Of a stretch of 64,000 bases of DNA, positions 1-64,000 are shown piece by piece. A model generated the notes under the pieces. The model saw only the letters and a list, made by a program, of their open reading frames with translations, made no database searches and had not been told where the DNA came from. The translations under genes and the position numbers were made by a program. How positions within the stretch are numbered: position 1 is the first letter of the stretch; every line of letters starts with the position of its first letter. The stretch is from Mixta gaviniae (lineage in GTDB: Bacteria; Pseudomonadota; Gammaproteobacteria; Enterobacterales; Enterobacteriaceae). The stretch covers positions 3,844,001 through 3,908,000 of the forward strand of contig NZ_CP026377.1 of assembly GCF_002953195.1 (NCBI RefSeq). The letters run 5' to 3'.

Positions 1-1003
1 CAAAGTTATTGAGACTGATGCGCGCTTCCGCGATATCGCGCTGCATGGTCAGCAGCTCTTTGCTGAGCCGGACATGAATGGATGAGAGATCTTCTACTTC
101 CTGTCGGATACGCACATCATTCGCGATGGCTTCCGGCAGCTTCCGGGTCAGGATATCCCTGATAACACTCTTTTTCGTTTCTTCACTCAGCGCCAGTGCT
201 CCCCCGCTTTTTTCTATCTTGTCGCTCGTCGCGTCCTGCAGTTCACTGATATGAGACAGCGCACGGAATTTTTCCGGGTTATCCAGCCAGTATTCGGTCC
301 CCATATCAAAAGGGTTAGCCGCGACGGCGACAATATTTAGCGCATCATGTTCCAGGGAAGTGAGCGCGATCAGGTCGTCCAAACGCGCACGCACGTTCTG
401 GCGCTTCACCTCTACGTTGGCGGCGTAATCGTCCTCATCCTCCACGTCCGCTACTTCATCGAAGCGGCTGAGAACGAACACCGTACGTTCAAGCAGGTTC
501 AGGGTACGGAAGAGCCATTCAAGGTCGGCCTTATGGCTCTCTTTTATCGGATTGGTGGAGTTCATGACATAGAGGATCAAATGCGCCTCACTGATGTACT
601 TTTTGGTCATGTCCTTGTATTTTTCGACAGCCCGGGTGTCTTCGTTGAACTGTTCTTTGAAGCCAAACAACCCGGGCGTGTCAATCAGGACAAAGTCCGA
701 TCCCACGTCGTACACTTTGACTTCGTTGGAAGATTCCTGATGGCTGATATTCATGCTCGCTTTATCGAGACGCCCCATCCAGGCGGCAGCTATTGAGGTT
801 TTCCCTTCGGAGAACCCTCCAATCAGCGCGATTTTTAATTTCCCGTTCGCGGCATTCTCTTTGGCCGCTTCAATTTTATTGATGAGCTGCACATCGACCG
901 GGACGCCGACCTTCTCACCCTGCTCAAGAAAGGCGGTGAGTTCATCCAGAATGTGAACATTGCGGGACTGCTGCGCTTTAAAAACATCCAGCGTTTTTTC
1001 CAT
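1..1003 (-). CDS. leoA: LeoA-like dynamin GTPase (3' part outside the window)
   Basis: This is a bacterial dynamin-like GTPase, partner of the upstream large dynamin; LeoA with LeoBC forms the Eleos (formerly 'Dynamins') anti-phage system. About 334 residues are visible, and the frame runs off the left edge. Seen: a P-loop GGFSEGKTS at about residues 62-70, switch DTPG at 108-111, and a degenerate G4 motif SRFD near 179-182, followed by a helical region. The GGFSEGKTSIAAAW stretch matches what I remember of LeoA from enterotoxigenic E. coli. The start is ATG at 1003, overlapping the stop of the upstream gene as TAATG, so the two are translationally coupled. The frame is open to the edge; a family length near 560-570 residues is expected. 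The family call is confident. The defence role is known for the family and inferred here. Confidence 0.85.
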   Translation of the reverse strand, partial: MEKTLDVFKAQQSRNVHILDELTAFLEQGEKVGVPVDVQLINKIEAAKENAANGKLKIALIGGFSEGKTSIAAAWMGRLDKASMNISHQESSNEVKVYDVGSDFVLIDTPGLFGFKEQFNEDTRAVEKYKDMTKKYISEAHLILYVMNSTNPIKESHKADLEWLFRTLNLLERTVFVLSRFDEVADVEDEDDYAANVEVKRQNVRARLDDLIALTSLEHDALNIVAVAANPFDMGTEYWLDNPEKFRALSHISELQDATSDKIEKSGGALALSEETKKSVIRDILTRKLPEAIANDVRIRQEVEDLSSIHVRLSKELLTMQRDIAEARISLNNF

Positions 1004-3201
1004 TACTTCGCTCCAGAAAAATCAATTCCAGTGGATAAAAGGCGTAATCCGGCCGCGGCCTGGATCAGGAGCTCATTGATGCCCGAAACCTGTTTCACAG
1101 GCTCCTCCAGCATGTCTTTAATCTCAGCGATTTTCTCTTGCAGCTCCGGGAAGGCTTTTTGAATGCCGTCGACAATGGCGTCGTTCATGTGGGCAGCCAC
1201 GTTGCTGAGATTTTTGTCAGCGGACTGCTTCTGCTGAGACATTTTGTAACTGGAGCTGATCATGCTGCGCAGGGCTTTGTAGGCCGCAAATGCCAGATTC
1301 GCCAGCGCCGGGCCGAGGACAAGCCACCCGGCGGGGTTCCAGAAAAGTAGCGCGCCGCCCGCGAGTGTCGCCAGAAGTCCCGTGACGTTGATGCCGTTAT
1401 CGATATCAATCGTGAGGGGAATATTACTGCTGAATCTGTGCGTCTGGAGGCGTGAAAAGGTATTGAGGATCCCGCGAGCGTGCTGCTGAAACTGCGCAAC
1501 AATGTCACTGATCTCTGACTGAAAGCGCTCAAGTTCGGCTTTAAGTATCCCTGGAAGAGACTTTTCAAGCGAAGCGTGCTCTAGGCTAATCATGGCCTCC
1601 AGCTCACTTTTAAAGCGATCGTTACTGATATCACCGTCAATCACTTTATAGATACGCTCGCGCGCATGATTGCGGAAACGACTAACGCTCTCCTCCGCGC
1701 GGTCAATCAGACGCTGGCGCAGTGATTTCAGTGCGTGATCAAGCTGCTTGTGTGCGCTGTTTTTGTCCTCATTAAGCTGCCAGACAAGTTTTGCGTAGGT
1801 GTCTGACTGCAGCACGCTCACCTGTGCGGCAATGTCATCCAGCACAACGCGGGTTTTCTGTATGTTCGATCGGGCAATTTTTGACTTGCTGTCGGCGACA
1901 AGCTGTTGTGTCAGTACGCGCGCAAGCGCTGAAACGCCCGTTTTTTCGAGCAATTCTTCCGGGGTAAAGGCTTTCAGGAACTTATCGCGACTCTTCGCGT
2001 TGGGCCCACCGGGGACCAGGTGTTCGGCCAGACTGAGAAAAGCAGGCATGGCGCTGACAACCAGCGTTTGACGATAGTTTTTACCCAACTGCTCGCGCAT
2101 TTTGTCGTCCAGATCCTGAATACTGTGCGCTTCATCCTCATTAACGAGGGGTCTTCCAAGCGCCATAGCATTCGTTACACGCTTATTGAACAACGTCCAG
2201 ACTTCAGTCTGCGCATTGAGATGTGACCTGATTTTCTCCAGTGTGCCGGGATTATCCTCATCACCTTTCTGCGGCGCCGTGGCTTTACTGGTGACATAAA
2301 AAACGGCGTGCGCTTTCTCGACCGCGCGCTGTATCTGCTCGCGCACCTTGCTCTCCTTACCTTCAATACCGGGTACGTCCAGCAGGGCAAAGCGCTGACC
2401 GCACGACTCAAAAGGATAGAGAGTGGCGTCCAAGGTGAAATCGGACATACCCGTGCCGATGATTTCACCGTCCGCCAGTGCGTTCAGTTCGGCAAACTTT
2501 TCATCCATCCGCGCGCGCTGCTTCAGCATCGTCTGCCGTTGTGCATCACAGTCCGCTTTCTGCACGGCAAACGATTGTGTTTCCTGATGAATTTCTGCCT
2601 CTAATGCCTGCTGCTTCTGTTTCACCTGACGCCACTGCTTTTGCTCTTGAGATAAGATCCAAAGAGCCAGTAGCCGACGTATTGCTGACCAGCGCGTCTT
2701 CTGATCCTCAATCAACGTACTCAGCCGCGACAATTCTTTATCGAGTTCAGCTTCGCGATCTGAGTAGCGGCCTCGCACCTCCGCCAGGGCCTGACTTAGA
2801 GAGGCTGCTAATGCTTCGTTTTCTTTTAAAGCCCGATCCGCGTTTTCAAGCGCCTCTGGTGAGAGATCGTGTTGCTGCTGAAACTGGCGAAACGCTGCCT
2901 GCCTGGTGAGCTTTGTATTCTCTTGGAGCAGGATGCGCAGTGCCTCAATGACCGTTGATTTTCCCGCATTCGTCTCCCCGTAAAAGGCGATGATAAACGT
3001 CTCCCATTCAGCATTAGAACGCAGGCTGTCAATTGCCTCGTTCAGGCGTGTCTGGAAACTCTCAAGTTGAAGGCGGGCATTGCTGTTAGCTTTCTGTAAG
3101 GCAGGGTCGTTTACAGGCAGGGTAAGGTTGTCGAGAATTCGTTCTACTTCCTGCGAGATTTTTTTATAGACCTGCGTAGAGGTCTCACTGGCAACAGACA
3201 T
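1003..3201 (-). CDS. leoBC: LeoBC-like large dynamin GTPase
   Basis: A 732-residue dynamin-family GTPase, first gene of a two-gene operon with the LeoA-like gene. Seen: P-loop GETNAGKS at about residues 75-82, a long charged coiled-coil segment at about 100-230, switch DVPG near 277, and an FNKR element that may serve as G4. After the helical region comes a hydrophobic hairpin near 605-637 (LLATLAGGALLFWNPAGW and following), the kind of paddle used by bacterial dynamins to insert into membrane. A strong Shine-Dalgarno (AAGGA) lies about 7 bases before the ATG at 3201. Length and architecture fit the LeoBC partner of Eleos systems, where membrane remodelling after phage infection is the proposed role. 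Alternative: a generic dynamin family ATPase outside Eleos, made less likely by the LeoA partner. Confidence 0.8.
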   Translation of the reverse strand: MSVASETSTQVYKKISQEVERILDNLTLPVNDPALQKANSNARLQLESFQTRLNEAIDSLRSNAEWETFIIAFYGETNAGKSTVIEALRILLQENTKLTRQAAFRQFQQQHDLSPEALENADRALKENEALAASLSQALAEVRGRYSDREAELDKELSRLSTLIEDQKTRWSAIRRLLALWILSQEQKQWRQVKQKQQALEAEIHQETQSFAVQKADCDAQRQTMLKQRARMDEKFAELNALADGEIIGTGMSDFTLDATLYPFESCGQRFALLDVPGIEGKESKVREQIQRAVEKAHAVFYVTSKATAPQKGDEDNPGTLEKIRSHLNAQTEVWTLFNKRVTNAMALGRPLVNEDEAHSIQDLDDKMREQLGKNYRQTLVVSAMPAFLSLAEHLVPGGPNAKSRDKFLKAFTPEELLEKTGVSALARVLTQQLVADSKSKIARSNIQKTRVVLDDIAAQVSVLQSDTYAKLVWQLNEDKNSAHKQLDHALKSLRQRLIDRAEESVSRFRNHARERIYKVIDGDISNDRFKSELEAMISLEHASLEKSLPGILKAELERFQSEISDIVAQFQQHARGILNTFSRLQTHRFSSNIPLTIDIDNGINVTGLLATLAGGALLFWNPAGWLVLGPALANLAFAAYKALRSMISSSYKMSQQKQSADKNLSNVAAHMNDAIVDGIQKAFPELQEKIAEIKDMLEEPVKQVSGINELLIQAAAGLRLLSTGIDFSGAK

Positions 3202-3704
3202 GCAACATCCTTTTGAATTGATCCATTTGGCGTGGCTGTAATAGGCAGCGTGGGCAGTAACCGCTCAGGTAAAACTTCTGACCGCAGCCCTCCGCGTCAC
3301 CCAGAGCCTAAAGTTGTTGGCTGGTTCAGGCGCGCCGATCATATACACAGCACTCATCGTTGAATCGGCAGAATGAGAAATTCCTTTAATGGAAACGAGG
3401 CAAAAAAGTCATTTAATCGGGCAAGAGAAATGATCCAATGCGCCCATAAACGTCACGACGGCCAGACAGTATCTCTTTAACTTTCCTACAAGGCTTTTTG
3501 ATCCAATGTTGATTAAGCCCTGGATGTGATTTTTTGGTAGGGATTAGTGTGAAAATGTGATCACAAAACTGATCACCGAAACAGTGATAAAAACTACCAA
3601 ATGGTAAACAACGTAATGATCAAGCATTCTTAAAAAATGTATAACCTTTATAAAAATCAGGTGCAGATAAGTTACAAGAGGCTTCCTTGCCTCACTGTAA
3701 GGTT
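3202..3704. promoter_or_regulatory. 503-bp gap with inverted repeats (upstream of leoBC)
   Basis: No gene is visible. It lies upstream of the leftward leoBC and downstream of the leftward helicase gene, so it should hold the leoBC promoter and possibly the helicase terminator. Seen: an inverted repeat TTTGGTAG (3533-3540) and CTACCAAA (3594-3601), a perfect palindrome TGTGATCACA near 3555-3565, a further GATCAC/GTGAT cluster just after it, and TACCA-AA-TGGTA at 3595-3606. These could be operator half-sites. The function is inference. Confidence 0.35.
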
Positions 3705-6700
3705 TTACTCTGATCCTTCTCCGTCAATGATAGACAAAACTCTATCTAAATAAGTCTTACTCATCTTGCTTTCGGTCGCTTCACGCAGATATTTAGGTAT
3801 ACGCTCTACAAACTCAGAGCGTGACAGCGGCTGATGCTCAACTAAAGCTTCAATCATAGCAGGGCGTAGCAATTTACTTTCATCTGCAATATAGGGACAC
3901 TCTATGTCTATCACCTCTCTGGCAAAACGTTCAAGCCGCAATCTAAGCGGCTCAGCACTATCGCTAAAAGCTGTTACATTCGCACTGGCTTCATGTTCTT
4001 CAACAACTAATTGTTCGATAGCCTGCTCTTCAGAATATTCATGTTCAGGAACTGTGGTTTTTAATTGATGTAATTCACGAATAATAGGTTCCAAAACCTC
4101 TTCAGGATTACTGAACCAATCTGTGGACCATATACGACGAATCCGCCATCCCAGTCCCTCTAACACATCCTGCCGTAAGCGATCCCTGTCACGAGCGGAC
4201 TTAGCAGAATGGTAAGTCGCACCATCACACTCAATCCCCATCAAATAACGTCCCTGCTTACCGGGATCACGAACCGCAATATCGATAAAGAATCCGGCTA
4301 CCCCGACCTGAGGTTCACAACGAAAGCCAGCATTTTCCAGCGCTGTAATAACGGCCACTTCAAAATCACTATCCGGCGCTTTTCCGGTAATCTGAGAAAG
4401 CCCATCCATGTTGCCCTTTTCAGCAAAGTGCAAAAAGCCGCGTAAGGCCTGAACGCCACGCTTAGATGTTTCTGTCACCTGAACATCTTCCGCTCGCATT
4501 GAACTGAAAACATGCATTCTTTTTTTAGAACGAGTGAAAAGAACGTTTAAGCGACGCCAGCCGACATCTGAGTTGATAGGGCCAAAGCGTTGATATACTT
4601 TGCCATCAGCCTCACCCGGCCCATAAGTAAACGAAATAAAGATGACATCGCGCTCATCGCCCTGAACGTTTTCGAGGTTCTTAACAAAGAGTGCATCGCT
4701 TTTCGTTCTTAACCGATCAATAGCTGCATCAGCTTGAGAGTCTTCACGACACATTTCGTCAATGGCTCGTTCAATTTGTTCACGCTGCTTTGAGTTCATG
4801 GCTACGATCCCCAAAGACTCCTCAGGTGAATGAATTGCATGTAAAGCCACAGCCTTGGCAATAACCCGAGCTTCTTCAATATTATGCTGAGTAATAAAAC
4901 GACCGTTTTTAACGAAGCTGAATTTAACGCCATACTCTGGAGCATGAGCGTTAGGTGAAGGGAAAACAACTAAATCGCTGTTATAAAAATGACGGTTAGA
5001 GTAGGCAATCAGGCTCTCGTGCTGAGAACGATAATGCCATCTTAAACGGCGCATTTTGAAAAGCGGCAAAGAGGCATCAAGAATACTGTCAGTCTGACTT
5101 ACTGCAGCAGTGTCTTCGTCATCATCATCAATGCCTGCACGATCAAAGAAGCTGGTTGGCGGAAGCTGTTTAGGGTCACCAACTACGACAATTTGCTTAC
5201 CGCGCGCGATAACTCCCAACGCATCCTCAGGCTTAACCTGTGAAGCTTCATCCATCACAACAAGATCAAATTCAATGTCACCCGGTTGAAGGTAATTAGC
5301 CGCAGACATTGGCCCCATCATAAAACAGGGCTTCAACTGGAGCAGTGCGCGACCGGCTCGATTAATAAGTTGACGAATCGGAACGTGCCGCGTCTTCTTG
5401 CCGGTCTCGTTTCTGATAAGAGCCATTTCCGTGTAGTCTGCTTTTCTTCCCCCTGATGCGCCCTGGGGAACCGGATTGCTTGCAATGACGGCTGCTATAC
5501 GTTCACGCTGTAATTTCTGAAGCGCCTTGTCATAGTCACGAAATGTTTTTTGCATGGCGCTCCGGCTATTACCCGACACCCGTAGAAGATGCGGACGTTC
5601 AGAAGCAACTTCGCGCGCCAGCTGATCGAAAATAGCCACCTGCAAGCCGGTATCGATTTGTTCAATTGCAAGTGTATGGCTCATGATCGCATCACGGATA
5701 CGCTGTAGCCCGTTACTTTCAATAGCTTTAGATACGCGGGTAAAATTAAGCCAACCATTTAACCATCGAGGTTTAGATATTGCTTCTTTATTACGCTCTA
5801 TTAATGCGGAGAGACGATCCTGGCATCGCTGTTGCCATTGCACAATATCAAGCTGAGTCTCCTGTGCAAAATTCATTTGCCGGTCTGTTTGAATTTGCCA
5901 CTTATGCTCAAGGGCGTGAAAATGCTGTTGCAGGCTTCGGTACTCATCGCCGCCGGATAAATTTTTGATAGCATCAGCCAAATCAGAGTTGTGGGTTTTT
6001 TCACGCATTTTTTCTGTAAAAGTAATGGTTTCACTCATCACATTTAGAAGACGCGTATTATCTTTACTTGCTCCGAAAGCCATTTCATTTGCTATCGCAA
6101 AAATATCGCCAGGCAACATATCTTCACCTAAAATACGCTGCTTTTCTTGTATTTGATGCAAGATGACGATCTTTTCATTTACTGTCTCCAAAGTAAGTTG
6201 CTCAGCTGTAAACCATTGCTGTATTGGAAACAGTGCATCCTTAAGGTTGGCTATAAGTGGTGAAAAAATATTTGTGTTACCGGCCAGTGTTTGAACGTTT
6301 TCAGGGAACAAAACGTTTGATGGGATAGTTTCTTCAAACTCTTTCAGTTTGGTCAGATGCTGCGAGATTTGAGTATCCACACCCTGATGTTTTAACTGCT
6401 GGATACCTTTGAAAATCTGACTATCCAAAGTGAGTAAAGCGCTGCCTATGGCAACGTTAGCGCCGAAGCCGATACCCCAGACACTACGCACTTTGCTATA
6501 CCAGTCTCGAAGCTGCCGCATCTGGTTCGGCTCGGTTTCTAATCCTTGATAAAGCTCACCGAAAATTTGGCTAAAATTACGTGCCTCAAACTCAGTTAGT
6601 TCTTGAGCATACTGACGAAGCTTGGGCAGTTCATCATAAAGCGTCTTCCATTTTGTATTAGGTTCGCTGGATAAGCCGACTAGCGTATTTTTGGCTTGTC

Positions 6701-9386
6701 GCCATGAGCCGCTTAACCAGCTAAATAAGCCAGAGTCTTTCAAGCTGCTTTCAATAGTCTTCAGCTGTTCATCATCAGTTACTTTATTCAGTACAAAGCG
6801 TGACTTTAACTGGTCGCGCAGGGTATGTAACGATGCCAACCGCTGGCTTAACTCTTCGATCAGCAGCTCGATACCATCATCATCGAACCTTTCATGTCTG
6901 TATTTAACTAAATCGCCAGGTAGCTCAAAAGCAACATAAATAAATGTCGCTATTTGACTAAAACCTTGCTGAGTAACAGGAAATCTTTCGGAAACAGAAG
7001 ATGGTAAAGATTCAAGTAGTGCGGAAAGATGCTCACGATCTGCTTCAAAAGAAACATACATTTGCTCTAAACTACGAATCAGACGTACGACATCAGCAAG
7101 CGTGGTCACGCTATCCAGACCAAATGTTTTAGCGATATTCGGGAAGTCAGGCGCAAAAGTCCCTTCCTCAAGGAGACGCAATTTTTCAGGCATCAGGTAG
7201 TCAGCCATATGACGATAATCAGCCTGAACGACATTGAAATCCATCAGCCAATTTTTTAAATGTTCAACCTTATTGTCATCAAGCCTGGAGTAAGCCTGAA
7301 AATCAGCTTCAGCGGGCAGATCCGGAAGTCGACCGGACAACTCAACTAACTGAGTCTGCCAGCTCATTTCGTCATGATTGGCAGTAACAATCGAATACTG
7401 ATTTAGAAAATCTGAGAGTGCCTGCTGCCATGAGATTAGCGCTACATTCCATTCATTCAGAACTGAAACAATTCTATCACTGTCGAAAAGCTGGATATCG
7501 ACGTTATTGATGCCATACCAGGGATGCTCCAATAGTTCAGCCTGCTCACCGACCTGTTGACGAAATTCCACAACGACATCTTTAAACTCTTTGATTTGGT
7601 CACGTAGTCTTAACTGCGCCACGCGATTCAATTTCTGCCCGGAAAGGTTTTCTATATGCAGTTGAGTTGGATCGATACCCAGTTCGCGTCGATAGCGTGT
7701 CGCCCCGGTCAAAATCTGGTGAACAGTAAGCTCGGTATGCCTCCAGATCTCATTAATTTCCTGAGCGTAACTGTTTAACTGACTCTTTAAATCTTCATAG
7801 CGTGAAATCTCTGCGTCAATTTGCGCAGGCGTTTTTTGCAATGACGGATTATGCAGCCTTTTCTGAATATCCTCTAAAACCTTACGCTTATGCGATTTAT
7901 GACTGTGAAGTTCCAGACAAAAATCACCTAATCCCGCCTTATCAAGTCTGTGTTTTACCACCTCTAGCGCAGCGAGCTTTTCCGCAACAAAGAGAACCTT
8001 TTTCCCATTTAGCATCGCAGCGGCAATAAGGTTCGTTATTGTTTGTGATTTCCCCGTCCCTGGTGGGCCTTCGATTACCAAATTTTCGCCGTTTACAGCA
8101 TCAATCAGAGCGCTATGCTGCGAACTATCAGCATCATAAATAAGCGGAAATTTTTCATGAATGTTATCGAGAGTATCGATCGAATACTCCCTGGACAAGC
8201 TCCCTGTATTCGAATTATTTCCCGCCTGAGATGTAAAGAGGCGTTTGATCACTTCATGATTCAGTAAGTTTTTACTGCCTTGAGGCCAACGCTCTGGATC
8301 AAGATCCAGATACATCAGCATCTTGCTGAAGTTTAATAAGCTCAATGCTCCGTAGCGACGCACTTTCCAGCGCGGCTTATTCTTTTCGATGATTGCCTGT
8401 ATTTGCTTGAAGTAAGTTTCAGGCAACATCTCGTCATCAAGGCTGGGCAAGGCAATACCAAAATCGCCCTGTAATTTTTCATGCAGCGACAAATTAGGGA
8501 TAATATCTTCCCCGGTATAACGTAAGTGGTAACGATAGAGGCCGGCCTGTGGATCGAGCTTACCTTTCTCAAGCGTTACCGGAACAGTAAAGAGTGGAGC
8601 AAGTCGAGCCTTATCTGAATCTTCACTTTCATACCATTCCAGAAAGCCAAGGGACAAATAGAGAATACCGGCCCCCGTCTCTTCAATTGCAACCTGCGCC
8701 TTACCATGGATAGAGCGCAACACGGCTTCCAGCTCGGCTGGATAGTAAAGTGTCTGAATTTGGTCATCAGTCAGAGATGCATGAACTGATGGTTTACGCA
8801 ACGGCTTGCCCGCTTTCGTATCGCGCTCAAACTCACCGATATCTTTGTAACCAAGCCGGGTAAGAAGAGAATCCAGATGCTCGCCTGGAAGGTTGGAGTT
8901 AGCCTCAGTACTTCTGATGCCTGCTAAAGAGCCCCCGTTTTCTTGCAGATGCTCAAGGATGACATCTCTTGCTTTGATTACCAGCTCATAATCTTCTGAT
9001 GAGATATTGTTTTGAGCGCTGCTCAGCAACTCATAGCTGGTATTGATACCCAGTTTTCCAGCCCAGGTTTTCGCATCGGGCAAGGGTTTCGTGGCTTTTT
9101 CTTCTGCTGAAGAGGCATTTTTTTCCAGATAACCAAATTGCTGTAACTGTGCTTTGGTCGGATCCGGAACAGGAGCGAACTGCATGACCTGTTCTGACCT
9201 GAGGGTTTGAAATAGCTGATCTGGCAGCTCATTGATGATACGTAAGGAAGAGTGCTTTTGGTTAACCGGAAAATTTAATAGCCGGTTTCGTGAAGTCAAA
9301 TCCAGCAATTTACGCCGCATATCCTCAAGTGATTTAAGGATATACCCTTGAGATTCGTCATCGATTGAAGAAGAGTGTTCCGCCAT
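3705..9386 (-). CDS. Giant DUF4011-type SF1 helicase with C-terminal nuclease-like domain
   Basis: A 1893-residue protein with N-terminal DUF4011-type region, a split superfamily 1 DNA/RNA helicase and a C-terminal restriction-endonuclease-like domain. Seen: Walker A GPPGTGKS near residues 437-445, Walker B DEASQ near 1379, GDPKQLPPTSFF near 1405, a motif V/VI region with NVQGDERDVIFISFTYG, and a Vsr/MTES_1575-like domain around 1690-1770 (FFIDIAVRDP, GIECDGATYH, RDRLRQDVLEGLGW) with plausible PD-(D/E)XK acidic residues. A helical DUF3320-like tail follows. About 500-600 residues between the Walker motifs are coiled-coil rich. The Shine-Dalgarno AAGGT lies 7 bases before the ATG at 9386. It stands alone, divergent from hsdR. 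Such proteins recur in defence islands; the exact mechanism is not established and no phage-defence phenotype is claimed here. Confidence 0.8.
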   Translation of the reverse strand: MAEHSSSIDDESQGYILKSLEDMRRKLLDLTSRNRLLNFPVNQKHSSLRIINELPDQLFQTLRSEQVMQFAPVPDPTKAQLQQFGYLEKNASSAEEKATKPLPDAKTWAGKLGINTSYELLSSAQNNISSEDYELVIKARDVILEHLQENGGSLAGIRSTEANSNLPGEHLDSLLTRLGYKDIGEFERDTKAGKPLRKPSVHASLTDDQIQTLYYPAELEAVLRSIHGKAQVAIEETGAGILYLSLGFLEWYESEDSDKARLAPLFTVPVTLEKGKLDPQAGLYRYHLRYTGEDIIPNLSLHEKLQGDFGIALPSLDDEMLPETYFKQIQAIIEKNKPRWKVRRYGALSLLNFSKMLMYLDLDPERWPQGSKNLLNHEVIKRLFTSQAGNNSNTGSLSREYSIDTLDNIHEKFPLIYDADSSQHSALIDAVNGENLVIEGPPGTGKSQTITNLIAAAMLNGKKVLFVAEKLAALEVVKHRLDKAGLGDFCLELHSHKSHKRKVLEDIQKRLHNPSLQKTPAQIDAEISRYEDLKSQLNSYAQEINEIWRHTELTVHQILTGATRYRRELGIDPTQLHIENLSGQKLNRVAQLRLRDQIKEFKDVVVEFRQQVGEQAELLEHPWYGINNVDIQLFDSDRIVSVLNEWNVALISWQQALSDFLNQYSIVTANHDEMSWQTQLVELSGRLPDLPAEADFQAYSRLDDNKVEHLKNWLMDFNVVQADYRHMADYLMPEKLRLLEEGTFAPDFPNIAKTFGLDSVTTLADVVRLIRSLEQMYVSFEADREHLSALLESLPSSVSERFPVTQQGFSQIATFIYVAFELPGDLVKYRHERFDDDGIELLIEELSQRLASLHTLRDQLKSRFVLNKVTDDEQLKTIESSLKDSGLFSWLSGSWRQAKNTLVGLSSEPNTKWKTLYDELPKLRQYAQELTEFEARNFSQIFGELYQGLETEPNQMRQLRDWYSKVRSVWGIGFGANVAIGSALLTLDSQIFKGIQQLKHQGVDTQISQHLTKLKEFEETIPSNVLFPENVQTLAGNTNIFSPLIANLKDALFPIQQWFTAEQLTLETVNEKIVILHQIQEKQRILGEDMLPGDIFAIANEMAFGASKDNTRLLNVMSETITFTEKMREKTHNSDLADAIKNLSGGDEYRSLQQHFHALEHKWQIQTDRQMNFAQETQLDIVQWQQRCQDRLSALIERNKEAISKPRWLNGWLNFTRVSKAIESNGLQRIRDAIMSHTLAIEQIDTGLQVAIFDQLAREVASERPHLLRVSGNSRSAMQKTFRDYDKALQKLQRERIAAVIASNPVPQGASGGRKADYTEMALIRNETGKKTRHVPIRQLINRAGRALLQLKPCFMMGPMSAANYLQPGDIEFDLVVMDEASQVKPEDALGVIARGKQIVVVGDPKQLPPTSFFDRAGIDDDDEDTAAVSQTDSILDASLPLFKMRRLRWHYRSQHESLIAYSNRHFYNSDLVVFPSPNAHAPEYGVKFSFVKNGRFITQHNIEEARVIAKAVALHAIHSPEESLGIVAMNSKQREQIERAIDEMCREDSQADAAIDRLRTKSDALFVKNLENVQGDERDVIFISFTYGPGEADGKVYQRFGPINSDVGWRRLNVLFTRSKKRMHVFSSMRAEDVQVTETSKRGVQALRGFLHFAEKGNMDGLSQITGKAPDSDFEVAVITALENAGFRCEPQVGVAGFFIDIAVRDPGKQGRYLMGIECDGATYHSAKSARDRDRLRQDVLEGLGWRIRRIWSTDWFSNPEEVLEPIIRELHQLKTTVPEHEYSEEQAIEQLVVEEHEASANVTAFSDSAEPLRLRLERFAREVIDIECPYIADESKLLRPAMIEALVEHQPLSRSEFVERIPKYLREATESKMSKTYLDRVLSIIDGEGSE

Positions 9387-9801
9387 TTCAAACCTTGTAG
9401 ATCATTAGCAAAAGATTAAAAATTCACCAACCTGCCTGTTTTCAATGTCTTTCAGGAATAAAAGCCGTGCCGCTTAAAGTCATTCTGGCTGTCATGACAA
9501 GCTTTGTTTTTATTGCTAAAGCTGGTGAATTCAGAGACAGACCTTACCGGACAAGGGGCTTTTTTAACCTGAATAATCCAACCGGTAAGCATCGCGATAG
9601 CAAAATCATACCCTGAGCATTGATGAACACAAGAGGATAATCAATAAGGGAGGTTTAACAAAAGGCACAAAACTGCATATTTGACTTAGTAAGGTCAAAG
9701 ATCTCACCGAGCTGATTTTGTTGGCTAAAGGCATTAACCAAGCACTTTATTTGTGCAAAAATAGGTCCATATTCCTTCACTTTTATCTGACCGGAAATGC
9801 T
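9387..9801. promoter_or_regulatory. Divergent promoter region, helicase gene / hsdR
   Basis: A 415-bp gap between the leftward helicase gene and the rightward type I restriction operon, so it must contain both promoters. One compact inverted repeat, TTTGAC (9680-9685) and GTCAAA (9694-9699) separated by 8 bases, lies about 100 bp before hsdR and could be an operator. No gene is recognised here; the in-frame extension of hsdR from 9718 is unlikely to be translated. Confidence 0.35.
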
Positions 9802-12234
9802 ATGGCTGGCGTGAACAAAGCTCAACTGACTGAAACCGACATCGTAACTAAATTTATTCTGCCTGCGGTCAAGAAGGCCGGATGGGATGACATGACGCAG
9901 ATTCGCCAGGAGGTGAAGTTACGTGATGGCAAGGTAGTTGTGCGGGGTAAGCTGGCATCCCGTCAGAAAGTCAAATCAGCAGATATAGTGCTCTACCATA
10001 AGCCTGGCTTACCGCTGGCAGTCATCGAAGCGAAAGCAAACAAGCATGAAATCGGCAAAGGGATGCAGCAGGGACTGGGTTATGCCGCTTTGTTAGAGGT
10101 TCCTTTCGTCTTTGCCTCCAATGGTGATGGCTTCGTATTTCACGACAAAACGAACCACGATCAGTTGGAACGAGAGATTACACTTGAAGAATTCCCAACG
10201 CCTGCTGAGTTATGGGAGAAGCTCTGTCTCTGGAAAGGCTATACCGCCGCACAGCTGCCTGTAATTACGCAGGACTACTATGAAGACGGCTCCGGTAAAT
10301 CGCCGCGTTATTATCAGCTTCAGGCAATCAATAAAACGCTTGAGGCTATCTCAGCAGGCCAGAACCGCATCTTATTAGTGATGGCAACCGGTACCGGCAA
10401 AACCTACACCGCCTTCCAGATTATCTGGCGGTTATGGAAAGGCAGGCACAAGAAACGCATCCTGTTCTTGGCAGATCGCAACATTCTTGTTGATCAAACC
10501 CGCACCAACGATTTCCAGCCTTTTGGGCAGGCAATGACCAAAATCACTGGCCGCACTGTCGATCCCGCTTACGAAATCCATCTGGCGCTGTATCAGGCGA
10601 TGACAGGAACCGAAGAGCATGAAAAAGCGTATAAGCAGGTTGCGCGTGACTTCTTCGATCTGATCATCATTGACGAATGCCATCGCGGCAGCGCCGCTGA
10701 AGACAGTGCCTGGCGCGAGATTCTGGAATATTTTAGTAGTGCGACTCAGGTCGGTTTAACGGCGACGCCGAAAGAGACTCATGAGGTCTCAAATACGGAC
10801 TATTTCGGTGAGCCGGTCTATACCTATTCGCTTAAACAGGGCATTGAGGATGGATTCCTGGCACCTTATAAAGTGGTACGCGTTGATATCAATGTTGACC
10901 TGCAAGGATGGCGTCCAGCGAAAGGCGAAGTCGATAAAAATGGTGAGCTGATTGAAGATCGCATCTACAACCAAAAAGATTTTGATCGCAATTTAGTCAT
11001 TGATGAACGCACTCAGCTGGTGGCGGAAACCATTACGGATTACCTCAAACGCACCAACCCCATGGATAAAACCATCGTCTTCTGCAATGACATACCTCAT
11101 GCAGAGCGGATGCGGCGCGCCCTGGTGAATCTCAACGCAGCGCAAATTAAAGAAAATGATAAATACATTATGCGTATTACAGGCGATGAGACCGAGGGGA
11201 AAAACCAGCTGGATAACTTCATCAATCCGAAGAAGCCCTACCCGGTTATCACCGTAACATCAGAACTGATGACAACGGGTGTCGATGCCAAAACCTGTAA
11301 GCTGGTTGTGCTTGAACAAAATATACAGTCGATGACCAAATTTAAGCAAATCATTGGACGCGGTACGCGTATTGATGAACGTTACAACAAGCTATGGTTC
11401 ACCATTCTGGATTTCCGAAAAACCACCGAACTGTTTGCAGATGAACGCTTTGATGGCTTGCCGGTGAAAGTCATAACGACGACAAAAGATGAGGTCGCCG
11501 ATCCAGAGTCAGATTTTGATGAACAGCTGGAAGATGAAGTATCAGATGGAGCGGGTCAAACAGGCCATGCAGAAGAACCATCGCCAGACTATCCCTCTGG
11601 CCTCTCAACAGACCCCGAACCTGATGGCGCACTGCCCGAAACAGACGAAGAACGACGCAGGAAGTTTTACGTTAAAGGCGTTGCTGTTAACGTGTTATCT
11701 AAACGCGTTCAGTATTACGACGCTGACGGTAAGCTGGTTACCGAATCTTTTCAGGATTACACCCGTCGTACGCTAATGAAAGAGTACGCATCTTTAAATG
11801 ATTTTGTTCAGCGTTGGCAGAGTGCTGAACGTAAACAGGCCATTATCGAAGAGCTGGAACAGCAGGGTATTATCTGGGATGTACTGACGGAAGAGGTCGG
11901 CAAAGAGCTGGATCCGTTCGATATGCTCTGTCATGTCGTGTACGGTCAGCCGCCGCTCACCCGCCGTGAACGCGCCGATAATGTGCGTAAGCGTAACTAC
12001 TTTACCAAATACTCTGAGTCGGCTCAGGCCGTGTTGAGCAACCTGCTCGATAAATACGCCGATGCGGGCGTAAAGGAAATCGAAGATATTCAGGTACTGA
12101 AGCTTCGACCTTTTGATACCATGGGCCGCCCTTTGGAGATCATCAAAAAGAACTTTGGTGACAAGGAAAGCTACATGAGTGCCGTGAGTGAACTGGAAAA
12201 CGAAATCTACGAACTCCCTCCTCGCTCGGCCTGA
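9802..12234 (+). CDS. hsdR: Type I restriction enzyme R subunit (type IB, EcoAI/EcoEI-like)
   Basis: The motor and nuclease subunit of a type I restriction-modification system: it translocates DNA using ATP and cuts far from the recognition site. I chose ATG 9802 (810 residues), 28 codons inside the longest frame, because 810 residues is about the size of type IB R subunits (EcoAI/EcoEI) and the family-like start [15 protein letters not shown] begins there. Seen: an N-terminal PD-(D/E)XK nuclease (SADIVLYH near 61, VIEAK near 76), Walker A ATGTGKT near 195, a DECH box near 290, GLTATP, and a helicase C-terminal half with TTGVDAKTC and IGRGTRID. An acidic linker at about 565-620 precedes the C-terminal helical domain that contacts the methylase. 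It is the first gene of hsdR-hsdM-hsdS. It appears intact. Confidence 0.93.
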
Positions 12235-12306
12235 TTCCCTATCAATGTCTGTCACCGTAGCGACCGCTCGGTGGCAGACTTTTTTATTACGGAAATTGCA
12301 ACAAAC

Positions 12307-13782
12307 ATGTCTATCAGTTCAGTTATCAAATCCTTACAGGACATTATGCGTAAAGACGCCGGTGTGGACGGCGATGCGCAACGTCTGGGTCAGCTTTCAT
12401 GGCTACTGTTTTTAAAAATTTTCGACACTCAGGAAGAAGAGCTGGAAGCCATAATGGATGCTGAAGAGTATCGCCTCCCGGTTCCCGCACGTTATCTGTG
12501 GCGCAACTGGGCAGCAGATGCTGAAGGCATAACGGGCGACAAGCTGCTTGAGTTCGTTAATGACGATCTCTTCCCTGCCCTGAAAAGCCTGCCTGCCCCT
12601 CGCGATAAAAATCCACGTGGCTTTGTGGTGCGGGAAGCTTTCAGCGACGCCTATAACTATATGAAAAACGGTACGCTGCTGCGTCAGGTCATCAATAAGC
12701 TGAACGAAATCGACTTCGGTGACAGCAACGAACGCCATCTGTTTGGCGACATCTACGAACAGATTCTGCGCGACCTGCAAAGCGCTGGCAACGCGGGCGA
12801 ATTTTATACGCCACGCGCCGTTACCCGCTTTATGGTTAACCGTATTGATCCCAAACTGGGCGAGCGCGTTATTGATCCCGCCTGCGGTACTGGCGGATTT
12901 CTGGCTTGCACGGTTGACCATATTAAAGCCAACTACGTTCACAGCACCGACGATCACCAAACGCTGCAGAAGCAGATTCACGGCGTAGAGAAAAAGCAGC
13001 TCCCGCACCTGCTTTGTACTACCAATATGCTACTGCACGGTATTGAAGTTCCGGTACAGATTCGCCATGACAATACGTTAAGCAAGCCGCTCTCTTCATG
13101 GGATGAGCAGTTCGATGTGATTGTTACCAACCCGCCATTTGGCGGCACCGAAGAAGATGGCATCGAGAAAAACTTTCCCTCTGAAACGCAAACGCGTGAA
13201 ACTGCAGACCTTTTCCTGCAGTTGATTGTGGAAGTGCTGGCGGATAAAGGACGCGCCGCTGTCGTTCTTCCAGATGGCACGCTATTTGGTGAAGGTGTTA
13301 AAACCAAAATCAAAAAGCTGCTGACAGAAGAGTGCAACCTGCACACCATCGTACGTCTGCCGAATGGCGTGTTTAATCCCTATACCGGCATCAAAACTAA
13401 CCTGCTGTTTTTCACCAAAGGCCAGCCGACACAGGATATCTGGTTCTATGAACATCCCTATCCTGAAGGCGTGAAAAACTACAGCAAAACCCGCCCCATG
13501 AAAGTTGAAGAGTTTCAGCCGGAGATCGATTGGTGGGGCAATGAAGCCGACGGCTTTGCCAGCCGTGTTGAAAACGAACACGCCTGGAAAGTCAGCATTG
13601 ATGAAGTCATTGCACGTAACTTCAACCTTGATATCAAGAATCCGCATCAGGCAGAAGCGATCAGCCATGATCCCGATGAGCTGCTGGTGCAGTATCAACA
13701 GCAGCAAGCGGAGATTAGCCAGCTGCGTCACCAGCTACGCGATATCCTCGGTGCCGCGCTTGCGGGCAAGGAGGCCAACTGA
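12307..13782 (+). CDS. hsdM: Type I N6-adenine methyltransferase subunit
   Basis: The modification subunit: it transfers a methyl group from S-adenosylmethionine to adenine N6 at sites chosen by HsdS. The frame also allows GTG at 12271, but ATG 12307 (491 residues) fits the type IB family length of about 490. Seen: N-terminal helical domain with the LGQLSWLLFLKIFD stretch, SAM-binding motif I DPACGTGG near residue 191, catalytic motif IV NPPF near 275, and a C-terminal helix that would pack on HsdS. The stop overlaps the hsdS start as TGATG at 13780-13784, showing translational coupling. It appears intact. Confidence 0.93.
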   Translation: MSISSVIKSLQDIMRKDAGVDGDAQRLGQLSWLLFLKIFDTQEEELEAIMDAEEYRLPVPARYLWRNWAADAEGITGDKLLEFVNDDLFPALKSLPAPRDKNPRGFVVREAFSDAYNYMKNGTLLRQVINKLNEIDFGDSNERHLFGDIYEQILRDLQSAGNAGEFYTPRAVTRFMVNRIDPKLGERVIDPACGTGGFLACTVDHIKANYVHSTDDHQTLQKQIHGVEKKQLPHLLCTTNMLLHGIEVPVQIRHDNTLSKPLSSWDEQFDVIVTNPPFGGTEEDGIEKNFPSETQTRETADLFLQLIVEVLADKGRAAVVLPDGTLFGEGVKTKIKKLLTEECNLHTIVRLPNGVFNPYTGIKTNLLFFTKGQPTQDIWFYEHPYPEGVKNYSKTRPMKVEEFQPEIDWWGNEADGFASRVENEHAWKVSIDEVIARNFNLDIKNPHQAEAISHDPDELLVQYQQQQAEISQLRHQLRDILGAALAGKEAN

Positions 13783-15533
13783 TGTCTGCTGAGCAACTAA
13801 TCACCCAACATATCAATACCTGGACATCTGCCTTACAGACACGTTCAACGGCTGGACGCGGCAACAACGGCAAGATTGATCTTTATGGCATTAAAAAGCT
13901 GCGCGAACTGATTCTGGAACTGGCGGTGCGCGGCAAGCTGGTGCCACAGGACCCAAATGATGAACCTGCGTCTGAGTTGCTAAAACGCATTGCCGCTGAA
14001 AAAGCCGAGCTGGTGAAGCAGGGAAAAATTAAAAAGCAGAAGCCTTTGGCAAAAATTAATGAGGATGAAACGCCGTTTGAATTGCCGGAGAGCTGGGAAT
14101 GGACATCGTTAGGTTTTCTGACAAATTATGGTCAATGCGATAAAGCAGAGCCTGAAGATGCTAAAAGCAACACATGGATTGTTGAACTCGAAGATATTGA
14201 AAAAGAAACATCCAGGCTTTTAAATAGAGTTACTTTTGCCGAACGCCCATTCAAAAGCTCAAAAAATAGATTTTCATGTGGGGACGTACTATATGGAAAG
14301 TTACGCCCATATTTAAATAAAGTACTTATTGCTGATGATGATGGCGTTTGCACCACTGAGATAATTCCCGTCAGACCATTCAATGGAATCACTTCAGAAT
14401 ATCTGAGCATATTACTAAAGTCCCCTAGCTTTATTAGATACGCTAACGAATCAACACATGGCATGAATATGCCAAGGTTAGGTACTGATAAAGCAATAAA
14501 TGCGTTAACACCTCTAGCTCCTGTCAATGAGCAAATAAATATCGTTCAAAAAGTAAAAGACCTCATGTCCCTTTGCGACCAACTGGAGCAGCAATCTCTG
14601 ACCAGTCTGGAAGCACATTCCCAGCTGGTTGAAACGTTGCTGGCAACACTTACCAATAGCCAAAATGCCGAAGAGTTAGCCGAAAACTGGGCGCGAATCA
14701 GCCAGCATTTCGACACGCTGTTTACCACCGAAGCTAGCATTGATGCGCTTAAACAAACCATTCTGCAACTGGCGGTGATGGGTAGATTGGTGCCGCAAGA
14801 CCCCAACGACGAACCCGCATCCGAATTGCTAAAGCGTATTGAGCAGGAAAAAGCGCAACTGGTGAAAGAAGGTAAAATTAAAAAACAGAAACCTTTGCCG
14901 CCAGTGAGTGATGAGGAAAAGCCTTTTGGGTTGCCGGAGGGGTGGGAGTTTATTAGGCTGGGTGACCTAACCAGCAAGATGGGCTCGGGTAGTACTCCTC
15001 GAGGAGGGCAAAGTGCATATGTAACTGAAGGCATTCCATTTCTTCGCTCTCAAAACGTGTGGAATGAGGGCCTCCGTTTAGACGATATAGTGTATATTGA
15101 TAAAAATATACATTCTAAAATGGATGGAACGAAAGTTTTTCCTGGTGATATTCTTCTAAATATCACCGGGGCTTCATTAGGCCGCACTTTAATATTTCCT
15201 GATCACATCATAGAGGCAAACGTTAGCCAGCATGTCACAATCATTCGATTGTTATTGGGCGAGCTTGCACCATTTGTTCACTTAGCCATTAAATCTCCCC
15301 TTATTCAAAACCTGATATGGAGAAGACAAGTCGGCATGGCAATTGAAGGACTTAGTAAAAAAACATTGGAATTATTTGAATTCCCAGTACCACCGTTATT
15401 AGAGCAACATCGAATTGTTACTAAAATTGATGAACTATTCATTATCTGCGAAAAACTTAAATCCCACCTGCGATCTGCCCAGCAAACCCAGCTACATTTG
15501 GCGAATGCACTCACAGACGCAGCGCTAAGCTAA
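13782..15533 (+). CDS. hsdS: Type I restriction specificity subunit with two target-recognition domains
   Basis: A 583-residue DNA-recognition subunit; each half of the bipartite target is read by one target-recognition domain (TRD). Seen: TRD1 at about residues 100-260, TRD2 at about 385-550, and two copies of a conserved block (LVPQDPNDEPASELLKRI...) at residues about 47-89 and 330-372. The length matches type IB S subunits (EcoAI about 589). The TRDs are visibly more AT-rich than the conserved blocks, as expected for exchanged recognition modules. ATG overlaps the hsdM stop. The recognition sequence cannot be deduced from the protein alone. Confidence 0.92.
   Translation: MSAEQLITQHINTWTSALQTRSTAGRGNNGKIDLYGIKKLRELILELAVRGKLVPQDPNDEPASELLKRIAAEKAELVKQGKIKKQKPLAKINEDETPFELPESWEWTSLGFLTNYGQCDKAEPEDAKSNTWIVELEDIEKETSRLLNRVTFAERPFKSSKNRFSCGDVLYGKLRPYLNKVLIADDDGVCTTEIIPVRPFNGITSEYLSILLKSPSFIRYANESTHGMNMPRLGTDKAINALTPLAPVNEQINIVQKVKDLMSLCDQLEQQSLTSLEAHSQLVETLLATLTNSQNAEELAENWARISQHFDTLFTTEASIDALKQTILQLAVMGRLVPQDPNDEPASELLKRIEQEKAQLVKEGKIKKQKPLPPVSDEEKPFGLPEGWEFIRLGDLTSKMGSGSTPRGGQSAYVTEGIPFLRSQNVWNEGLRLDDIVYIDKNIHSKMDGTKVFPGDILLNITGASLGRTLIFPDHIIEANVSQHVTIIRLLLGELAPFVHLAIKSPLIQNLIWRRQVGMAIEGLSKKTLELFEFPVPPLLEQHRIVTKIDELFIICEKLKSHLRSAQQTQLHLANALTDAALS
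13920..14049 (+). repeat. hsdS conserved block, copy 1 (130 bp)
   Basis: First of two direct repeats inside hsdS, encoding the conserved spacer block that precedes TRD1. The partner is at 14769-14898. The two encoded peptides are nearly identical through LVPQDPNDEPASELLKRI, and the DNA copies differ mostly at third codon positions. They could recombine to delete or swap a TRD. Confidence 0.8.
14769..14898 (+). repeat. hsdS conserved block, copy 2 (130 bp)
   Basis: Second copy of the hsdS direct repeat, preceding TRD2. It is the same length as the first copy and in the same orientation and frame, as is typical of S subunits that arose by duplication. Confidence 0.8.
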
Positions 15534-15543
15534 GGAACAGACG

Positions 15544-16647
15544 ATGCCGGTTCATCATGCTATCTGGCGGGTGGGGGATAACCCACAGCCGCTGACCATC
15601 AGCAAGCTGGCCAGTGAAAGTTTGCTGGAAAGAATGATCTTAAACGACCCAACCATTCTTTCAGACCAGTGGATGATTATCGGTCATCAGGAAAATACGC
15701 TCGATAAGGGGCGTATTGATCTGCTGGCGATAGCGCCTGATGCCTCGCTAATCCTGATAGAGCTGAAACGCGACCGCACACCGCGCGAGGTAGTCGCTCA
15801 GGCGCTGGATTACGCTTCATGGGTAGATGATTTAACCGCAGACCGCCTGTCACAAATTTATGAAAAATTCTCTGGCGGCAGTAATCTGGGTGACGCCTTT
15901 AAGCAACGTTTCAATACTGAGTTAGAAGAAGAGTCTATTAACCAGTCGCATCAAATCATTATCGTAGCGGCGGAACTGGATCCGTCCACCGAACGCATTG
16001 TCGACTATTTAAGTAAAAATGGTATCTCTATTAACGTGCTGTTCTTCAAAGTCTTTCAGCACGGAGATGAACAGTTTTTAAGTCGCGCCTGGCTTCTCGA
16101 TCCCAGCGAGACGCAAACTAATGCTGCTCAGGCCACCGCAAGTACGAGTGCTCAATCAAAAGAACCCTGGAATGGAGAGTTCTATGTCTCGTTCGGTGAC
16201 TCAAATAGTCGTAACTGGGAAGAGGCGCGACATTACGGGTTTATCAGTGCCGGTGGCGGAAGCTGGTACAGCCAGACCTTAAAACAGCTTCAGCCCAGTC
16301 AACGCGTCTGGGTTAACATCCCAAAAACAGGTTATGTAGGCGTCGGTATTGTGCAAAGTGCCGTTGAGCCAGCCAGCAGCTTTACAGTTAATACTGAGGC
16401 TGGTGAAAAACTCGCGATGGACGTGCTTAAGCATGGAGACCTTTATCGTGATAACTCAGGTGATCCCGATAAATCTGAGTATTTCGTCTCAGTAAAATGG
16501 CTTGAAACCCGTAGTGAACAGGATGCAGTAAATGAACTCGGATTCTTCGGTAATCAAAATACCGTTTGTAAACCGACAACGCCAAAGTGGCGACACACTG
16601 TTGAAAGATTGAAAAATCACTTCATAAACTGGGATACTAACGAGTAG
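15544..16647 (+). CDS. DUF91/NucS-like nuclease-domain protein appended to the RM operon
   Basis: A 367-residue protein, starting 10 bases after the hsdS stop with a good Shine-Dalgarno (AAGGA), so it is probably co-transcribed with hsdRMS. Seen: an N-terminal domain with GRIDLLAI followed by LIELKRD near residue 73 and a helix with QALDYASWV. This is the D...ExK pattern of DUF91/NucS-type PD-(D/E)XK nucleases. After a linker near 185-205 comes a C-terminal beta-rich domain (RVWVNIPKTGYVGVGIV near 260) that resembles EVE/PUA-like folds, which elsewhere bind modified bases. The EVE comparison is only by eye. A nuclease with a modified-base reader would make sense beside a methylating system, but this is inference. 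Confidence 0.65.
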   Translation: MPVHHAIWRVGDNPQPLTISKLASESLLERMILNDPTILSDQWMIIGHQENTLDKGRIDLLAIAPDASLILIELKRDRTPREVVAQALDYASWVDDLTADRLSQIYEKFSGGSNLGDAFKQRFNTELEEESINQSHQIIIVAAELDPSTERIVDYLSKNGISINVLFFKVFQHGDEQFLSRAWLLDPSETQTNAAQATASTSAQSKEPWNGEFYVSFGDSNSRNWEEARHYGFISAGGGSWYSQTLKQLQPSQRVWVNIPKTGYVGVGIVQSAVEPASSFTVNTEAGEKLAMDVLKHGDLYRDNSGDPDKSEYFVSVKWLETRSEQDAVNELGFFGNQNTVCKPTTPKWRHTVERLKNHFINWDTNE

Positions 16648-16778
16648 AATTTTCCGGCATTCAGGCGAATGGATTTTAATAAGGATCTTAACAATGCGTA
16701 AAATCCTCCACTCCGAATACCCGTTCCGGCGGTCACACGAAGGTGTGGCTGCCCCGACGGTATATTCGGGGATTACCC

Positions 16779-17009
16779 ATGCATACAAGAAATCGAGCGT
16801 TTCGTCGCCATCATATGAAAAGGCTCAAAACTAAACGCGGCCGCTATAATAATGCGGCTTACAGCTGGCCTGAAGGCGCGACTATCGTCAATATCGGTAA
16901 GGCTTATCATACGCCATGCCTCTGTTCATGCTGGATGTGTGGACATCAGCGTTTTCATCACGGCATGAACATGCAGGAAATGAGAGCAAGAGCCAGGTAT
17001 CAGGATTAA
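16779..17009 (+). CDS. Small Cys-rich protein with CSCxMCG motif
   Basis: A 76-residue basic protein. Start ATG 16779 is chosen over GTG 16743 because the family usually begins with a short Arg/Lys-rich segment. Seen: RR...KRLKTKRGRY, then TPCLCSCWMCG near residues 47-57, a likely metal site. I recognise the pattern as a conserved small protein of unknown function found in diverse proteobacteria, often near defence or mobile genes. No function is assigned. A hairpin with CCCCGA/TCGGGG arms lies just upstream at about 16753-16772. Confidence 0.6.
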   Translation: MHTRNRAFRRHHMKRLKTKRGRYNNAAYSWPEGATIVNIGKAYHTPCLCSCWMCGHQRFHHGMNMQEMRARARYQD

Positions 17010-17125
17010 GCAGCTTAGCCCACCTCAATGGTGGGCTACCTTCCAGCAAACACCCTCTGATAAACCAACTTGTAAGCTCACCTACCACCCCCTACAAACC
17101 CGATAAGCACAATGAGGACCTCACA

Positions 17126-17284
17126 ATGCAAAGTCGAGCCACCAGCGCCAAAATCACCAAACAACAAATTTGCCGCTCCGTTGCTAGCTCAACGGCTATT
17201 GAAACGGGTGAAGCTGTGCGGAAAATTGAGCAAAATCATAAGCAGTATCAAGCTAAAGCAAAAGCTATCGGCTTAGCTCGCTAA
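17126..17284 (+). CDS. Small hypothetical protein (52 aa)
   Basis: A short open frame starting at ATG 17126 with an AGGAC Shine-Dalgarno-like sequence about 8 bases before. The product is basic and alanine-rich, with an amphipathic helical C-terminal half (EAVRKIEQNHKQYQAKAKA). It lies in the same direction as the RM operon. I do not recognise the family. The start codon and coding status are moderate guesses; the frame can be extended upstream to 16916, but that stretch overlaps the CSCxMCG gene and is unlikely to be translated. Confidence 0.4.
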   Translation: MQSRATSAKITKQQICRSVASSTAIETGEAVRKIEQNHKQYQAKAKAIGLAR

Positions 17285-17523
17285 TTCGGCAAAATATCGT
17301 CAACAAGCTGTATCATCGGCATATAGCTGTCAGTGATTTCGGCCTGAATAGCCTTTTAAACGCTTTATGCTCGCCAAAAAGACTGTAACCCAGCATCTGC
17401 CTGAACTGACAACACATCAAAATCTGCTTCATCGATAATGCCCGGTCTATTCAACAATACACTATCCTATGAACCAGGCTGGTAAATGCTCTTCAAAGAA
17501 TTGAGACTATCTTTGGCCAATTC

Positions 17524-18828
17524 TCATCCTCTCTGGAATAAGTTCACTACGTTGCTGGTGGCCTGCTCAACATGATTAACCCTCTTTTCCCACTGTTCTA
17601 ATGCCCTTCTTTTCTCTACAAGATAATCATAACGGTCATAGTGCTTCGAGCTGACATCCTGCAATGCATGGTTTTGAATGCGGTCACGCAGCTCTTTCGA
17701 AACACCGATTTCGCCCATCAGCGTTTTGCAGGTCCGCCGTAAATCCCTTGCAACAAACACCGGATTGTCAGGAAAGTGCTCACGATAATAGATGATTGCC
17801 TGCGCAAAACTGTCGGTCCGCAGATGTTTAGCCGCATCCAGCCGTTGCGGAAAGATAAACGGACTATTGTTAACGTTTTCCACCTTCAGCCTTTCCAGAA
17901 TTTCGACCGCTGAATCCGTTAACGGAACCAGATGGTCACGCTTGTTCTTTGATACATCAGCGACGATCAACAGCGTTTTTTCTTCCCAGTTCACTGCATC
18001 CCAACGACTGGAAGCCAGTTCATGTGGGCGCTGGCCACCAGCGTAAACACATAAATTAAGCAGCAAACTTACCGTGCTGCCGACGCTTGGCGTTTTGGGG
18101 AAGTCCCCCATTAACTGTTGCAGTTCATTCAACTTGAGCCAGTTGGTTCCCGCTTTCTCTGCAGCAGACTGTTTAGGGATGACGCTCACCGGGTTCATCT
18201 CAAGCCCAAACATCACATTCTGCTGGTGGTTGGCCGGATCGTTGTCCGCTTTGAGCCCATAGTTGAAAGCTGCCATCAGATAAGAACGCACACGGTTTGC
18301 TTCAACGCTCGCACCGCGCTGAATGATAGCGGACAGAATCTGTTTGATATGTAGCGGTGTGACTTCGTTAGCTTTGGTATCTTTGGCGATAACGGAATAC
18401 GTTTCTTTCTCCAGACGGTAGAGCACCTGCTGCCATGTCCGCTTTCCATCTTCCCGCATTTTGTTGGTGTAACCCTGAATAAGCTGCTCGATGCTGCCCT
18501 TTAACTGTTCGGCACGTTTTTGCTTTTCCAGCGCGATTTCCTGTTCAGCCTTTTCGACCTTAGGGTTCTTCCCTTCCTTCAGCGTACCGGCATAACCTTT
18601 CGCAAGCTGACGAGCCTGAGCTAACGACATTTCAGGGTAACGACCCAACTGAATAAAGTGGCGCTTAGCATTCCAGTAGTAGCGATAGTAGAAAACTCGC
18701 TGCCCGGATGGCTCAACTTTAACGCCCAGACGCCCTGCTCCGCGCTCACCACTCTTGTCCCAAACCTGATAAGCCGAGTCGCGAGCTTTAAGACCGCGCA
18801 CCATTGAGTCCGTTAGATTGTCTGCCAA
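17524..18828 (-). CDS. int: P4-type tyrosine integrase of element A
   Basis: A site-specific recombinase of the P4 family, about 434 residues from a TTG start at 18828. I prefer this TTG because a strong Shine-Dalgarno (AAGGA) sits just before it and the protein then begins LADNLTDSMVRGLKARDSAY, the usual DUF4102 arm-binding start; the ATG at 18921 adds 31 unrelated residues. Seen: N-terminal arm-binding domain, core-binding domain, and a catalytic domain with RPHELASSRW, RDLRRTCKTLMGEIG and a C-terminal catalytic tyrosine within SSKHYDRYDY. The start lies about 185 bp from the tRNA repeat at 19014, the usual spacing for an island integrase next to its attachment site. Confidence 0.88.
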   Translation of the reverse strand: MADNLTDSMVRGLKARDSAYQVWDKSGERGAGRLGVKVEPSGQRVFYYRYYWNAKRHFIQLGRYPEMSLAQARQLAKGYAGTLKEGKNPKVEKAEQEIALEKQKRAEQLKGSIEQLIQGYTNKMREDGKRTWQQVLYRLEKETYSVIAKDTKANEVTPLHIKQILSAIIQRGASVEANRVRSYLMAAFNYGLKADNDPANHQQNVMFGLEMNPVSVIPKQSAAEKAGTNWLKLNELQQLMGDFPKTPSVGSTVSLLLNLCVYAGGQRPHELASSRWDAVNWEEKTLLIVADVSKNKRDHLVPLTDSAVEILERLKVENVNNSPFIFPQRLDAAKHLRTDSFAQAIIYYREHFPDNPVFVARDLRRTCKTLMGEIGVSKELRDRIQNHALQDVSSKHYDRYDYLVEKRRALEQWEKRVNHVEQATSNVVNLFQRG

Positions 18829-19013
18829 GAGAGAGTCCTTACGAGAATTATATTGCTGTTTTCTGGGTGATGTAGCAGGTGACGTAAGGATGATACTGAA
18901 AGGAAGATCCCGGAACAACATGAAACGAAGAAATCAACATAACGTTCTGTTTTATAGCATTTAATAAGCGAACATGGTTTAAGATGAAAAACGATGGAAC
19001 AAGCTATTCATAT

Positions 19014-19063
19014 GACTCATAATCGCTTGGTCGTTGGTTCAAACCCAACAGGGGCCACCAAAT
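19014..19063 (+). repeat. att repeat 1: tRNA-Ile2(CAU) 3' fragment
   Basis: A 50-bp sequence identical to 35029-35078. It contains the anticodon arm (ACTCATAATC, anticodon CAT), variable loop, T arm and acceptor 3' strand with CCA of a tRNA-Ile2 of the ileX/ileY type. The 20 bases on its left do not resemble the 5' half of a tRNA, so this is an integration scar and not a working tRNA. It separates element A (integrase on the left) from element B (P2-like prophage on the right). Confidence 0.88.
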
Positions 19064-19086
19064 TTTACCTGTTAAATCAGGAATCT

Positions 19087-19113
19087 AAGCCACCTCGCAA
19101 GGGTGGCTTTTTT
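19087..19113 (+). terminator. Rho-independent terminator after the tRNA fragment
   Basis: Stem AAGCCACC (19087-19094) / GGTGGCTT (19102-19109) with a short loop, continuing into a run of six T on the + strand. It is typical of the terminator behind a tRNA gene, suggesting it was carried with the attachment site. Confidence 0.75.
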
Positions 19114-19185
19114 GTTGGCGTCGCAGTCATTGGCAGCAAAATGGCAGCAGAAATTTTGCATCGCTTTTAAACAGAGACCCTCTTC

Positions 19186-19596
19186 ATGAAAAAAATTCTC
19201 TTTTCGCTCTCGCTTTTGCTGGCGTCTAACGCCTTTGCGAATGAAATTTCTCGGCCGGTTTTAAATGATTTTGCTGATGATGTTCCTAAACCCGTTTTAG
19301 AAGTCATCAATACTTATCAGCACGACTCTTTCGGTCTTCTTGATGGCACCCTATCCATGACGATGAAGAAGCCAGCCGTTAACGAAGATATGGCCGTACT
19401 GTTTTTCCGTGGTATATGCGACACACAATACGTTGGCAAAACGTGGAATCCCGGCTTGATAAAGAAGGTTGTTATTTCAAATAAATCAGGCGATCAGCAG
19501 ATAACGCTTAACGGCGGTGGGCAGGAATGCAAAAGGCTAGGTCCTATGAATATGGATGAGTCTGATAAATATATAAAATCGCTTATTCAAAAATAA
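19186..19596 (+). CDS. Secreted/periplasmic hypothetical protein (136 aa)
   Basis: A small protein with a clear Sec signal peptide (MKKILFSLSLLLASNAFAN, cleavage likely after AFA). The mature part is about 117 residues with two cysteines (GICDTQ and GQECKRL) that could pair in the periplasm. The family is not recognised. It lies between the attachment repeat and the ogr gene of the P2-like prophage, an end position where cargo genes are common. A hairpin terminator with CCCGC/GCGGG arms follows at 19598-19611. Confidence 0.6.
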   Translation: MKKILFSLSLLLASNAFANEISRPVLNDFADDVPKPVLEVINTYQHDSFGLLDGTLSMTMKKPAVNEDMAVLFFRGICDTQYVGKTWNPGLIKKVVISNKSGDQQITLNGGGQECKRLGPMNMDESDKYIKSLIQK

Positions 19597-19597
19597 A

Positions 19598-19611
19598 CCC
19601 GCCTGAGCGGG
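19598..19611 (+). terminator. Hairpin terminator after the secreted protein gene
   Basis: Arms CCCGC and GCGGG separated by CTGA immediately after the stop codon; there is only a short T stretch, so it is a weak candidate. Confidence 0.45.
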
Positions 19612-19624
19612 TTCTGATGGAAAG

Positions 19625-19843
19625 CTATAACCAAAGCGTGCCCTGTGGCGATCGGTTCGGATGCGGAGGAACAGGCTTCACTGTAGCGGGTTGCGAGATA
19701 ATTTCAGCGACGGTTTCATGAGACTTGAAAGTACAGCTGCAATTAATATTCTGGCACGGGTTATAGCGTTCCTTCGTTGTCTTAGAAACCTGAAAACTAC
19801 TGCGAGTATGTGCTGCGCTTCCACACAGCGGGCAATTCATCAT
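19625..19843 (-). CDS. ogr: P2 Ogr/Delta-family zinc-binding late activator
   Basis: Late-gene transcription activator of P2-like phages; it binds late promoters and the RNA polymerase alpha subunit. The start at 19843 gives 72 residues, the same length as P2 Ogr, so the upstream 28 codons in frame are excluded. Seen: CPLCGSAAHTRSS, then TTKERYNPCQNINC, the four-cysteine zinc module, and FKSHETVAEII. It lies downstream of the D remnant as in P2, at the attachment-site end of the prophage. It seems intact although most of its target operons are deleted. Confidence 0.9.
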   Translation of the reverse strand: MMNCPLCGSAAHTRSSFQVSKTTKERYNPCQNINCSCTFKSHETVAEIISQPATVKPVPPHPNRSPQGTLWL

Positions 19844-19904
19844 AGTGGCGCACCCCTTCCCATTTAAGATGAATAATACACAAAAAAACATAATGGGATG
19901 GTTC

Positions 19905-20099
19905 TTATTCCATTTCGAGACTATCAATCTTCACCTCCAGCTCCAGACTGGTGGTAAACCCACCGTCACTGCTCAGGCTGTGCGTCAGCGTGGTGATAAT
20001 CCAGCTGCTGCCGTCTACCTGCTTTTTGAAGCCGCTGACCTTCCCGGTGCGGATCAGGTTGGTGATAAGGCGCATGATTTCGGTGAGTTGTGCGTTCAT
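19905..20099 (-). pseudogene. gpV-gpD deletion fusion (P2 baseplate / tail late-control remnants)
   Basis: A 64-residue frame in which the first about 23 residues (MNAQLTEIMRLITNLIRTGK) look like the start of P2 gpV (baseplate spike) and the rest (GFKKQVDGSSWIITTLTHSL, FTTSLELEVKI) is the C-terminus of P2 gpD. In P2, V and D are separated by W, J, I, H, G, FI, FII, E, T and U, so one in-frame deletion has removed the tail operons. The product is unlikely to function as either protein. Confidence 0.75.
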
Positions 20100-20413
20100 G
20101 CCAAGAGGTTGCCATGAACGAAAGTTGAGAGGCAGAGATGGGCATTGTATGAGATGTGATACAAAGGTTTAACCGAACTGAGTCATTGAGTTGATGCTTT
20201 ATTTGCGCTGGATTAAGCCTGAATGGACAGTCCGCTGTGTGCCAAAAGCGAACATCGCTGACATCAAAATATGTTAATTGACCAGGAAAAGGTCAAACCC
20301 TCATTTCACGTTAACAGCGGGTGCGGATATTTCGTTGCCTGCACCAAATTATGTTGCCGTTCCCACCGTCGTGACATGACGCTGAGCGTTCCCAAACACA
20401 CAGGAAACAGAAA

Positions 20414-20593
20414 ATGAATGTGAATACTGAGATTTTGAAACTCTGGCAATCCAGGGGAGAAAACGAGCGCACCGGATCCGATGCTGAGAAGGTTGCAGAC
20501 ATTGCCTGGGAGCAGGGGTTGCGACTTCACCCTCAGCGAAATATTCACCATGACAGAGTGAAGTACCTCATTGGCCATCGCAACATAGGCTAG
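20414..20593 (+). CDS. Small hypothetical protein (59 aa)
   Basis: An open frame from ATG 20414 to TAG 20593, with a good Shine-Dalgarno (AGGAAA) 6-7 bases before. The product is charged and helical (SDAEKVADIAWEQGLRLHP), with no signal peptide or recognised domain. It lies in the cargo block inserted between the V and S genes of the prophage, upstream of the regulator gene. It could be a small cargo gene or chance. Confidence 0.4.
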   Translation: MNVNTEILKLWQSRGENERTGSDAEKVADIAWEQGLRLHPQRNIHHDRVKYLIGHRNIG

Positions 20594-20682
20594 GGCTGCC
20601 AGGTTGATGTATTGCAGTGCGGCTTTTGAAGGAGGCTTAGGTGATTCATCGTTAACTAATCGGTTTTTAAATAGCCCATCAA

Positions 20683-20729
20683 GTTCCTGTTAGGAACATC
20701 ATTGTTCTTTTGTGGAATTTAAATGTTCC
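20683..20729. promoter_or_regulatory. Candidate operator cluster (GTTCC/GGAAC half-sites)
   Basis: Nested inverted repeats just upstream of the regulator gene: GTTCC-TGTTA-GGAAC (20683-20697) and GGAACAT (20693-20699) with ATGTTCC (20723-20729), plus a GTTC in between. The gene start is 55 bp downstream. This is the layout of an autoregulated promoter; the binding protein is inferred to be the adjacent HTH protein. Confidence 0.45.
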
Positions 20730-20784
20730 AAAAAACAACTTGCCGTGTTACCTTCTTTAGACTGAAACTATAGAGGTAACTGGT

Positions 20785-21306
20785 ATGTCCGAAACACAAT
20801 ACATCACAACCTACTCAAGTATTTGCATGATACTTTTACGTGAATTGCGCATAGAGAGAGGGGTCCACCAAGCGCAAGTTGCCGATTGGATTGGTAAAAC
20901 TCCAAGCGCATGGACGAAAGTTGAGGCAGGTAAAAGCCCACTGCAGTTTGAGGTTTTTGTTCGGGTCTGCTTTAGCTTTCAGGTTCAGCCATCAACAGTT
21001 ATGGCAACAGCAGAACGTTACGCTGCGTTGCTTCGTCAGCATCAGTGGGCTGTTTTAACTTCAGAGCTGAATCTTGGCGAAGATTTGCTAATAAGTCGCG
21101 CACAGGAATATTGGGCTTCCCCGGGGTTTCGATCCAGTAATAATACTCCTGCTGGATGGGGCGTGCCATCTGTGCTAAACGGACCACTATATAACCCTGA
21201 TGGAACGATCACTCTCGCCTTATCCATCCGCTTTGCGCTAGATAAGAATTTTCGCGAGATTCAATTGAGTTCACAACAAGTTCTAAGCCCGCCCTGGCAA
21301 TCATAG
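20785..21306 (+). CDS. XRE-family HTH regulator
   Basis: A 173-residue protein with an N-terminal helix-turn-helix of the XRE/Cro type at about residues 12-65 (LLRELRIERGVHQAQVADWI, then SAWTKVEAGKSPL). The C-terminal about 90 residues are not recognised. The Shine-Dalgarno GAGGT lies 8 bases before the ATG. It probably controls the downstream muramidase-inhibitor pair and itself, given the inverted repeats upstream. A hairpin with GTCCGCTT/AAGCGGAC arms (21336-21359) lies after the stop and may attenuate read-through. Confidence 0.7.
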   Translation: MSETQYITTYSSICMILLRELRIERGVHQAQVADWIGKTPSAWTKVEAGKSPLQFEVFVRVCFSFQVQPSTVMATAERYAALLRQHQWAVLTSELNLGEDLLISRAQEYWASPGFRSSNNTPAGWGVPSVLNGPLYNPDGTITLALSIRFALDKNFREIQLSSQQVLSPPWQS

Positions 21307-21579
21307 GACCACTACCGCAGTTGAATTAATTTCATGTCCGCTTCTCGCTCAAAGCGGACGTTACGAATACAACGGTATGCTAAGGATAGGAGATCAGTTC
21401 ACCGCATGCCGAGTCCCAGCACAGGCATAATGCAGACGGAACTTTTGGCTACCGGGTGTCCGGAGCTGCGTTTTCTCATGTACTGGGATCTGCCCCTGAC
21501 AGCGTGGCTAATACGCTCTAAAAAAGATAGAATTTTGCCACATGATTAGACATGACATTGCTCGCGCAAAGGACAAACC

Positions 21580-22500
21580 ATGACTCATGGCCGACATCAA
21601 GGTCCACACATTTTTCGATTGTCTTCATCAGTCGGAGCCTGTGGAACCAATAATCCTGACGAAGTTAAGGCCATCCAGCATCTGGTAAAAAATGCAGGGT
21701 ATGGACTGACTACAGGAAGATCACTTGCAGTAAATGGACACTGTGATACTGCTACTATTGAGGCGATACGCTGGTATCAGCGGCTTTTAAATATGTCGCC
21801 TAACGGCCTGATTCAGCCTACAGATACATGGTTCATGCAGGCTCTTGATAAGGCTACCTCTCCCCATTTTCGCCCCAAACACAGCGGCGGTCCGTTGGCC
21901 GTCCGGCGGGGGCAACTGACTTTCGATGCAGAAGGCGTTGACTACATTACCGCCGTGGCGCCATTCCGGCAGCGTCGTTACCCTAATTTCTCACGCATAC
22001 TGCAATGGCCGCCTACAAACTCGTCGGGGGTAACATTAGGACGTGGGTATGACATGGGAAACCGCAGTGCAGGAGAAATTTTCAATACGCTAAGGCAGGC
22101 CGGCATTGAAGAATACAAGGCTGTAATATGTTCAAAAGCGGCACATATCAAAGGCCATCAGGCAGGACAATTTGTAAAAGTCTATGGCCCTCTGGTTGGC
22201 GAGATCACTCATCAACAGCAAATTCGGCTTTTTGAGCTTGCTTACCAGGTAAAGGTTAACGAGGCCAGGAATCTTTATAAACGGGTATCACACCGTCTCC
22301 CTGATGCGCCTGAATGGGAACAGCTGGATCAAAAAATACAGGATGTAATAATCGATATTTTCTACCAAGGTGTACACAATGCCAGAGCACTTTTCCAGGC
22401 TGCCATCGATGGCAGGGCTGCTTTGATCACCCATATAAAAAACTCATCCATTTACATGTCATTTGAAAACCACAGACACAGGATCAGGTATCTGCAGTGA
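21580..22500 (+). CDS. Peptidoglycan-binding, pesticin/T4-lysozyme-like muramidase (candidate effector)
   Basis: A 306-residue protein predicted to cleave peptidoglycan. Seen: an N-terminal peptidoglycan-binding-type repeat at about residues 20-95 (AIQHLVKNAGYGL, VNGHCDTATIEAIRWYQRLL), then a lysozyme-like domain with FDAEGVD (candidate catalytic Glu) near 110 and SGVTLGRGYDMGNRS near 147-160, the pattern of pesticin-like muramidases found in bacterial effectors. There is no signal peptide, so export would need a lysis or secretion route. The stop overlaps the next gene as GTGA, strong coupling to a periplasmic lysozyme inhibitor. The likely unit is an effector and its immunity protein; an endolysin role is less likely because the prophage lysis genes lie elsewhere. 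Confidence 0.72.
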   Translation: MTHGRHQGPHIFRLSSSVGACGTNNPDEVKAIQHLVKNAGYGLTTGRSLAVNGHCDTATIEAIRWYQRLLNMSPNGLIQPTDTWFMQALDKATSPHFRPKHSGGPLAVRRGQLTFDAEGVDYITAVAPFRQRRYPNFSRILQWPPTNSSGVTLGRGYDMGNRSAGEIFNTLRQAGIEEYKAVICSKAAHIKGHQAGQFVKVYGPLVGEITHQQQIRLFELAYQVKVNEARNLYKRVSHRLPDAPEWEQLDQKIQDVIIDIFYQGVHNARALFQAAIDGRAALITHIKNSSIYMSFENHRHRIRYLQ

Positions 22501-22946
22501 AAAAAATCTTCATTATTCTGGGGGCGCTGACTGCCTCTATGGCAGCACATGCGGAGCTTACCACGGGTGTGGAACGAGACCTCTGTTTCAAAAAAAATGA
22601 GGACATTCCGTCAGCTTATAATTGCCTGACTGTCAAAAAAGAAAGCAGTAACAAGGAAATGGATACGCTCATTGCTGAAACTGTTAAGCGCATAAAGGCT
22701 AATAACGTTGGCCCTTTCAATGGAAAAGAAGACAATCCTGAAACCGCCGGGGATGTTTACAGCCAGCGGTTTATTGAGGCGCAAAAATTCTGGAAAAACT
22801 ATCGCGATAAGCTGTGTTTGTCGGTAGCGACCGAACTGGACGAGGACGCTGATGACTACCAGTCATACATAGACCAGTGCCAGATCAACCTTAATAAAAA
22901 TCACGCCGGTGAAATAGCACAGATGGGATTGCCGCCAGCTGACTAG
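22497..22946 (+). CDS. Periplasmic LprI/DUF1311-like lysozyme inhibitor (candidate immunity)
   Basis: A 149-residue protein from a GTG start overlapping the muramidase stop by 4 bases. Seen: signal peptide MKKIFIILGALTASMAAHA, then a four-cysteine mature domain (ERDLCFKK, SAYNCLTVKKES, RDKLCLSV, YIDQCQINL) like the lysozyme-inhibitor LprI N-terminal domain. Location in the periplasm would protect the cell wall from the paired muramidase. The operon context makes an immunity role likely, but this is inference. A hairpin terminator follows. Confidence 0.72.
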   Translation: MKKIFIILGALTASMAAHAELTTGVERDLCFKKNEDIPSAYNCLTVKKESSNKEMDTLIAETVKRIKANNVGPFNGKEDNPETAGDVYSQRFIEAQKFWKNYRDKLCLSVATELDEDADDYQSYIDQCQINLNKNHAGEIAQMGLPPAD

Positions 22947-22981
22947 TATTTGGCTACTTTATTGAATATTCCAATGCAAAG

Positions 22982-23001
22982 AGCCCGCGAAATGCGGGTT
23001 C
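22982..23001 (+). terminator. Terminator after the muramidase-inhibitor pair
   Basis: Arms CCCGC (22984-22988) and GCGGG (22994-22998) flanking GAAAT, about 37 bases after the stop codon of the inhibitor gene. Confidence 0.5.
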
Positions 23002-23119
23002 AGCATCAGCAGCTGCGCTACAATTTTCAATGCGCGCGTCCGCTTTTCGTTTATAAAAGGTATTAAATTGAGGAGCAACCAGAAATATTTAAAAAGCGGT
23101 TCAATTTTGGGCACTCAAT

Positions 23120-23565
23120 TTATCCAGTAAGCCAGCGCAGCAATGCCTCATGTACTGCGGTTTCCACTTCACTATTCACGCCCAGCAGGGACGCGCTGCG
23201 TATTTCACCCCAGCGCCACCCCGGCTCACCCGATAGCGCAACCCGTAGTGATGCACACAGGCAATACGCTGCACCAGCCCGGTAAACCGGACCTCTGACT
23301 GGCTGGCATTTGCCTGCGCTTTGAGGTATTTCGCCGTTTTCAGCTTCGTAAACATCTTGCGCTTCATCCGCCCCTGCTTTGTCCAGGCGGTCATCCGGCG
23401 CGGCTCCCATGTCGTCCCGTCCGGCGCACGCTGCGCGGTGATATTCTGCTGCTGAATGCGCCGCACGTCCTGCGCCACCTCACGCAGCATCCGTGTGCGT
23501 GCTGCCGGTTCCAGATTTGCCAGCAGTACGGCCAGCCAGTCGTAAATCTTTTGCCGTTCGTCCAT
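23120..23565 (-). pseudogene. S: P2 gpS tail completion protein, frameshifted near the C-terminus
   Basis: Tail-completion/virion morphogenesis protein of P2-like phages. The frame from ATG 23565 (MDERQKIYDWLAVLLANLEP) encodes typical gpS but ends prematurely at 23176, after AARPCWA. The expected continuation (SLLGVNSEVETAVHEALLRW) lies in another frame and ends at 23120. One base is missing near 23188-23193. The ATG overlaps the gpR stop, as in P2. Either a real mutation or a sequence error. Confidence 0.8.
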
Positions 23566-23990
23566 CAGCGCCCCGTCCAGAACTCTTCCGGCTCGTCCGA
23601 CTCCGGTACGGCTTCAATCTGCATCTGCCCGTTGACCTCCCGTGCTATCACCCGCTCCGTCAGCTTCAGGTTCAGGCTAAGATCGCAGGCACCGTTGCCC
23701 AGAATATCCACTTCAAAGGTAAACAGCTTTTCCCGCTCATAAGGGTTCTGCAACGCATCGGGCTGATTGTCCCGCAGCCAGTACAGAATGGGGGCCATTA
23801 ACAGGTTCTGGTCGCCGGTGAAGTCCGTCACCCCCACGTTCAGGGTGTAGCGGTACTCCCATGAGATGGACGCGGCAGAAGTAGCAACCAGCGAACCGTT
23901 ATCCACAAACAGGTGCAGCCGATCCGGGTTCTCCCGCACATAGGGCACCGACTTATTCAGGGCGTGGCGTAAGGACTGCGGTTTGTTCAT
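23565..23990 (-). CDS. R: P2 gpR tail completion protein
   Basis: A 141-residue tail-completion protein of P2-like phages, beginning MNKPQSLRHALNKSVPYV and with the family segment APILYWLRDNQPDAL. It overlaps the lysC remnant upstream and gpS downstream, as in the P2 gene order. It appears intact but has no complete tail operon to serve in this prophage. Confidence 0.85.
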   Translation of the reverse strand: MNKPQSLRHALNKSVPYVRENPDRLHLFVDNGSLVATSAASISWEYRYTLNVGVTDFTGDQNLLMAPILYWLRDNQPDALQNPYEREKLFTFEVDILGNGACDLSLNLKLTERVIAREVNGQMQIEAVPESDEPEEFWTGR

Positions 23991-24094
23991 CGTCTTTTTC
24001 CTGACAGTTCACTATGGTGTCCACCTTATCCGCGCAGTTCGCCCAGGCGGCTTCCGTCTCATCCAGCAGGCGCATCAGATCGCCGTTACTGCGC
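23953..24094 (-). pseudogene. lysC (Rz1-like) 3' remnant
   Basis: The minus-strand frame ending at 23953 encodes SNGDLMRLLDETEAAWANCA and KVDTIVNCQE, the C-terminal part of the P2 LysC/Rz1-like lysis protein, overlapping the gpR start as in P2. The 5' part is lost at a junction near 24095-24101, where opposite-strand DNA from another part of the phage begins. Confidence 0.6.
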
Positions 24095-24101
24095 GGAGCG
24101 G

Positions 24102-24164
24102 CTGGCAAACGAACCCCTGCAGGGCGAAGCGGCCCACACCCGCAACATTATGGAGATCTGTTAA
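24102..24164 (+). pseudogene. Probable gpP (terminase ATPase) C-terminal remnant
   Basis: Twenty codons (LANEPLQGEAAHTRNIMEIC then stop) directly before the portal gene and in the same direction, where P2 has the end of P. I infer a remnant from position and frame only. The deletion between lysC and this point would have removed lysB, lysA, K, Y, X, L, M, N, O and most of P. Confidence 0.4.
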
Positions 24165-25202
24165 ATGAGCAAACGAAAAAGCCGCGCCCGCACGCAGCCG
24201 GTCAGTCAGCCGGAAAACATGACCGGCGCACCGGCGGCGGAAGCGTTCACCTTTGGCGACCCGGTGCCGGTTCTCGATCGCCGTGAACTGCTGGACTATG
24301 TGGAATGCGTGGTGATGGACCGCTGGTATGAGCCGCCGGTAAGTTTTGACGGGCTGGCGCGCACGTTCCGCTCCGCCGTTCATCACAGCTCTCCGATCAG
24401 CGTAAAGTGTAACATTCTGGCGAGCACCTTTATCCCGCACCCGCTGCTGAGTCAGCAGGCTTTTACCCGCTTTGCGATGGATTATCTTGTCTTTGCCAAT
24501 GCCTATCTGGAGAAGCGAACCAGCCGCCTCGGGAACACGATCAAGCTGGAGCCATCGCTTGCGAAGTTTACGCGTCGCGGACTCGACCTTGATACATACT
24601 GGTATGCGCATTACGGCATCAACGCCGATCCGTATGAGTTTGCGAAGGGCAGCGTCTTTCACCTGATGGAGCCGGACATTAATCAGGAAATTTACGGCGT
24701 GCCGGGGTATCTGTCGGCCATCCCGTCCGCGCTGCTGAATGAGTCGGCCACGCTGTTTCGCCGCAAGTATTACATTAACGGCAGTCACGCGGGCTTTATC
24801 ATGTACATGACCGACCCGGCACAGAGCCAGCAGGACGTGGATAACATCCGCAGCGCCATGAAAAGCGCTAAGGGACCTGGCAATTTTCGTAACCTGTTTA
24901 TGTACAGCCCGAACGGGAAAAAGGACGGCATCCAGATCATCCCGCTGTCAGAGGTAGCGGCGAAGGATAAGTTTCTGAACATCAAAAACGTGAGCCGCGA
25001 CGATATGCTGGCTGTTCACCGCGTGCCGCCGCAGCTGATGGGAATAATCCCGAACAACACCGGCGGGTTTGGTGACATAGAGAAAGCCAGCCGCGTGTTC
25101 GTGCGTAACGAGTTGATACCCCTGCAAGAGCGATTTAAAGAGCTGAATAGCTGGCTTAATGAAGAAGTAATAAGTTTCAATCCCTATATTTTAGATATGT
25201 AA
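24165..25202 (+). CDS. Q: P2 gpQ portal protein
   Basis: A 345-residue portal protein of P2-like phages (P2 gpQ is 344), through which DNA enters the capsid. Seen: AAEAFTFGDPVPVLDRRELL near the N-terminus, PPVSFDGLAR, LLNESATLFRRKYYINGSHA, and the C-terminal VHRVPPQLMGIIPNNTGGFG. It is full length and apparently intact, although capsid and terminase genes are gone. Its end abuts a bidirectional terminator and then the ATPase cargo gene. Confidence 0.93.
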   Translation: MSKRKSRARTQPVSQPENMTGAPAAEAFTFGDPVPVLDRRELLDYVECVVMDRWYEPPVSFDGLARTFRSAVHHSSPISVKCNILASTFIPHPLLSQQAFTRFAMDYLVFANAYLEKRTSRLGNTIKLEPSLAKFTRRGLDLDTYWYAHYGINADPYEFAKGSVFHLMEPDINQEIYGVPGYLSAIPSALLNESATLFRRKYYINGSHAGFIMYMTDPAQSQQDVDNIRSAMKSAKGPGNFRNLFMYSPNGKKDGIQIIPLSEVAAKDKFLNIKNVSRDDMLAVHRVPPQLMGIIPNNTGGFGDIEKASRVFVRNELIPLQERFKELNSWLNEEVISFNPYILDM

Positions 25203-25206
25203 ATAA

Positions 25207-25229
25207 AAGGCACCCTTGCGGGTGCCTTT
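25207..25229. terminator. Bidirectional terminator between Q and the ATPase gene
   Basis: Arms GGCACCC (25209-25215) and GGGTGCC (25220-25226) flanked by A and T stretches, placed between the convergent Q and ATPase genes. Confidence 0.8.
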
Positions 25230-25231
25230 AC

Positions 25232-26497
25232 TTATGGTAAATCTAAGTCATCTTTCAATTCAGCTATATCTTGATGTTGAAGCCATATCAAAAAACCTTT
25301 ATCAACTACATTCAGCTTTCTATTTGTCTGATCATAATCAAGTATGATTGGCATTATATTTTTTTTAATCTGTAAGGATGCAGTAGATTGCAATGACTGA
25401 GTTACATTACCGAGGTTAAGCTTTTCGCCTCTTGGATGAACAGACTGTAAAGTTGCTCTAATATCCTTGAACTTAAGGCCTAGTTCAAGCTCACTAATTG
25501 TTGAGGAAAGTACAGGGTAAAGAATCCACTTATGCATCTGCAATTCTGTATCCTGAAAACCATCCGAAAAGTTTATTAAAAAAGAGTTGTAACGTGCTGA
25601 TTGGTCACCGACGATTTTTGCAATGATCTCTTTACCGTCTAAACCATTGCCAATAGTCGTCTTGATTTGTTGTGTTCCTGAAATACCACACTCGATACAT
25701 GCACGCCTACATGCCTCCTGAACCAAATAAATACTGTTGAGGCAGTGAAGAACAATGTCAGCTTTAAACTTTGCATCAAAATCGATGTTAAGGAGTTCAC
25801 CGCCTTTTTGAATTGCCATCTCCAACTCAGCCGTTTCCCACTTGTCAGCGTTAACAGATATGATTCGGCCAGTTAAATCACCGTTATAAACAATTAATCT
25901 ATTATCCTCTAACCACACGCCAACAACAATAAAAATTATATTTGAACTCTCGTGGAAAGCTTTTAAAGCTATAGAGAAATCACGTTGAGTCTCGAAAGGC
26001 ATATAGTGAAAGTCTTCGAGCACTATAATTTTTTTAAAGTTAATTGATTTTAGAGCCGCAATCACATCATTGACATCATCCACATCAATTTCTAAAGGTG
26101 CTTTAACTTGTTCGTGAGAATTTGTATCTTCTATTTCCCCACCGGCACTTGCACCGAATCCGAAAATACTTGTTTTAATGGTTGCAAGAATCTTATTTTT
26201 ACCTGTGATTCCTTTTTTAGTTGATTGCGTAATTTCGAACCCTGCTCTTTTTAAGATGCTAGCATTCAACTCTGACACATCTGAGCGGTTTGAGCACTGG
26301 ACTAAAATATAATCCTCAGAATTTATGCAGTGTTTCCTTACGCAAGTTTTCCCTTGTTTAGAGCTGCCGTATATAACAATATGCTTTTTAGCCAATAATT
26401 CCTGTTTTAATTTATTGTCTACGTCAGGCCTTTCAATGTAATTAAGTGGCAAATCCCTTGATAAACCAAAAATTTCATTTGTCTCAAAATTCTGCAT
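25232..26497 (-). CDS. Stand-alone P-loop ATPase in the P2 accessory hotspot (candidate defence gene)
   Basis: A 421-residue protein, AT-rich compared with the flanking phage genes. Seen: Walker A YGSSKQGKT near residues 44-52, Walker B KKIIVLEDFHYM near 154-165, and an AAA/STAND-like helical continuation (TAELEMAIQKGGELL, YLVQEACRRACIECG). The C-terminal about 100 residues resemble a winged-helix or small helical domain. There is no signal peptide or membrane segment. It occupies the interval between the portal gene and the replication gene, the well-known P2-prophage hotspot for anti-phage genes such as old and tin. Function is not known; defence is inferred from position. It has its own terminator at the 3' end and should have a promoter in the cos-proximal gap. 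Confidence 0.6.
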   Translation of the reverse strand: MQNFETNEIFGLSRDLPLNYIERPDVDNKLKQELLAKKHIVIYGSSKQGKTCVRKHCINSEDYILVQCSNRSDVSELNASILKRAGFEITQSTKKGITGKNKILATIKTSIFGFGASAGGEIEDTNSHEQVKAPLEIDVDDVNDVIAALKSINFKKIIVLEDFHYMPFETQRDFSIALKAFHESSNIIFIVVGVWLEDNRLIVYNGDLTGRIISVNADKWETAELEMAIQKGGELLNIDFDAKFKADIVLHCLNSIYLVQEACRRACIECGISGTQQIKTTIGNGLDGKEIIAKIVGDQSARYNSFLINFSDGFQDTELQMHKWILYPVLSSTISELELGLKFKDIRATLQSVHPRGEKLNLGNVTQSLQSTASLQIKKNIMPIILDYDQTNRKLNVVDKGFLIWLQHQDIAELKDDLDLP

Positions 26498-26584
26498 AAA
26501 TCATTCCGCTGATGTTGGGGGATAGTTAAAAATAACTTTTTACAGGGGGTTCTGCAACAAGCATGCACTAGGTGTTAATATGAT

Positions 26585-26650
26585 TGCGCGCGCTCGTACC
26601 CCCGCCACGCCTGCCCGCTTTATGTAGCGGTTTTCATGCACCTGCATGAC
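26585..26650. other. P2-like cos region
   Basis: The sequence CCCCCGCCACGCCTGCCCGC followed by TGCACCTGCATGA resembles the cohesive-end region of P2/186 phages, which lies between Q and the early genes just as here. The related stretch at 37214-37270 in the second prophage remnant shares the same pattern. The exact nick positions are not determined. Confidence 0.5.
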
Positions 26651-26657
26651 ATCGTAA

Positions 26658-26681
26658 AAGCCCGCCGGGACTGGCGGGCTT
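26658..26681. terminator. Strong hairpin beside cos
   Basis: Perfect 9-bp arms AAGCCCGCC (26658-26666) and GGCGGGCTT (26673-26681) with a short loop. It probably terminates transcription running from the early region toward cos. Confidence 0.6.
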
Positions 26682-26775
26682 CGACGCTGGCGATCCTCTG
26701 CGGATCATGCGAATTAATGCGAATTCATGCGGCATAGTCATGCACGTCAGGCTATCACCGCTGTACTACCAGTTA

Positions 26776-26964
26776 TCACTCTGAAATCTGCATTGAACGG
26801 TTGTACTCTTGATTACGCAGGCGCGCCATCAGTTCGTCTGTTAGTTCTGATACCCATTCTATTGCCAGACGTTTTTCCTAATCGCTACAGTCACTGACAG
26901 AAACAAGTTTTAAAAAGAAATCAATACGCTGGAGTTTTACTGACTCCAAAAGATAGTCCTGCAT
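26776..26964 (-). pseudogene. LexA-controlled small early gene, interrupted by an amber codon
   Basis: From ATG 26964 the frame reads 28 residues (MQDYLLESVKLQRIDFFLKL...), meets TAG, then continues for 33 residues (EKRLAIEWVSELTDELMARL...) to TGA at 26776. It fits one 62-residue protein with a single base change. A very strong Shine-Dalgarno (AAGGAGG) precedes the ATG, and a perfect LexA box lies 23 bp upstream. In phage 186 the SOS-induced tum operon occupies this position; whether this is a tum equivalent is unknown. Confidence 0.6.
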
Positions 26965-26986
26965 GTCGCCTCCTTCATCCCACTAA

Positions 26987-27002
26987 CTGTATATATATAC
27001 AG
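26987..27002. promoter_or_regulatory. Perfect LexA (SOS) box
   Basis: CTGTATATATATACAG matches the E. coli consensus CTGT-(AT)4-ACAG exactly. It sits between the end of the replication gene A and the small gene at 26964, with a -10-like TATACT overlapping, so it should repress a leftward promoter. It resembles the LexA control of tum in phage 186, which links prophage induction to DNA damage. Confidence 0.85.
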
Positions 27003-27063
27003 TATAAAAGATTTAAGATGATGTGAAACTTTTTTAACTTTCAATGGGATTGATCTGTTGCTC

Positions 27064-29066
27064 TCAGCTGCCGATACGCTTCTCCTGTAACCTGCCGTTC
27101 TGATAGAAAAGCTTCATTTTTGCCCCACTATCGAGGTTGGTGCCCCTTAAAAGCAGCGCTATTTCCTCATCACTGCCATCGAACCCCCGGCTTTTTAACT
27201 CCAGCTCTAATCGTCGGCGCTGCGGCCCCGTACAGTTATTGACAGAACTCCAAGGGGCGGCAGAGCCGCCAGAAAAACCTGCCTCCGCTGACGCCTCGGC
27301 CTTGGCGACCTTTTCCCATTAAACCAGACGCGTGGAGATTTCAGAGCCATAGACTTGCGGCGAATAGATGCCCTGGATGCGTTGCACGTCTTCCGCATAC
27401 TCGTTGCCCTGCTCATTGATTTCGTAGCAAAGCCGGATAACCAGATCTTCCCGGGAAACCAGCGGCCCGCCCTGCGCCTGTGTATAGGACGCCCAGCAAC
27501 CCACGTCAGCGGCAGCCAGCACGGCGTCCATCTTCGGATCAGGCAGCTGCTTATCACGCAACCGGCGCAGCTCACGCCATACCGTAACCGGAGCGCCACC
27601 AATCTGTTGAAACTGACGAATGGACCAGCGGGACGCCCAAGCGGAAACGGCCTTCGACATATCGCGCAGGCTTTCTCCCGTTTCGTCGTCCTTTTCGCCG
27701 TCCAGGGCGTAGCCGTCGATGTTTTTGGAAATATACTTGGCGATGTAGCCAGTAGCGCTGCCCTTTGCCGGGTCAATGCTTTCGGCATGGAAACGCGCCC
27801 GGCGCGCCTCCGGCGTTTTCAGCTCCGCGCTTTCTTCCTGATAAACGTAATCACGCATAATCTGCTGCACTCGCTCCCGGTGTTCCGGCAGCATAAACAG
27901 CAGCATATGCCAGTGCGGCGTTCCATCGTGATGCGGCTCCACTACGCGAAAGCCAAAAACGTGAATGTCTTCACGTGAGAGCGCGGCCCGAATTTTTGAC
28001 CAAACCTTACAGAGATAGCGCTGTGTGTCTTTGGGGCTGGCACCGTTCCACTGCGACACAAAGCCACCTTTGCTGTATACGGCGTGATATTTTGACGGCG
28101 CTGTAAGTGTGTAGAACTCACCAACGCATCCGGTTTCATTGGCAATGTCCTCAAAGCCGCGCATACGCACCATCAGCTCGCACCGGCGAACGGCCGGATT
28201 TGCGTTGCTGCGGTTAACCATATCTTCCAGGGCAATGCGATCGCCTTCGTCGTTGATAAGGTCGAAGCGTTTGAAAAACTCCCGGTTGCGTTTCTTCTGC
28301 TCCACCCATTCGCCCAGGGTGCCACGAGACACATACGGCGAAGCGGTTTTTTGAACCTGACCGACGGCGATAGCCATATGCTCACGCTGCAGATCGCGCA
28401 TTTTTTCAGGCGTCCGCGCCACCACTCCGGGGCCATCATTCGCAGCAGGCCGGACTGCGCCTTACGCAGCGGCAGCGTGCCCCGGCCAGCCTGATATTCA
28501 GCCCGATAGGGCGGCGTGGTGCCGGTAAGCGCGGCCAACTCAGAAAGGTATCGGTAGGCAACCAGTGTGATCGCTTCTTCGTCGGCATCATCCGGCAGGG
28601 TCACGGCGGTTGTGAAATCAGCCAGGCTTTGCGCCATGAAGGTGCCAACCTTATAGGCAAGATCACGGACGTCCTGGCGGTCCAGCGTGGGCAGGCGGTC
28701 CAGCTGTTTGATAAACGGCAGCTCGCTTGCGGCCGTTTCGGGCAAGCTGTAGCGGCTGCGGACAAGCTGCAGGCGTGGCAATACGTTCTGACCAATTGTC
28801 TGGCTTAAAAACGTATTAGCACGGCGACGGCCCTGTTTTTCGTCTGCCAGTAATCTGGCATAGCGCTCACCAAAATAGCCGGCAAGGAAATCCGGCAAAT
28901 CGTGCAGATACTGGCTGCGCCAGTTGTGATCCGTGGCGTCCTGGTGCCATAGCTTCAGCTCTGTCAGGGTGATGTCCTTCGGCGCGCCCGGCGAAAAGTA
29001 CTCACGCCGCATCTGATTAACGGCGTGATAGCTCCCCTGAACAGCTTCCATGACGGCTTCAGTCAT
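27064..29066 (-). pseudogene. A: P2 gpA replication initiator, broken by a frameshift and an ochre stop
   Basis: Rolling-circle replication endonuclease of P2-like phages. It starts at ATG 29066 (MTEAVMEAVQGSYHAVNQMR), overlapping the previous gene by 8 bases. The first frame is lost after PEWWRGRLKK at an A6 run (T6 on the + strand, 28401-28406); one more A restores KKMRDLQREHM. The second frame holds the HUH motif (TPHWHMLLF) and the two-tyrosine motif YIAKY, then stops at TAA 27319-27321 (TRLV*). The same frame continues ([20 protein letters not shown], ending ...LQEKRIGS) to 27064. The full protein would be about 667 residues. The frameshift may be a homopolymer error; the ochre is a base change. 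Confidence 0.85.
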
Positions 29067-29373
29067 GTGCGACCTGCAGCTCAGACAGTGCCATTTCGGC
29101 CAGTTCCGCCAGCCTGCGGGCTTCAGCCACATAGCTGCTGGCCGTTTCCATTCCTTTACGCAGCACCTGATGCCCAATCGCATCGGATACCAGGTCACGC
29201 ACCAGCAGCACCGGGTTGTTGTAAAGAGCCATAACCTCCGAAATCTGCGTGCGTACGCCTTCCTCTTCCCGCCAGCTGAATTTCTCCAGGGCAATAAGCC
29301 GGGGCTTACCCGGCTGCTTATGTTGCTTTACGGAAATGGTGTAACGGCCATCAATAACCGGGTTTGTGGTCAT
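29059..29373 (-). CDS. P2-like early-region protein (DUF5405-type)
   Basis: A 104-residue protein from ATG 29373 (MTTNPVIDGRYTISVKQHKQ), the start being set by overlap with the preceding TraR-like gene. The helical C-terminal part (RRLAELAEMALSELQ) overlaps the gpA start. It occupies the position of a small orf upstream of A in P2/186-like phages; the DUF5405 label is from memory and is less certain than the phage origin. Function unknown. Confidence 0.65.
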   Translation of the reverse strand: MTTNPVIDGRYTISVKQHKQPGKPRLIALEKFSWREEEGVRTQISEVMALYNNPVLLVRDLVSDAIGHQVLRKGMETASSYVAEARRLAELAEMALSELQVAHD

Positions 29374-29597
29374 ACCGCGCCGCCTTTGTAATGGGTGCGC
29401 TTCAGCTCGCTGATGTCCTGACAGGTCACGCAGTGGGTTACACCCTGAACGGCGCGTCGGTGGGCTTCCGGGATGGCCTCGCCACATGTGAGACAAAAAA
29501 ACTCGCTAATCTGCACGGGCCGATTAAGCGCATTATGAAGATGGCGCGCCAGTTCCTCCTGTACACGCTCTTGCACGCGGTCCATTGCGTCTGCCAT
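29370..29597 (-). CDS. TraR/DksA-type zinc-finger protein
   Basis: A 75-residue protein with a C4 zinc finger (FFCLTCGEAIPEAHRRAV, then THCVTCQD), typical of the TraR-like protein in the P2 early operon, which may act on RNA polymerase. It overlaps its neighbours by a few bases at both ends, showing tight operon packing. Confidence 0.85.
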   Translation of the reverse strand: MADAMDRVQERVQEELARHLHNALNRPVQISEFFCLTCGEAIPEAHRRAVQGVTHCVTCQDISELKRTHYKGGAV

Positions 29598-29827
29598 CAG
29601 TGCAGCTGCTCTGCCTGATTTTGAAATTTCTCAGCTTCTTGGGTAAGTAGCTCAGCGGCTTCTACATGGCTTAACTGACTGCTTCGGATCTTCCATGCCA
29701 GAACAATAAGGCGAGACACCATCACTTCAGCTCGGGCACCACGCTCTTCCATACGTGCGTCCTGCAGCATTACATTTAATGGCTGTTCGTAGTCTTCAGT
29801 TTTCTTTTCTCCAAAAAAGTTATTCAT
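29597..29827 (-). CDS. DUF2732-family phage protein
   Basis: A 76-residue acidic helical protein (MEERGARAEVMVSRLIVLAW, EAAELLTQEAEKFQNQAEQL) matching the small DUF2732-type protein found between B and A in P2-like prophages. The ATG at 29827 has a Shine-Dalgarno-like GGAGATAA upstream. Function unknown. Confidence 0.7.
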   Translation of the reverse strand: MNNFFGEKKTEDYEQPLNVMLQDARMEERGARAEVMVSRLIVLAWKIRSSQLSHVEAAELLTQEAEKFQNQAEQLH

Positions 29828-29895
29828 TATTTATCTCCAGATTTCAGGCAAAGGAATGTCCGGCGGGTTTACGCCATTTAATCTCGTCAGGTTAA

Positions 29896-30237
29896 TTAGT
29901 TAGGTAACGTCAGCTTTTTGGGAAATAAACTCACGACTGCATGGAAATGATTCATTGCACTAATCAGCGCGTATTTTTCATCACTCGTCAGTTCATCAAA
30001 TTCAACGTCATGACGTTCTGACCGGATATTTTCCAGAAAGAAAATTGCGCCTAATGCCCTTTTGTTCTGCTCGTACTGCGTATCGCGTCTGTCTCGCATA
30101 TCAGCCATAAAACGCTTCAGCTCATTACCGCAGTTATCACCCCATAACTTTGTGCGAATAGCCGCAATGTGATTCAGGCCTTTTACGCGTTGGCCTGCGC
30201 TTAACTGAACAGCAATGTTTTCACCTTCAATCGCCAT
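29896..30237 (-). CDS. DUF5347-type phage protein
   Basis: A 113-residue protein (AGQRVKGLNHIAAIRTKLWG, MADMRDRRDTQYEQNKRALG, LFPKKLTLPN) resembling a conserved P2-like early protein of unknown function (DUF5347 from memory). Its start overlaps the end of the fil gene by 37 bases, and it is preceded by AGAAAG. Confidence 0.65.
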   Translation of the reverse strand: MAIEGENIAVQLSAGQRVKGLNHIAAIRTKLWGDNCGNELKRFMADMRDRRDTQYEQNKRALGAIFFLENIRSERHDVEFDELTSDEKYALISAMNHFHAVVSLFPKKLTLPN

Positions 30238-30392
30238 TTGTTCTTTCTCCCTTTTCCGGTTAAACCTGCCAGCAGCTCCGCCTGGTTGTTTGAAGGATGC
30301 CAGCGTGTGCCGTCCTGCCCCATTATCCAGCCATGTCCGTAGGCTGGTGCCGGGTTCTGCCGCTTTAGCAAAGGGGCCACTGGAAATACCAT
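30201..30392 (-). CDS. fil: Phage filamentation protein Fil (DUF2724)
   Basis: A 63-residue protein starting at ATG 30392 (MVFPVAPLLKRQNPAPAYGH), which matches the start of the 186 Fil family; the upstream extension to 30425 overlaps cII and is rejected. Seen: GWIMGQDGTRWHPSNNQAEL. In 186, Fil inhibits host cell division. It is part of the early lytic operon cII-fil. Confidence 0.75.
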   Translation of the reverse strand: MVFPVAPLLKRQNPAPAYGHGWIMGQDGTRWHPSNNQAELLAGLTGKGRKNKWRLKVKTLLFS

Positions 30393-30399
30393 GTTTACC

Positions 30400-30909
30400 T
30401 CAGCTGATACCGATGGAAGCGCCAAGACCGCTAATAGCGTCTACGGTGCTGGCAAGCGTCGGGTTTGAATGAATACGTGTCTGTACCGCCATTGCGGCCA
30501 GCGTCAGACAGCGGATGCCGCTGTTTACGTTCTGAATTAAGCCGCGGCGGCAGGACGTTGTAACCTTGTCCTGAACCACTGCAACAGCGGCCAGCTGTCC
30601 TACTTCTGCCATGGCTTTGAGGACGTAAGATGATAATTTTTCTTGCGCCACTTCATTGACCGGTACACATGGCAGACACTGCAACTGCGCCAGCATTCCA
30701 TCAACCAGGGTTGCGTCTTCTGTTAGGTCGGTGAGGATCAGCATTTCCCGAACCGTAAGCTGATGCACCTGGTCGGGGTTCAACTTGTTACTGACAGTCT
30801 GCGGATTCAGGCCCGCTTTTTTTGCCAGCTGGATGATATTGTGCTTTGCCGCAAATTCCCGGCAGGCTTCATCAAAGTGACTGTGTGTGGAAACACGGAA
30901 ATCAAACAT
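30400..30909 (-). CDS. cII: 186-type CII regulator
   Basis: A 169-residue protein from ATG 30909 (MFDFRVSTHSHFDEACREFA), the same length as 186 CII; the 12-codon extension to 30945 is rejected. Seen: LAKKAGLNPQTVSNKLNP (helix-turn-helix) and LPCVPVNEVAQEKL. CII activates the lysogeny promoter of 186-like phages. It appears intact. Confidence 0.88.
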   Translation of the reverse strand: MFDFRVSTHSHFDEACREFAAKHNIIQLAKKAGLNPQTVSNKLNPDQVHQLTVREMLILTDLTEDATLVDGMLAQLQCLPCVPVNEVAQEKLSSYVLKAMAEVGQLAAVAVVQDKVTTSCRRGLIQNVNSGIRCLTLAAMAVQTRIHSNPTLASTVDAISGLGASIGIS

Positions 30910-30944
30910 GAACTTTCCCTTTCGATATCCCAATATGGAATCCA

Positions 30945-31181
30945 TTAGCCTTGCATGGTGATTTCGCAGCCAGCAGCCGCTTCAATCGTTAAGGCCACCA
31001 TGTTGATTTCGATAAGCCCGTTAACCCCTTCTTTCTTTCTGATCGGCAGACGGTTTTCACGATACATCTGGCGGACAGTTCCTTCTTTGTAACCGGTACG
31101 ACGGCAGAACTCTTCTACTGTAACGTAGGGTTCTGAAATCACGAGATTGATTGATGGACGCATTGAAAGTTTACGGGTCAT
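30945..31181 (-). CDS. apl: Apl/Cox-family excisionase-repressor
   Basis: A 78-residue protein with a MerR-like winged helix (VTVEEFCRRTGYKEGTVRQM, LPIRKKEGVNGLIEINMVAL), typical of Apl (186) and Cox. It promotes excision with the integrase and represses the CI promoter. It is first in the leftward early operon and divergent from the CI gene. Confidence 0.85.
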   Translation of the reverse strand: MTRKLSMRPSINLVISEPYVTVEEFCRRTGYKEGTVRQMYRENRLPIRKKEGVNGLIEINMVALTIEAAAGCEITMQG

Positions 31182-31270
31182 GATGCACTATCCTCTGTTG
31201 AGTTTTAGCCAACTCTATTTATCACTATTAAACACGTCATCATACGACGAGTGAATATTAGGATCACAAA
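31182..31270. promoter_or_regulatory. Lysogeny/lysis switch region
   Basis: An 89-bp AT-rich gap between the divergent apl and cI genes, containing the early and lysogenic promoters. A short palindrome (TCATACGACGA region at about 31235-31247) may be an operator half. The detailed binding sites cannot be assigned by eye. Confidence 0.45.
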
Positions 31271-31876
31271 TTGGAAAGGTCAGTTAGAGATTTTACGAGT
31301 CGTAAAGCACCAACATTACCAGAGGGTGGTAAAGATCCTATTGAGCGTATCGTTCAAGCATATGGTTTCTCATCCCGCCAGGCGCTGTGTCGTCATCTAA
31401 ACGTATCCCAAAGCACTATGGCTAACCGCATAATGCGTGGGAACTTTCCAGCTGATTGGGTTCTTATTTGCTCTATGGAAACCGGTACTTCGCTGGAGTG
31501 GCTGACGTATGGCCGCGGTGATTCAATCATCACAAAACAAGACGAGTCATCAGCTAAAATCGAATTCAAAAAAATCACAAATGGGAATTTCACTTCATCT
31601 GATTGGGTTGAATATGACGCACAGCTCTTGCCCAGTGATGTTAAAGCCCCTCTGTTAGTATATTTCGAGAAACAGAATTACCTGGTTGATATGACTGCTG
31701 CAGAGATCACTGACGGGCTATGGCTCATCGAGATTGATAAGCTCATCAGCGTTAAAGAGCTGTATCGTTTTCCCGGCGGGCGCATCCGCGTTGAAAATGG
31801 AAAAGCCTCATTTGAATGCAAAGCAGACGACATCAAAGTGTTGGGTAAAGTCGTTGCTCGTACTGAATATCTTTAA
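31271..31876 (+). CDS. cI: 186-type CI repressor
   Basis: A 201-residue prophage repressor. I take the TTG start at 31271, with AGGA 8 bases before; the protein then begins MERSVRDFTSRKAPTLPEGG. Seen: an N-terminal HTH (RIVQAYGFSSRQALCRHLNV, SQSTMANRIMRGNFPADW) and a C-terminal oligomerisation domain (from about residue 95). There is no LexA-like autocleavage signature, as expected for the 186 family, which is induced through an antirepressor. It appears intact, so lysogenic immunity should be expressed. Confidence 0.85.
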   Translation: MERSVRDFTSRKAPTLPEGGKDPIERIVQAYGFSSRQALCRHLNVSQSTMANRIMRGNFPADWVLICSMETGTSLEWLTYGRGDSIITKQDESSAKIEFKKITNGNFTSSDWVEYDAQLLPSDVKAPLLVYFEKQNYLVDMTAAEITDGLWLIEIDKLISVKELYRFPGGRIRVENGKASFECKADDIKVLGKVVARTEYL

Positions 31877-31885
31877 AGGCTAAGC

Positions 31886-32908
31886 ATGGCGATCAGCAAG
31901 TTACCCAATGGAAAGTGGCAAGCGCAGGTTTTTCCGAACGGCCGCGACGGCAAAAGGATACGCCGTCAGTTTGCTACGAAGGGCGAAGCACAATCCTTTG
32001 AGAAGTTCGTAAAAGAGCAGGCTCAGGATAAGCCCTGGCTGGGAGAGAAAACTGATAAGCGCCGGGTAATTGAGCTGGTTGAATTGTGGTTCAACACGCA
32101 TGGCATCACTCTGGCGGATGGAGAGAAGCGGCGAACCACAATGGCGTTCGCCTGCGAAGCGATGGGAAACCCACTCGCAACCGAGTTTAACGCGACAATT
32201 TTTGCCTCTTATCGCGAGCTGCGGTTAAGCAGAAAGATCACCCGTTCCAGTCGAGTAAAGGCGGTAACGCCGCGCACGGTAAATTTAGAACTGGCCTATT
32301 TCAGGGCAATGTTTAATGAGCTGCGCCGATTGGATGAATGGACTATGCCCAATCCGTTAGAGAATGTGCGCGAGTTTAAAATCAGTGAGTCAGAGATGGC
32401 GTATCTCACCATTGATGAAATTAGAACCCTCCTCGCAGAATGTGAAAATAGCCGATCCAAGGACCTAATAACCATTGTAAAAATCTGTCTGGCAACTGGC
32501 GCACGATGGAGCGAGGCCGAAGGCTTAAAGGGAAATCAAATCCGCGCCGGTCAGATCATCTACGTGAAAACTAAAGGTAAGAAAAACCGAGCGGTGCCGA
32601 TAACTGAAAAATTACAGGCTGAACTGCCATCCAGCAGGAAAGCGCAGTTGCTCTTTAAACCATGCTATTCAGCCTTTAGAAAGGCCATGCAACGCGCTGG
32701 TATTGAAACACCTGCAGGGCAACTAACGCATGTTTTACGCCATACATTTGCTTCTCATTTCATGATGAATGGCGGTAACATTCTAGTGCTACAAAGAATA
32801 TTGGGGCGTACCGATATTAAGGTAACGATGCGTTATGCGCACTTTGGGCCGGATCATTTTTCAGAAGCAAAGTTGTTCAACCCGCTGAGTCAAATAGCGA
32901 TATGTTGA
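31886..32908 (+). CDS. int: P2-family tyrosine integrase of element B
   Basis: A 340-residue integrase starting 10 bases after the cI stop. Seen: N-terminal arm-binding domain (MAISKLPNGKWQAQVFPNGR), core-binding region, and the catalytic domain with LATGARWSEAEGL, THVLRHTFASHFMMNGGN (HxLRHTxAS) and the tyrosine in TMRYAHFGPDHF. It is full length. It lies 2.1 kb from the right attachment repeat, the gap being filled by the DUF262-HEPN cargo pair. Confidence 0.92.
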   Translation: MAISKLPNGKWQAQVFPNGRDGKRIRRQFATKGEAQSFEKFVKEQAQDKPWLGEKTDKRRVIELVELWFNTHGITLADGEKRRTTMAFACEAMGNPLATEFNATIFASYRELRLSRKITRSSRVKAVTPRTVNLELAYFRAMFNELRRLDEWTMPNPLENVREFKISESEMAYLTIDEIRTLLAECENSRSKDLITIVKICLATGARWSEAEGLKGNQIRAGQIIYVKTKGKKNRAVPITEKLQAELPSSRKAQLLFKPCYSAFRKAMQRAGIETPAGQLTHVLRHTFASHFMMNGGNILVLQRILGRTDIKVTMRYAHFGPDHFSEAKLFNPLSQIAIC

Positions 32909-33105
32909 AAGTGGAATACTCAACTTTGAGGAAGCCAAGCCGTTCAACAGCTCGCTGGGCAATGCAATAGTTCGGAACCTAACTATCTGATTATTTATAA
33001 TTATTCATTCAAGAAAACATGTTATAGTTATGTAAATGAATGCATCATTCATAAGTCTAGCATCTTAAATCATGCAAAATCTTATTAAATATAAATGAGA
33101 ATATT

Positions 33106-34164
33106 ATGAAAAATTTTGATACTCGCGCTTACAACATTTCAGATTTTTTGGAGTGGAGCCAGACAGGCCTACTGGAACTCTCGCCAAAGTTTCAAAGAAG
33201 ATCGGTTTGGACGGAGAAAGCTAAGTCTTATCTAGTCGATACTATATTAAGAGGAAAGCCAATACCTAAAATTCTTATAACTCAAACGTTGAATGTTGGG
33301 AGAAATGTTAGAACAGTTGTTGATGGCCAACAAAGACTTAGAGCCATACTGAGCTATATTAATGGAGACTTCAAAGTTTCTCGAGCTCACAACAGAGAGT
33401 TTTCTTCGTTCTACTTTGATGATTTACCTGATGAAATAAAATCAGAATTTTTAAAGTATGAAATCGGCGTAGATATGCTTTTCGACTTATCGTTCGAAGA
33501 TATCTTAGATATATTTGCAAGGCTTAATACTTATTCTGTTAAATTAAACCCACAAGAACTACTTAATGCTCAATACTTGGGTTATTTTAAACAAGCTGCG
33601 TATAGTTTAGGGTTTAGATATGTTGCTTATTTTATCGAAGGAGGGGTTCTTTCCGAGAAAGAGGTAACAAGGATGTCAGAAGCTGAACTTTCCTCTGACC
33701 TACTAGGCTCATTGATTGATGGCATTCAGCCCAAAAAGCACATCCCTACTCTTTATAAAAAGTATGACGATGATGAAGATAACTGTAATGATGCAGCAGC
33801 GAAATTCGATAATGTAATGACGATAATAGGAGAGATATATCCGTCTGAAGAACTGAAGCAAACCAATTTCCACAGAATCCATTTTTTCTATACATTATTT
33901 ACATCAATTGCACATTGTCTTTATGGTTTGGAAAATTTTAATGATGCGCCTAGAACTAACATTGATAATAATAATATCGGCCAAATAAGAAATTCACTAG
34001 ATGAAATTAGTGCAAGATATGATGAGGTTACGGCTAGAGATGCTCTAGCTCCAAATGATGAATATCGAGATTTCATTGATGCCTCACGCAGAGCGACCAC
34101 AGACCTCTCATCTCGAAAATTGAGGACTGAATTTATCTGTAAAAAAATTCGGGATGCTATGTAA
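33106..34164 (+). CDS. DUF262 (ParB-like NTPase/nuclease) protein
   Basis: A 352-residue protein with the DUF262 signature: SPKFQRRSVWTEKAKSYLVD near residue 27, KPIPKIL, and the catalytic-type VVDGQQRLRAIL near 73-85. DUF262 is the ParB-like nucleotide-hydrolysing domain found in GmrS and BrxU. The DUF1524 nuclease half of those enzymes is absent. The gene is very AT-rich compared with the phage genes. It is followed by a HEPN gene starting one base after its stop, so the two form a bicistronic unit. A sensor/switch role for a partner RNase is inference. Confidence 0.78.
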   Translation: MKNFDTRAYNISDFLEWSQTGLLELSPKFQRRSVWTEKAKSYLVDTILRGKPIPKILITQTLNVGRNVRTVVDGQQRLRAILSYINGDFKVSRAHNREFSSFYFDDLPDEIKSEFLKYEIGVDMLFDLSFEDILDIFARLNTYSVKLNPQELLNAQYLGYFKQAAYSLGFRYVAYFIEGGVLSEKEVTRMSEAELSSDLLGSLIDGIQPKKHIPTLYKKYDDDEDNCNDAAAKFDNVMTIIGEIYPSEELKQTNFHRIHFFYTLFTSIAHCLYGLENFNDAPRTNIDNNNIGQIRNSLDEISARYDEVTARDALAPNDEYRDFIDASRRATTDLSSRKLRTEFICKKIRDAM

Positions 34165-34165
34165 A

Positions 34166-34780
34166 ATGCCTGTAATCGATGATCTCAATGAATTTAAAGC
34201 CTCAATAGCTCAAGCGGCTTCACTGCGAACAAAAGCTAATCAGGCTGCTTCAAACATGACGGGCGATGAAAGGAGCCTATTATATGAAGCGATTTTTTTA
34301 CGTATATATAGAGCTTACGAAAACCTGCTTGAAAATATCTTTATAAAATACCTGTCAGGTGAAAACACGCATAGTGGAACACAAATTACAACATATTTGA
34401 GGCCAAAAGATAAGCTTCATGCTCGCGCAATGATCACATCTTCTCAACCTTATTTAGATTGGACAGCGCCAAGCACTGTAATTAAACGCGCGGAAACTTA
34501 TATTGATGGGGAAAACCCAATAAAAATTGCTATATCATCTTCTATGACACATTTAATTTCCGCTAAAAAAATCCGAAATCATATAGCGCACAATTCATCT
34601 GAAAGTATGGTGGATTTTAATAAAGTTGTAATTGAGTTCCTACACACTATGCCCAGAACGCAGCCTTCCTCTGGAGAATTCTTGTCCAAGATACCCGCTA
34701 AAGGGCCAAGTAGGAATAAAGAAATATTAACTTTTTACATGGAACATTTGGAAAGCACTGCTATAGCATTAGTTGGTTAA
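34166..34780 (+). CDS. HEPN-like protein (predicted RNase) paired with DUF262
   Basis: A 204-residue protein, ATG 34166 immediately after the DUF262 stop (an in-frame ATG at 34154 would overlap it). Seen: long helices and the motif KKIRNHIAHNSSE near residue 140, which satisfies the HEPN RX4-6H RNase pattern (R-NHIA-H). The layout (YEAIFLRIYRAYENLLENIF) is like MAE_28990/MAE_18760 HEPN families. HEPN proteins often act as toxins in abortive defence. The pair is a candidate toxin/antitoxin-like or anti-phage module; this is inference. Confidence 0.7.
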   Translation: MPVIDDLNEFKASIAQAASLRTKANQAASNMTGDERSLLYEAIFLRIYRAYENLLENIFIKYLSGENTHSGTQITTYLRPKDKLHARAMITSSQPYLDWTAPSTVIKRAETYIDGENPIKIAISSSMTHLISAKKIRNHIAHNSSESMVDFNKVVIEFLHTMPRTQPSSGEFLSKIPAKGPSRNKEILTFYMEHLESTAIALVG

Positions 34781-34784
34781 AAAA

Positions 34785-34820
34785 TGGGGTTGTTATTTTA
34801 ACTTAAAAAAAACAACCCCA
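34785..34820. terminator. Terminator after the DUF262-HEPN pair
   Basis: Perfect 10-bp arms TGGGGTTGTT (34785-34794) and AACAACCCCA (34811-34820), AT-rich loop, directly after the HEPN stop. Confidence 0.75.
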
Positions 34821-35028
34821 CATTCCATGATATGTTGATAGCCGATTCAATTTTATTTTCAACACTACTGTATAAAATTTCATATTTTTAAATAAAAATA
34901 AATTTATTTTTTTATAATTACAATTAAGTGGTAGCAGAGCGCAACGCTATATGCCACTTTTCGTCACTATTCGTCCTAAAGAAAACATAAAAATCAGTAA
35001 GTTACTGATTTTAATCACTTCAAAATGG

Positions 35029-35078
35029 GACTCATAATCGCTTGGTCGTTGGTTCAAACCCAACAGGGGCCACCAAAT
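35029..35078 (+). repeat. att repeat 2: tRNA-Ile2(CAU) 3' fragment
   Basis: The second exact copy of the 50-bp tRNA fragment at 19014-19063, bounding element B on the right and element C on the left. Again no 5' tRNA half precedes it. A minus-strand open frame across this repeat encodes the familiar spurious tRNA-antisense peptide LGLNQRPSDYE and is not a gene. Confidence 0.88.
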
Positions 35079-35399
35079 AAAACAAGGAATTAGATGAGAA
35101 ATCGTCTGACTCCTTTTTCTTTGGGTGCGATTTGGGTCAGGTAATGGGTGATATAAGTGAATGGCTGGGTGAGACATACTCGTATCCGGGCAATGATTAC
35201 GGATATTGAACCCCTTTCATTACTTTAGCTCTTTGGTGCAAGTTTGAATGACGGGTTTGGACATGCCGGAAAGATGACTACCGCACGAAGCTTTCTTTTC
35301 AGATGCCCTTACCCTGATCAAGAGTACCAGAGCCACCAAAAGGCATAAGCTCTAGTTTTAAAAAATCTCACAGCATTGCCACTAGAGCAATTATAACGG
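35079..35399. other. No gene recognised
   Basis: About 320 bp between the attachment repeat and the decayed D gene of element C, where ogr would be expected in an intact P2-like prophage. I see no Ogr-like cysteine frame and no clear promoter or repeat; it may be degraded phage DNA. Confidence 0.3.
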
Positions 35400-36222
35400 T
35401 AGCCCCACCTTCGCGCGCTTCCGGTACTTTCGCCTCCTTCTTTTTTGCCTTCGCTTTGGGGTGTTGCAGGGCGCGCAGGTGTGGTTCTTTTGCCTTGCGC
35501 TTCACTTTCTTCGGCCTTGGCTCTCTGGTTTGCAGCCACTGCGCCGTTACGCCGGTATAAGCGCTCCGGCCAGCGATAGAACTGATGCCGGCCGCCGTCA
35601 CTGCGTATAATCGTGACCTGTGGAATGGGTTTCCCACTGGCGGTGACTGCCTTACCGGCCTGGAGGAAAGCAGTATCCCCGACTTAACCGAACCTCGCCG
35701 CCGTTCCGGTCAGCCAGCCGCGTCAAAAATTTGGCATCGGATTCCTGCGACTAGTCGATATGCGGGATAGCAATCCGGGCGAGTTCGGGCAACAGCGACC
35801 TCCAGCTTGTTACGCTTTGCAACACAGCCTCAACAATCATACCGAGGGTCTTGTCATGCCAGGACTCTTCCCGCCTGGAATTGAGCGAGCCCCGAAAATC
35901 CGCATTGCGGGCGCGAATGTCACCGTATCAGGTGCGCCCCGGAGTTCGACCTCATCCACGGTAAACCAGCCTTTCTCAATAAGCGTCGCCCCTTACCACC
36001 CGAGCCAAAGCGTCAGTACTGCGCCGCGCACCGGCAGCACGACGCGCCCGTCGGCATCGTTGAGTTCAAGGTCGGGCCGGTCAGCCTCAAAGCCCGATTG
36101 TCGGTCATGGTCAGGCTTATCAGGCGATCGCTGATGTTGCCGGTAATATCCTTGCTCTCGGTTTTCAGTATGCAGGCCGGGGTGAGCGTGTTCCCCGGCG
36201 ATCTGTAAAGGGCATCAGTCAT
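35400..36222 (-). pseudogene. D: P2 gpD late-control/tail protein, heavily decayed (element C)
   Basis: From ATG 36222 the frame begins MTDALYRSPGNTLTPACILK, typical gpD. It shifts at a GGG run (+ strand CCC 36093-36095; one more G restores the family sequence), then shows in-frame TAA and TAG codons and further shifts (for example TVTF..RARNADFRGS). Conserved stretches reappear downstream (AKFLTRLADRNGGEVRLSRD, TAFLQAGKAVTASGKPIPQV, HLRALQHPKAKAKKKEAK), and homology ends near 35400. The start overlaps the gpU stop, as in P2. Confidence 0.78.
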
Positions 36223-37022
36223 CAGAACCCCAGCGACGATGTGACTCTGGTTGCGGCGCCTTTGCCCTTGCCGGCCAGTTGACCGGCCTGTTTATTCAGG
36301 TCGCCGTAAATGGCCGTGAGCGACTCATCAACACGGGTCAGTGCCAGATTAAAGGTAATTTTGCGGGGCGAGCCGTCTGTGAAAAACTCCGCGCCGGTCT
36401 CGCTGATGCTGTTGATAACGTACATTGCGTAAATCATGTCGTTACCCGACAGGAGCGGCCACGCGCATCCCTCCCCGGCCATCAGCCTGACCGCCGTCAG
36501 GGTCAGTTTGCCGCCGGTGATCTCCGGGTAAAGCTCACCGCTGAGGGTGATTTTCTCCTCCCCGGCGCCGGGAAACTGAAAGGCGCCACGCTTACCGATG
36601 CGGCTGTTTGATGGCCAGTGATATTCCGCGTCCCGCTGCATGCTCTGAAACGGCAGCGTCTGACGCCTGATCCTCTTCAAACGTTGGCTTGTAGCTTTCG
36701 GCCATATTGCTGACTGCAACCAGCGTACGGGTATCGTCATAAAGACCCATTTCACGCAGCCAGGAGCCCCCGTTTCCGGCGGGATAATCAGTTCGGCCAT
36801 GATGTAATTCTTGTGTTTGTTGCCCTGGCTGATCCTGTTTAATTTTCCGCGCCAGACCTCATTCATCAGTTTCGTCTGGCTGGCAGAGGGTTCGGGAAGT
36901 TTGCCGCCGCCGTCGCCGACTGCCATCGCGATGATATTGCCTTTTCTACCGCCCGGCGTGAGCGCGGCGGCAAATTTTGCCGTGCCTGCGGTGGTGACCA
37001 TCGTTCTGTATTTCGTTGCCAT
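36222..37022 (-). pseudogene. gpH-gpU chimera: tail-fibre N-terminus joined to tail protein U
   Basis: One open frame of 266 codons that is not a natural protein. Residues 1-about 85 (MATKYRTMVTTAGTAKFAAA, MAVGDGGGKLPEPSASQTKL) are the N-terminus of a P2 gpH-type tail fibre. After ELIIPPETG the frame shifts at a five-G run (+ strand CCCCC 36767-36771); with six G it reads GSWLREMGLYDDT, the usual fibre continuation. From about residue 125 (TLPFQSMQRDAEYHWPSNSR) to the end it is gpU. G, FI, FII, E and T are missing between them. It records a large deletion in element C. Confidence 0.78.
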
Positions 37023-37060
37023 GTTCTTCTCGCTTAACCCGGATAAACCGTCGTGCCTGG

Positions 37061-37195
37061 CTCAACGAGAGCGCCACGCTGTTTCGCCGCAAGTATGACC
37101 AGAACGGCGCACATGCCGGTTACATCATGTACGTTACCGACGCGGCGCAAAGCAGTACCGATGTTAAGGCGCTGCGCAAGGCAATGCACGATTCG
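37061..37195 (+). pseudogene. gpQ portal fragment (element C)
   Basis: About 45 codons (LNESATLFRRKYDQNGAHAG, YIMYVTDAAQSSTDVKALRK) match the middle of the intact portal at 24165-25202 but are diverged from it, so this is from a second P2-like phage and not a duplication of element B. Both ends are lost: the left at the H gene junction, the right at the cos-like stretch. Confidence 0.8.
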
Positions 37196-37275
37196 GACCC
37201 TCCGGATCGCAGTGCCTTCCTCGCCCCGCCTGCCCGCTTCGCGTGTCGGTTTTAATGCAGTTGCATTGAGTCATC
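37196..37275. other. cos-like stretch of element C
   Basis: CGCCCCGCCTGCCCGCTTCG followed by TGCAGTTGCATTGA parallels the element B cos-proximal stretch at 26590-26650. It directly follows the truncated portal gene. After it no early genes of P2 are found, so the rest of element C is missing or replaced. Confidence 0.45.
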
Positions 37276-37397
37276 AGATCCTTGTCAACACTGGCACCGC
37301 CCAGCATCACGAAAATTACGTGACGCATGCAAAACAATGCAGTGAATGCATGCAGACAGCTAAAGGGGGATTGTCTCGTATTATTAAAGCGCGTTTA

Positions 37398-37652
37398 TTA
37401 ATGCTTCTCACGCGTTATAGCACGATACATTTTACCCACGACATACACAGCCAGAATGCCGAATAATATTGATGAAATCGAAAAAAACACAATTGACGAG
37501 AGGAAGGGACTGAACAAACCACCCAGGCTCGTAAAATCGCTAAGCCTGGCAAGAATGTCATTTGGAACCTTCCTTAATATAACTTCAGGAATTATTAGAA
37601 ATGAAATGATTGCCGCCACAACATAAATGAGAATTTTTCGACTTTTTTTCAT
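37398..37652 (-). CDS. Small two-segment membrane protein
   Basis: An 84-residue protein from ATG 37652 with AAGG 8 bases upstream. Two hydrophobic segments are predicted: ILIYVVAAIISFLIIPEVIL (about residues 6-25) and SSIVFFSISSILFGILAVYV (about 52-72). Family not recognised. It is divergent from the adjacent AT-rich operon and could be a holin-like or immunity-type membrane protein, but there is no specific evidence. Confidence 0.5.
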   Translation of the reverse strand: MKKSRKILIYVVAAIISFLIIPEVILRKVPNDILARLSDFTSLGGLFSPFLSSIVFFSISSILFGILAVYVVGKMYRAITREKH

Positions 37653-37722
37653 CTTCAACCTTGCCCCTGCGAGCGACCATGATCAATCATTAGCCAGCAA
37701 TGTTACAACAAGGCATATGGAA

Positions 37723-38187
37723 ATGGCACAAAACTATCTTAAGTGGAAATCAGAAACAGACAGAAATATGGCTATAGCCGTAACCAGGGCTTTAAGAGAG
37801 ATCCATGAAGGCCAAATGGAAACTATCGAAAAGGTGAAACTTGGTAGTCAACAGCTTATTCATTACGGTTCATGCTTCGTGACTAACGAATACTACAGAA
37901 GTACCTGCCATGAACAATGGAGCGAAGATAAGCGCTTGTATTTGTCCTTGTTAGAAATATATAAAAGGAATGATGTCGTGCTTGATATGGTCGAACTTTA
38001 CTTTCGTAAAGCTTTCAGGCGCCTTGGAGAAAATAAAAGTAATGCGCTTGTTTCTTACTTAAAGGAGAAAATTGGGGAAAAAGCTTATGATGCAGTTGAC
38101 CGCTCAAGCAAGCTCGCAATTTCGTTGACTATTGCCAAATTAATCGTAAGCAGTGGTGATTTCAGGATTCATTTATTCGCAAAGTGA
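37723..38187 (+). CDS. Hypothetical helical protein (154 aa)
   Basis: First gene of a three-gene coupled AT-rich cluster. The start at ATG 37723 is chosen because AAGG lies 9 bases before it; an upstream in-frame ATG at 37627 would overlap the divergent gene's start, although it would add a short hydrophobic N-terminus (MRIFRLFFIFNLAPAS) that might be a signal. Charged, mostly helical (ALREIHEGQMETIEKVKLGS, MVELYFRKAFRRLGENKSN). Family not recognised. Its stop overlaps the next start. Confidence 0.5.
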   Translation: MAQNYLKWKSETDRNMAIAVTRALREIHEGQMETIEKVKLGSQQLIHYGSCFVTNEYYRSTCHEQWSEDKRLYLSLLEIYKRNDVVLDMVELYFRKAFRRLGENKSNALVSYLKEKIGEKAYDAVDRSSKLAISLTIAKLIVSSGDFRIHLFAK

Positions 38188-38432
38188 ATCAAATGTCCAC
38201 ATGGTTTGTGCAACTTACGACATTTTATTCCAAAGCAGAGATAGCAGCACAGGCAGCAAGGAAGCTTAAATTTCAGGATTCGGAATATTATCAAATACTT
38301 TATCGTGAAAAGATAGAAATGCTGTATTTCCTTATCGAATCTCAGATGTCGAAAGTAATGTACGAGTTTCAATCCGGCGGAAATAATGAAGAGGTTATCG
38401 GTGACGCCTTGTACTGGATGTTAAAAAAATGA
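38184..38432 (+). CDS. Hypothetical protein (82 aa)
   Basis: Second gene of the cluster, overlapping the previous gene by 4 bases (start codon inside its last codons). Short helical protein (SKAEIAAQAARKLKFQDSEY, QILYREKIEMLYFLIESQMS). Not recognised. Its stop overlaps the next start as ATGA, so all three genes are translationally coupled. Confidence 0.5.
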   Translation: MNQMSTWFVQLTTFYSKAEIAAQAARKLKFQDSEYYQILYREKIEMLYFLIESQMSKVMYEFQSGGNNEEVIGDALYWMLKK

Positions 38433-38605
38433 AAAAGTTTTTCTTATTTTTATGGGGCACTCACTCTCACTTAGTTCCCATCGTCCTTATACTGGCAGGC
38501 GCTTTTTTGTTTATTAGTTTCATCCCTGACTATTCTGGGATGCTTACTTTTATATGGTTTTTAATCGTCTCTTATTTATATCTAAAATATAATCGATGGT
38601 ATTGA
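38429..38605 (+). CDS. Small membrane protein (58 aa)
   Basis: Third gene of the cluster: 58 residues, almost entirely hydrophobic with two segments (LVPIVLILAGAFLFISFI, about 15-32, and MLTFIWFLIVSYLYL, about 38-52). The start overlaps the preceding stop as ATGA. A membrane-anchored small partner following two soluble proteins suggests a functional unit, but its role is unknown. Confidence 0.5.
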   Translation: MKKFFLFLWGTHSHLVPIVLILAGAFLFISFIPDYSGMLTFIWFLIVSYLYLKYNRWY

Positions 38606-38668
38606 TAGCCCTCATTAGGGCTATCAACTTGAATTTATTTTTTTTGTGAGTATTAAAACCATGATTAA

Positions 38669-39000
38669 TCAGGAGCCTCCTCTGCTGTTAAAAATCCCAA
38701 GTATCTTGATTCAGCTGAGTTGACGGCAATCATAAACTGCATGCCCTCGATCAGCGAAACCGGCCTTTCTGCCCGGCACATGTATAATCCGGACCGATAT
38801 GTCCCTTTGCATATCCGGGAAAAGCCATACGTTACGGTAAGCGCATGGTAGATCCCCGCAATGTCAAAGGTCTGTTCAGATATGAAATAGAGATGTACAA
38901 GCTGTACCGTAAAAAAGCCACCACCGACTATAAAAAATATACTCTGGAAGTTGTGGTAAGAGGATCTTACTGGACAATTACCCACTTTTTCTATTTTTAG
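38669..39000 (+). pseudogene. Orphan polymorphic-toxin C-terminal fragment, frameshifted
   Basis: Two adjoining frames together read like a toxin tip: SAVKNPKYLDSAELTAIINC and MYNPDRYVPLHIREK, then, after one missing A in the run at 38820-38823, AIRYGKRMVDPRNVKGLF, KYTLEVVVRGSYWTITHFFY and a stop at 38998. The YVPLHIRE...RMVDP pattern is one I associate with Rhs/CDI toxin C-termini. There is no N-terminal delivery domain; the frame begins after a stop. With the adjacent immunity-like remnant it looks like an orphan toxin-immunity cassette. The family is a tentative call. Confidence 0.5.
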
Positions 39001-39462
39001 GCAGCCGACAGGAGCGCAACAAGGTTTGATATTAAAAACGAAGAATTCATCTTTGCTATTTCTCCTTTTGAAAAAGTTATCGATAACGGGATCGATTCCG
39101 GGCATCACCGCTGGGACTGGGTTAAATGCTTTGTTGAATTTTCTGTTCCTGGCCTGAAGGCACAATTCCAGACTGAGTTTACCGTAGGCGAACTACAGAT
39201 ATTGCATGAGCGGTTCCCTGCTTACCATGATGCGCTGATTGCCCAACGTGAAATCATGCCTTTTGAATTCCGCAGCGAATGCCGCCAGCTGAATATGGTT
39301 ATCAGAAAAGTTACGGGCAGCGACAGTGTTGTTATTGAATATGAAATTTGACCAGAAGCACATGCTGATAGTGTCCAGGTCAAAGGTGATTTCAGCCTTG
39401 ATGAAAGCTTTTTCTCTGACATTCCTCATCGGCTGGATGAGATGATTACATGGCACAATTAG
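39001..39462 (+). pseudogene. WapI-like immunity protein remnant
   Basis: The frame from 39001 encodes RFDIKNEEFIFAISPFEKVI, WDWVKCFVEFSVPGLKAQFQ, TEFTVGELQILHERFPAYHD and LNMVIRKVTG, then an in-frame TGA at 39349, then PEAHADSVQVKGDFSLDESF to TAG 39462. It resembles WapI-type immunity proteins. No start codon is left near RFD, so both the start and one internal codon are damaged. It follows the toxin fragment, the normal toxin-immunity order. Confidence 0.55.
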
Positions 39463-39624
39463 GCATGCCGGCATTTAAACGTGCCATCCAGGCATCCCCG
39501 TCGTAATGGATTTTTATGCGGGCGCATGTGGTGAGCTTCGTAGCCCATCTTCGCTTTATCGGTTTTCTTCCATCGCCCTTAGGATTAATCTTAAGCTTCT
39601 TTTACCCACACTAAGGATGTGATG

Positions 39625-39990
39625 ATGAAAATCGTTCTGGGGCTTGCTGCGCTTGTGGCTTCTTATACGGCTAATGCCGCTTTTGTTAATCCGATGGACT
39701 TTAACGGCTCAGAAGGCCAAAAGCAGGAAGTGATCGAATATATCAAAGAAAAAGTAAAATCTGAGTACTGCGACGGCGCCGTTGATATGTGCCAGCCGAC
39801 CACGCTGCGCATGATGGAAAAGCAAAACCTTGCGGCATTTAAGCAGCTTACCCGCGCTAAAAACCGCGAAGTGATGGACCGGGTAATCAGCGATTATTGC
39901 GATAGCGCGGTGGATATGTGCAACTACGTAACCATCGATATGATGTACAAACAAAACCTCAAGGCCAGCGGCGAAGCGTTAAGCTGGTAA
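39625..39990 (+). CDS. Secreted protein with a duplicated Cys motif
   Basis: A 121-residue protein, ATG 39625 with AAGGA 7 bases upstream. Seen: signal peptide MKIVLGLAALVASYTANA, then two similar units: YCDGAVDMCQPTTLRMMEKQNL at about 52-73 and YCDSAVDMCNYVTIDMMYKQ at about 94-113. The repeated CDxAVDMC pairs suggest two disulphide- or metal-binding modules in the periplasm. Family not recognised. It marks the return to typical chromosomal base composition. Confidence 0.65.
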   Translation: MKIVLGLAALVASYTANAAFVNPMDFNGSEGQKQEVIEYIKEKVKSEYCDGAVDMCQPTTLRMMEKQNLAAFKQLTRAKNREVMDRVISDYCDSAVDMCNYVTIDMMYKQNLKASGEALSW

Positions 39991-40120
39991 TCCTTTCCGC
40001 AGCCGCTCTTTCACTCCCCTCTTCCAAAAACCGCTTTCGCGGCATGCATATCAAAGAGACGGCTGCCCTCCTTCCGTACGGCGGAAGATCGCACTGCGCC
40101 CCCTTTCAGTCCAAAGGCAA

Positions 40121-41014
40121 TCACGCTTCGGCGCCAAAGCGCGCCATCAGAAAATCAATCACACTGCGCAGCTTTGCCGAAGGGCGGTGATCCTGCAGAT
40201 AGGTCAGGTACATCGGCGTTGGCTTATAAGACCAGCCCGGCAACACCTGAATCAGGCGGCCCTGAGCGATATCCTCCCTCAAAACCGATTCCGGCTGCAG
40301 GACAATGCCGCAATGATTCAAGGCGGCGATCCGGAGCGCCTCGCCCTGATTCGACATAAAACGCCCATGTATCGTCGCTTTAAACAGCTCCCCTTCCGGC
40401 CCCATTAATTCCCAGCGATTCGGCGTCAGCCAATAGGCTATTTCCAGGCAGCTGTAATCGCCCAGCTGGCTGGGATGTTCCGGCAGGCCATGATGGGCGA
40501 TATAGCCAGGAGAGGCCGCTAATATTCTGCGGTACGGGCGCAAAGGCCGGGCAACGACGCCGGGTTCATTCATCTCGCCAATTTGAATCCCCAGCTCGTA
40601 GTTTCCCTGGCTTAAGTTTTGGATACGATTCTCCAGGGTTAACATGACATTTACCGCGGGATTCAGCGCCATATAATCGCTTAGCGCCGGCACTAAGCGA
40701 TGGCCGCCAAAACTGACCGGCGCAATCATGCGTACGATGCCCTGAGGGGATGCCTGTAATTCGGATGCGCTGCTTTCAGCCAATGCGAACGCCGATAACA
40801 CCCGCTGGCAGCGCTCATAGTAAAGCTGGCCAACTTCCGTCAGCTGCTGTCGACGCGTTGTGCGATGCAGCAACCGGGATCCCAGCCGCTGCTCAATCGA
40901 GCGAATCTGTTTAGCCACCATGGTGGCCGATACCCCGCTGACGTCAGCCGCCGCGGTAAAGCTGCCGCATTCAACCACCCTGACAAACATCTCCATCCCT
41001 GACAGCTTATCCAT
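40121..41014 (-). CDS. LysR-family regulator
   Basis: A 297-residue LysR-type transcriptional regulator with an N-terminal HTH (MEMFVRVVECGSFTAAADVS, QIRSIEQRLGSRLLHRTTRR) and a periplasmic-binding-like effector domain. It is divergent from the tautomerase gene (118 bp apart), the usual layout for a regulator and its target. The inducer cannot be read from sequence. Confidence 0.88.
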   Translation of the reverse strand: MDKLSGMEMFVRVVECGSFTAAADVSGVSATMVAKQIRSIEQRLGSRLLHRTTRRQQLTEVGQLYYERCQRVLSAFALAESSASELQASPQGIVRMIAPVSFGGHRLVPALSDYMALNPAVNVMLTLENRIQNLSQGNYELGIQIGEMNEPGVVARPLRPYRRILAASPGYIAHHGLPEHPSQLGDYSCLEIAYWLTPNRWELMGPEGELFKATIHGRFMSNQGEALRIAALNHCGIVLQPESVLREDIAQGRLIQVLPGWSYKPTPMYLTYLQDHRPSAKLRSVIDFLMARFGAEA

Positions 41015-41132
41015 GATTACGAACCTAATGGTTTGGAATTATTCAACTTATTACATATTTATCATTATGACAGCTTAAGTAAATATACGTTTGTCGGCTC
41101 CGGATGGGGGCCTTTAAAAACAGAGGGTTAAC

Positions 41133-41315
41133 ATGCCTGTTTTACGTTTAGAAATGGTGCCGGGCCGTACGCCTGAACAAAAACGTGATTTTGTCCGTGA
41201 AGTGACCCGCGTTGCGGTGGAGACATTGCAATGCAAGCCTGAGAGCGTCGATGTGTTGATTATTGAGCTGCCCAAAGCGCACTGGGCAAAAGCGGGAAAG
41301 CTGATGGCGGATTAG
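41133..41315 (+). CDS. 4-oxalocrotonate tautomerase-family enzyme
   Basis: A 60-residue tautomerase. After Met removal the protein starts with the catalytic Pro-1 and has the conserved Arg-11 (PVLRLEMVPGRTPEQK). The second arginine of classic 4-OT (Arg-39 region) is not evident, so its substrate may differ. It is divergent from the LysR gene. A terminator hairpin follows. Confidence 0.8.
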   Translation: MPVLRLEMVPGRTPEQKRDFVREVTRVAVETLQCKPESVDVLIIELPKAHWAKAGKLMAD

Positions 41316-41332
41316 TCTCCAGCGCGCTCACC

Positions 41333-41367
41333 CTCTGCAGCCATGGTATTTATCTCTGGCTGCAGAG
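41333..41367 (+). terminator. Hairpin after the tautomerase gene
   Basis: Perfect 10-bp arms CTCTGCAGCC (41333-41342) and GGCTGCAGAG (41358-41367) with a 15-base loop; little T-run follows, so it could also be a regulatory hairpin. Confidence 0.5.
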
Positions 41368-41401
41368 GCGCCATCAGGTATTGCTGAATGACATCTACCT
41401 G

Positions 41402-41425
41402 TTCACACCGATATGGCGGTGTGAA
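41402..41425. promoter_or_regulatory. Palindrome upstream of the DMT exporter
   Basis: Inverted repeat TTCACACCG (41402-41410) / CGGTGTGAA (41417-41425), spacer 6, ending 33 bases before the exporter start. It could be an operator or a 5'-leader hairpin. Confidence 0.35.
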
Positions 41426-41458
41426 TATTGCGCCTGTTATTTGACCGGAATCCCTATT

Positions 41459-42412
41459 ATGAAAGCATCCTATTCAAAGGGCGTTATGTGCTGCCTGATC
41501 GCAACCCTCTCCTGGGGAGCGACATTTCCGCTGATGACCAGCGCGCTAACGCATGTCGATCCCTATACTTTTACCACGCTACGCTATGGCTTCGCTGGCA
41601 TCGCTCTGGCTGTTACGCTTCTGATGCGCGAAGGAAAACAAAGCTTCCGCTTGTGCGGCGAACGCGCAGGCCTGGCCTGGCTATTAGGCTCGGCGGCCTT
41701 TGTCGGCTTCGGCTTTTTCGTCTTTTTAGGCCAGCAAATGGCGGGAAAGGATGGCGCGCTGACCGCCTCAATTATGATGGCGACAATGCCCATGCTCGGT
41801 ATCCTGGTTAACTGGCTGATACACCGGATTGCCCCACCCGCCTTTTCTGTTGCGTTAATTCTTATCTCCTTTTTGGGCGTGATTACCGTCGTCACGAAAG
41901 GGCATTACGGTAGCCTGTTTGAGTCGCCGGCCAGCTATAAAGCAAACGCGTTGATTATTTTCGGCGCGCTGTGTTGGGTAATTTATACCGTCGGTGCCGC
42001 CTGCTTTCCTGAATGGTCGCCGCTACGGTATACCACCCTCACAACCTGCCTGGGCATGACCAGCGTTCTCGTTCTGAACGCTATTATTTATCTGGCGGGT
42101 CTCGTGGCCGTTCCGTCGGTTAATGATCTGCTGTTTATCGTTCCACATGTCCTCTACACAGCCATAATAGCCAGCTTCATCGGGATCCTGTGCTGGAACA
42201 CAGGTAATAAAATCCTTATGCCAGTAAACGGCGTCTTATTTATGGATGTGGTACCCGTCACTGCTTTCACTCTCTCAGCGCTGACAGGATTAATGCCGGG
42301 CCCGGCTGAAATCGCCGGCGCGTGTATCACGGGAGCGGCCCTGGTCGTCAACAATCTCTGTCTTCGCTATCGTCTATCCAGGATCACCGCCATACCGGTA
42401 TGTGGCAGATAG
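41459..42412 (+). CDS. EamA-family DMT exporter
   Basis: An inner-membrane drug/metabolite transporter of about 317 residues, from ATG 41459 (MKASYSKGVMCCLIATLSWG), chosen over 41381 because GGAA lies 9 bases before it and the family begins at the first membrane helix. Ten hydrophobic segments in two EamA halves are expected. The substrate is unknown; the location after the LysR-tautomerase block might link it to export of a small metabolite. Confidence 0.82.
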   Translation: MKASYSKGVMCCLIATLSWGATFPLMTSALTHVDPYTFTTLRYGFAGIALAVTLLMREGKQSFRLCGERAGLAWLLGSAAFVGFGFFVFLGQQMAGKDGALTASIMMATMPMLGILVNWLIHRIAPPAFSVALILISFLGVITVVTKGHYGSLFESPASYKANALIIFGALCWVIYTVGAACFPEWSPLRYTTLTTCLGMTSVLVLNAIIYLAGLVAVPSVNDLLFIVPHVLYTAIIASFIGILCWNTGNKILMPVNGVLFMDVVPVTAFTLSALTGLMPGPAEIAGACITGAALVVNNLCLRYRLSRITAIPVCGR

Positions 42413-42528
42413 CGCCAGGCCTGTCGGGCTGCCGCTAACGCAATAAAAGGGTTTTCCCCCTGATGGTCGCCGCCGGGCGCGGGCGCGCGTTACCCCCTGG
42501 AACGCTGCGGCGCCAGGCGGCGTTTCAA

Positions 42529-42972
42529 TCAGGACTTGCCGTTATAGCCGTCCCAGTAGGTCGCAGTGGCGCCTTCCAGCAAGATCTTGCTTTGTGCCTC
42601 AGGTTGTTCCGCATCGTACGACTGCGAAATAAAAGTGCTTTTCTGAGAAGCAGCCGCAAACGGCCCTTCTTCCGCCGCGCTGCTGGCGCGATTCTGGTTA
42701 AAGCTGGCCACGCGCTGCTGCGCCTGCGCCTGCGCCAGCGTCAGGCCCTCCGCGCGATCTTTTTTCCCCAGCTGGTAAAACGGGTTGAGAAATGCTGTCA
42801 TCCGTCGCGCATTGTCGGTGGTCAGCGGCCGGGTATTGGGATCGAAATGCATTCTGGCTATTTTATAAGCCATATGGTGAGCATTTATCTCCACGCTGGT
42901 CTGCGGCCCGGCGCAGGCGGAAAGCAGTAATGGCAGGGTCAGAACAATAGATGAAACATATTTGCAAGGCAT
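42529..42972 (-). CDS. Exc2-family lipoprotein
   Basis: A 147-residue lipoprotein with a clear lipobox (LTLPLLLSAC, Cys about residue 20) and a mature part with HMAYKIARMHFDPNTRPLTT. It resembles chromosomal Exc2-type lipoproteins, named after a plasmid entry-exclusion protein. It is probably outer-membrane anchored. Function in the chromosome is unknown. Confidence 0.7.
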   Translation of the reverse strand: MPCKYVSSIVLTLPLLLSACAGPQTSVEINAHHMAYKIARMHFDPNTRPLTTDNARRMTAFLNPFYQLGKKDRAEGLTLAQAQAQQRVASFNQNRASSAAEEGPFAAASQKSTFISQSYDAEQPEAQSKILLEGATATYWDGYNGKS

Positions 42973-43303
42973 CTGTTTTATATCCTTATAAAAGTGTGCC
43001 GCAGACTATACGCCCTGACGTGATTCTCAGTAAACCTTGCGGAGAGTTGTCAGGCTGATTAGCACATAGCGTTTTTCGCTTCCTGCATAGTTTAACGCTG
43101 TAGCAGCCGGCCGGCAGGATTGCGTTATTTCGGCCGGATATTGCCCTTAAGTTATCCAATAGCGATTTAATCAGAAAGCGAGATTACGTAAATGTGATTT
43201 GTGAGAGGAAAGAATAATAGCGATTTATTTATCGCAGAACCGTTAAGTTCCGGCTCTGCGATAACACGCTTTTCTGGCAGAAAATAGCTATGACCGGGCG
43301 TTA
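42973..43303. other. No gene recognised (331 bp)
   Basis: The gap between the Exc2-type lipoprotein (minus) and the next minus-strand gene. It contains the lipoprotein promoter and AT-rich sequence; I see no convincing open frame, tRNA or terminator with a strong stem. Confidence 0.35.
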
Positions 43304-43630
43304 TTAAGAGGGTACGTTGACCTGCCCGGTCTTCAGGGCTTCATCCGCATAGCTGTGTATAGTAGCGATAGCAACGGCCAGCCGCTTTGCCTTTGCTGGC
43401 GCCTGGCTAATCATTTTTATTTTTCGCGCCTGTTCGGCAATGGTTTTTCTTAATTTTTCATTTTCCAGCAGCAGCCTGGTGTCATCGTGCCTCTGTAACT
43501 GCTCGCAATACAGCATCAAAGAGGAGAAATCATTAGCGTTAAGCGTTACCGTCTCCGGCGTTCTTTTTTCAACCCAGCTAAGCAATGATCTGATGCGCTC
43601 TGGCGACCAATCTGAAACAAATCTGTTCAT
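43304..43630 (-). CDS. Hypothetical coiled-coil protein (108 aa)
   Basis: An acidic-basic helical protein with a likely coiled coil (RLLLENEKLRKTIAEQARKI, about residues 54-73) and an alanine/lysine-rich C-terminus. No signal peptide or recognised domain. The frame is clean and the ATG is at 43630. Function unknown. Confidence 0.55.
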   Translation of the reverse strand: MNRFVSDWSPERIRSLLSWVEKRTPETVTLNANDFSSLMLYCEQLQRHDDTRLLLENEKLRKTIAEQARKIKMISQAPAKAKRLAVAIATIHSYADEALKTGQVNVPS

Positions 43631-44206
43631 AAATAATCCTGGTATTATGCTGTGAAATTAAAATCGAACAATAATAACTAACCTGCCTATTTATTAGAGA
43701 GCGGCATTATCCGCTATGACCGGCTGTTGATAAAATGATCGAAATCAATAATAAAAGGGCACTTTTGTCTTTAATTCCTTGATTAACATTGACATGGTGA
43801 GAAACGCGTTTTCCCCTGAGAAGAGCAGCCTGTAGGGGTGGTCAACTTCCAGGCGAAATATTGCTTTTTCGATTTCTTTTTTACCGCCAACGTTAAAAAA
43901 CGCCCGTCGTCATGTTTATTAATGTAAAGTTTCGTTTGCTTATAAAAAGCAGCGAAAAATTAATCGCGCAATGTAATAAGAAATAATCATCAGGCTACAA
44001 TATTGATAATTATTGTTGCTTATTTTATTTAATCATTGCTATCAGCGATAAAAACACCGTACGCATATTGAGGTTGTTGATGACCCGTTCCGGTAAACGT
44101 TTTGAGAAGCGCCCAGGAAACGCCTGAGCAACGCGCGCGCCAGCGTTGTCCTGCAAGGTTAAGCCATCAGGCTGGCTGGTATGCCTGACCAGGCTGGCAG
44201 GGTGCC
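43631..44206. other. AT-rich intergenic stretch (576 bp)
   Basis: No gene is visible. The left part is strongly AT-rich and holds the promoter of the coiled-coil gene. Near the LysR stop there is a GC-rich repeated GCTGGC/CAGGCTGG pattern (about 44167-44200), perhaps a terminator of the LysR gene. Confidence 0.35.
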
Positions 44207-45094
44207 TTAGGGTTCGGCATATAACTCCCGTATCGCACGCAAAAAGCTGTCTAAAACGGGATTAGGATTATCTTTGGCGTAAACCAGGAAATTAAGCGCC
44301 TGGATATTCACCTCTTCAATATTCATAAAGGTCATGTTAGCAAAGCCCAGCGTTTTTGATGAAGCCGGGACGATAGCGCAGCCAAGGCCGGCATTGACCA
44401 TGCCCAGAATAGTATGGGTTTGCGCCAGCTGATATTTGTAGTCCGGCGTAATATTGTGAAAGAGAAACAGATCGGTAATGCGCTCATAAAAATAGCGCGC
44501 TTCCTCTTTAGCGTATAAAAAGAACGGCTCCTGGTTGAACGCCGACAACGGGATTTTACGCTTCCGCGCCAGCGGATGGTCGCTGGGAAAAGCAGCGATC
44601 AGGCTTTCAGCATTTAACGGCAGCCAGGCGAGCCGCGGATCGGGAGGAACCTGGCGCACAAAGCCAATATCCAGCTGATTATTCTCAATGGCGGCAATTT
44701 GCTTATTCGTCACCAGCTCCTGTAGGTCAAAAGTGACGCCCGGCAGCCGGCGCGCCATCTCTTTAAGCAGGCCGGGAATAAAGGCCCAGGAAAAAACGGC
44801 GGTAAATCCCATCGACAGGCTTCCCGTCTCGCCTGCGGCGCGCTGCTGCAGAGATAGCGCCAGCCGATCGCTGAGCTTAAGAATAAGCCGCGCCTCTTTT
44901 ACCAGCTGCGCGCCCATCGCCGTCAGCTCGACGCGACGGTTGCTGCGCGCGAAAAGGATAACGCCGAGGTTTTTTTCCAGCAGCTGGATCTGGCGGCTAA
45001 GCGGCGGTTGGGTCATGTTCAGGCGCGCCGCTGCGCGACTGAAGTTCAGCTCTTCCGCGACCGCCAGAAAACATTTCAACTGGTGCAGTTCCAT
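44207..45094 (-). CDS. LysR-family regulator of the dehydrogenase-transporter operon
   Basis: A 295-residue LysR-type regulator (MELHQLKCFLAVAEELNFSR, AAARLNMTQPPLSRQIQLLE). It is divergent from the 2-hydroxyacid dehydrogenase + MFS operon, 96 bp away, so it probably controls it. The effector is not known. Confidence 0.88.
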   Translation of the reverse strand: MELHQLKCFLAVAEELNFSRAAARLNMTQPPLSRQIQLLEKNLGVILFARSNRRVELTAMGAQLVKEARLILKLSDRLALSLQQRAAGETGSLSMGFTAVFSWAFIPGLLKEMARRLPGVTFDLQELVTNKQIAAIENNQLDIGFVRQVPPDPRLAWLPLNAESLIAAFPSDHPLARKRKIPLSAFNQEPFFLYAKEEARYFYERITDLFLFHNITPDYKYQLAQTHTILGMVNAGLGCAIVPASSKTLGFANMTFMNIEEVNIQALNFLVYAKDNPNPVLDSFLRAIRELYAEP

Positions 45095-45190
45095 TATTCC
45101 ATTCTTATATCAATGCATACCGGTCTTATATTAGACAGGTATCATTGCCCCGTCCATGCTGAAGCCTTCTGCTCACAACCGGACTCCGCC

Positions 45191-46135
45191 ATGAAAGTTT
45201 CCTCCCCCGTTCATCTCCTGTTAACCCAGCCGCTGCCGCAGGCTATCGAACAACGGCTGCAGGCCGACTACCAGCTTCATCGCCTCTGGCAGGCGGCTGA
45301 CGCCGGTGCCCTGCTAAATGCGGTCGGCCCGCTGATTCAGGGTGTGGTCACCGGCGGCGCGAAAGGGCTGGATAACGCCACAATGGATCGCCTGCCCGCG
45401 CTAAAGATTATCGCCATTAGCGGCATCGGTACCGATGCGGTGGATCTCGCTCATGCCGCGCGTCGCAATATCGCCGTCACCACTACCCCGGGCGTGCTAA
45501 CTGACGATGTCGCGGATATGGCGTTCGGCTTGCTTATCGCCACCCTGCGCCGCATGAGCGAAGCGGAAAGCGTTGTGCGCTCCGGAAGCTGGCCACAGGC
45601 GCAGCTGCCGCTGGCGCGTAAGGTGACGGGCATCCGACTGGGCATTATCGGTATGGGCCAGGTAGGTGCGGCAATTGCCCGGCGCGCCGGGGATTTTCAG
45701 ATGGAAGTGCTTTATCACAGCCGCTCGCCGCGTCCGGCGCTGCCGTGGCGCTATATTGATGACCTGCACACCCTGGCGCGCGAAGCAGACGTGCTGGTAC
45801 TGGCCGCCTCGGCGGATGGCGGCGAGACCATCGTCACCGCCTCGGTGCTTGAGGCGCTGGGCGCGGAAGGCTTTTTTATCAACGTGGCGCGCGGAAAGCT
45901 GGTTGATGAGGAAGCGCTGCTCGCTGCGCTGACGCATAAACGCATCGCCGGCGCCGGGCTGGATGTTTTTGCTAATGAGCCACACGTGCCGGCCGCTTTT
46001 TTTGCCTTGCCGCAGGTCACTCTGCAACCGCACCGCGCCAGCGCCACGCAGCAAACCCGGCTGGAGATGGGCGAGATCGTGCTGCGCAATCTGGCCGCCT
46101 GTTTTAACGGGGAGACGCCGCCGAACAAAGTCTGA
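45191..46135 (+). CDS. D-isomer specific 2-hydroxyacid dehydrogenase
   Basis: A 314-residue NAD(P)-dependent reductase interconverting 2-keto and D-2-hydroxy acids. The start ATG 45191 (MKVSSPVHLLLTQPLPQAIE) is preferred over the 45008 extension, which would overlap the regulator gene. Seen: Rossmann motif LGIIGMGQVGAAI near 150-160, catalytic Arg in NVARGKLVDEEAL near 232, and the catalytic His in QPHRAS near 280. It is probably a glyoxylate/hydroxypyruvate- or keto-sugar-acid-type enzyme. It is 41 bp upstream of the transporter gene. Confidence 0.88.
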   Translation: MKVSSPVHLLLTQPLPQAIEQRLQADYQLHRLWQAADAGALLNAVGPLIQGVVTGGAKGLDNATMDRLPALKIIAISGIGTDAVDLAHAARRNIAVTTTPGVLTDDVADMAFGLLIATLRRMSEAESVVRSGSWPQAQLPLARKVTGIRLGIIGMGQVGAAIARRAGDFQMEVLYHSRSPRPALPWRYIDDLHTLAREADVLVLAASADGGETIVTASVLEALGAEGFFINVARGKLVDEEALLAALTHKRIAGAGLDVFANEPHVPAAFFALPQVTLQPHRASATQQTRLEMGEIVLRNLAACFNGETPPNKV

Positions 46136-46176
46136 CTTCCTTTGATCCCTATAAAAAGCAAAAGAGCGAGGTATCT

Positions 46177-47529
46177 ATGAGCAGCAAGCAGCTTGATGTA
46201 CCTGCCGTACACGCGTTGCGCGTGGGCCGTCACCGTTACTGGGTATTAGCATTAATTTTTATTATTACGGTCATTAACTATGCCGACCGCGCCACCATGT
46301 CGATTGCCGGCACCTCGGTAGTGAAAGAGCTGGCTCTCGATCCGCTGATGCTCGGCATGATTTTCTCCGCCTTCGCCTGGGCCTATGCGCTGGGGCAAAT
46401 CCCCGGCGGCTGGCTGCTGGACCGCTTCGGCGCCCGGCGCGTCTATGGCTGTAGCCTGCTGCTCTGGTCGATCTTTACCGCGCTGCAGGGCACCGTTGGC
46501 TGGATAGGCCTCACCGGCTCGCTGGCGGCCATGACGCTGTTCCTGATGCGCTTTATGCTCGGCCTGGTGGAATCTCCCGCTTTTCCGGCGAACTCGCGTA
46601 TCGTCTCTTGCTGGTTCCCGACTCGCGAACGCGGCGTCGCCTCGGCGCTTTTTAACTCCGGGCAGTATATGGCCGTCGTGGTGTTTACGCCGATAATGGC
46701 CTGGCTGACCCATTCGCTCGGCTGGGAACATGTCTTCGTCTGGATGGGGGCGCTGGGCATCGTGCTGTCGTTCGTCTGGTTTGCTTTCTATCGCGAACCG
46801 CACAGCGATCCGCGCCTGAGCGCGGAAGAGAAGGCGCTGATGAAAGAGGGCGGCGCGCTGGTAGATTTAGAGGCCGATCGCAAAAAAAACGCAAAGCCGA
46901 CCTCACTGCGCGAGATGAAATGTTTGTTCAACAACCGCAATCTCTGGGCGATTTATCTGGGGCAATATTGCATTACCGCCCTCACCTATTTTTTTATCAC
47001 CTGGTTTCCCATCTACCTGATTCAGGGACGCGGCATGACGATTATGCAGGCGGGCTGGGTGGCGGCGCTGCCGGCGATATGCGGCTTTACCGGCGGCATT
47101 CTCGGCGGTTATCTGTCGGATGCGTTGATCCGCAAAGGAATGCATCCGTCACGCGCGCGCAAAACCCCGTTCATTCTCGGCATGGGCTGTTCGACGATTC
47201 TGGTGTTTGCTAACGTCGCTGACAGCAACAGCGCGGTTATCGCCCTGATGGCGCTGGCATTTTTTGGCAAAGGCCTCGCTGCGGTAGGCTGGGCGGTGCT
47301 TTCTGATCTGGCCCCTAAAAATATGATAGGCCTGTGCGGCGGCGTCTTTAACGGTATCGGCAATATCGCCGGCATTATCACGCCGCTGGTGATTGGCTAT
47401 GTGGTTTCCGTGACCGGTTCCTTTGCGGATGCGCTGTGGTTCGTCGCCGCCCACGGCGTGTTAGGGGTGGTCGCCTATCTGCTGATTGCCGCTCGCTTTG
47501 AGCGCGTGGGATCCAGCCGCCCCTCATAA
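46177..47529 (+). CDS. MFS anion:cation symporter (GudP/GarP-like)
   Basis: A 450-residue, 12-segment major facilitator of the sugar-acid/organic-anion family. Seen: YWVLALIFIITVINYADRAT at the first helix and GQIPGGWLLDRFGARRVYG, the conserved motif between helices 2 and 3. With the upstream dehydrogenase it probably imports an organic or sugar acid for reduction or oxidation. It converges with the GNAT gene, overlapping it by 6 bases. Confidence 0.88.
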   Translation: MSSKQLDVPAVHALRVGRHRYWVLALIFIITVINYADRATMSIAGTSVVKELALDPLMLGMIFSAFAWAYALGQIPGGWLLDRFGARRVYGCSLLLWSIFTALQGTVGWIGLTGSLAAMTLFLMRFMLGLVESPAFPANSRIVSCWFPTRERGVASALFNSGQYMAVVVFTPIMAWLTHSLGWEHVFVWMGALGIVLSFVWFAFYREPHSDPRLSAEEKALMKEGGALVDLEADRKKNAKPTSLREMKCLFNNRNLWAIYLGQYCITALTYFFITWFPIYLIQGRGMTIMQAGWVAALPAICGFTGGILGGYLSDALIRKGMHPSRARKTPFILGMGCSTILVFANVADSNSAVIALMALAFFGKGLAAVGWAVLSDLAPKNMIGLCGGVFNGIGNIAGIITPLVIGYVVSVTGSFADALWFVAAHGVLGVVAYLLIAARFERVGSSRPS

Positions 47530-48072
47530 GCGCGTTGCCGCCTGATCGCTTTCTGCCACAGGCGGCAACAATCCAAATACCCAGTCATCCTGCCAGCGGC
47601 CGTGCAGATGATAGTTCTCACGCAGCACGCCCTCCAGCCGAAAGCCCGCCTTTTCCAGCACCGCTTTCGAGGCGTGATTGCCCACGGTGACAGAGGCGGT
47701 GAGCTTACGAAAACCCAGTGCGAACGCCGTCTGGCATACAGCACGCAGCGATTCGGTACCGTAGCCCTGGCCCTGAAAGGCGGTGGCAAGCAGAAAGCCG
47801 ACTTCGGCAATGCCCTGCCCGCGATCGATAAAGCCGGTAAGACCCACCGGCTCGCCGGACCGTTTTTCTCGCATGACCAGGCAGAGCCAGTGCGTGCTGC
47901 CCGGCTGCCAGCGCGGCAGGCGCACATCGAAAGCGTGGCGGCGCAGCGTTCCGGCGTCATGCGTATCGCTGACAAAGCGCATTACCTCCCGATCCTGATG
48001 CAGCGACAGAAAAAAAGGCCAGTCATCTTCAATCAGGGGCTGATAGCGCAGGCGAGGAGAATCGATATCCAT
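47524..48072 (-). CDS. RimJ/RimL-type GNAT N-acetyltransferase
   Basis: A 182-residue acetyltransferase from ATG 48072 (MDIDSPRLRYQPLIEDDWPF); the extension to 48141 is less typical. Seen: the acetyl-CoA loop AFQGQGYGTESLRAV and the family ending GFRLEGVLRENYHLHGRWQD. The substrate (protein N-terminus or small molecule) is not determinable. Confidence 0.82.
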   Translation of the reverse strand: MDIDSPRLRYQPLIEDDWPFFLSLHQDREVMRFVSDTHDAGTLRRHAFDVRLPRWQPGSTHWLCLVMREKRSGEPVGLTGFIDRGQGIAEVGFLLATAFQGQGYGTESLRAVCQTAFALGFRKLTASVTVGNHASKAVLEKAGFRLEGVLRENYHLHGRWQDDWVFGLLPPVAESDQAATRL

Positions 48073-48255
48073 GAATTTACCCGTGTTACTGGAAAGTAAG
48101 CAGACCCTCACCATCATCCTGGCGTCGGGGGATTTTTTCAACCGCAGCGAAAACGCGCCGCAAAATACCGATGCTTATGGCGTCTGTTTATCCGATTGAA
48201 AAATGCGCAGCGGCGTATGATGACGGACAATAAATTCGTTCCCGCCGGAGTGGCT

Positions 48256-48468
48256 ATGTCTGAGAAAGATCCTGTTGTTGAGCGCCTGTCGCTGGAGCTG
48301 CTGGCCCTGCGCCAAATCGTCCAGATGCTGATTACCTTCGGCAACGTCCCAACGGGCGGCAAGCTGAATAAATATCTGGAAAATCTGGCCAGCGAAGTTG
48401 AGCATCGCGACGCCCGCGAAGCGAATAAAGCGATCGCTGATGTGATCCGCACCTATATTCGCTCTTAA
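48256..48468 (+). CDS. Small conserved protein (DUF2594-like)
   Basis: A 70-residue helical protein from ATG 48256 (MSEKDPVVERLSLELLALRQ), with GGAG 6 bases before. The longer frame from 48196 is rejected. It resembles small enterobacterial DUF2594-type proteins only loosely. A rho-independent terminator follows. Function unknown. Confidence 0.6.
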   Translation: MSEKDPVVERLSLELLALRQIVQMLITFGNVPTGGKLNKYLENLASEVEHRDAREANKAIADVIRTYIRS

Positions 48469-48476
48469 TTCTGACC

Positions 48477-48509
48477 CCGCAGCAGTGCAGGTTTGCTGCT
48501 GCGGTTTTT
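48477..48509 (+). terminator. Rho-independent terminator
   Basis: Arms CCGCAGCAG (48477-48485) and CTGCTGCGG (48495-48503), followed by TTTTTT. Confidence 0.85.
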
Positions 48510-48525
48510 TCTTCTGCCGTCACGG

Positions 48526-49959
48526 CTACGTCAACGCATCGCTCATCAGGTTGATGCTTTCCGGCGTTGGCGTGGTCTGGTTGCGCCCGTTGCGCTTCGA
48601 GACAAACAGCTGTTTGTCCGCCGCGGAGACCAGACGGTTAAAGTCGTCGCAGATATTGGTGTGATCCAGCGTGCCGCTGCTTACGCCGATACTGACGGTG
48701 ACTGCCGCCGCGCCGCCGCGCAACATTATCTTCTGCTGCATCACGCACCGGCGGATCGCCTCCGCCTTCTGCAGCAGCTGCCGATCGGTCAAATCGAACA
48801 GCAGCACCAGAAACTCCTCGCCGCCGAACCGACACACCAGCCCTCCCTCGCCAACATTCTGCTGCATGCGTTGCGCCACCTCCTGCAACACCGCATCACC
48901 GGCATCATGACCATAGTTGTCATTGATCGCCTTAAAATAATCGATATCGATCAACAGCACCCCGATGTGTCGGTTGCGCAGCGCGCCGGCTTGTTTCATC
49001 TGCTCCAGACGCTCATACAGCCCGGATCGCGTCAGCTGTCGGGTAAGAAAATCGTGATTGGCGCGCAGCGTTAGCTGGCGGTTGAGCTGCCTGATGGCAT
49101 CCATGCTTACCGCGACAATCAGCGGGCTGATTGCCACCGTCGCTACGCCCAGCCGCGCCGAGGTCAAATGGCTTAACGGCAGCAGGCTGTCATCGCCCTG
49201 AATATTCATTACGTTGCGCACCACCAGAATAATTTCTGTGATGCCGGTAAGCAGCGTCAGGCCGCTGGTAAGCCAGAGCGGAAAGCTAATGGCGCACCAA
49301 ATCAACGCCGGCACCGGAAAGGAGAGGCTGCCGCCGCCGCCGATCAGCGCCGCTGCGCAGACAGAGAGCAGCAGGGCCAGCGCAGGCGCGCATTTTTGCC
49401 AGCGGCGCCGCGCCGCCAGCAGATCGGACCTGCGCGGCAGCGTCAGTAGAAAAGGCAGCAGCAGCACGCCGGTGGAGAACTGTTCGCTCAGCCAGTCGCT
49501 CCAGGCGGTGAGAAAACCGGCGCGGAACAACAGCCCTTGCGCCAGCGCGCCCCAGCTGGCGCAGGCTATCGACGCCAGCAGGCAGGCGGGGAAAATGGTC
49601 AGCGCGTTTCTCACCCTTCCGGAGGCATTAAGCGGGTCGGCGCGTTGGATCAGCATCGAGGCGGCGACCAGAATAAACAGGATATTCGCGCCGTTAATGG
49701 TGAACGCCGGCAGCGCCCAGCCGGAAAACAGCATGTCGTTAAATACCATCGCGCCGTAGCAGACCAGGTAATAGCGCAGCCGGTGCAGCCAGGGACAACG
49801 GACAAAAATGCCAGTCAGCAGCGCATTGATCGGCCAGAACAGCGACAGCTCCGCAGGCAGGCGTAGATGGCCGCCGACAAAGCAAAAGAGGGTGGTGAAG
49901 AGAAACAGCGTCAGACTACTCTTCAGCGGTTTATCTTTGTTAAGAAGCGCGAGTTGCAT
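48526..49959 (-). CDS. MASE1-type diguanylate cyclase
   Basis: A membrane-bound diguanylate cyclase of about 477 residues, from ATG 49959 (MQLALLNKDKPLKSSLTLFL); the frame allows 50016. Seen: an N-terminal multi-helix integral membrane sensor (MASE1-like, about residues 10-290) and a GGDEF domain with the active-site motif GGEEF near residue 390 (CRFGGEEFLVLL). It makes cyclic di-GMP, favouring sessile growth. There is no EAL domain. The signal sensed is unknown. Confidence 0.85.
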   Translation of the reverse strand: MQLALLNKDKPLKSSLTLFLFTTLFCFVGGHLRLPAELSLFWPINALLTGIFVRCPWLHRLRYYLVCYGAMVFNDMLFSGWALPAFTINGANILFILVAASMLIQRADPLNASGRVRNALTIFPACLLASIACASWGALAQGLLFRAGFLTAWSDWLSEQFSTGVLLLPFLLTLPRRSDLLAARRRWQKCAPALALLLSVCAAALIGGGGSLSFPVPALIWCAISFPLWLTSGLTLLTGITEIILVVRNVMNIQGDDSLLPLSHLTSARLGVATVAISPLIVAVSMDAIRQLNRQLTLRANHDFLTRQLTRSGLYERLEQMKQAGALRNRHIGVLLIDIDYFKAINDNYGHDAGDAVLQEVAQRMQQNVGEGGLVCRFGGEEFLVLLFDLTDRQLLQKAEAIRRCVMQQKIMLRGGAAAVTVSIGVSSGTLDHTNICDDFNRLVSAADKQLFVSKRNGRNQTTPTPESINLMSDALT

Positions 49960-50145
49960 AGCTGGACGTACCTGGTGCGTTGCTCCTGCCGCCGTCAGGC
50001 TCTCAACCGGCAGCATCCTTCAGCGGCTACTATCTATCCGTCGCCGCGCCATCTGTTACGCTGGCGCGGCGCGGGCATCTTATCACAGCATAGCTGACTG
50101 ACAGGGTGAATCTTGCTCACGCGCCGGGAAAAATGCCACAGAAAA

Positions 50146-50172
50146 AGGCGCCTGTCGGGCGCCCTGTTTTAT
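50146..50172 (-). terminator. Terminator after the SulP gene
   Basis: Two GGCGCC palindromes separated by five bases form a strong stem; on the minus strand it runs into TTTTTC, right after the SulP stop. Confidence 0.65.
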
Positions 50173-50187
50173 CCTCGGCGGCGGCGA

Positions 50188-51663
50188 TTATTTGACCGCC
50201 ACCGGCCACTGGTTAAGACGGATGCCGCGTTTCGGCGCCTTTTCGCCGAAATCCTTCAGCACCGCCTTCACATCCGGATCGAGATAATCCACGTTGTCAT
50301 GATCGACAATCAGCACGCTGTTTTCCGGGATCTCATCCAGCAGGTTTTGCAGGCGCGGATTGTGCATAAACGTCAGGTTCTGCTGCAGGCGCAGCACATA
50401 GTGATCGTCATAGCGGGTCAGATGCATGGCGTTGCGGTGGCTCTTGTAGATGCTATAGAGGATCTGCGTGGCGATACCCAGCCCGATGCCGGCCAGCATG
50501 CCGAACGCGATAATGCCGATGATGGTCGTGATAAAGGGCACAAACTGCTGGGCGCCCATGCGGATCTGTTCGACAAACAGGCGCGGCGTCGCCAGCTTAT
50601 AGCCGGTATAGAGCAGCACCGCCGCCAGGCTCGCCAGCGGGATAACATTCAGCAGATCGCTGAACCAGAGCCCGCAGATCAGCAGCAGCACGCCGTGCAG
50701 CAGAATCGACAGCTTGCTCTGCGCGCCGACGCTGACGTTAACCGAACTGCGCACGATCACTGCGGTGATCGGCAGCGCGCCAAGCAAGCCGGCCAGCGTA
50801 TTGCCGATACCCTGCGCCAGCATCTCTTTATTCGGCGAGGGATGCGGATTCTGCGGCCGCAGCTTGTTCAGCGCCTCCTGACTCAGGAGCGTTTCCAGGC
50901 TGGCCACCAGCGCCAGGGTTATCGCCACCACGTAGACGGAGGGGTTACGCCACGCCTGCCAGTCCGGCCCTTCCAGCTCGGCGGCCAGTGCGCTAAGGCT
51001 GCCGAATTCCGGCAACGCGATGCGCGGCAGGCTGGCGAGAAAATCGGGCTGCAGCCGTTCGCCAAAGAGTGTCGCCAGGCCGCCGATCAGCACGGCGATC
51101 AGCGGGCCGGGGATCCAGCTCAGCGCCTTTATCTTTTTCACCATTGGCGTGGTCCAGAGCCAGAGGATCAGCAGCCCCGCGCCAGCCACCAGCATTGAGG
51201 AGGTGGAGAAGCGGAAATCGCCGCTAAATAGCGCACGCAGATCGCCGTCGCCGCTGGCGCCCAGAGCGACCGGGATCTGTTGCATAATCAACAGGATGCC
51301 AATCGCCGCCAGCATACCTTTGATCACGCTGCCCGGCACCAGCGCGATAAAGCGTCCGGCGCGCAACATCCCCAGCACCAGCTGAATCAGACCGGCCAGC
51401 ACCAGCGCGAAGAGAAAAGCGGAAAACGATCCCAACGTCTCAATTGAGGCGACTACGATAGTGACCAGACCGGCGGCCGGGCCGCTGACGGCAAAGCGCG
51501 AGGGGCTAAAGGAGGTGACCACCAGCCCACCGATCACGCCCGTCAGCAGGCCGACAAACGGCGGCAGGCCGCTGGCCTGAGCGATGCCCAGACAGAGCGG
51601 CAACGCCACCAGAAACACCACAAGGCCGGCAGGCAGATCCTGCCGAAGCGTCTTCAGATTCAT
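50188..51663 (-). CDS. SulP-family anion transporter
   Basis: A 491-residue transporter with about 12-14 hydrophobic segments (MNLKTLRQDLPAGLVVFLVA, PLCLGIAQASGLPPFVGLLT) and a C-terminal STAS-like region (DNVDYLDPDVKAVLKDFGEK). SulP proteins carry sulfate or bicarbonate. Its start overlaps the carbonic anhydrase stop as ATGA, which favours bicarbonate or CO2-linked transport. This substrate assignment is inference. Confidence 0.85.
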   Translation of the reverse strand: MNLKTLRQDLPAGLVVFLVALPLCLGIAQASGLPPFVGLLTGVIGGLVVTSFSPSRFAVSGPAAGLVTIVVASIETLGSFSAFLFALVLAGLIQLVLGMLRAGRFIALVPGSVIKGMLAAIGILLIMQQIPVALGASGDGDLRALFSGDFRFSTSSMLVAGAGLLILWLWTTPMVKKIKALSWIPGPLIAVLIGGLATLFGERLQPDFLASLPRIALPEFGSLSALAAELEGPDWQAWRNPSVYVVAITLALVASLETLLSQEALNKLRPQNPHPSPNKEMLAQGIGNTLAGLLGALPITAVIVRSSVNVSVGAQSKLSILLHGVLLLICGLWFSDLLNVIPLASLAAVLLYTGYKLATPRLFVEQIRMGAQQFVPFITTIIGIIAFGMLAGIGLGIATQILYSIYKSHRNAMHLTRYDDHYVLRLQQNLTFMHNPRLQNLLDEIPENSVLIVDHDNVDYLDPDVKAVLKDFGEKAPKRGIRLNQWPVAVK

Positions 51664-52304
51664 GACGATGTTTCCTCTGCTGATTGCTGAATTAACTCTT
51701 TCAGGTGTCCGGACTGCAGATCGTAGACGCAGCCGAACAGGTCCAGCTCCGTGCCGTTGCGCCAGGCGCGCCGCACCGGCTCGCTGGCGGCCAGATGGGC
51801 GAACTGCGCCAGCACGTTCGCCTCCACCAGCTGGTTATGCCGCGATGCGTCCGCTTCGCCCGCCGCATGAAACGCGTTCAGCCCATCGGCCAGCGCCGCG
51901 CGCAACGCCGCAATACGGCGCGACAGCGGTGAATCCTCCTGCGCCAGCGGGCTTTCCGGCAGCGCGACGGCAGCCTGAACGCCGCCGCAGCCGTAATGGC
52001 CGCACAGTACAATGCGCTTTACCTCAAGATATTCCAGCGCATACTGCAAAACGCTCATAAAGTTATCGTCATCGGTTAACACCATATTGGCGATGTTGCG
52101 ATGGACGAACAGCTCGCCCGGATCGGCCCCGGTCAGCACTTCCGCCGGCACGCGGCTGTCAGAGCAGCCGATCCAGAGCGAATGCGGCTTCTGCTGATGT
52201 AAATAGCGCTCGAAATAGCGCGGATTACGCTGCGTTTTTTGTAATGCCCAACTACGGTTTTTCGCTAACAGTGGTTTCAGGGTCGTCAAAATCGTCGTCT
52301 CCAT
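51660..52304 (-). CDS. Beta-class carbonic anhydrase
   Basis: A 214-residue zinc enzyme hydrating CO2 to bicarbonate, from ATG 52304 (METTILTTLKPLLAKNRSWA); the frame could extend to 52346. Seen: the zinc ligands CSDSR (Cys and Asp-Arg dyad) near residue 44 and CGHYGCGG (His and Cys) near 101-108. It lies upstream of and is coupled to the SulP transporter, probably to feed or drain the transported bicarbonate. Confidence 0.9.
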   Translation of the reverse strand: METTILTTLKPLLAKNRSWALQKTQRNPRYFERYLHQQKPHSLWIGCSDSRVPAEVLTGADPGELFVHRNIANMVLTDDDNFMSVLQYALEYLEVKRIVLCGHYGCGGVQAAVALPESPLAQEDSPLSRRIAALRAALADGLNAFHAAGEADASRHNQLVEANVLAQFAHLAASEPVRRAWRNGTELDLFGCVYDLQSGHLKELIQQSAEETSS

Positions 52305-53163
52305 TCGGATAAATACAGGCAAGCCTGGGCGACTGAGAAAAAACATCAGGGAATACCGGAAAGCATTGAATAATGCGCCGGTAAAATAAGTAGTGCCACT
52401 GCCGATAATAATAAACGCCCTTTAAAAAAACAATCCAGTAACAAAACTGCAAAATGTAATCTTACTTAAATGAAATGTATATTTAAGGTAAATAGGATTA
52501 ACAGACATTGCAAAAAACTGATAAAGGAAAAATCAATAAATTCATTTAAAATCAAAAAGATAATTAATTTAAATCAAGGTAAATGGCTAAATAGGCAATA
52601 TCAATTCAGGAAATTAAAAAGGAGAAATAATATAGACGCACGTCTCGTTACGAGTCTTTCGTCTCAATTTAATCCGCCAGCAACCCTCAATTTCGTCATA
52701 AGAAAAAACAATACCATCCCAGTTAAGCGCGGTACTGGCGGAATGCGCTGATTAAATAATCACGCAGTAAATTAAAACGCGCGTTATTTCCCGGCGGCGC
52801 AGCTGACTTTTTATGTGCGCCGCCGCAGGGGACGTTATCTTTAAACTATTTGCGTATATTTACGTAATAACGGAATGAATTGCCCGCCGGAAAAGAAAAA
52901 ACCGCCGGTTGCCGGCAGAGTTGCCCCCTCCCCGCCCGGCCCGCAGAAAGCGTAGTCAGTAACGAAAGGCGGTCTCATGCTCAGCCCGCAGAGACGCTAC
53001 TGAGTAACAAAAGGCGTTCCCGCACTCAGCGCGCAGACGGTATAGTGAATACTAAAAGGCGTTCTCGCGCTCAGGTCAGAGCGCCAGATATCCTCACGGC
53101 AAGCCGCCCGCGCATTATTGGGCGGCAATGATGCGATAACCCGTTTCCCGGCAAGGAGCAATC
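52305..53163. other. Long AT-rich gap, then tandem repeats (859 bp)
   Basis: The part 52440-52790 is unusually AT-rich with short chance frames only; no gene is convincing. The promoter of the carbonic anhydrase operon lies at the left end. The part after 52880 is GC-rich and holds the 45-bp repeats described separately. Confidence 0.4.
52940..53074 (+). repeat. Three 45-bp imperfect tandem repeats
   Basis: Units at 52940-52984, 52985-53029 and 53030-53074, each starting with (C)CGCAGA, containing AAAGGCG near the middle, and ending GCTCAG or ACTCAG. The period is 15 codons, so a frame from TTG 52880 gives a repeated Arg-rich peptide (SNERRSHAQ, SNKRRSRTQ, NTKRRSRAQ), but coding status is doubtful. 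It lies just before the PgeF-like gene. Confidence 0.75.
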
Positions 53164-53880
53164 ATGTCCGATCTCTCTCCCGTTCGCACTTCCGCGCTGC
53201 TCTCTTCGCTCGGCTGGCTCGATCACGCGTTTTTACCGGCAGGCGCCGCGCCGCCGGAAGAGGCCGCTGGCGGCCTTCAACGCCATACCGCGACAGTGGT
53301 GACGGCGGAAGAGGCGTTTCCGCGTAAACAGCGCGAGGCGGATGGGGTGATCGCCACCGGTACGCGTCCGGTGGCGGTCTATACCGCAGACTGCCTGCCG
53401 GTGCTGATCGCCGATGCGCGCCAGCGAAACGTGGCAGCGGTGCATGCGGGGCTGAAGGGGGCTCTGGCGGGCATACTGCCGCAGGCGGTAGGGAAACTGC
53501 TGGAGGCTGGCGCGACGCCCGACAGCCTGTTTGTGGCGATTGGCCCGGCGATTGCGCCCTGCTGCTACGAGTTGGGCGAGGAGATGCTGAACACCATTCT
53601 GGCGAATCCGCTGGCGACAGCGCCACGCTGGTTCAGCGTGCAGCCGATGAATGAACGGGCGGTTCGGCCGCAGGCGCGCGCCGTCAATCAGGGCGTCTGG
53701 TTCGATTTACCGGCGCTGGGCAAACAGATGCTGCTGGATAAAGGCATTCCGGCGGCGCAAATCGATGTTCTGCCGGTCTGTACCTACTGCTGCGCGGAAG
53801 CGCAATCCAGCTATCGCCGTAATACCCATTACGCTGACGGCTATGCGCTGCGCCACGCCTGGATCCAGCGCAAAGCGTAG
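53164..53880 (+). CDS. YfiH/PgeF-type multicopper-oxidase-like protein
   Basis: A 238-residue protein of the YfiH/PgeF (laccase domain) family, involved in peptidoglycan editing or purine-nucleoside phosphorylation. Seen: AVYTADCLPVLIADARQRN, VAAVHAGLKGALAGILPQAV and GPAIAPCCYEL, plus CTYCC near the C-terminus, the Cys/His residues of the family. It begins MSDLSPVRTSALLSSLGWLD. It is not next to rluD, the usual neighbour of the enteric yfiH, so it may be a paralogue. The end is tandemly duplicated into the following repeats. Confidence 0.82.
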   Translation: MSDLSPVRTSALLSSLGWLDHAFLPAGAAPPEEAAGGLQRHTATVVTAEEAFPRKQREADGVIATGTRPVAVYTADCLPVLIADARQRNVAAVHAGLKGALAGILPQAVGKLLEAGATPDSLFVAIGPAIAPCCYELGEEMLNTILANPLATAPRWFSVQPMNERAVRPQARAVNQGVWFDLPALGKQMLLDKGIPAAQIDVLPVCTYCCAEAQSSYRRNTHYADGYALRHAWIQRKA

Positions 53881-53985
53881 CGCCGGTGCCTGCCGCTACG
53901 CCAGGATCAAGCGCAAAGCGTAGCGCCGGTGCCTGCCGCTACGCCAGGATCCAGCACAAAGCGTAGCGCCGGTGCTGCCGTTACG
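53868..53985 (+). repeat. 43-bp tandem repeats duplicating the 3' end of the PgeF-like gene
   Basis: Units at 53868-53910, 53911-53953 and a partial third 53954-53985. Each contains the codons that end the gene (CAAAGCGTAG) plus a hairpin GCGTAGCG...CGCTACGC. The first copy supplies the real stop codon (TAG at 53878-53880). It may be a REP-like palindromic unit or a recent slippage duplication. Confidence 0.75.
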
Positions 53986-54034
53986 TCTGATAAGCACAGG
54001 TTCGCCTGATGGCGGCTCACTGCCGGTCGCGCCG

Positions 54035-54736
54035 TCAGGAGCGGGAGAGCAAATCGCCGCTGTATTTAAACAGTTCATTATCAGAGCGCAGCCCCAGTTT
54101 CCTGAGTGCCGACTGTTTCTGCCCGCTGACGGTTTTGCGGCTGCGTTTAAATTTAACGGCGATCTGCGAAACGCTCATGCCATTTAAAAAGCAGCGGATC
54201 ACTTCTACTTCGCGCGGGCTAAGCAGCTTCACCTTTTCGTAGAGCGATCCTTTCTGTGCGGCATCCAGCGGCTTGCTGCGCGACGCCTCATCAATCACAT
54301 AGAGATCTTCTATCTCATAAGCCATATCGCGCGACAGCCAGTTGCGCCCCATGCCTACCTGGCGAATCGCCAGCACCATTTCACTCATATCCTGACTTTT
54401 GCCAATAAACCCTTTTACGCCCGCGTTTAATACCATTTTTACCACCGCAGGGCTTTCCAGTGCGGAGAAGATCAGGATATTCAGACGCGGGAAATGGTTA
54501 CGCAGCTGCTTAATTAATGCCAGCCCATCCAGTTCGCGCTCGCCAAGTAAAAAATCGAGTACCAGCACGTCGAGCTGTAAATCAGCCAATTCGTTAACCA
54601 GCTGCTGGCTGGAGCCAAAAGTATTCACCAGCGTTATCTCCGGATCGGCGCTGACGCAAATTTCAAAAGCCGCGCGGATCATCGGATGATCGTCCAGTAG
54701 CGCAACCCGTAAAGGCCGGGCGATGGTTTTCGTCAT
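54035..54736 (-). CDS. LuxR-family response regulator (EvgA-like)
   Basis: A 233-residue response regulator. Seen: receiver domain with DDHPMIRAAFE and the phosphorylation Asp in VLVLDFLLG near residue 60, and a C-terminal LuxR-type HTH (LSPREVEVIRCFLNGMSVSQ, RSRKTVSGQKQSALRKLG). It is divergent from the EvgS-like kinase with a 509-bp gap, whereas E. coli evgA-evgS is co-directional. The kinase partner is inferred. Confidence 0.82.
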   Translation of the reverse strand: MTKTIARPLRVALLDDHPMIRAAFEICVSADPEITLVNTFGSSQQLVNELADLQLDVLVLDFLLGERELDGLALIKQLRNHFPRLNILIFSALESPAVVKMVLNAGVKGFIGKSQDMSEMVLAIRQVGMGRNWLSRDMAYEIEDLYVIDEASRSKPLDAAQKGSLYEKVKLLSPREVEVIRCFLNGMSVSQIAVKFKRSRKTVSGQKQSALRKLGLRSDNELFKYSGDLLSRS

Positions 54737-55245
54737 ATTTTCACTCCTTGAATTATTGCCGATGCGCAGTTGCCTGGTTTGATCGCTTAATACACGCCAT
54801 TGCGGCGGTTGTAAGGCTGCGCCAGCTATTTTATTAATATTTCGTGGTATGGCGTTCTGTTCAGCGCCGCGTTGGCCCTATCCATGAGCATTCCGGCCTG
54901 GCTGATCTTTAAGCTGATTATCAACCCCTGCTTTTTCCATTATGCGATGCTTTTATTCGCGGTAGGTCGCAAAAAGTTGAGACAATTCCTGATACTTTTA
55001 GCATAAAAATAAACGCACCGATAGAGTGTGAAAGCGCCATTTTCTTTTTTATGGAAGTGTAAGAGCTGCTTCACAATACAAGAAACGTCTCAAATATCGG
55101 CCGCTATTTCTTCGCCAGCTAGGTTTCAAACGGGAAAATAATTATTATCTTCAGTAAACTCGCAAAATAAAAAAGGCGCTAACTAAGATATTACTTTGCG
55201 CCGGTTTATTATTTACGCCAATAGCGCATTATCAGGATCAGATTA
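54737..55245. promoter_or_regulatory. Divergent control region between the response regulator and kinase
   Basis: A 509-bp gap carrying both promoters. It also contains a short frame at 54884-55006 (40 codons, MSIPAWLIFKLIINPCFFHY), which looks like a hydrophobic fragment, perhaps the tail of a vanished membrane gene. I do not call it a gene. Confidence 0.4.
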
Positions 55246-58200
55246 ATGATAAAAAGGAATTTATGCTTTTACACGTTTTTATTGTTGCTCCATTTTTCCA
55301 CGCTGGCGCAGCCGCAGGAATTAACGCTTCAGGTGAATGCCGATATCGTTATTCCGCCAAAAGAAGAGATCCGGCAATTAAACCACCTCCATTATCCCGC
55401 CCTATTACGTATCGGCATTCCCGGCCCGCCGCGACCGCCGGTTTATCATAACAGGGAGCCTGATAAATTCGAGGGTATCGCTGCCGACTACCTCGGCGCG
55501 TTAAAAAGAATGCTGGGCGTAGAGCTGCAAATCGTCGCCTACGCCACGCCCGCCGAAGCGATGCAGGCGCTGCGCGAACAGCAGCTGGATATGCTGGCCT
55601 TCTATAATCCGCATCTGTACGGCGCCGACGGCGTTATCGCCACCACGCCCTGGCTGCTCGATCATCCGGTGATTATCCAGCACGACCACGCGCTACGTGG
55701 CAGCAACCCGGAGGATCGGCCGGTACTCGCCTGGGCCGACGCGCCCGCCTTTGCGCAGCAGTTGCAGCAGCACTTTCCCGGAATGCGGCTGGCGCATTTT
55801 CCGGGCCCGGAGGCGGCGCTCGCCGCCGTCGCGTTCGGCCAGGCTGACGCCATGTGGGGCAGCGCGGCCAGCATCGAATTTCTGCGCCGCTACGGCTACG
55901 GCAGCCTGATTAGCCTGACCGCCAGCCGCTCTATTCCCGATATGAATCTCGCCTTCGGCGTGGCCGCCGCACAGCCGCAGCTGGCGCAGGCCGTGGATAT
56001 CGCACTGCAAAGTATTCCGCTCTCCGGCCGTCAGCGCATTATGGCGCGCTGGGGGCTTGATTCGACATTCGTACTGAAGGCGAATCCGCTGATGCTGAAT
56101 GCCGAAAACGAGCTTTGGCTACAGCAACATCCCACCGTTCCCGTCGCGCTGGATCACGGCGCAGCGCCGCTGCTGATTAATAACGGCCATAACCCGCCGG
56201 AAGGGATCGGCGCTGAATTTCTGCGGCTGATCGGCGAGCGCGCCGGCGTGCAATTTATCTATGTCGATCGGGCCGGCCTCGATAGCCCGCCGCTGCTCTA
56301 TCCTGCCGAACTGGCGCCCGACACGCCCGATCCGGCGCTGATCTATTCACGGCCATATATCGTCACGCCCTGGGTAATGGTGCAGCGCCATCACGATATG
56401 CCGGCGGCTTCGCTGTCGCAGCTGCGCGATACGCTGCTGGCGCTGGAAAAGCGCAGCCCAATGCTGGAGTGGCTGAAACGGCGCGATCCCGGCTATAAGG
56501 TGCGGCTGGTTGAGAGTGCGCAGCAGGCGTTCGCACTGCTGGCGCAGGGAGAGGTCGACGCGATTATTCAGCCCAAGCTGGTGGCCGATTATCAGATCAA
56601 CAACGGCTACGCCGGCCGGCTGCGCATCGTTCGCACGATCGGCGATCGGCCTGCCCGCTATGTGATGGCGACGCCGCGCGAAAACAGCGAGCTGATGCAT
56701 ATCATCAATAAAGCGCTGGCCGGGATTTCCCGCGTGACCCAGGAGAAAATCGTGCTGCGCTGGCAGAACGCCCATCACGCCACAGGCGACGGCAACGGGC
56801 TCTACTATCACCGCCTGCTGATTAAAATCGCCCTGGTCGTAGGGCTGATCGCCCTGCTGGCACTGCTGTGGAACCGTCATCTGCAGCGTACTATCCGCGA
56901 GCGCACCCGCGTTGAACAGGCGTTGAAAAACCAGTTAACCTTTTCCAATACGCTGTTCGACGAATCACCGGTGGTGATGTACGTGCGCGATCGCGATATG
57001 CGGCTGCTGCACTGCAATAAAGCGTATGTCGATTTTCTGCAGCAGCCGCGCGAGCGCCTGCTCGGCGCCACGCTGGAAGCGCTGCCCGCGGATTTCGAGG
57101 GCGCGCAAACGCTGCAGGCGATCTATGCGCAAACCTTTCGCGACGGGCAGCCGCTGGTGCAGGATCTTACGCTGCGCTATCAGGGGCGCGATTACTATAC
57201 GCTGCACTGGGCGCTGCCCTATCGCGATCACGCCGATAATATTGTCGGCATCATCGGCGGCTGGCTCGATATTACTGAGCGCTACGCGTTACTCAACGCG
57301 CTGGAGAAAGCCAAAGAGGAGGCGGACCGCGCTAACGCCTTCAAAAGCCGTTTCCTGGCCAACACCAGTCACGATATCCGCACCCAGCTGCATGCCATTA
57401 TCGGCCTGCTGGAGCTGGAGATACGCCGCTCTTCGCAGCCGCCCGGCCCGAATATCGCCGCGGCCTATGAATCAGCCACCGCGCTGCAAAGCCTGATCGG
57501 CAACGTGCTGGATCTGTCGAAAATCGAATCCGGCGTGTTCCAGCCGGAGCCGGCCTGCGCCAACCTGGTCACGATTATCGACCAGCTGTTTACGCTGTTC
57601 CGCAGCAAAGCAGACGCGCGCGGCCTGCGCTTCAACAAGCTGATCGCCGTAGAAGATCCCTGCGTGCTGATCGACGCCACCATGTTCAACCAGATCGCCG
57701 CCAACCTGCTGAGTAACGCGCTGAAGTTTACCCGCGTCGGCGAAGTAGAGATCGCGCTGCTGCAGACTCGCGCCGCTTCCCAGAGCGAACGCGGCGGCTA
57801 CCTGCTGCGCGTCAGCGATACCGGCTGCGGCATCCGCCCGCACGATCTGCCAAAAATCTTCGAGCCCTTCGTACAGGCGGGCGATCGTCAGACCCAACAG
57901 GCGGGCACCGGGCTGGGCCTGAGTATCTGTCGCCACCTGGCGCGTCTGCTGGATGGCGATATCAGCGTTGAAAGCGAGCCTGGCGTCGGCTCGGTATTTC
58001 TCTTCCGCTTTACCGCCCCACTCGCTCAGCCGCCGGCGAGCCCCCCCGCCGCCGCCGTATCCGCTGACCACCGCGCGCGGCAGATTCTGGTGGTCGAAGA
58101 TCACGCCCCTAACCGCCTGCTGCTGGTGCAGCAGCTAAGCTGGCTGGGGCATCAGGTGACGGAAACCGAGCGGGCGACGCAGGCGCTTGAGCTGTGGGAA

Positions 58201-58793
58201 CAGCAGAAGACCCGCTTCGATCTGATCATTACCGACTGTCATATTCCGGGCATGGACGGCTTCGCCTTTACGCGCCTGCTGCGTCAGCGCGAAGCGGAGC
58301 TGGGCATCGGGCCGGTGGTGATTATCGGCCTGACCGCCTCGGCGGAGAAGGCGATCCAGCAGCGCTGCCTGGAGGCGGGGATGAACTGCTGCCTGTTTAA
58401 GCCCGCCAATATTGAGACACTGAGCAGCTTTATCGCCAGCTCGGTGCCGGCTGGGCCCGCCGCGCCGCCAGAGGGGGGCTTGCTTGATCATCTGAGCGCG
58501 GTCGATCCCGCCGCCTGCGGCAAGCTGATCGAAAGCGCCGTCGAAAGCCACCGGGCGCTGGCGCAGCAGCTACAGGCGTGTCATCAGCACAGCGAACTCA
58601 CCGCGCTGGCGCATACGCTGAAAGGGGGGCGCGGCTGCTGAACGCCGTACGGCTGGAGCGCCTTTGCCAGCAGCTGGAAAACAGCCAGAGCGGCGATCGG
58701 CTGCTTGAGGCGCTGCGCCAGGATGTGGCGAATGAGGTTCAGGTGCTGGAAACACAGCTGCTGACACGGCTGAATAAGTTAAAGCGCGCTTAA
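55246..58793 (+). CDS. EvgS/BvgS-type hybrid sensor kinase, frameshifted in the Hpt domain
   Basis: A very large sensor kinase. Seen in order: two periplasmic solute-binding (SBP_bac_3) domains (about 50-270 and 290-505), a membrane segment near 525-545 (KIALVVGLIALLALLW), a PAS domain (about 560-680), the histidine kinase with NTSHDIRTQ (His near 708) and ATP-binding domain, a receiver (IITDCHIPGMDG, Asp near 996), and an Hpt domain with LAHTLKGG (His near 1122). The frame stops at 58641 just after that His; one extra G in the run at 58624-58629 restores ARLLNAVRLERLCQQLENSQ and the end at 58793. Either a real truncation or a homopolymer error. Confidence 0.83.
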
Positions 58794-58819
58794 ACGCGCG
58801 CCTCTGCCGCCTCGCTTGC

Positions 58820-58848
58820 CGGGCCGCCCTAAGCGGCCCGCTTTTTTG
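58820..58848 (+). terminator. Rho-independent terminator after the kinase gene
   Basis: Stem CGGGCCGC / GCGGCCCG with a short CCTAA loop, followed by CTTTTTT. Confidence 0.85.
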
Positions 58849-58935
58849 ATATATCTCACAGCCCGGCTTGCCGGCGCTTTTCTTTCTGCGCGCGATCGCT
58901 ACAGTCAACTCATCCGACCACCAACAAAATATTAA

Positions 58936-60969
<2,034 letters not shown>

Positions 60970-61023
60970 GCGAGCGCCTTGCTACAGGCCAGCGCGCCTC
61001 GCCTCAGCGAACCGGCGTCAGCC

Positions 61024-62148
61024 TCAGCGCAGCTTAACGGATCGCAGCACCACGAATTTTTTATTGGCGTCGATCAGCGTGCAGTTGCCGAATAGCTTTT
61101 TCATTTTGCGGTAGTAATCCAGGTGGCGGTTGCCGACGATGCGCAGCTCGCCGCCATACTGCAGGCAGCGGCGCGCATCGCGGAACATCTGCCAGGCGAT
61201 ATGATCGGTGACCGCGCTCTGCTGGTGGAACGGCGGGTTGCACAGCACCGCGTGCAGGCGATCGGCCGGGAAGCCGCTCAGCGCGTTGCCCACCTGAAAA
61301 TGGCTGCGCGCCATATCTTGCGGCCGGTTAATCTCCACGTTCATCCGGCTGGAGGCGACCGCCATCCACGACTCATCAAAGAAATGCACTTCCGCCTCCG
61401 GGTTCATCTCCAGCGCCAGCAGGCCGATCAGGCCGTTGCCGCAGCCGAGATCGACGATTTCGCCATTAATGTTATCCGGCAGGTGCTGCATAAAAAAGCG
61501 CGCGCCGATATCCAGCCCGTTACGGGAGAAAACATTCGCGTGGTTATGGATCTGGTAAGGCGTATTGTCGAGCGGCCAGCTCAGGGTCGCCGGCTGAGGC
61601 GGCAGCGTCGGCGCGGCCCAGCTGCTGTAAACCAGACGCGCTTTTTTCCACGCCAGCGAGGTTTTTGTCGGGCCGAGGATGCGTTCGAACAGCTGCAGCG
61701 TGGAGGTATGGATATCCTTCGCGCGCGCGCCGGCGATAATCACCGTCTCCGGCGTGACCACCTCGCGCAGTTGACGCAGCTGATGCTCAAGCAGCGCCAG
61801 CGAGCGCGGAATTTTAATCAGCACGCAGCCTGGCGCGGCGGGCAGCGGCGCCAGGCTATCGAGCAGCACCACGCGATCTTCGTCCAGCTCATTGTCGCGC
61901 AGATTCTGGCGCGTCGCCTGCTGGCTAATCCATGAGTCGCTAATGCTATAAAGCGGGCGATCCAGCGCGCAGGCGAGCGCGCCGAAGCTGTCGTTGAACA
62001 CCAGCAGCGGCCCCTGCTCCGGCGCAGGCAGCGTCTGCTGCAGCAGATATTCATCCGCCGCATCCCACGCCTGCAGCGGGTTTTCTTCCTGCATACGCGG
62101 GAAGCGGTGTAAGGTCAGGGTGCGTTGGCTCAGTTCTAATTGGCTCAT
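61024..62148 (-). CDS. rlmG: 23S rRNA m2G1835 methyltransferase
   Basis: A 374-residue rRNA methyltransferase of the RlmG family that modifies G1835 of 23S rRNA. Seen: an N-terminal degenerate methyltransferase half and a C-terminal catalytic half with the SAM motif [17 protein letters not shown] and the catalytic NPPF in [11 protein letters not shown]. Gene neighbours fadH and ygjP support the assignment. It converges on fadH. Confidence 0.93.
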
Positions 62149-62232
62149 GGATTCCTCGGCGTGGTACTATTGCGCATCTTTTCGCCCCGAAAGCGGGGGC
62201 GCAGTATACTGCCTTTTTATTCGAGTCGCGTC

Positions 62233-62736
62233 ATGTCGTCGTTAATTTATCTTCAGGGCTATCCCGATACGCTGCTGCGTCAGGTGCAGACCCTTATCGA
62301 TCAGCAGCGCCTCGGCGAAGTGCTGGAAAAACGCTATCCCGGAATGCACGGCATCACCAGTGATAAAGCGCTGTATGACTACACGCTGGCACTGAAAAAC
62401 CGCTACTTACGCAACGCTGCGCCGCTGAACAAGGTGATCTATGACAGCAAAATCCGCGTGATGAAACATGCGCTCGGCCTGCATACCGCCGTGTCGCAGA
62501 TTCAGGGCGGCAAGCTGAAGGCGAGAGCAGAAATCCGCGTCGCCACCCTGTTCCGCCAGGCGCCGGAAGCGTTTTTGCGCATGATCGTGGTGCATGAGCT
62601 GGCGCATATTAAAGAGAAAGATCACAACAAGGCGTTTTATCAGCTCTGCTGCCATATGGAGCCGGCCTATCACCAGCTGGAGTTCGATACCCGGCTGTGG
62701 CTGACGCACCAGGCGCTGCAGGGCAACGCCGGCTAA
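62233..62736 (+). CDS. ygjP: YgjP-family metal-dependent hydrolase
   Basis: A 167-residue YgjP-type predicted metalloprotease from ATG 62233 (MSSLIYLQGYPDTLLRQVQT); the frame extends to 62140 but that would overlap the rlmG start. Seen: the zinc motif HELAH (VVHELAHIKEKDHN). It is divergent from rlmG. The physiological substrate is unknown. Confidence 0.88.
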   Translation: MSSLIYLQGYPDTLLRQVQTLIDQQRLGEVLEKRYPGMHGITSDKALYDYTLALKNRYLRNAAPLNKVIYDSKIRVMKHALGLHTAVSQIQGGKLKARAEIRVATLFRQAPEAFLRMIVVHELAHIKEKDHNKAFYQLCCHMEPAYHQLEFDTRLWLTHQALQGNAG

Positions 62737-62737
62737 G

Positions 62738-64000
62738 TCAGATAAAATCTTTCGCCTTCCTGATCAGGCTGGTTTTGGTCAGCGCGCCGAGGTATTTGCG
62801 ATCCTGCGGATTGTTCAACACCGGCAGGCGCTCCAGCGTCACCTGCGCGAACGCTTCCCATCCCTCGCGAATGGTCTGATTGCGGAATACGCACGGGAAC
62901 TGGCCATCCATCACCAGAATTACCGGTGAATCAAGCGTCAGCTCACGATCCAGGATCTTGCGCGAAATGTCATGAATCGATACCGCGCCGAGAAAGTGGC
63001 CCAGATCGTTGATCACATAGACATAGCGCTCCTTCTTCAGCGAGCTGACCGCCAGCGCGCGGCCGACCGACTCATGCGGCTGCAGCGCCGCGCCTGGCAC
63101 GATAAACTGCTCAATCACCCCATTATCGAAATCGAGCTTGGCATCGGCGCGGTTAAAATGCTGCGTCACCACCGGATAGGTGCTGGCGGCCTGTAAGCGC
63201 CAGGCGAGCATAGCCGCCAGCACGCTGGCGATCATCACCGGGAACAGCAGGCTGCTGTTCAGCGTCATCTCCAGCACCATCAGCATCGCCATCAGCGGCG
63301 CCTGGCTTACCGCCGCCAGCATCGCCGCCATACCCACCACGGCGAACAGCAGCGCATTGCCGGCCGGCAGCCCCGCCTGCAGCGCCAGCGTGGCGAGGAT
63401 AACCCCCAGCAGCGCACCCACCAGCAACGACGGGGTAAACAGCCCCCGACCGCGTTCGATCCCACCGACAGCGCCGTCGCCGCCATTTTCAACACCAGCA
63501 GCAGCGCCAGCGCCGGCAGCAAATAGCGTCCCGCCATAATATTAACGATGACCTCGTAGCCGTTGCCGAGGATATCGGTAGAGACGATCGCCAGCGCCCC
63601 CACCAGCGCGCCGCCCAGCCCGAGACGCAGCGGCAGGTTGGTTACCCTGGCGAACAGCCGCCGGCTGCGGCCAATCAGCGTAAGCATCGCCCAGCCGAGC
63701 AGGCCGGCCAGCAGGCCGACTGCCACCGTCAGCAGCAGCGTAGTCGGACTTAGCTGAAACTGTGCTTCGACAAAGGGATAGAGCGCGTTGCGATAGCCAA
63801 GCGACCACATGGTCATCACCGCCGTCGCCGCCGCGATAATCAGCGGGATCATGCGCTGCAGCGCGGTGATGCCGAAGGCGATCTCCGCCACGAAGATCGC
63901 CGAGGCGAGCGGCGCATGGTAGACCGAAGCCAGCCCGGCGGCGGCGGCCATGGCGACAATTTCGCTGTTGCTGAGCGCGGTCGATTTAAAGCAGAAGCGG
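62738..64000 (-). CDS. ClC-family chloride channel/transporter with CBS domains, partial and frameshifted
   Basis: The 3' part of a voltage-gated-type ClC protein with two C-terminal CBS domains (from ERYVYVINDLGHFLGAVSIH). The start lies beyond the right edge. Visible upstream: VYHAPLASAIFVAEIAFG and other membrane helices. The frame breaks near 63443-63447 (+ strand CCCCC): with one more G the minus strand reads VGGLFTPSLLVGALLGVILA, the family sequence; as given it reads VGGCLPRRCW and the frame ends at 63307. The downstream part is in the other frame to 62738. Probably a homopolymer error or a real frameshift. Confidence 0.85.

Follow-up and report, generated by a model that had tools for sequence, protein, structure and literature searches.

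The window, a stretch of 64,000 nucleotides from Mixta gaviniae, holds a P2-like prophage in which a gene for a P-loop ATPase lies between the portal gene Q and the replication gene A, the product of the latter being gpA (Table 1). The ATPase frame starts with ATG, ends with TAA and is intact, and the motifs YGSSKQGKT and KKIIVLEDFHYM, quoted for it in a preliminary description of this DNA, were both found in it; the single ATPase gene that had been described there between Q and gpA is confirmed. The gene had also been called AT-rich, which agrees with a GC content of 0.35–0.40 across it versus 0.55–0.60 in most of Q and gpA. In the gap between the ATPase gene and gpA, the ORF list held only a frame of 56 aa (26727–26897), a frame of 61 aa (27137–27322) and the overhang of a frame overlapping gpA (27207–27788).

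Table 1. Features of the ATPase locus, in window coordinates.
Feature	Position	Strand	Basis
P2-like portal gene Q, flank of the hotspot	24165..25202	+	phrog_68, E 4e-169
Hairpin terminator common to the convergent ATPase gene and Q	25206..25229	.	fold energy
PDC-S59 family ATPase gene, 421 aa	25232..26497	-	ORF; PADLOC PDC-S59 match; 2363 homologues
C-terminal domain, residues about 299–421	25235..25603	-	partial conservation and TIR-family alignment
R211, arginine of GDLxGR, candidate arginine finger	25865..25867	-	conservation
Walker B region, residues 155–166 (KKIIVLEDFHYM)	26000..26035	-	conservation in 68 rows
Family-specific insert, residues about 86–140, with predicted amphipathic beta-hairpin (about 103–120)	26078..26242	-	spacing, beta-moment
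Walker A, residues 43–51 (YGSSKQGKT)	26345..26371	-	conservation in 68 rows
P2-like replication gene A (gpA), opposite flank, split over two frames	27319..29294	-	two ORFs match phrog_91
Integrase of the prophage, at the distal end of the P2-like remnant	31886..32908	+	phrog_1, E 5e-69

Left of Q, tail-completion and tail-terminator genes were present on the other strand (phrog_26 and phrog_65), and no terminase, scaffold, capsid or lysis genes were seen there in the ORF list, where intact relatives have them. The ATPase frame is whole, and Q, the repressor and the integrase are seemingly whole as judged by length. We conclude that the P2-like prophage is a decayed remnant with an intact ATPase gene.

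The hairpin begins two bases beyond the ATPase stop codon and has a folding energy of −20 kcal/mol (z −6.4, 41-base stretch); it was absent from the output of a consensus terminator scan. Since it lies between the convergent stops of the ATPase gene and Q, it is read as a terminator common to both, so that of the terminator originally assigned to the ATPase gene alone the strong hairpin stands and the exclusive ownership does not. Promoter-like sites between 24500 and 27000 did not exceed those in shuffled sequence (5 found vs 4.9 expected).

The Q–A interval is a P2 hotspot described by both Rousset 2022 (PMC9122126) and Vassallo 2022 (PMC9519451), in keeping with the earlier designation of the interval as a known site of anti-phage genes; according to the former, some genes of the hotspot are non-defensive (PMC9122126). 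Two related phages carry other cargo at the same Q–A site, and the cargo of one includes a gene with a TIR domain. Lying between gpA and Q, with alternative cargo there in relatives, the ATPase gene qualifies as cargo of the hotspot.

This arrangement recurs in close relatives, for which 14 loci were compared (L002–L015, comprising 12 viral contigs and two E. coli loci; some end before gpA). Q directly adjoins the ATPase gene in 13 of the 14, and gpA is also present in 10. A homologue of 82% identity at L010 (5001–6269) lies outside a Q–A interval, between genes reading as tail genes of another phage; given this alternative insertion point, the ATPase gene behaves as a cassette. L011 and the window showed 100% identity across the three genes tested; the two may stem from the same strain or from near ones. 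Among the E. coli genomes, three of 12 loci were inspected. Two of these are P2-like prophages with the ATPase gene between gpA/DinI and Q and one further gene in the Q–A gap, and the third has a distant relative (PDC-S59, E 3e-72) adjoining the integrase of another prophage.

Comparison of the window ATPase with an E. coli homologue revealed a pN of 0.062 and a pS of 0.835, with synonymous sites saturated, and a nonsynonymous distance of 0.064 (421 codons), while the same kind of comparison for the portal gene gave 0.128 over 342 codons with a pS of 0.697. Against the near-identical L002, the nonsynonymous and synonymous values for the ATPase were 0.002 and 0.085, respectively. The low nonsynonymous and saturated synonymous distances imply that the ATPase protein is under strong constraint, and the pN to pS contrast together with 2363 homologues at E ≤ 1e-3 (7807 candidates) places the gene beyond chance.

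Further features were recorded elsewhere in the window. A second defence island spans 1003–18921 and includes a LeoBC-type gene (E 7e-153), Hhe (2437 bits), PDC-S11 (E 1e-164) and type I restriction genes HsdR and HsdM; by eye, an ORF adjacent to these reads as HsdS and the ORF at 17524–18921 as an integrase. Two overlapping genes at 33106–34780, just beyond the prophage integrase, form a possible two-gene defence cassette: the first, DUF262-like by eye, was matched over part of its length by the PADLOC models NsnA (E 2e-28) and PD-T4-2_A (E 7e-19), and the second (208 aa) is HEPN-like by eye and had no PADLOC match. At 36222–37022, on the far side of the integrase, a tail-fibre/tail-protein remnant (phrog_76, phrog_381) is a second prophage trace outside the P2-like remnant. 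The pair at 21580–22946 had no PADLOC match; by eye, its first protein looks peptidoglycan-binding and lysozyme-like and its second, small and secreted, like a lysozyme inhibitor, and the two could be an effector–immunity pair.

Family membership and distribution

A PADLOC search matched the window protein to PDC-S59 with E 1.5e-70 and 236 bits, over residues 4–410 and profile positions 3–404 of 428; a second match, to PDC-S01, was weak (E 7.6e-4, residues 26–82). By its sequence, the window gene is a further member of PDC-S59, a defence candidate family already in PADLOC, and the epithets of an 'unknown' ATPase and a 'new' system consequently had to be given up. Pfam matches were all sub-threshold, namely AAA_22 (20.2 bits, cut-off 27), TniB (16 bits, cut-off 22.4) and one chance-like match; of six relatives that were scanned, L131 and L091 scored above the AAA_22 cut-off. 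PHROGs returned phrog_6841, a family of unknown function (E 3e-9), and weakly a clamp loader (E 0.037), and the NCBIfam scan gave no match. An effector domain was recognised in none of the Pfam, PADLOC, NCBIfam and PHROGs scans, as had been stated at the outset, and a TIR domain was found by neither Pfam nor PADLOC.

OLD- and STAND-like folds, for which a remote-homology search had been proposed, were not found by profile: at E ≤ 1, the window protein matched neither the STAND profiles (NACHT, NB-ARC, nSTAND) nor the OLD and PARIS AriA models of Pfam and PADLOC, and nSTAND matches in relatives were sub-threshold. With the window protein as query, the PDB returned just two Kelch-like chains (E 0.5–0.56), and profiles of the whole family and of the insert found no solved relative there.

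Conservation was assessed in 68 diverse rows. Walker A residues 44 and 46–51 and Walker B residues E161, D162, F163, H164 and Y165 were each at least 95% conserved, and so was R211, whose counterpart R147 was invariant in 20 rows of the TIR family described below; we infer from this conservation a candidate arginine finger. The C-terminal domain is partly conserved, its alignment with the TIR family runs to the TIR boundary, and its fold, judged by eye, is probably winged-helix-like.

Relatives were found in 12 of 5426 E. coli genomes, in 11 of the 12 covering at least 80% of the query, and in 5 of 200 genomes of a phylum sample, the own genome included. From a genome collection, 80 of 82 loci were kept, ranging from haloarchaea to Actinomycetota, and relatives of 45–57% identity occurred in contigs that we take, from their record titles, to belong to Actinomycetota, Bacteroidota, Acidobacteriota and Halobacteria. 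A search of 50,697 phage records gave one weak partial match, and one of 72,556 plasmid records gave 9 with a relative, which in six cases covered at least 80% of the query. PDC-S59 relatives are hence sporadic across bacteria and haloarchaea. A distant relative (29.5% identity; L134, 6001–7302) was noted on a conjugative Shewanella plasmid, after parA/parB and before another hypothetical gene.

Neither the name PDC-S59 nor WP_000402159 was found in the literature searched, and searches there yielded no proposed mechanism for the family; a protection assay was not found in the main texts searched, although a test under another name may exist. How such candidates were found is credited to a 2024 preprint (PMC12988326), and the DefensePredictor paper reports P-loop NTPase domains in 7 of 31 validated systems (PMC13092281).

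Relation to TIR-fused ATPases and the family-specific insert

One of the five relatives in the phylum sample, a weak match of 496 residues (L132, E 2.3e-5), carries a Pfam TIR_2 domain at its end. As a query, it retrieved 1499 proteins among the best 8000 candidates, and a C-terminal TIR_2 was present in 120 of the 120 matches listed. Alignment by hhalign of the window family (residues 2–421) with the part preceding the TIR gave 99.8% and E 2.4e-27, and a second build gave 99.3% and E 1.6e-20, each E-value being that of one comparison. The PDC-S59 model also matched all five TIR proteins tried (E 2.1e-16 to 6.5e-22), with matches starting at about profile position 131–149. The window protein ends, at residue 421, where the TIR would begin. 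As a control, seven TniB proteins were aligned in the same manner; the window family gave 92.5% and E 4.9e-7, and the TIR family, slightly closer to them, 96.5% and E 7.8e-10. The best remote relatives found are TIR-fused ATPases, neither OLD nor the replication ATPase whose homology had been named as an argument against a defence gene.

These alignments argue that the ATPase and the C-terminal domain are a core common to PDC-S59 and a large TIR-fused sister family. In a sampled tree (49 rows, 338 columns), every TIR-less row is set apart from those with a TIR by a branch of 2.76, whose local support is only 0.79; the monophyly check of the tree script returned False, with one TIR row at the root. 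The TIR domain is able to destroy NAD in other proteins, and solved relatives of the TIR part included the NAD(+) hydrolase AbTIR (E 3e-5).

The two families differ in the spacing between Walker A and Walker B. It is 50–56 residues in the TIR family (median 52; 119 of 120 parsed), whereas in the window family the median is 117 and the range 74–127 (66 of 68 rows parsed), 120 listed core proteins have a median of 117 with outliers down to 31, and an AAA_22 sister clade has 118–123 (120 of 120). The window branch accordingly has about 65 extra residues that the TIR family is without. The insert segment measures 43–62 residues in 67 of the 68 diverse rows and 9 in the remaining one, and its columns from 103 to about 121 show an alternation of hydrophobic and polar residues. 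Of 412 segments of the protein, residues 102–111 had the highest beta-moment, though narrowly (2.28 vs 2.14). From this pattern, the insert is predicted to form an amphipathic beta-hairpin. Its conservation is among the lowest in the protein (mean 0.41–0.47), residues 261–300 being equally low (0.41–0.43). New here are the link to TIR proteins and the insert, neither having been found in print in a few searches of mostly non-subscription literature.

Neighbourhoods of the relatives

The genes around the relatives were analysed at 75 loci, after five of the 80 had been dropped because the family member was missed by the crude ORF caller (L063, L082, L086, L090 and L096). Among 918 neighbour ORFs of at least 80 aa, a size below which partners would be missed, no recurring partner gene was found; the largest cluster came from 4 of the 75 loci, and its example reads as an ABC-type ATPase. 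With no neighbour family in more than four loci, the unit seems to consist of one gene. No codirectional neighbour lay within 60 bases at 47 of the 66 loci having both neighbours. A fused effector was found at none of the 75 loci: the sole very long ORF, L079 (1047 aa), was rejected as an effector fusion, its first ~700 residues being Arg- and Pro-rich with, by eye, the look of out-of-frame read-through.

At E ≤ 1e-8, 230 PADLOC models were matched by the 142 ORFs at positions ±1 and 208 by the 129 ORFs at ±2, versus 10 (best E 1.7e-29) by 142 control ORFs, a number set to equal that of the ±1 neighbours and drawn at random from 153 ORFs in regions at a distance of 50 kb in 20 of these genomes. 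This comparison counts models, not genes, and as one gene can match many models, the ratio of 230 to 10 overstates the enrichment at gene level. Among the models listed, those matched included HmaA/B, MkoC, DrmA/D, CBASS cyclase, AriA, RT and BrxHI as well as, for the ±1 and ±2 neighbours, TIR effectors and type II methyltransferases. Of the 25 models listed per neighbour set, out of 230 and 208, mad3, AriA and mREase_IV matched the control too, mad3 being commoner there (4/142 vs 2/142 neighbours). Pfam shows a mixed set of ±1 neighbours, many of them housekeeping genes and just 3 of 142 phage-type integrases. We conclude that the immediate neighbourhoods of PDC-S59 relatives are defence-rich, the kinds of system matched being telling.

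Interpretation and comparison with known systems

The gene is probably a mobile one-gene anti-phage cassette or switch of PDC-S59, carried as Q–A cargo by a now decayed P2-like prophage. This reading draws on the full PDC-S59 match, the adjacency to Q at 13 of 14 loci, the PADLOC-rich neighbours, the sporadic spread, the core common with TIR-ATPases and the intact, constrained frame in a decayed prophage; against it stand the lack of a recognised effector, the existence of non-defensive hotspot genes and the one weak match in phage records. We infer the defence role of the window gene from homology and context. The proposal of a single-gene defence candidate accordingly holds as to its defence-rich neighbours across phyla and its lack of a recurring partner, and fails as to its newness.

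Most likely, the AAA_22-like P-loop ATPase and the winged-helix-like C-terminal domain would act as an ATP-driven switch. Such a switch would sense infection, bind and hydrolyse ATP, oligomerise, probably via the conserved R211, and once assembled turn on an output, which may be the insert, a host partner or a direct action. A close likeness to a TIR-ATPase that works without the TIR is the best reading of this switch. Its basis at the sequence level comprises the ATPase motifs, the TIR-family core, the absence of a TIR, the predicted hairpin insert, the missing recurring neighbour and the defence-rich surroundings.

Among the alternatives, the gene could provide just the sensor of a split system, with the part of effector taken by a host protein or by some unlinked protein, a TIR or another. 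A core common with TIR-fused proteins, the missing TIR and the want of a recurring linked partner speak for such a division, which we nevertheless hold to be unlikely, since a search of the own genome with the TIR-fused relative as query returned the window gene as sole match and the gene travels without a recurring neighbour across bacteria and archaea. It is decidedly unlikely that the gene serves the fitness of prophages or plasmids without a defence role, for instance in maintenance, lysogeny control or DNA segregation: its relatives on plasmids, one beside parA/parB, would fit such a function, whereas relatives in very diverse hosts including archaea, beside differing known defence genes, do not favour it.

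Were the insert itself the output, amphipathic hairpins would act jointly after ATP-driven assembly, for example on a membrane. The persistence of the segment in nearly all rows, its alternating columns and its absence where a TIR is present are consistent with this, but it appears improbable given the low conservation of the insert, the lack of a solved relative and the small moment margin. Beta-hairpin inserts are, moreover, common in AAA+ proteins and need not touch membranes. Outputs through the hairpin or through a partner in trans are sub-cases of, or close to, the one-gene switch. A more far-reaching version, which we regard as a long shot, makes PDC-S59 an effector-swapped relative of the TIR-ATPases, in which the hairpin inside the ATPase domain would be pushed out on ATP-driven assembly and damage a membrane or another target, a single protein of 421 residues both sensing and killing, in archaea as in bacteria. 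Very improbable, finally, is the reading as an AAA+ ATPase of the TniB/TnsC or initiator type that serves the transposition or replication of a mobile element, to which the sub-threshold AAA_22 and TniB scores, the clamp-loader match and the alignment with TniB proteins could point, since the TIR family matches far better and over the full length, and the neighbours are defence-rich, with no partner, transposases included, recurring beyond 4 of the 75 loci.

The interest lies in a widespread, compact family, listed as a defence candidate, whose TIR link sets the same sensor core with an effector beside the same core without one. Should the TIR-less core protect alone, the ATPase core or the hairpin must itself be the effector, of a kind known to us from no member of this fold.

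OLD ATPases carry a P-loop, and OLD nucleases combine an ABC-type ATPase with a Toprim domain. Like the window gene, OLD and PARIS AriA are P-loop ATPases of P2/P4 defence hotspots; their use in both hotspots is described in PMC9122126. Kinship of the window protein to them was rejected upon the lack of any model match at E ≤ 1. TniB/TnsC-type AAA+ ATPases have a weak AAA+ similarity to the window protein, far weaker than that of the TIR family, and their transposition partner is absent as a recurring neighbour of PDC-S59 at the 75 loci; membership was rejected on the score below the TniB cut-off and the missing recurring partner. PDC-S59 itself is matched over the full length with no tested difference, its candidate status giving no mechanism. 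The AAA_22 sister clade (P0242 and relatives) matches over the full length (E 7.6e-63) and, like the window family, has the insert and is without a TIR (120 listed). It differs by an identity of 29%, by Walker B ENFHY versus EDFHY in the window family and by an insert turn of the I/V/K-P-F/L type, present in 110 of 120 sister-clade proteins versus 0 of 120 core proteins listed and a few more distant core rows. The TIR_2-bearing ATPases (P0122 and relatives, with listed lengths of 486–659 aa) align end to end in the ATPase and the C-terminal domain; they carry a C-terminal TIR, whereas the window protein has no TIR and has the insert of about 65 residues instead.
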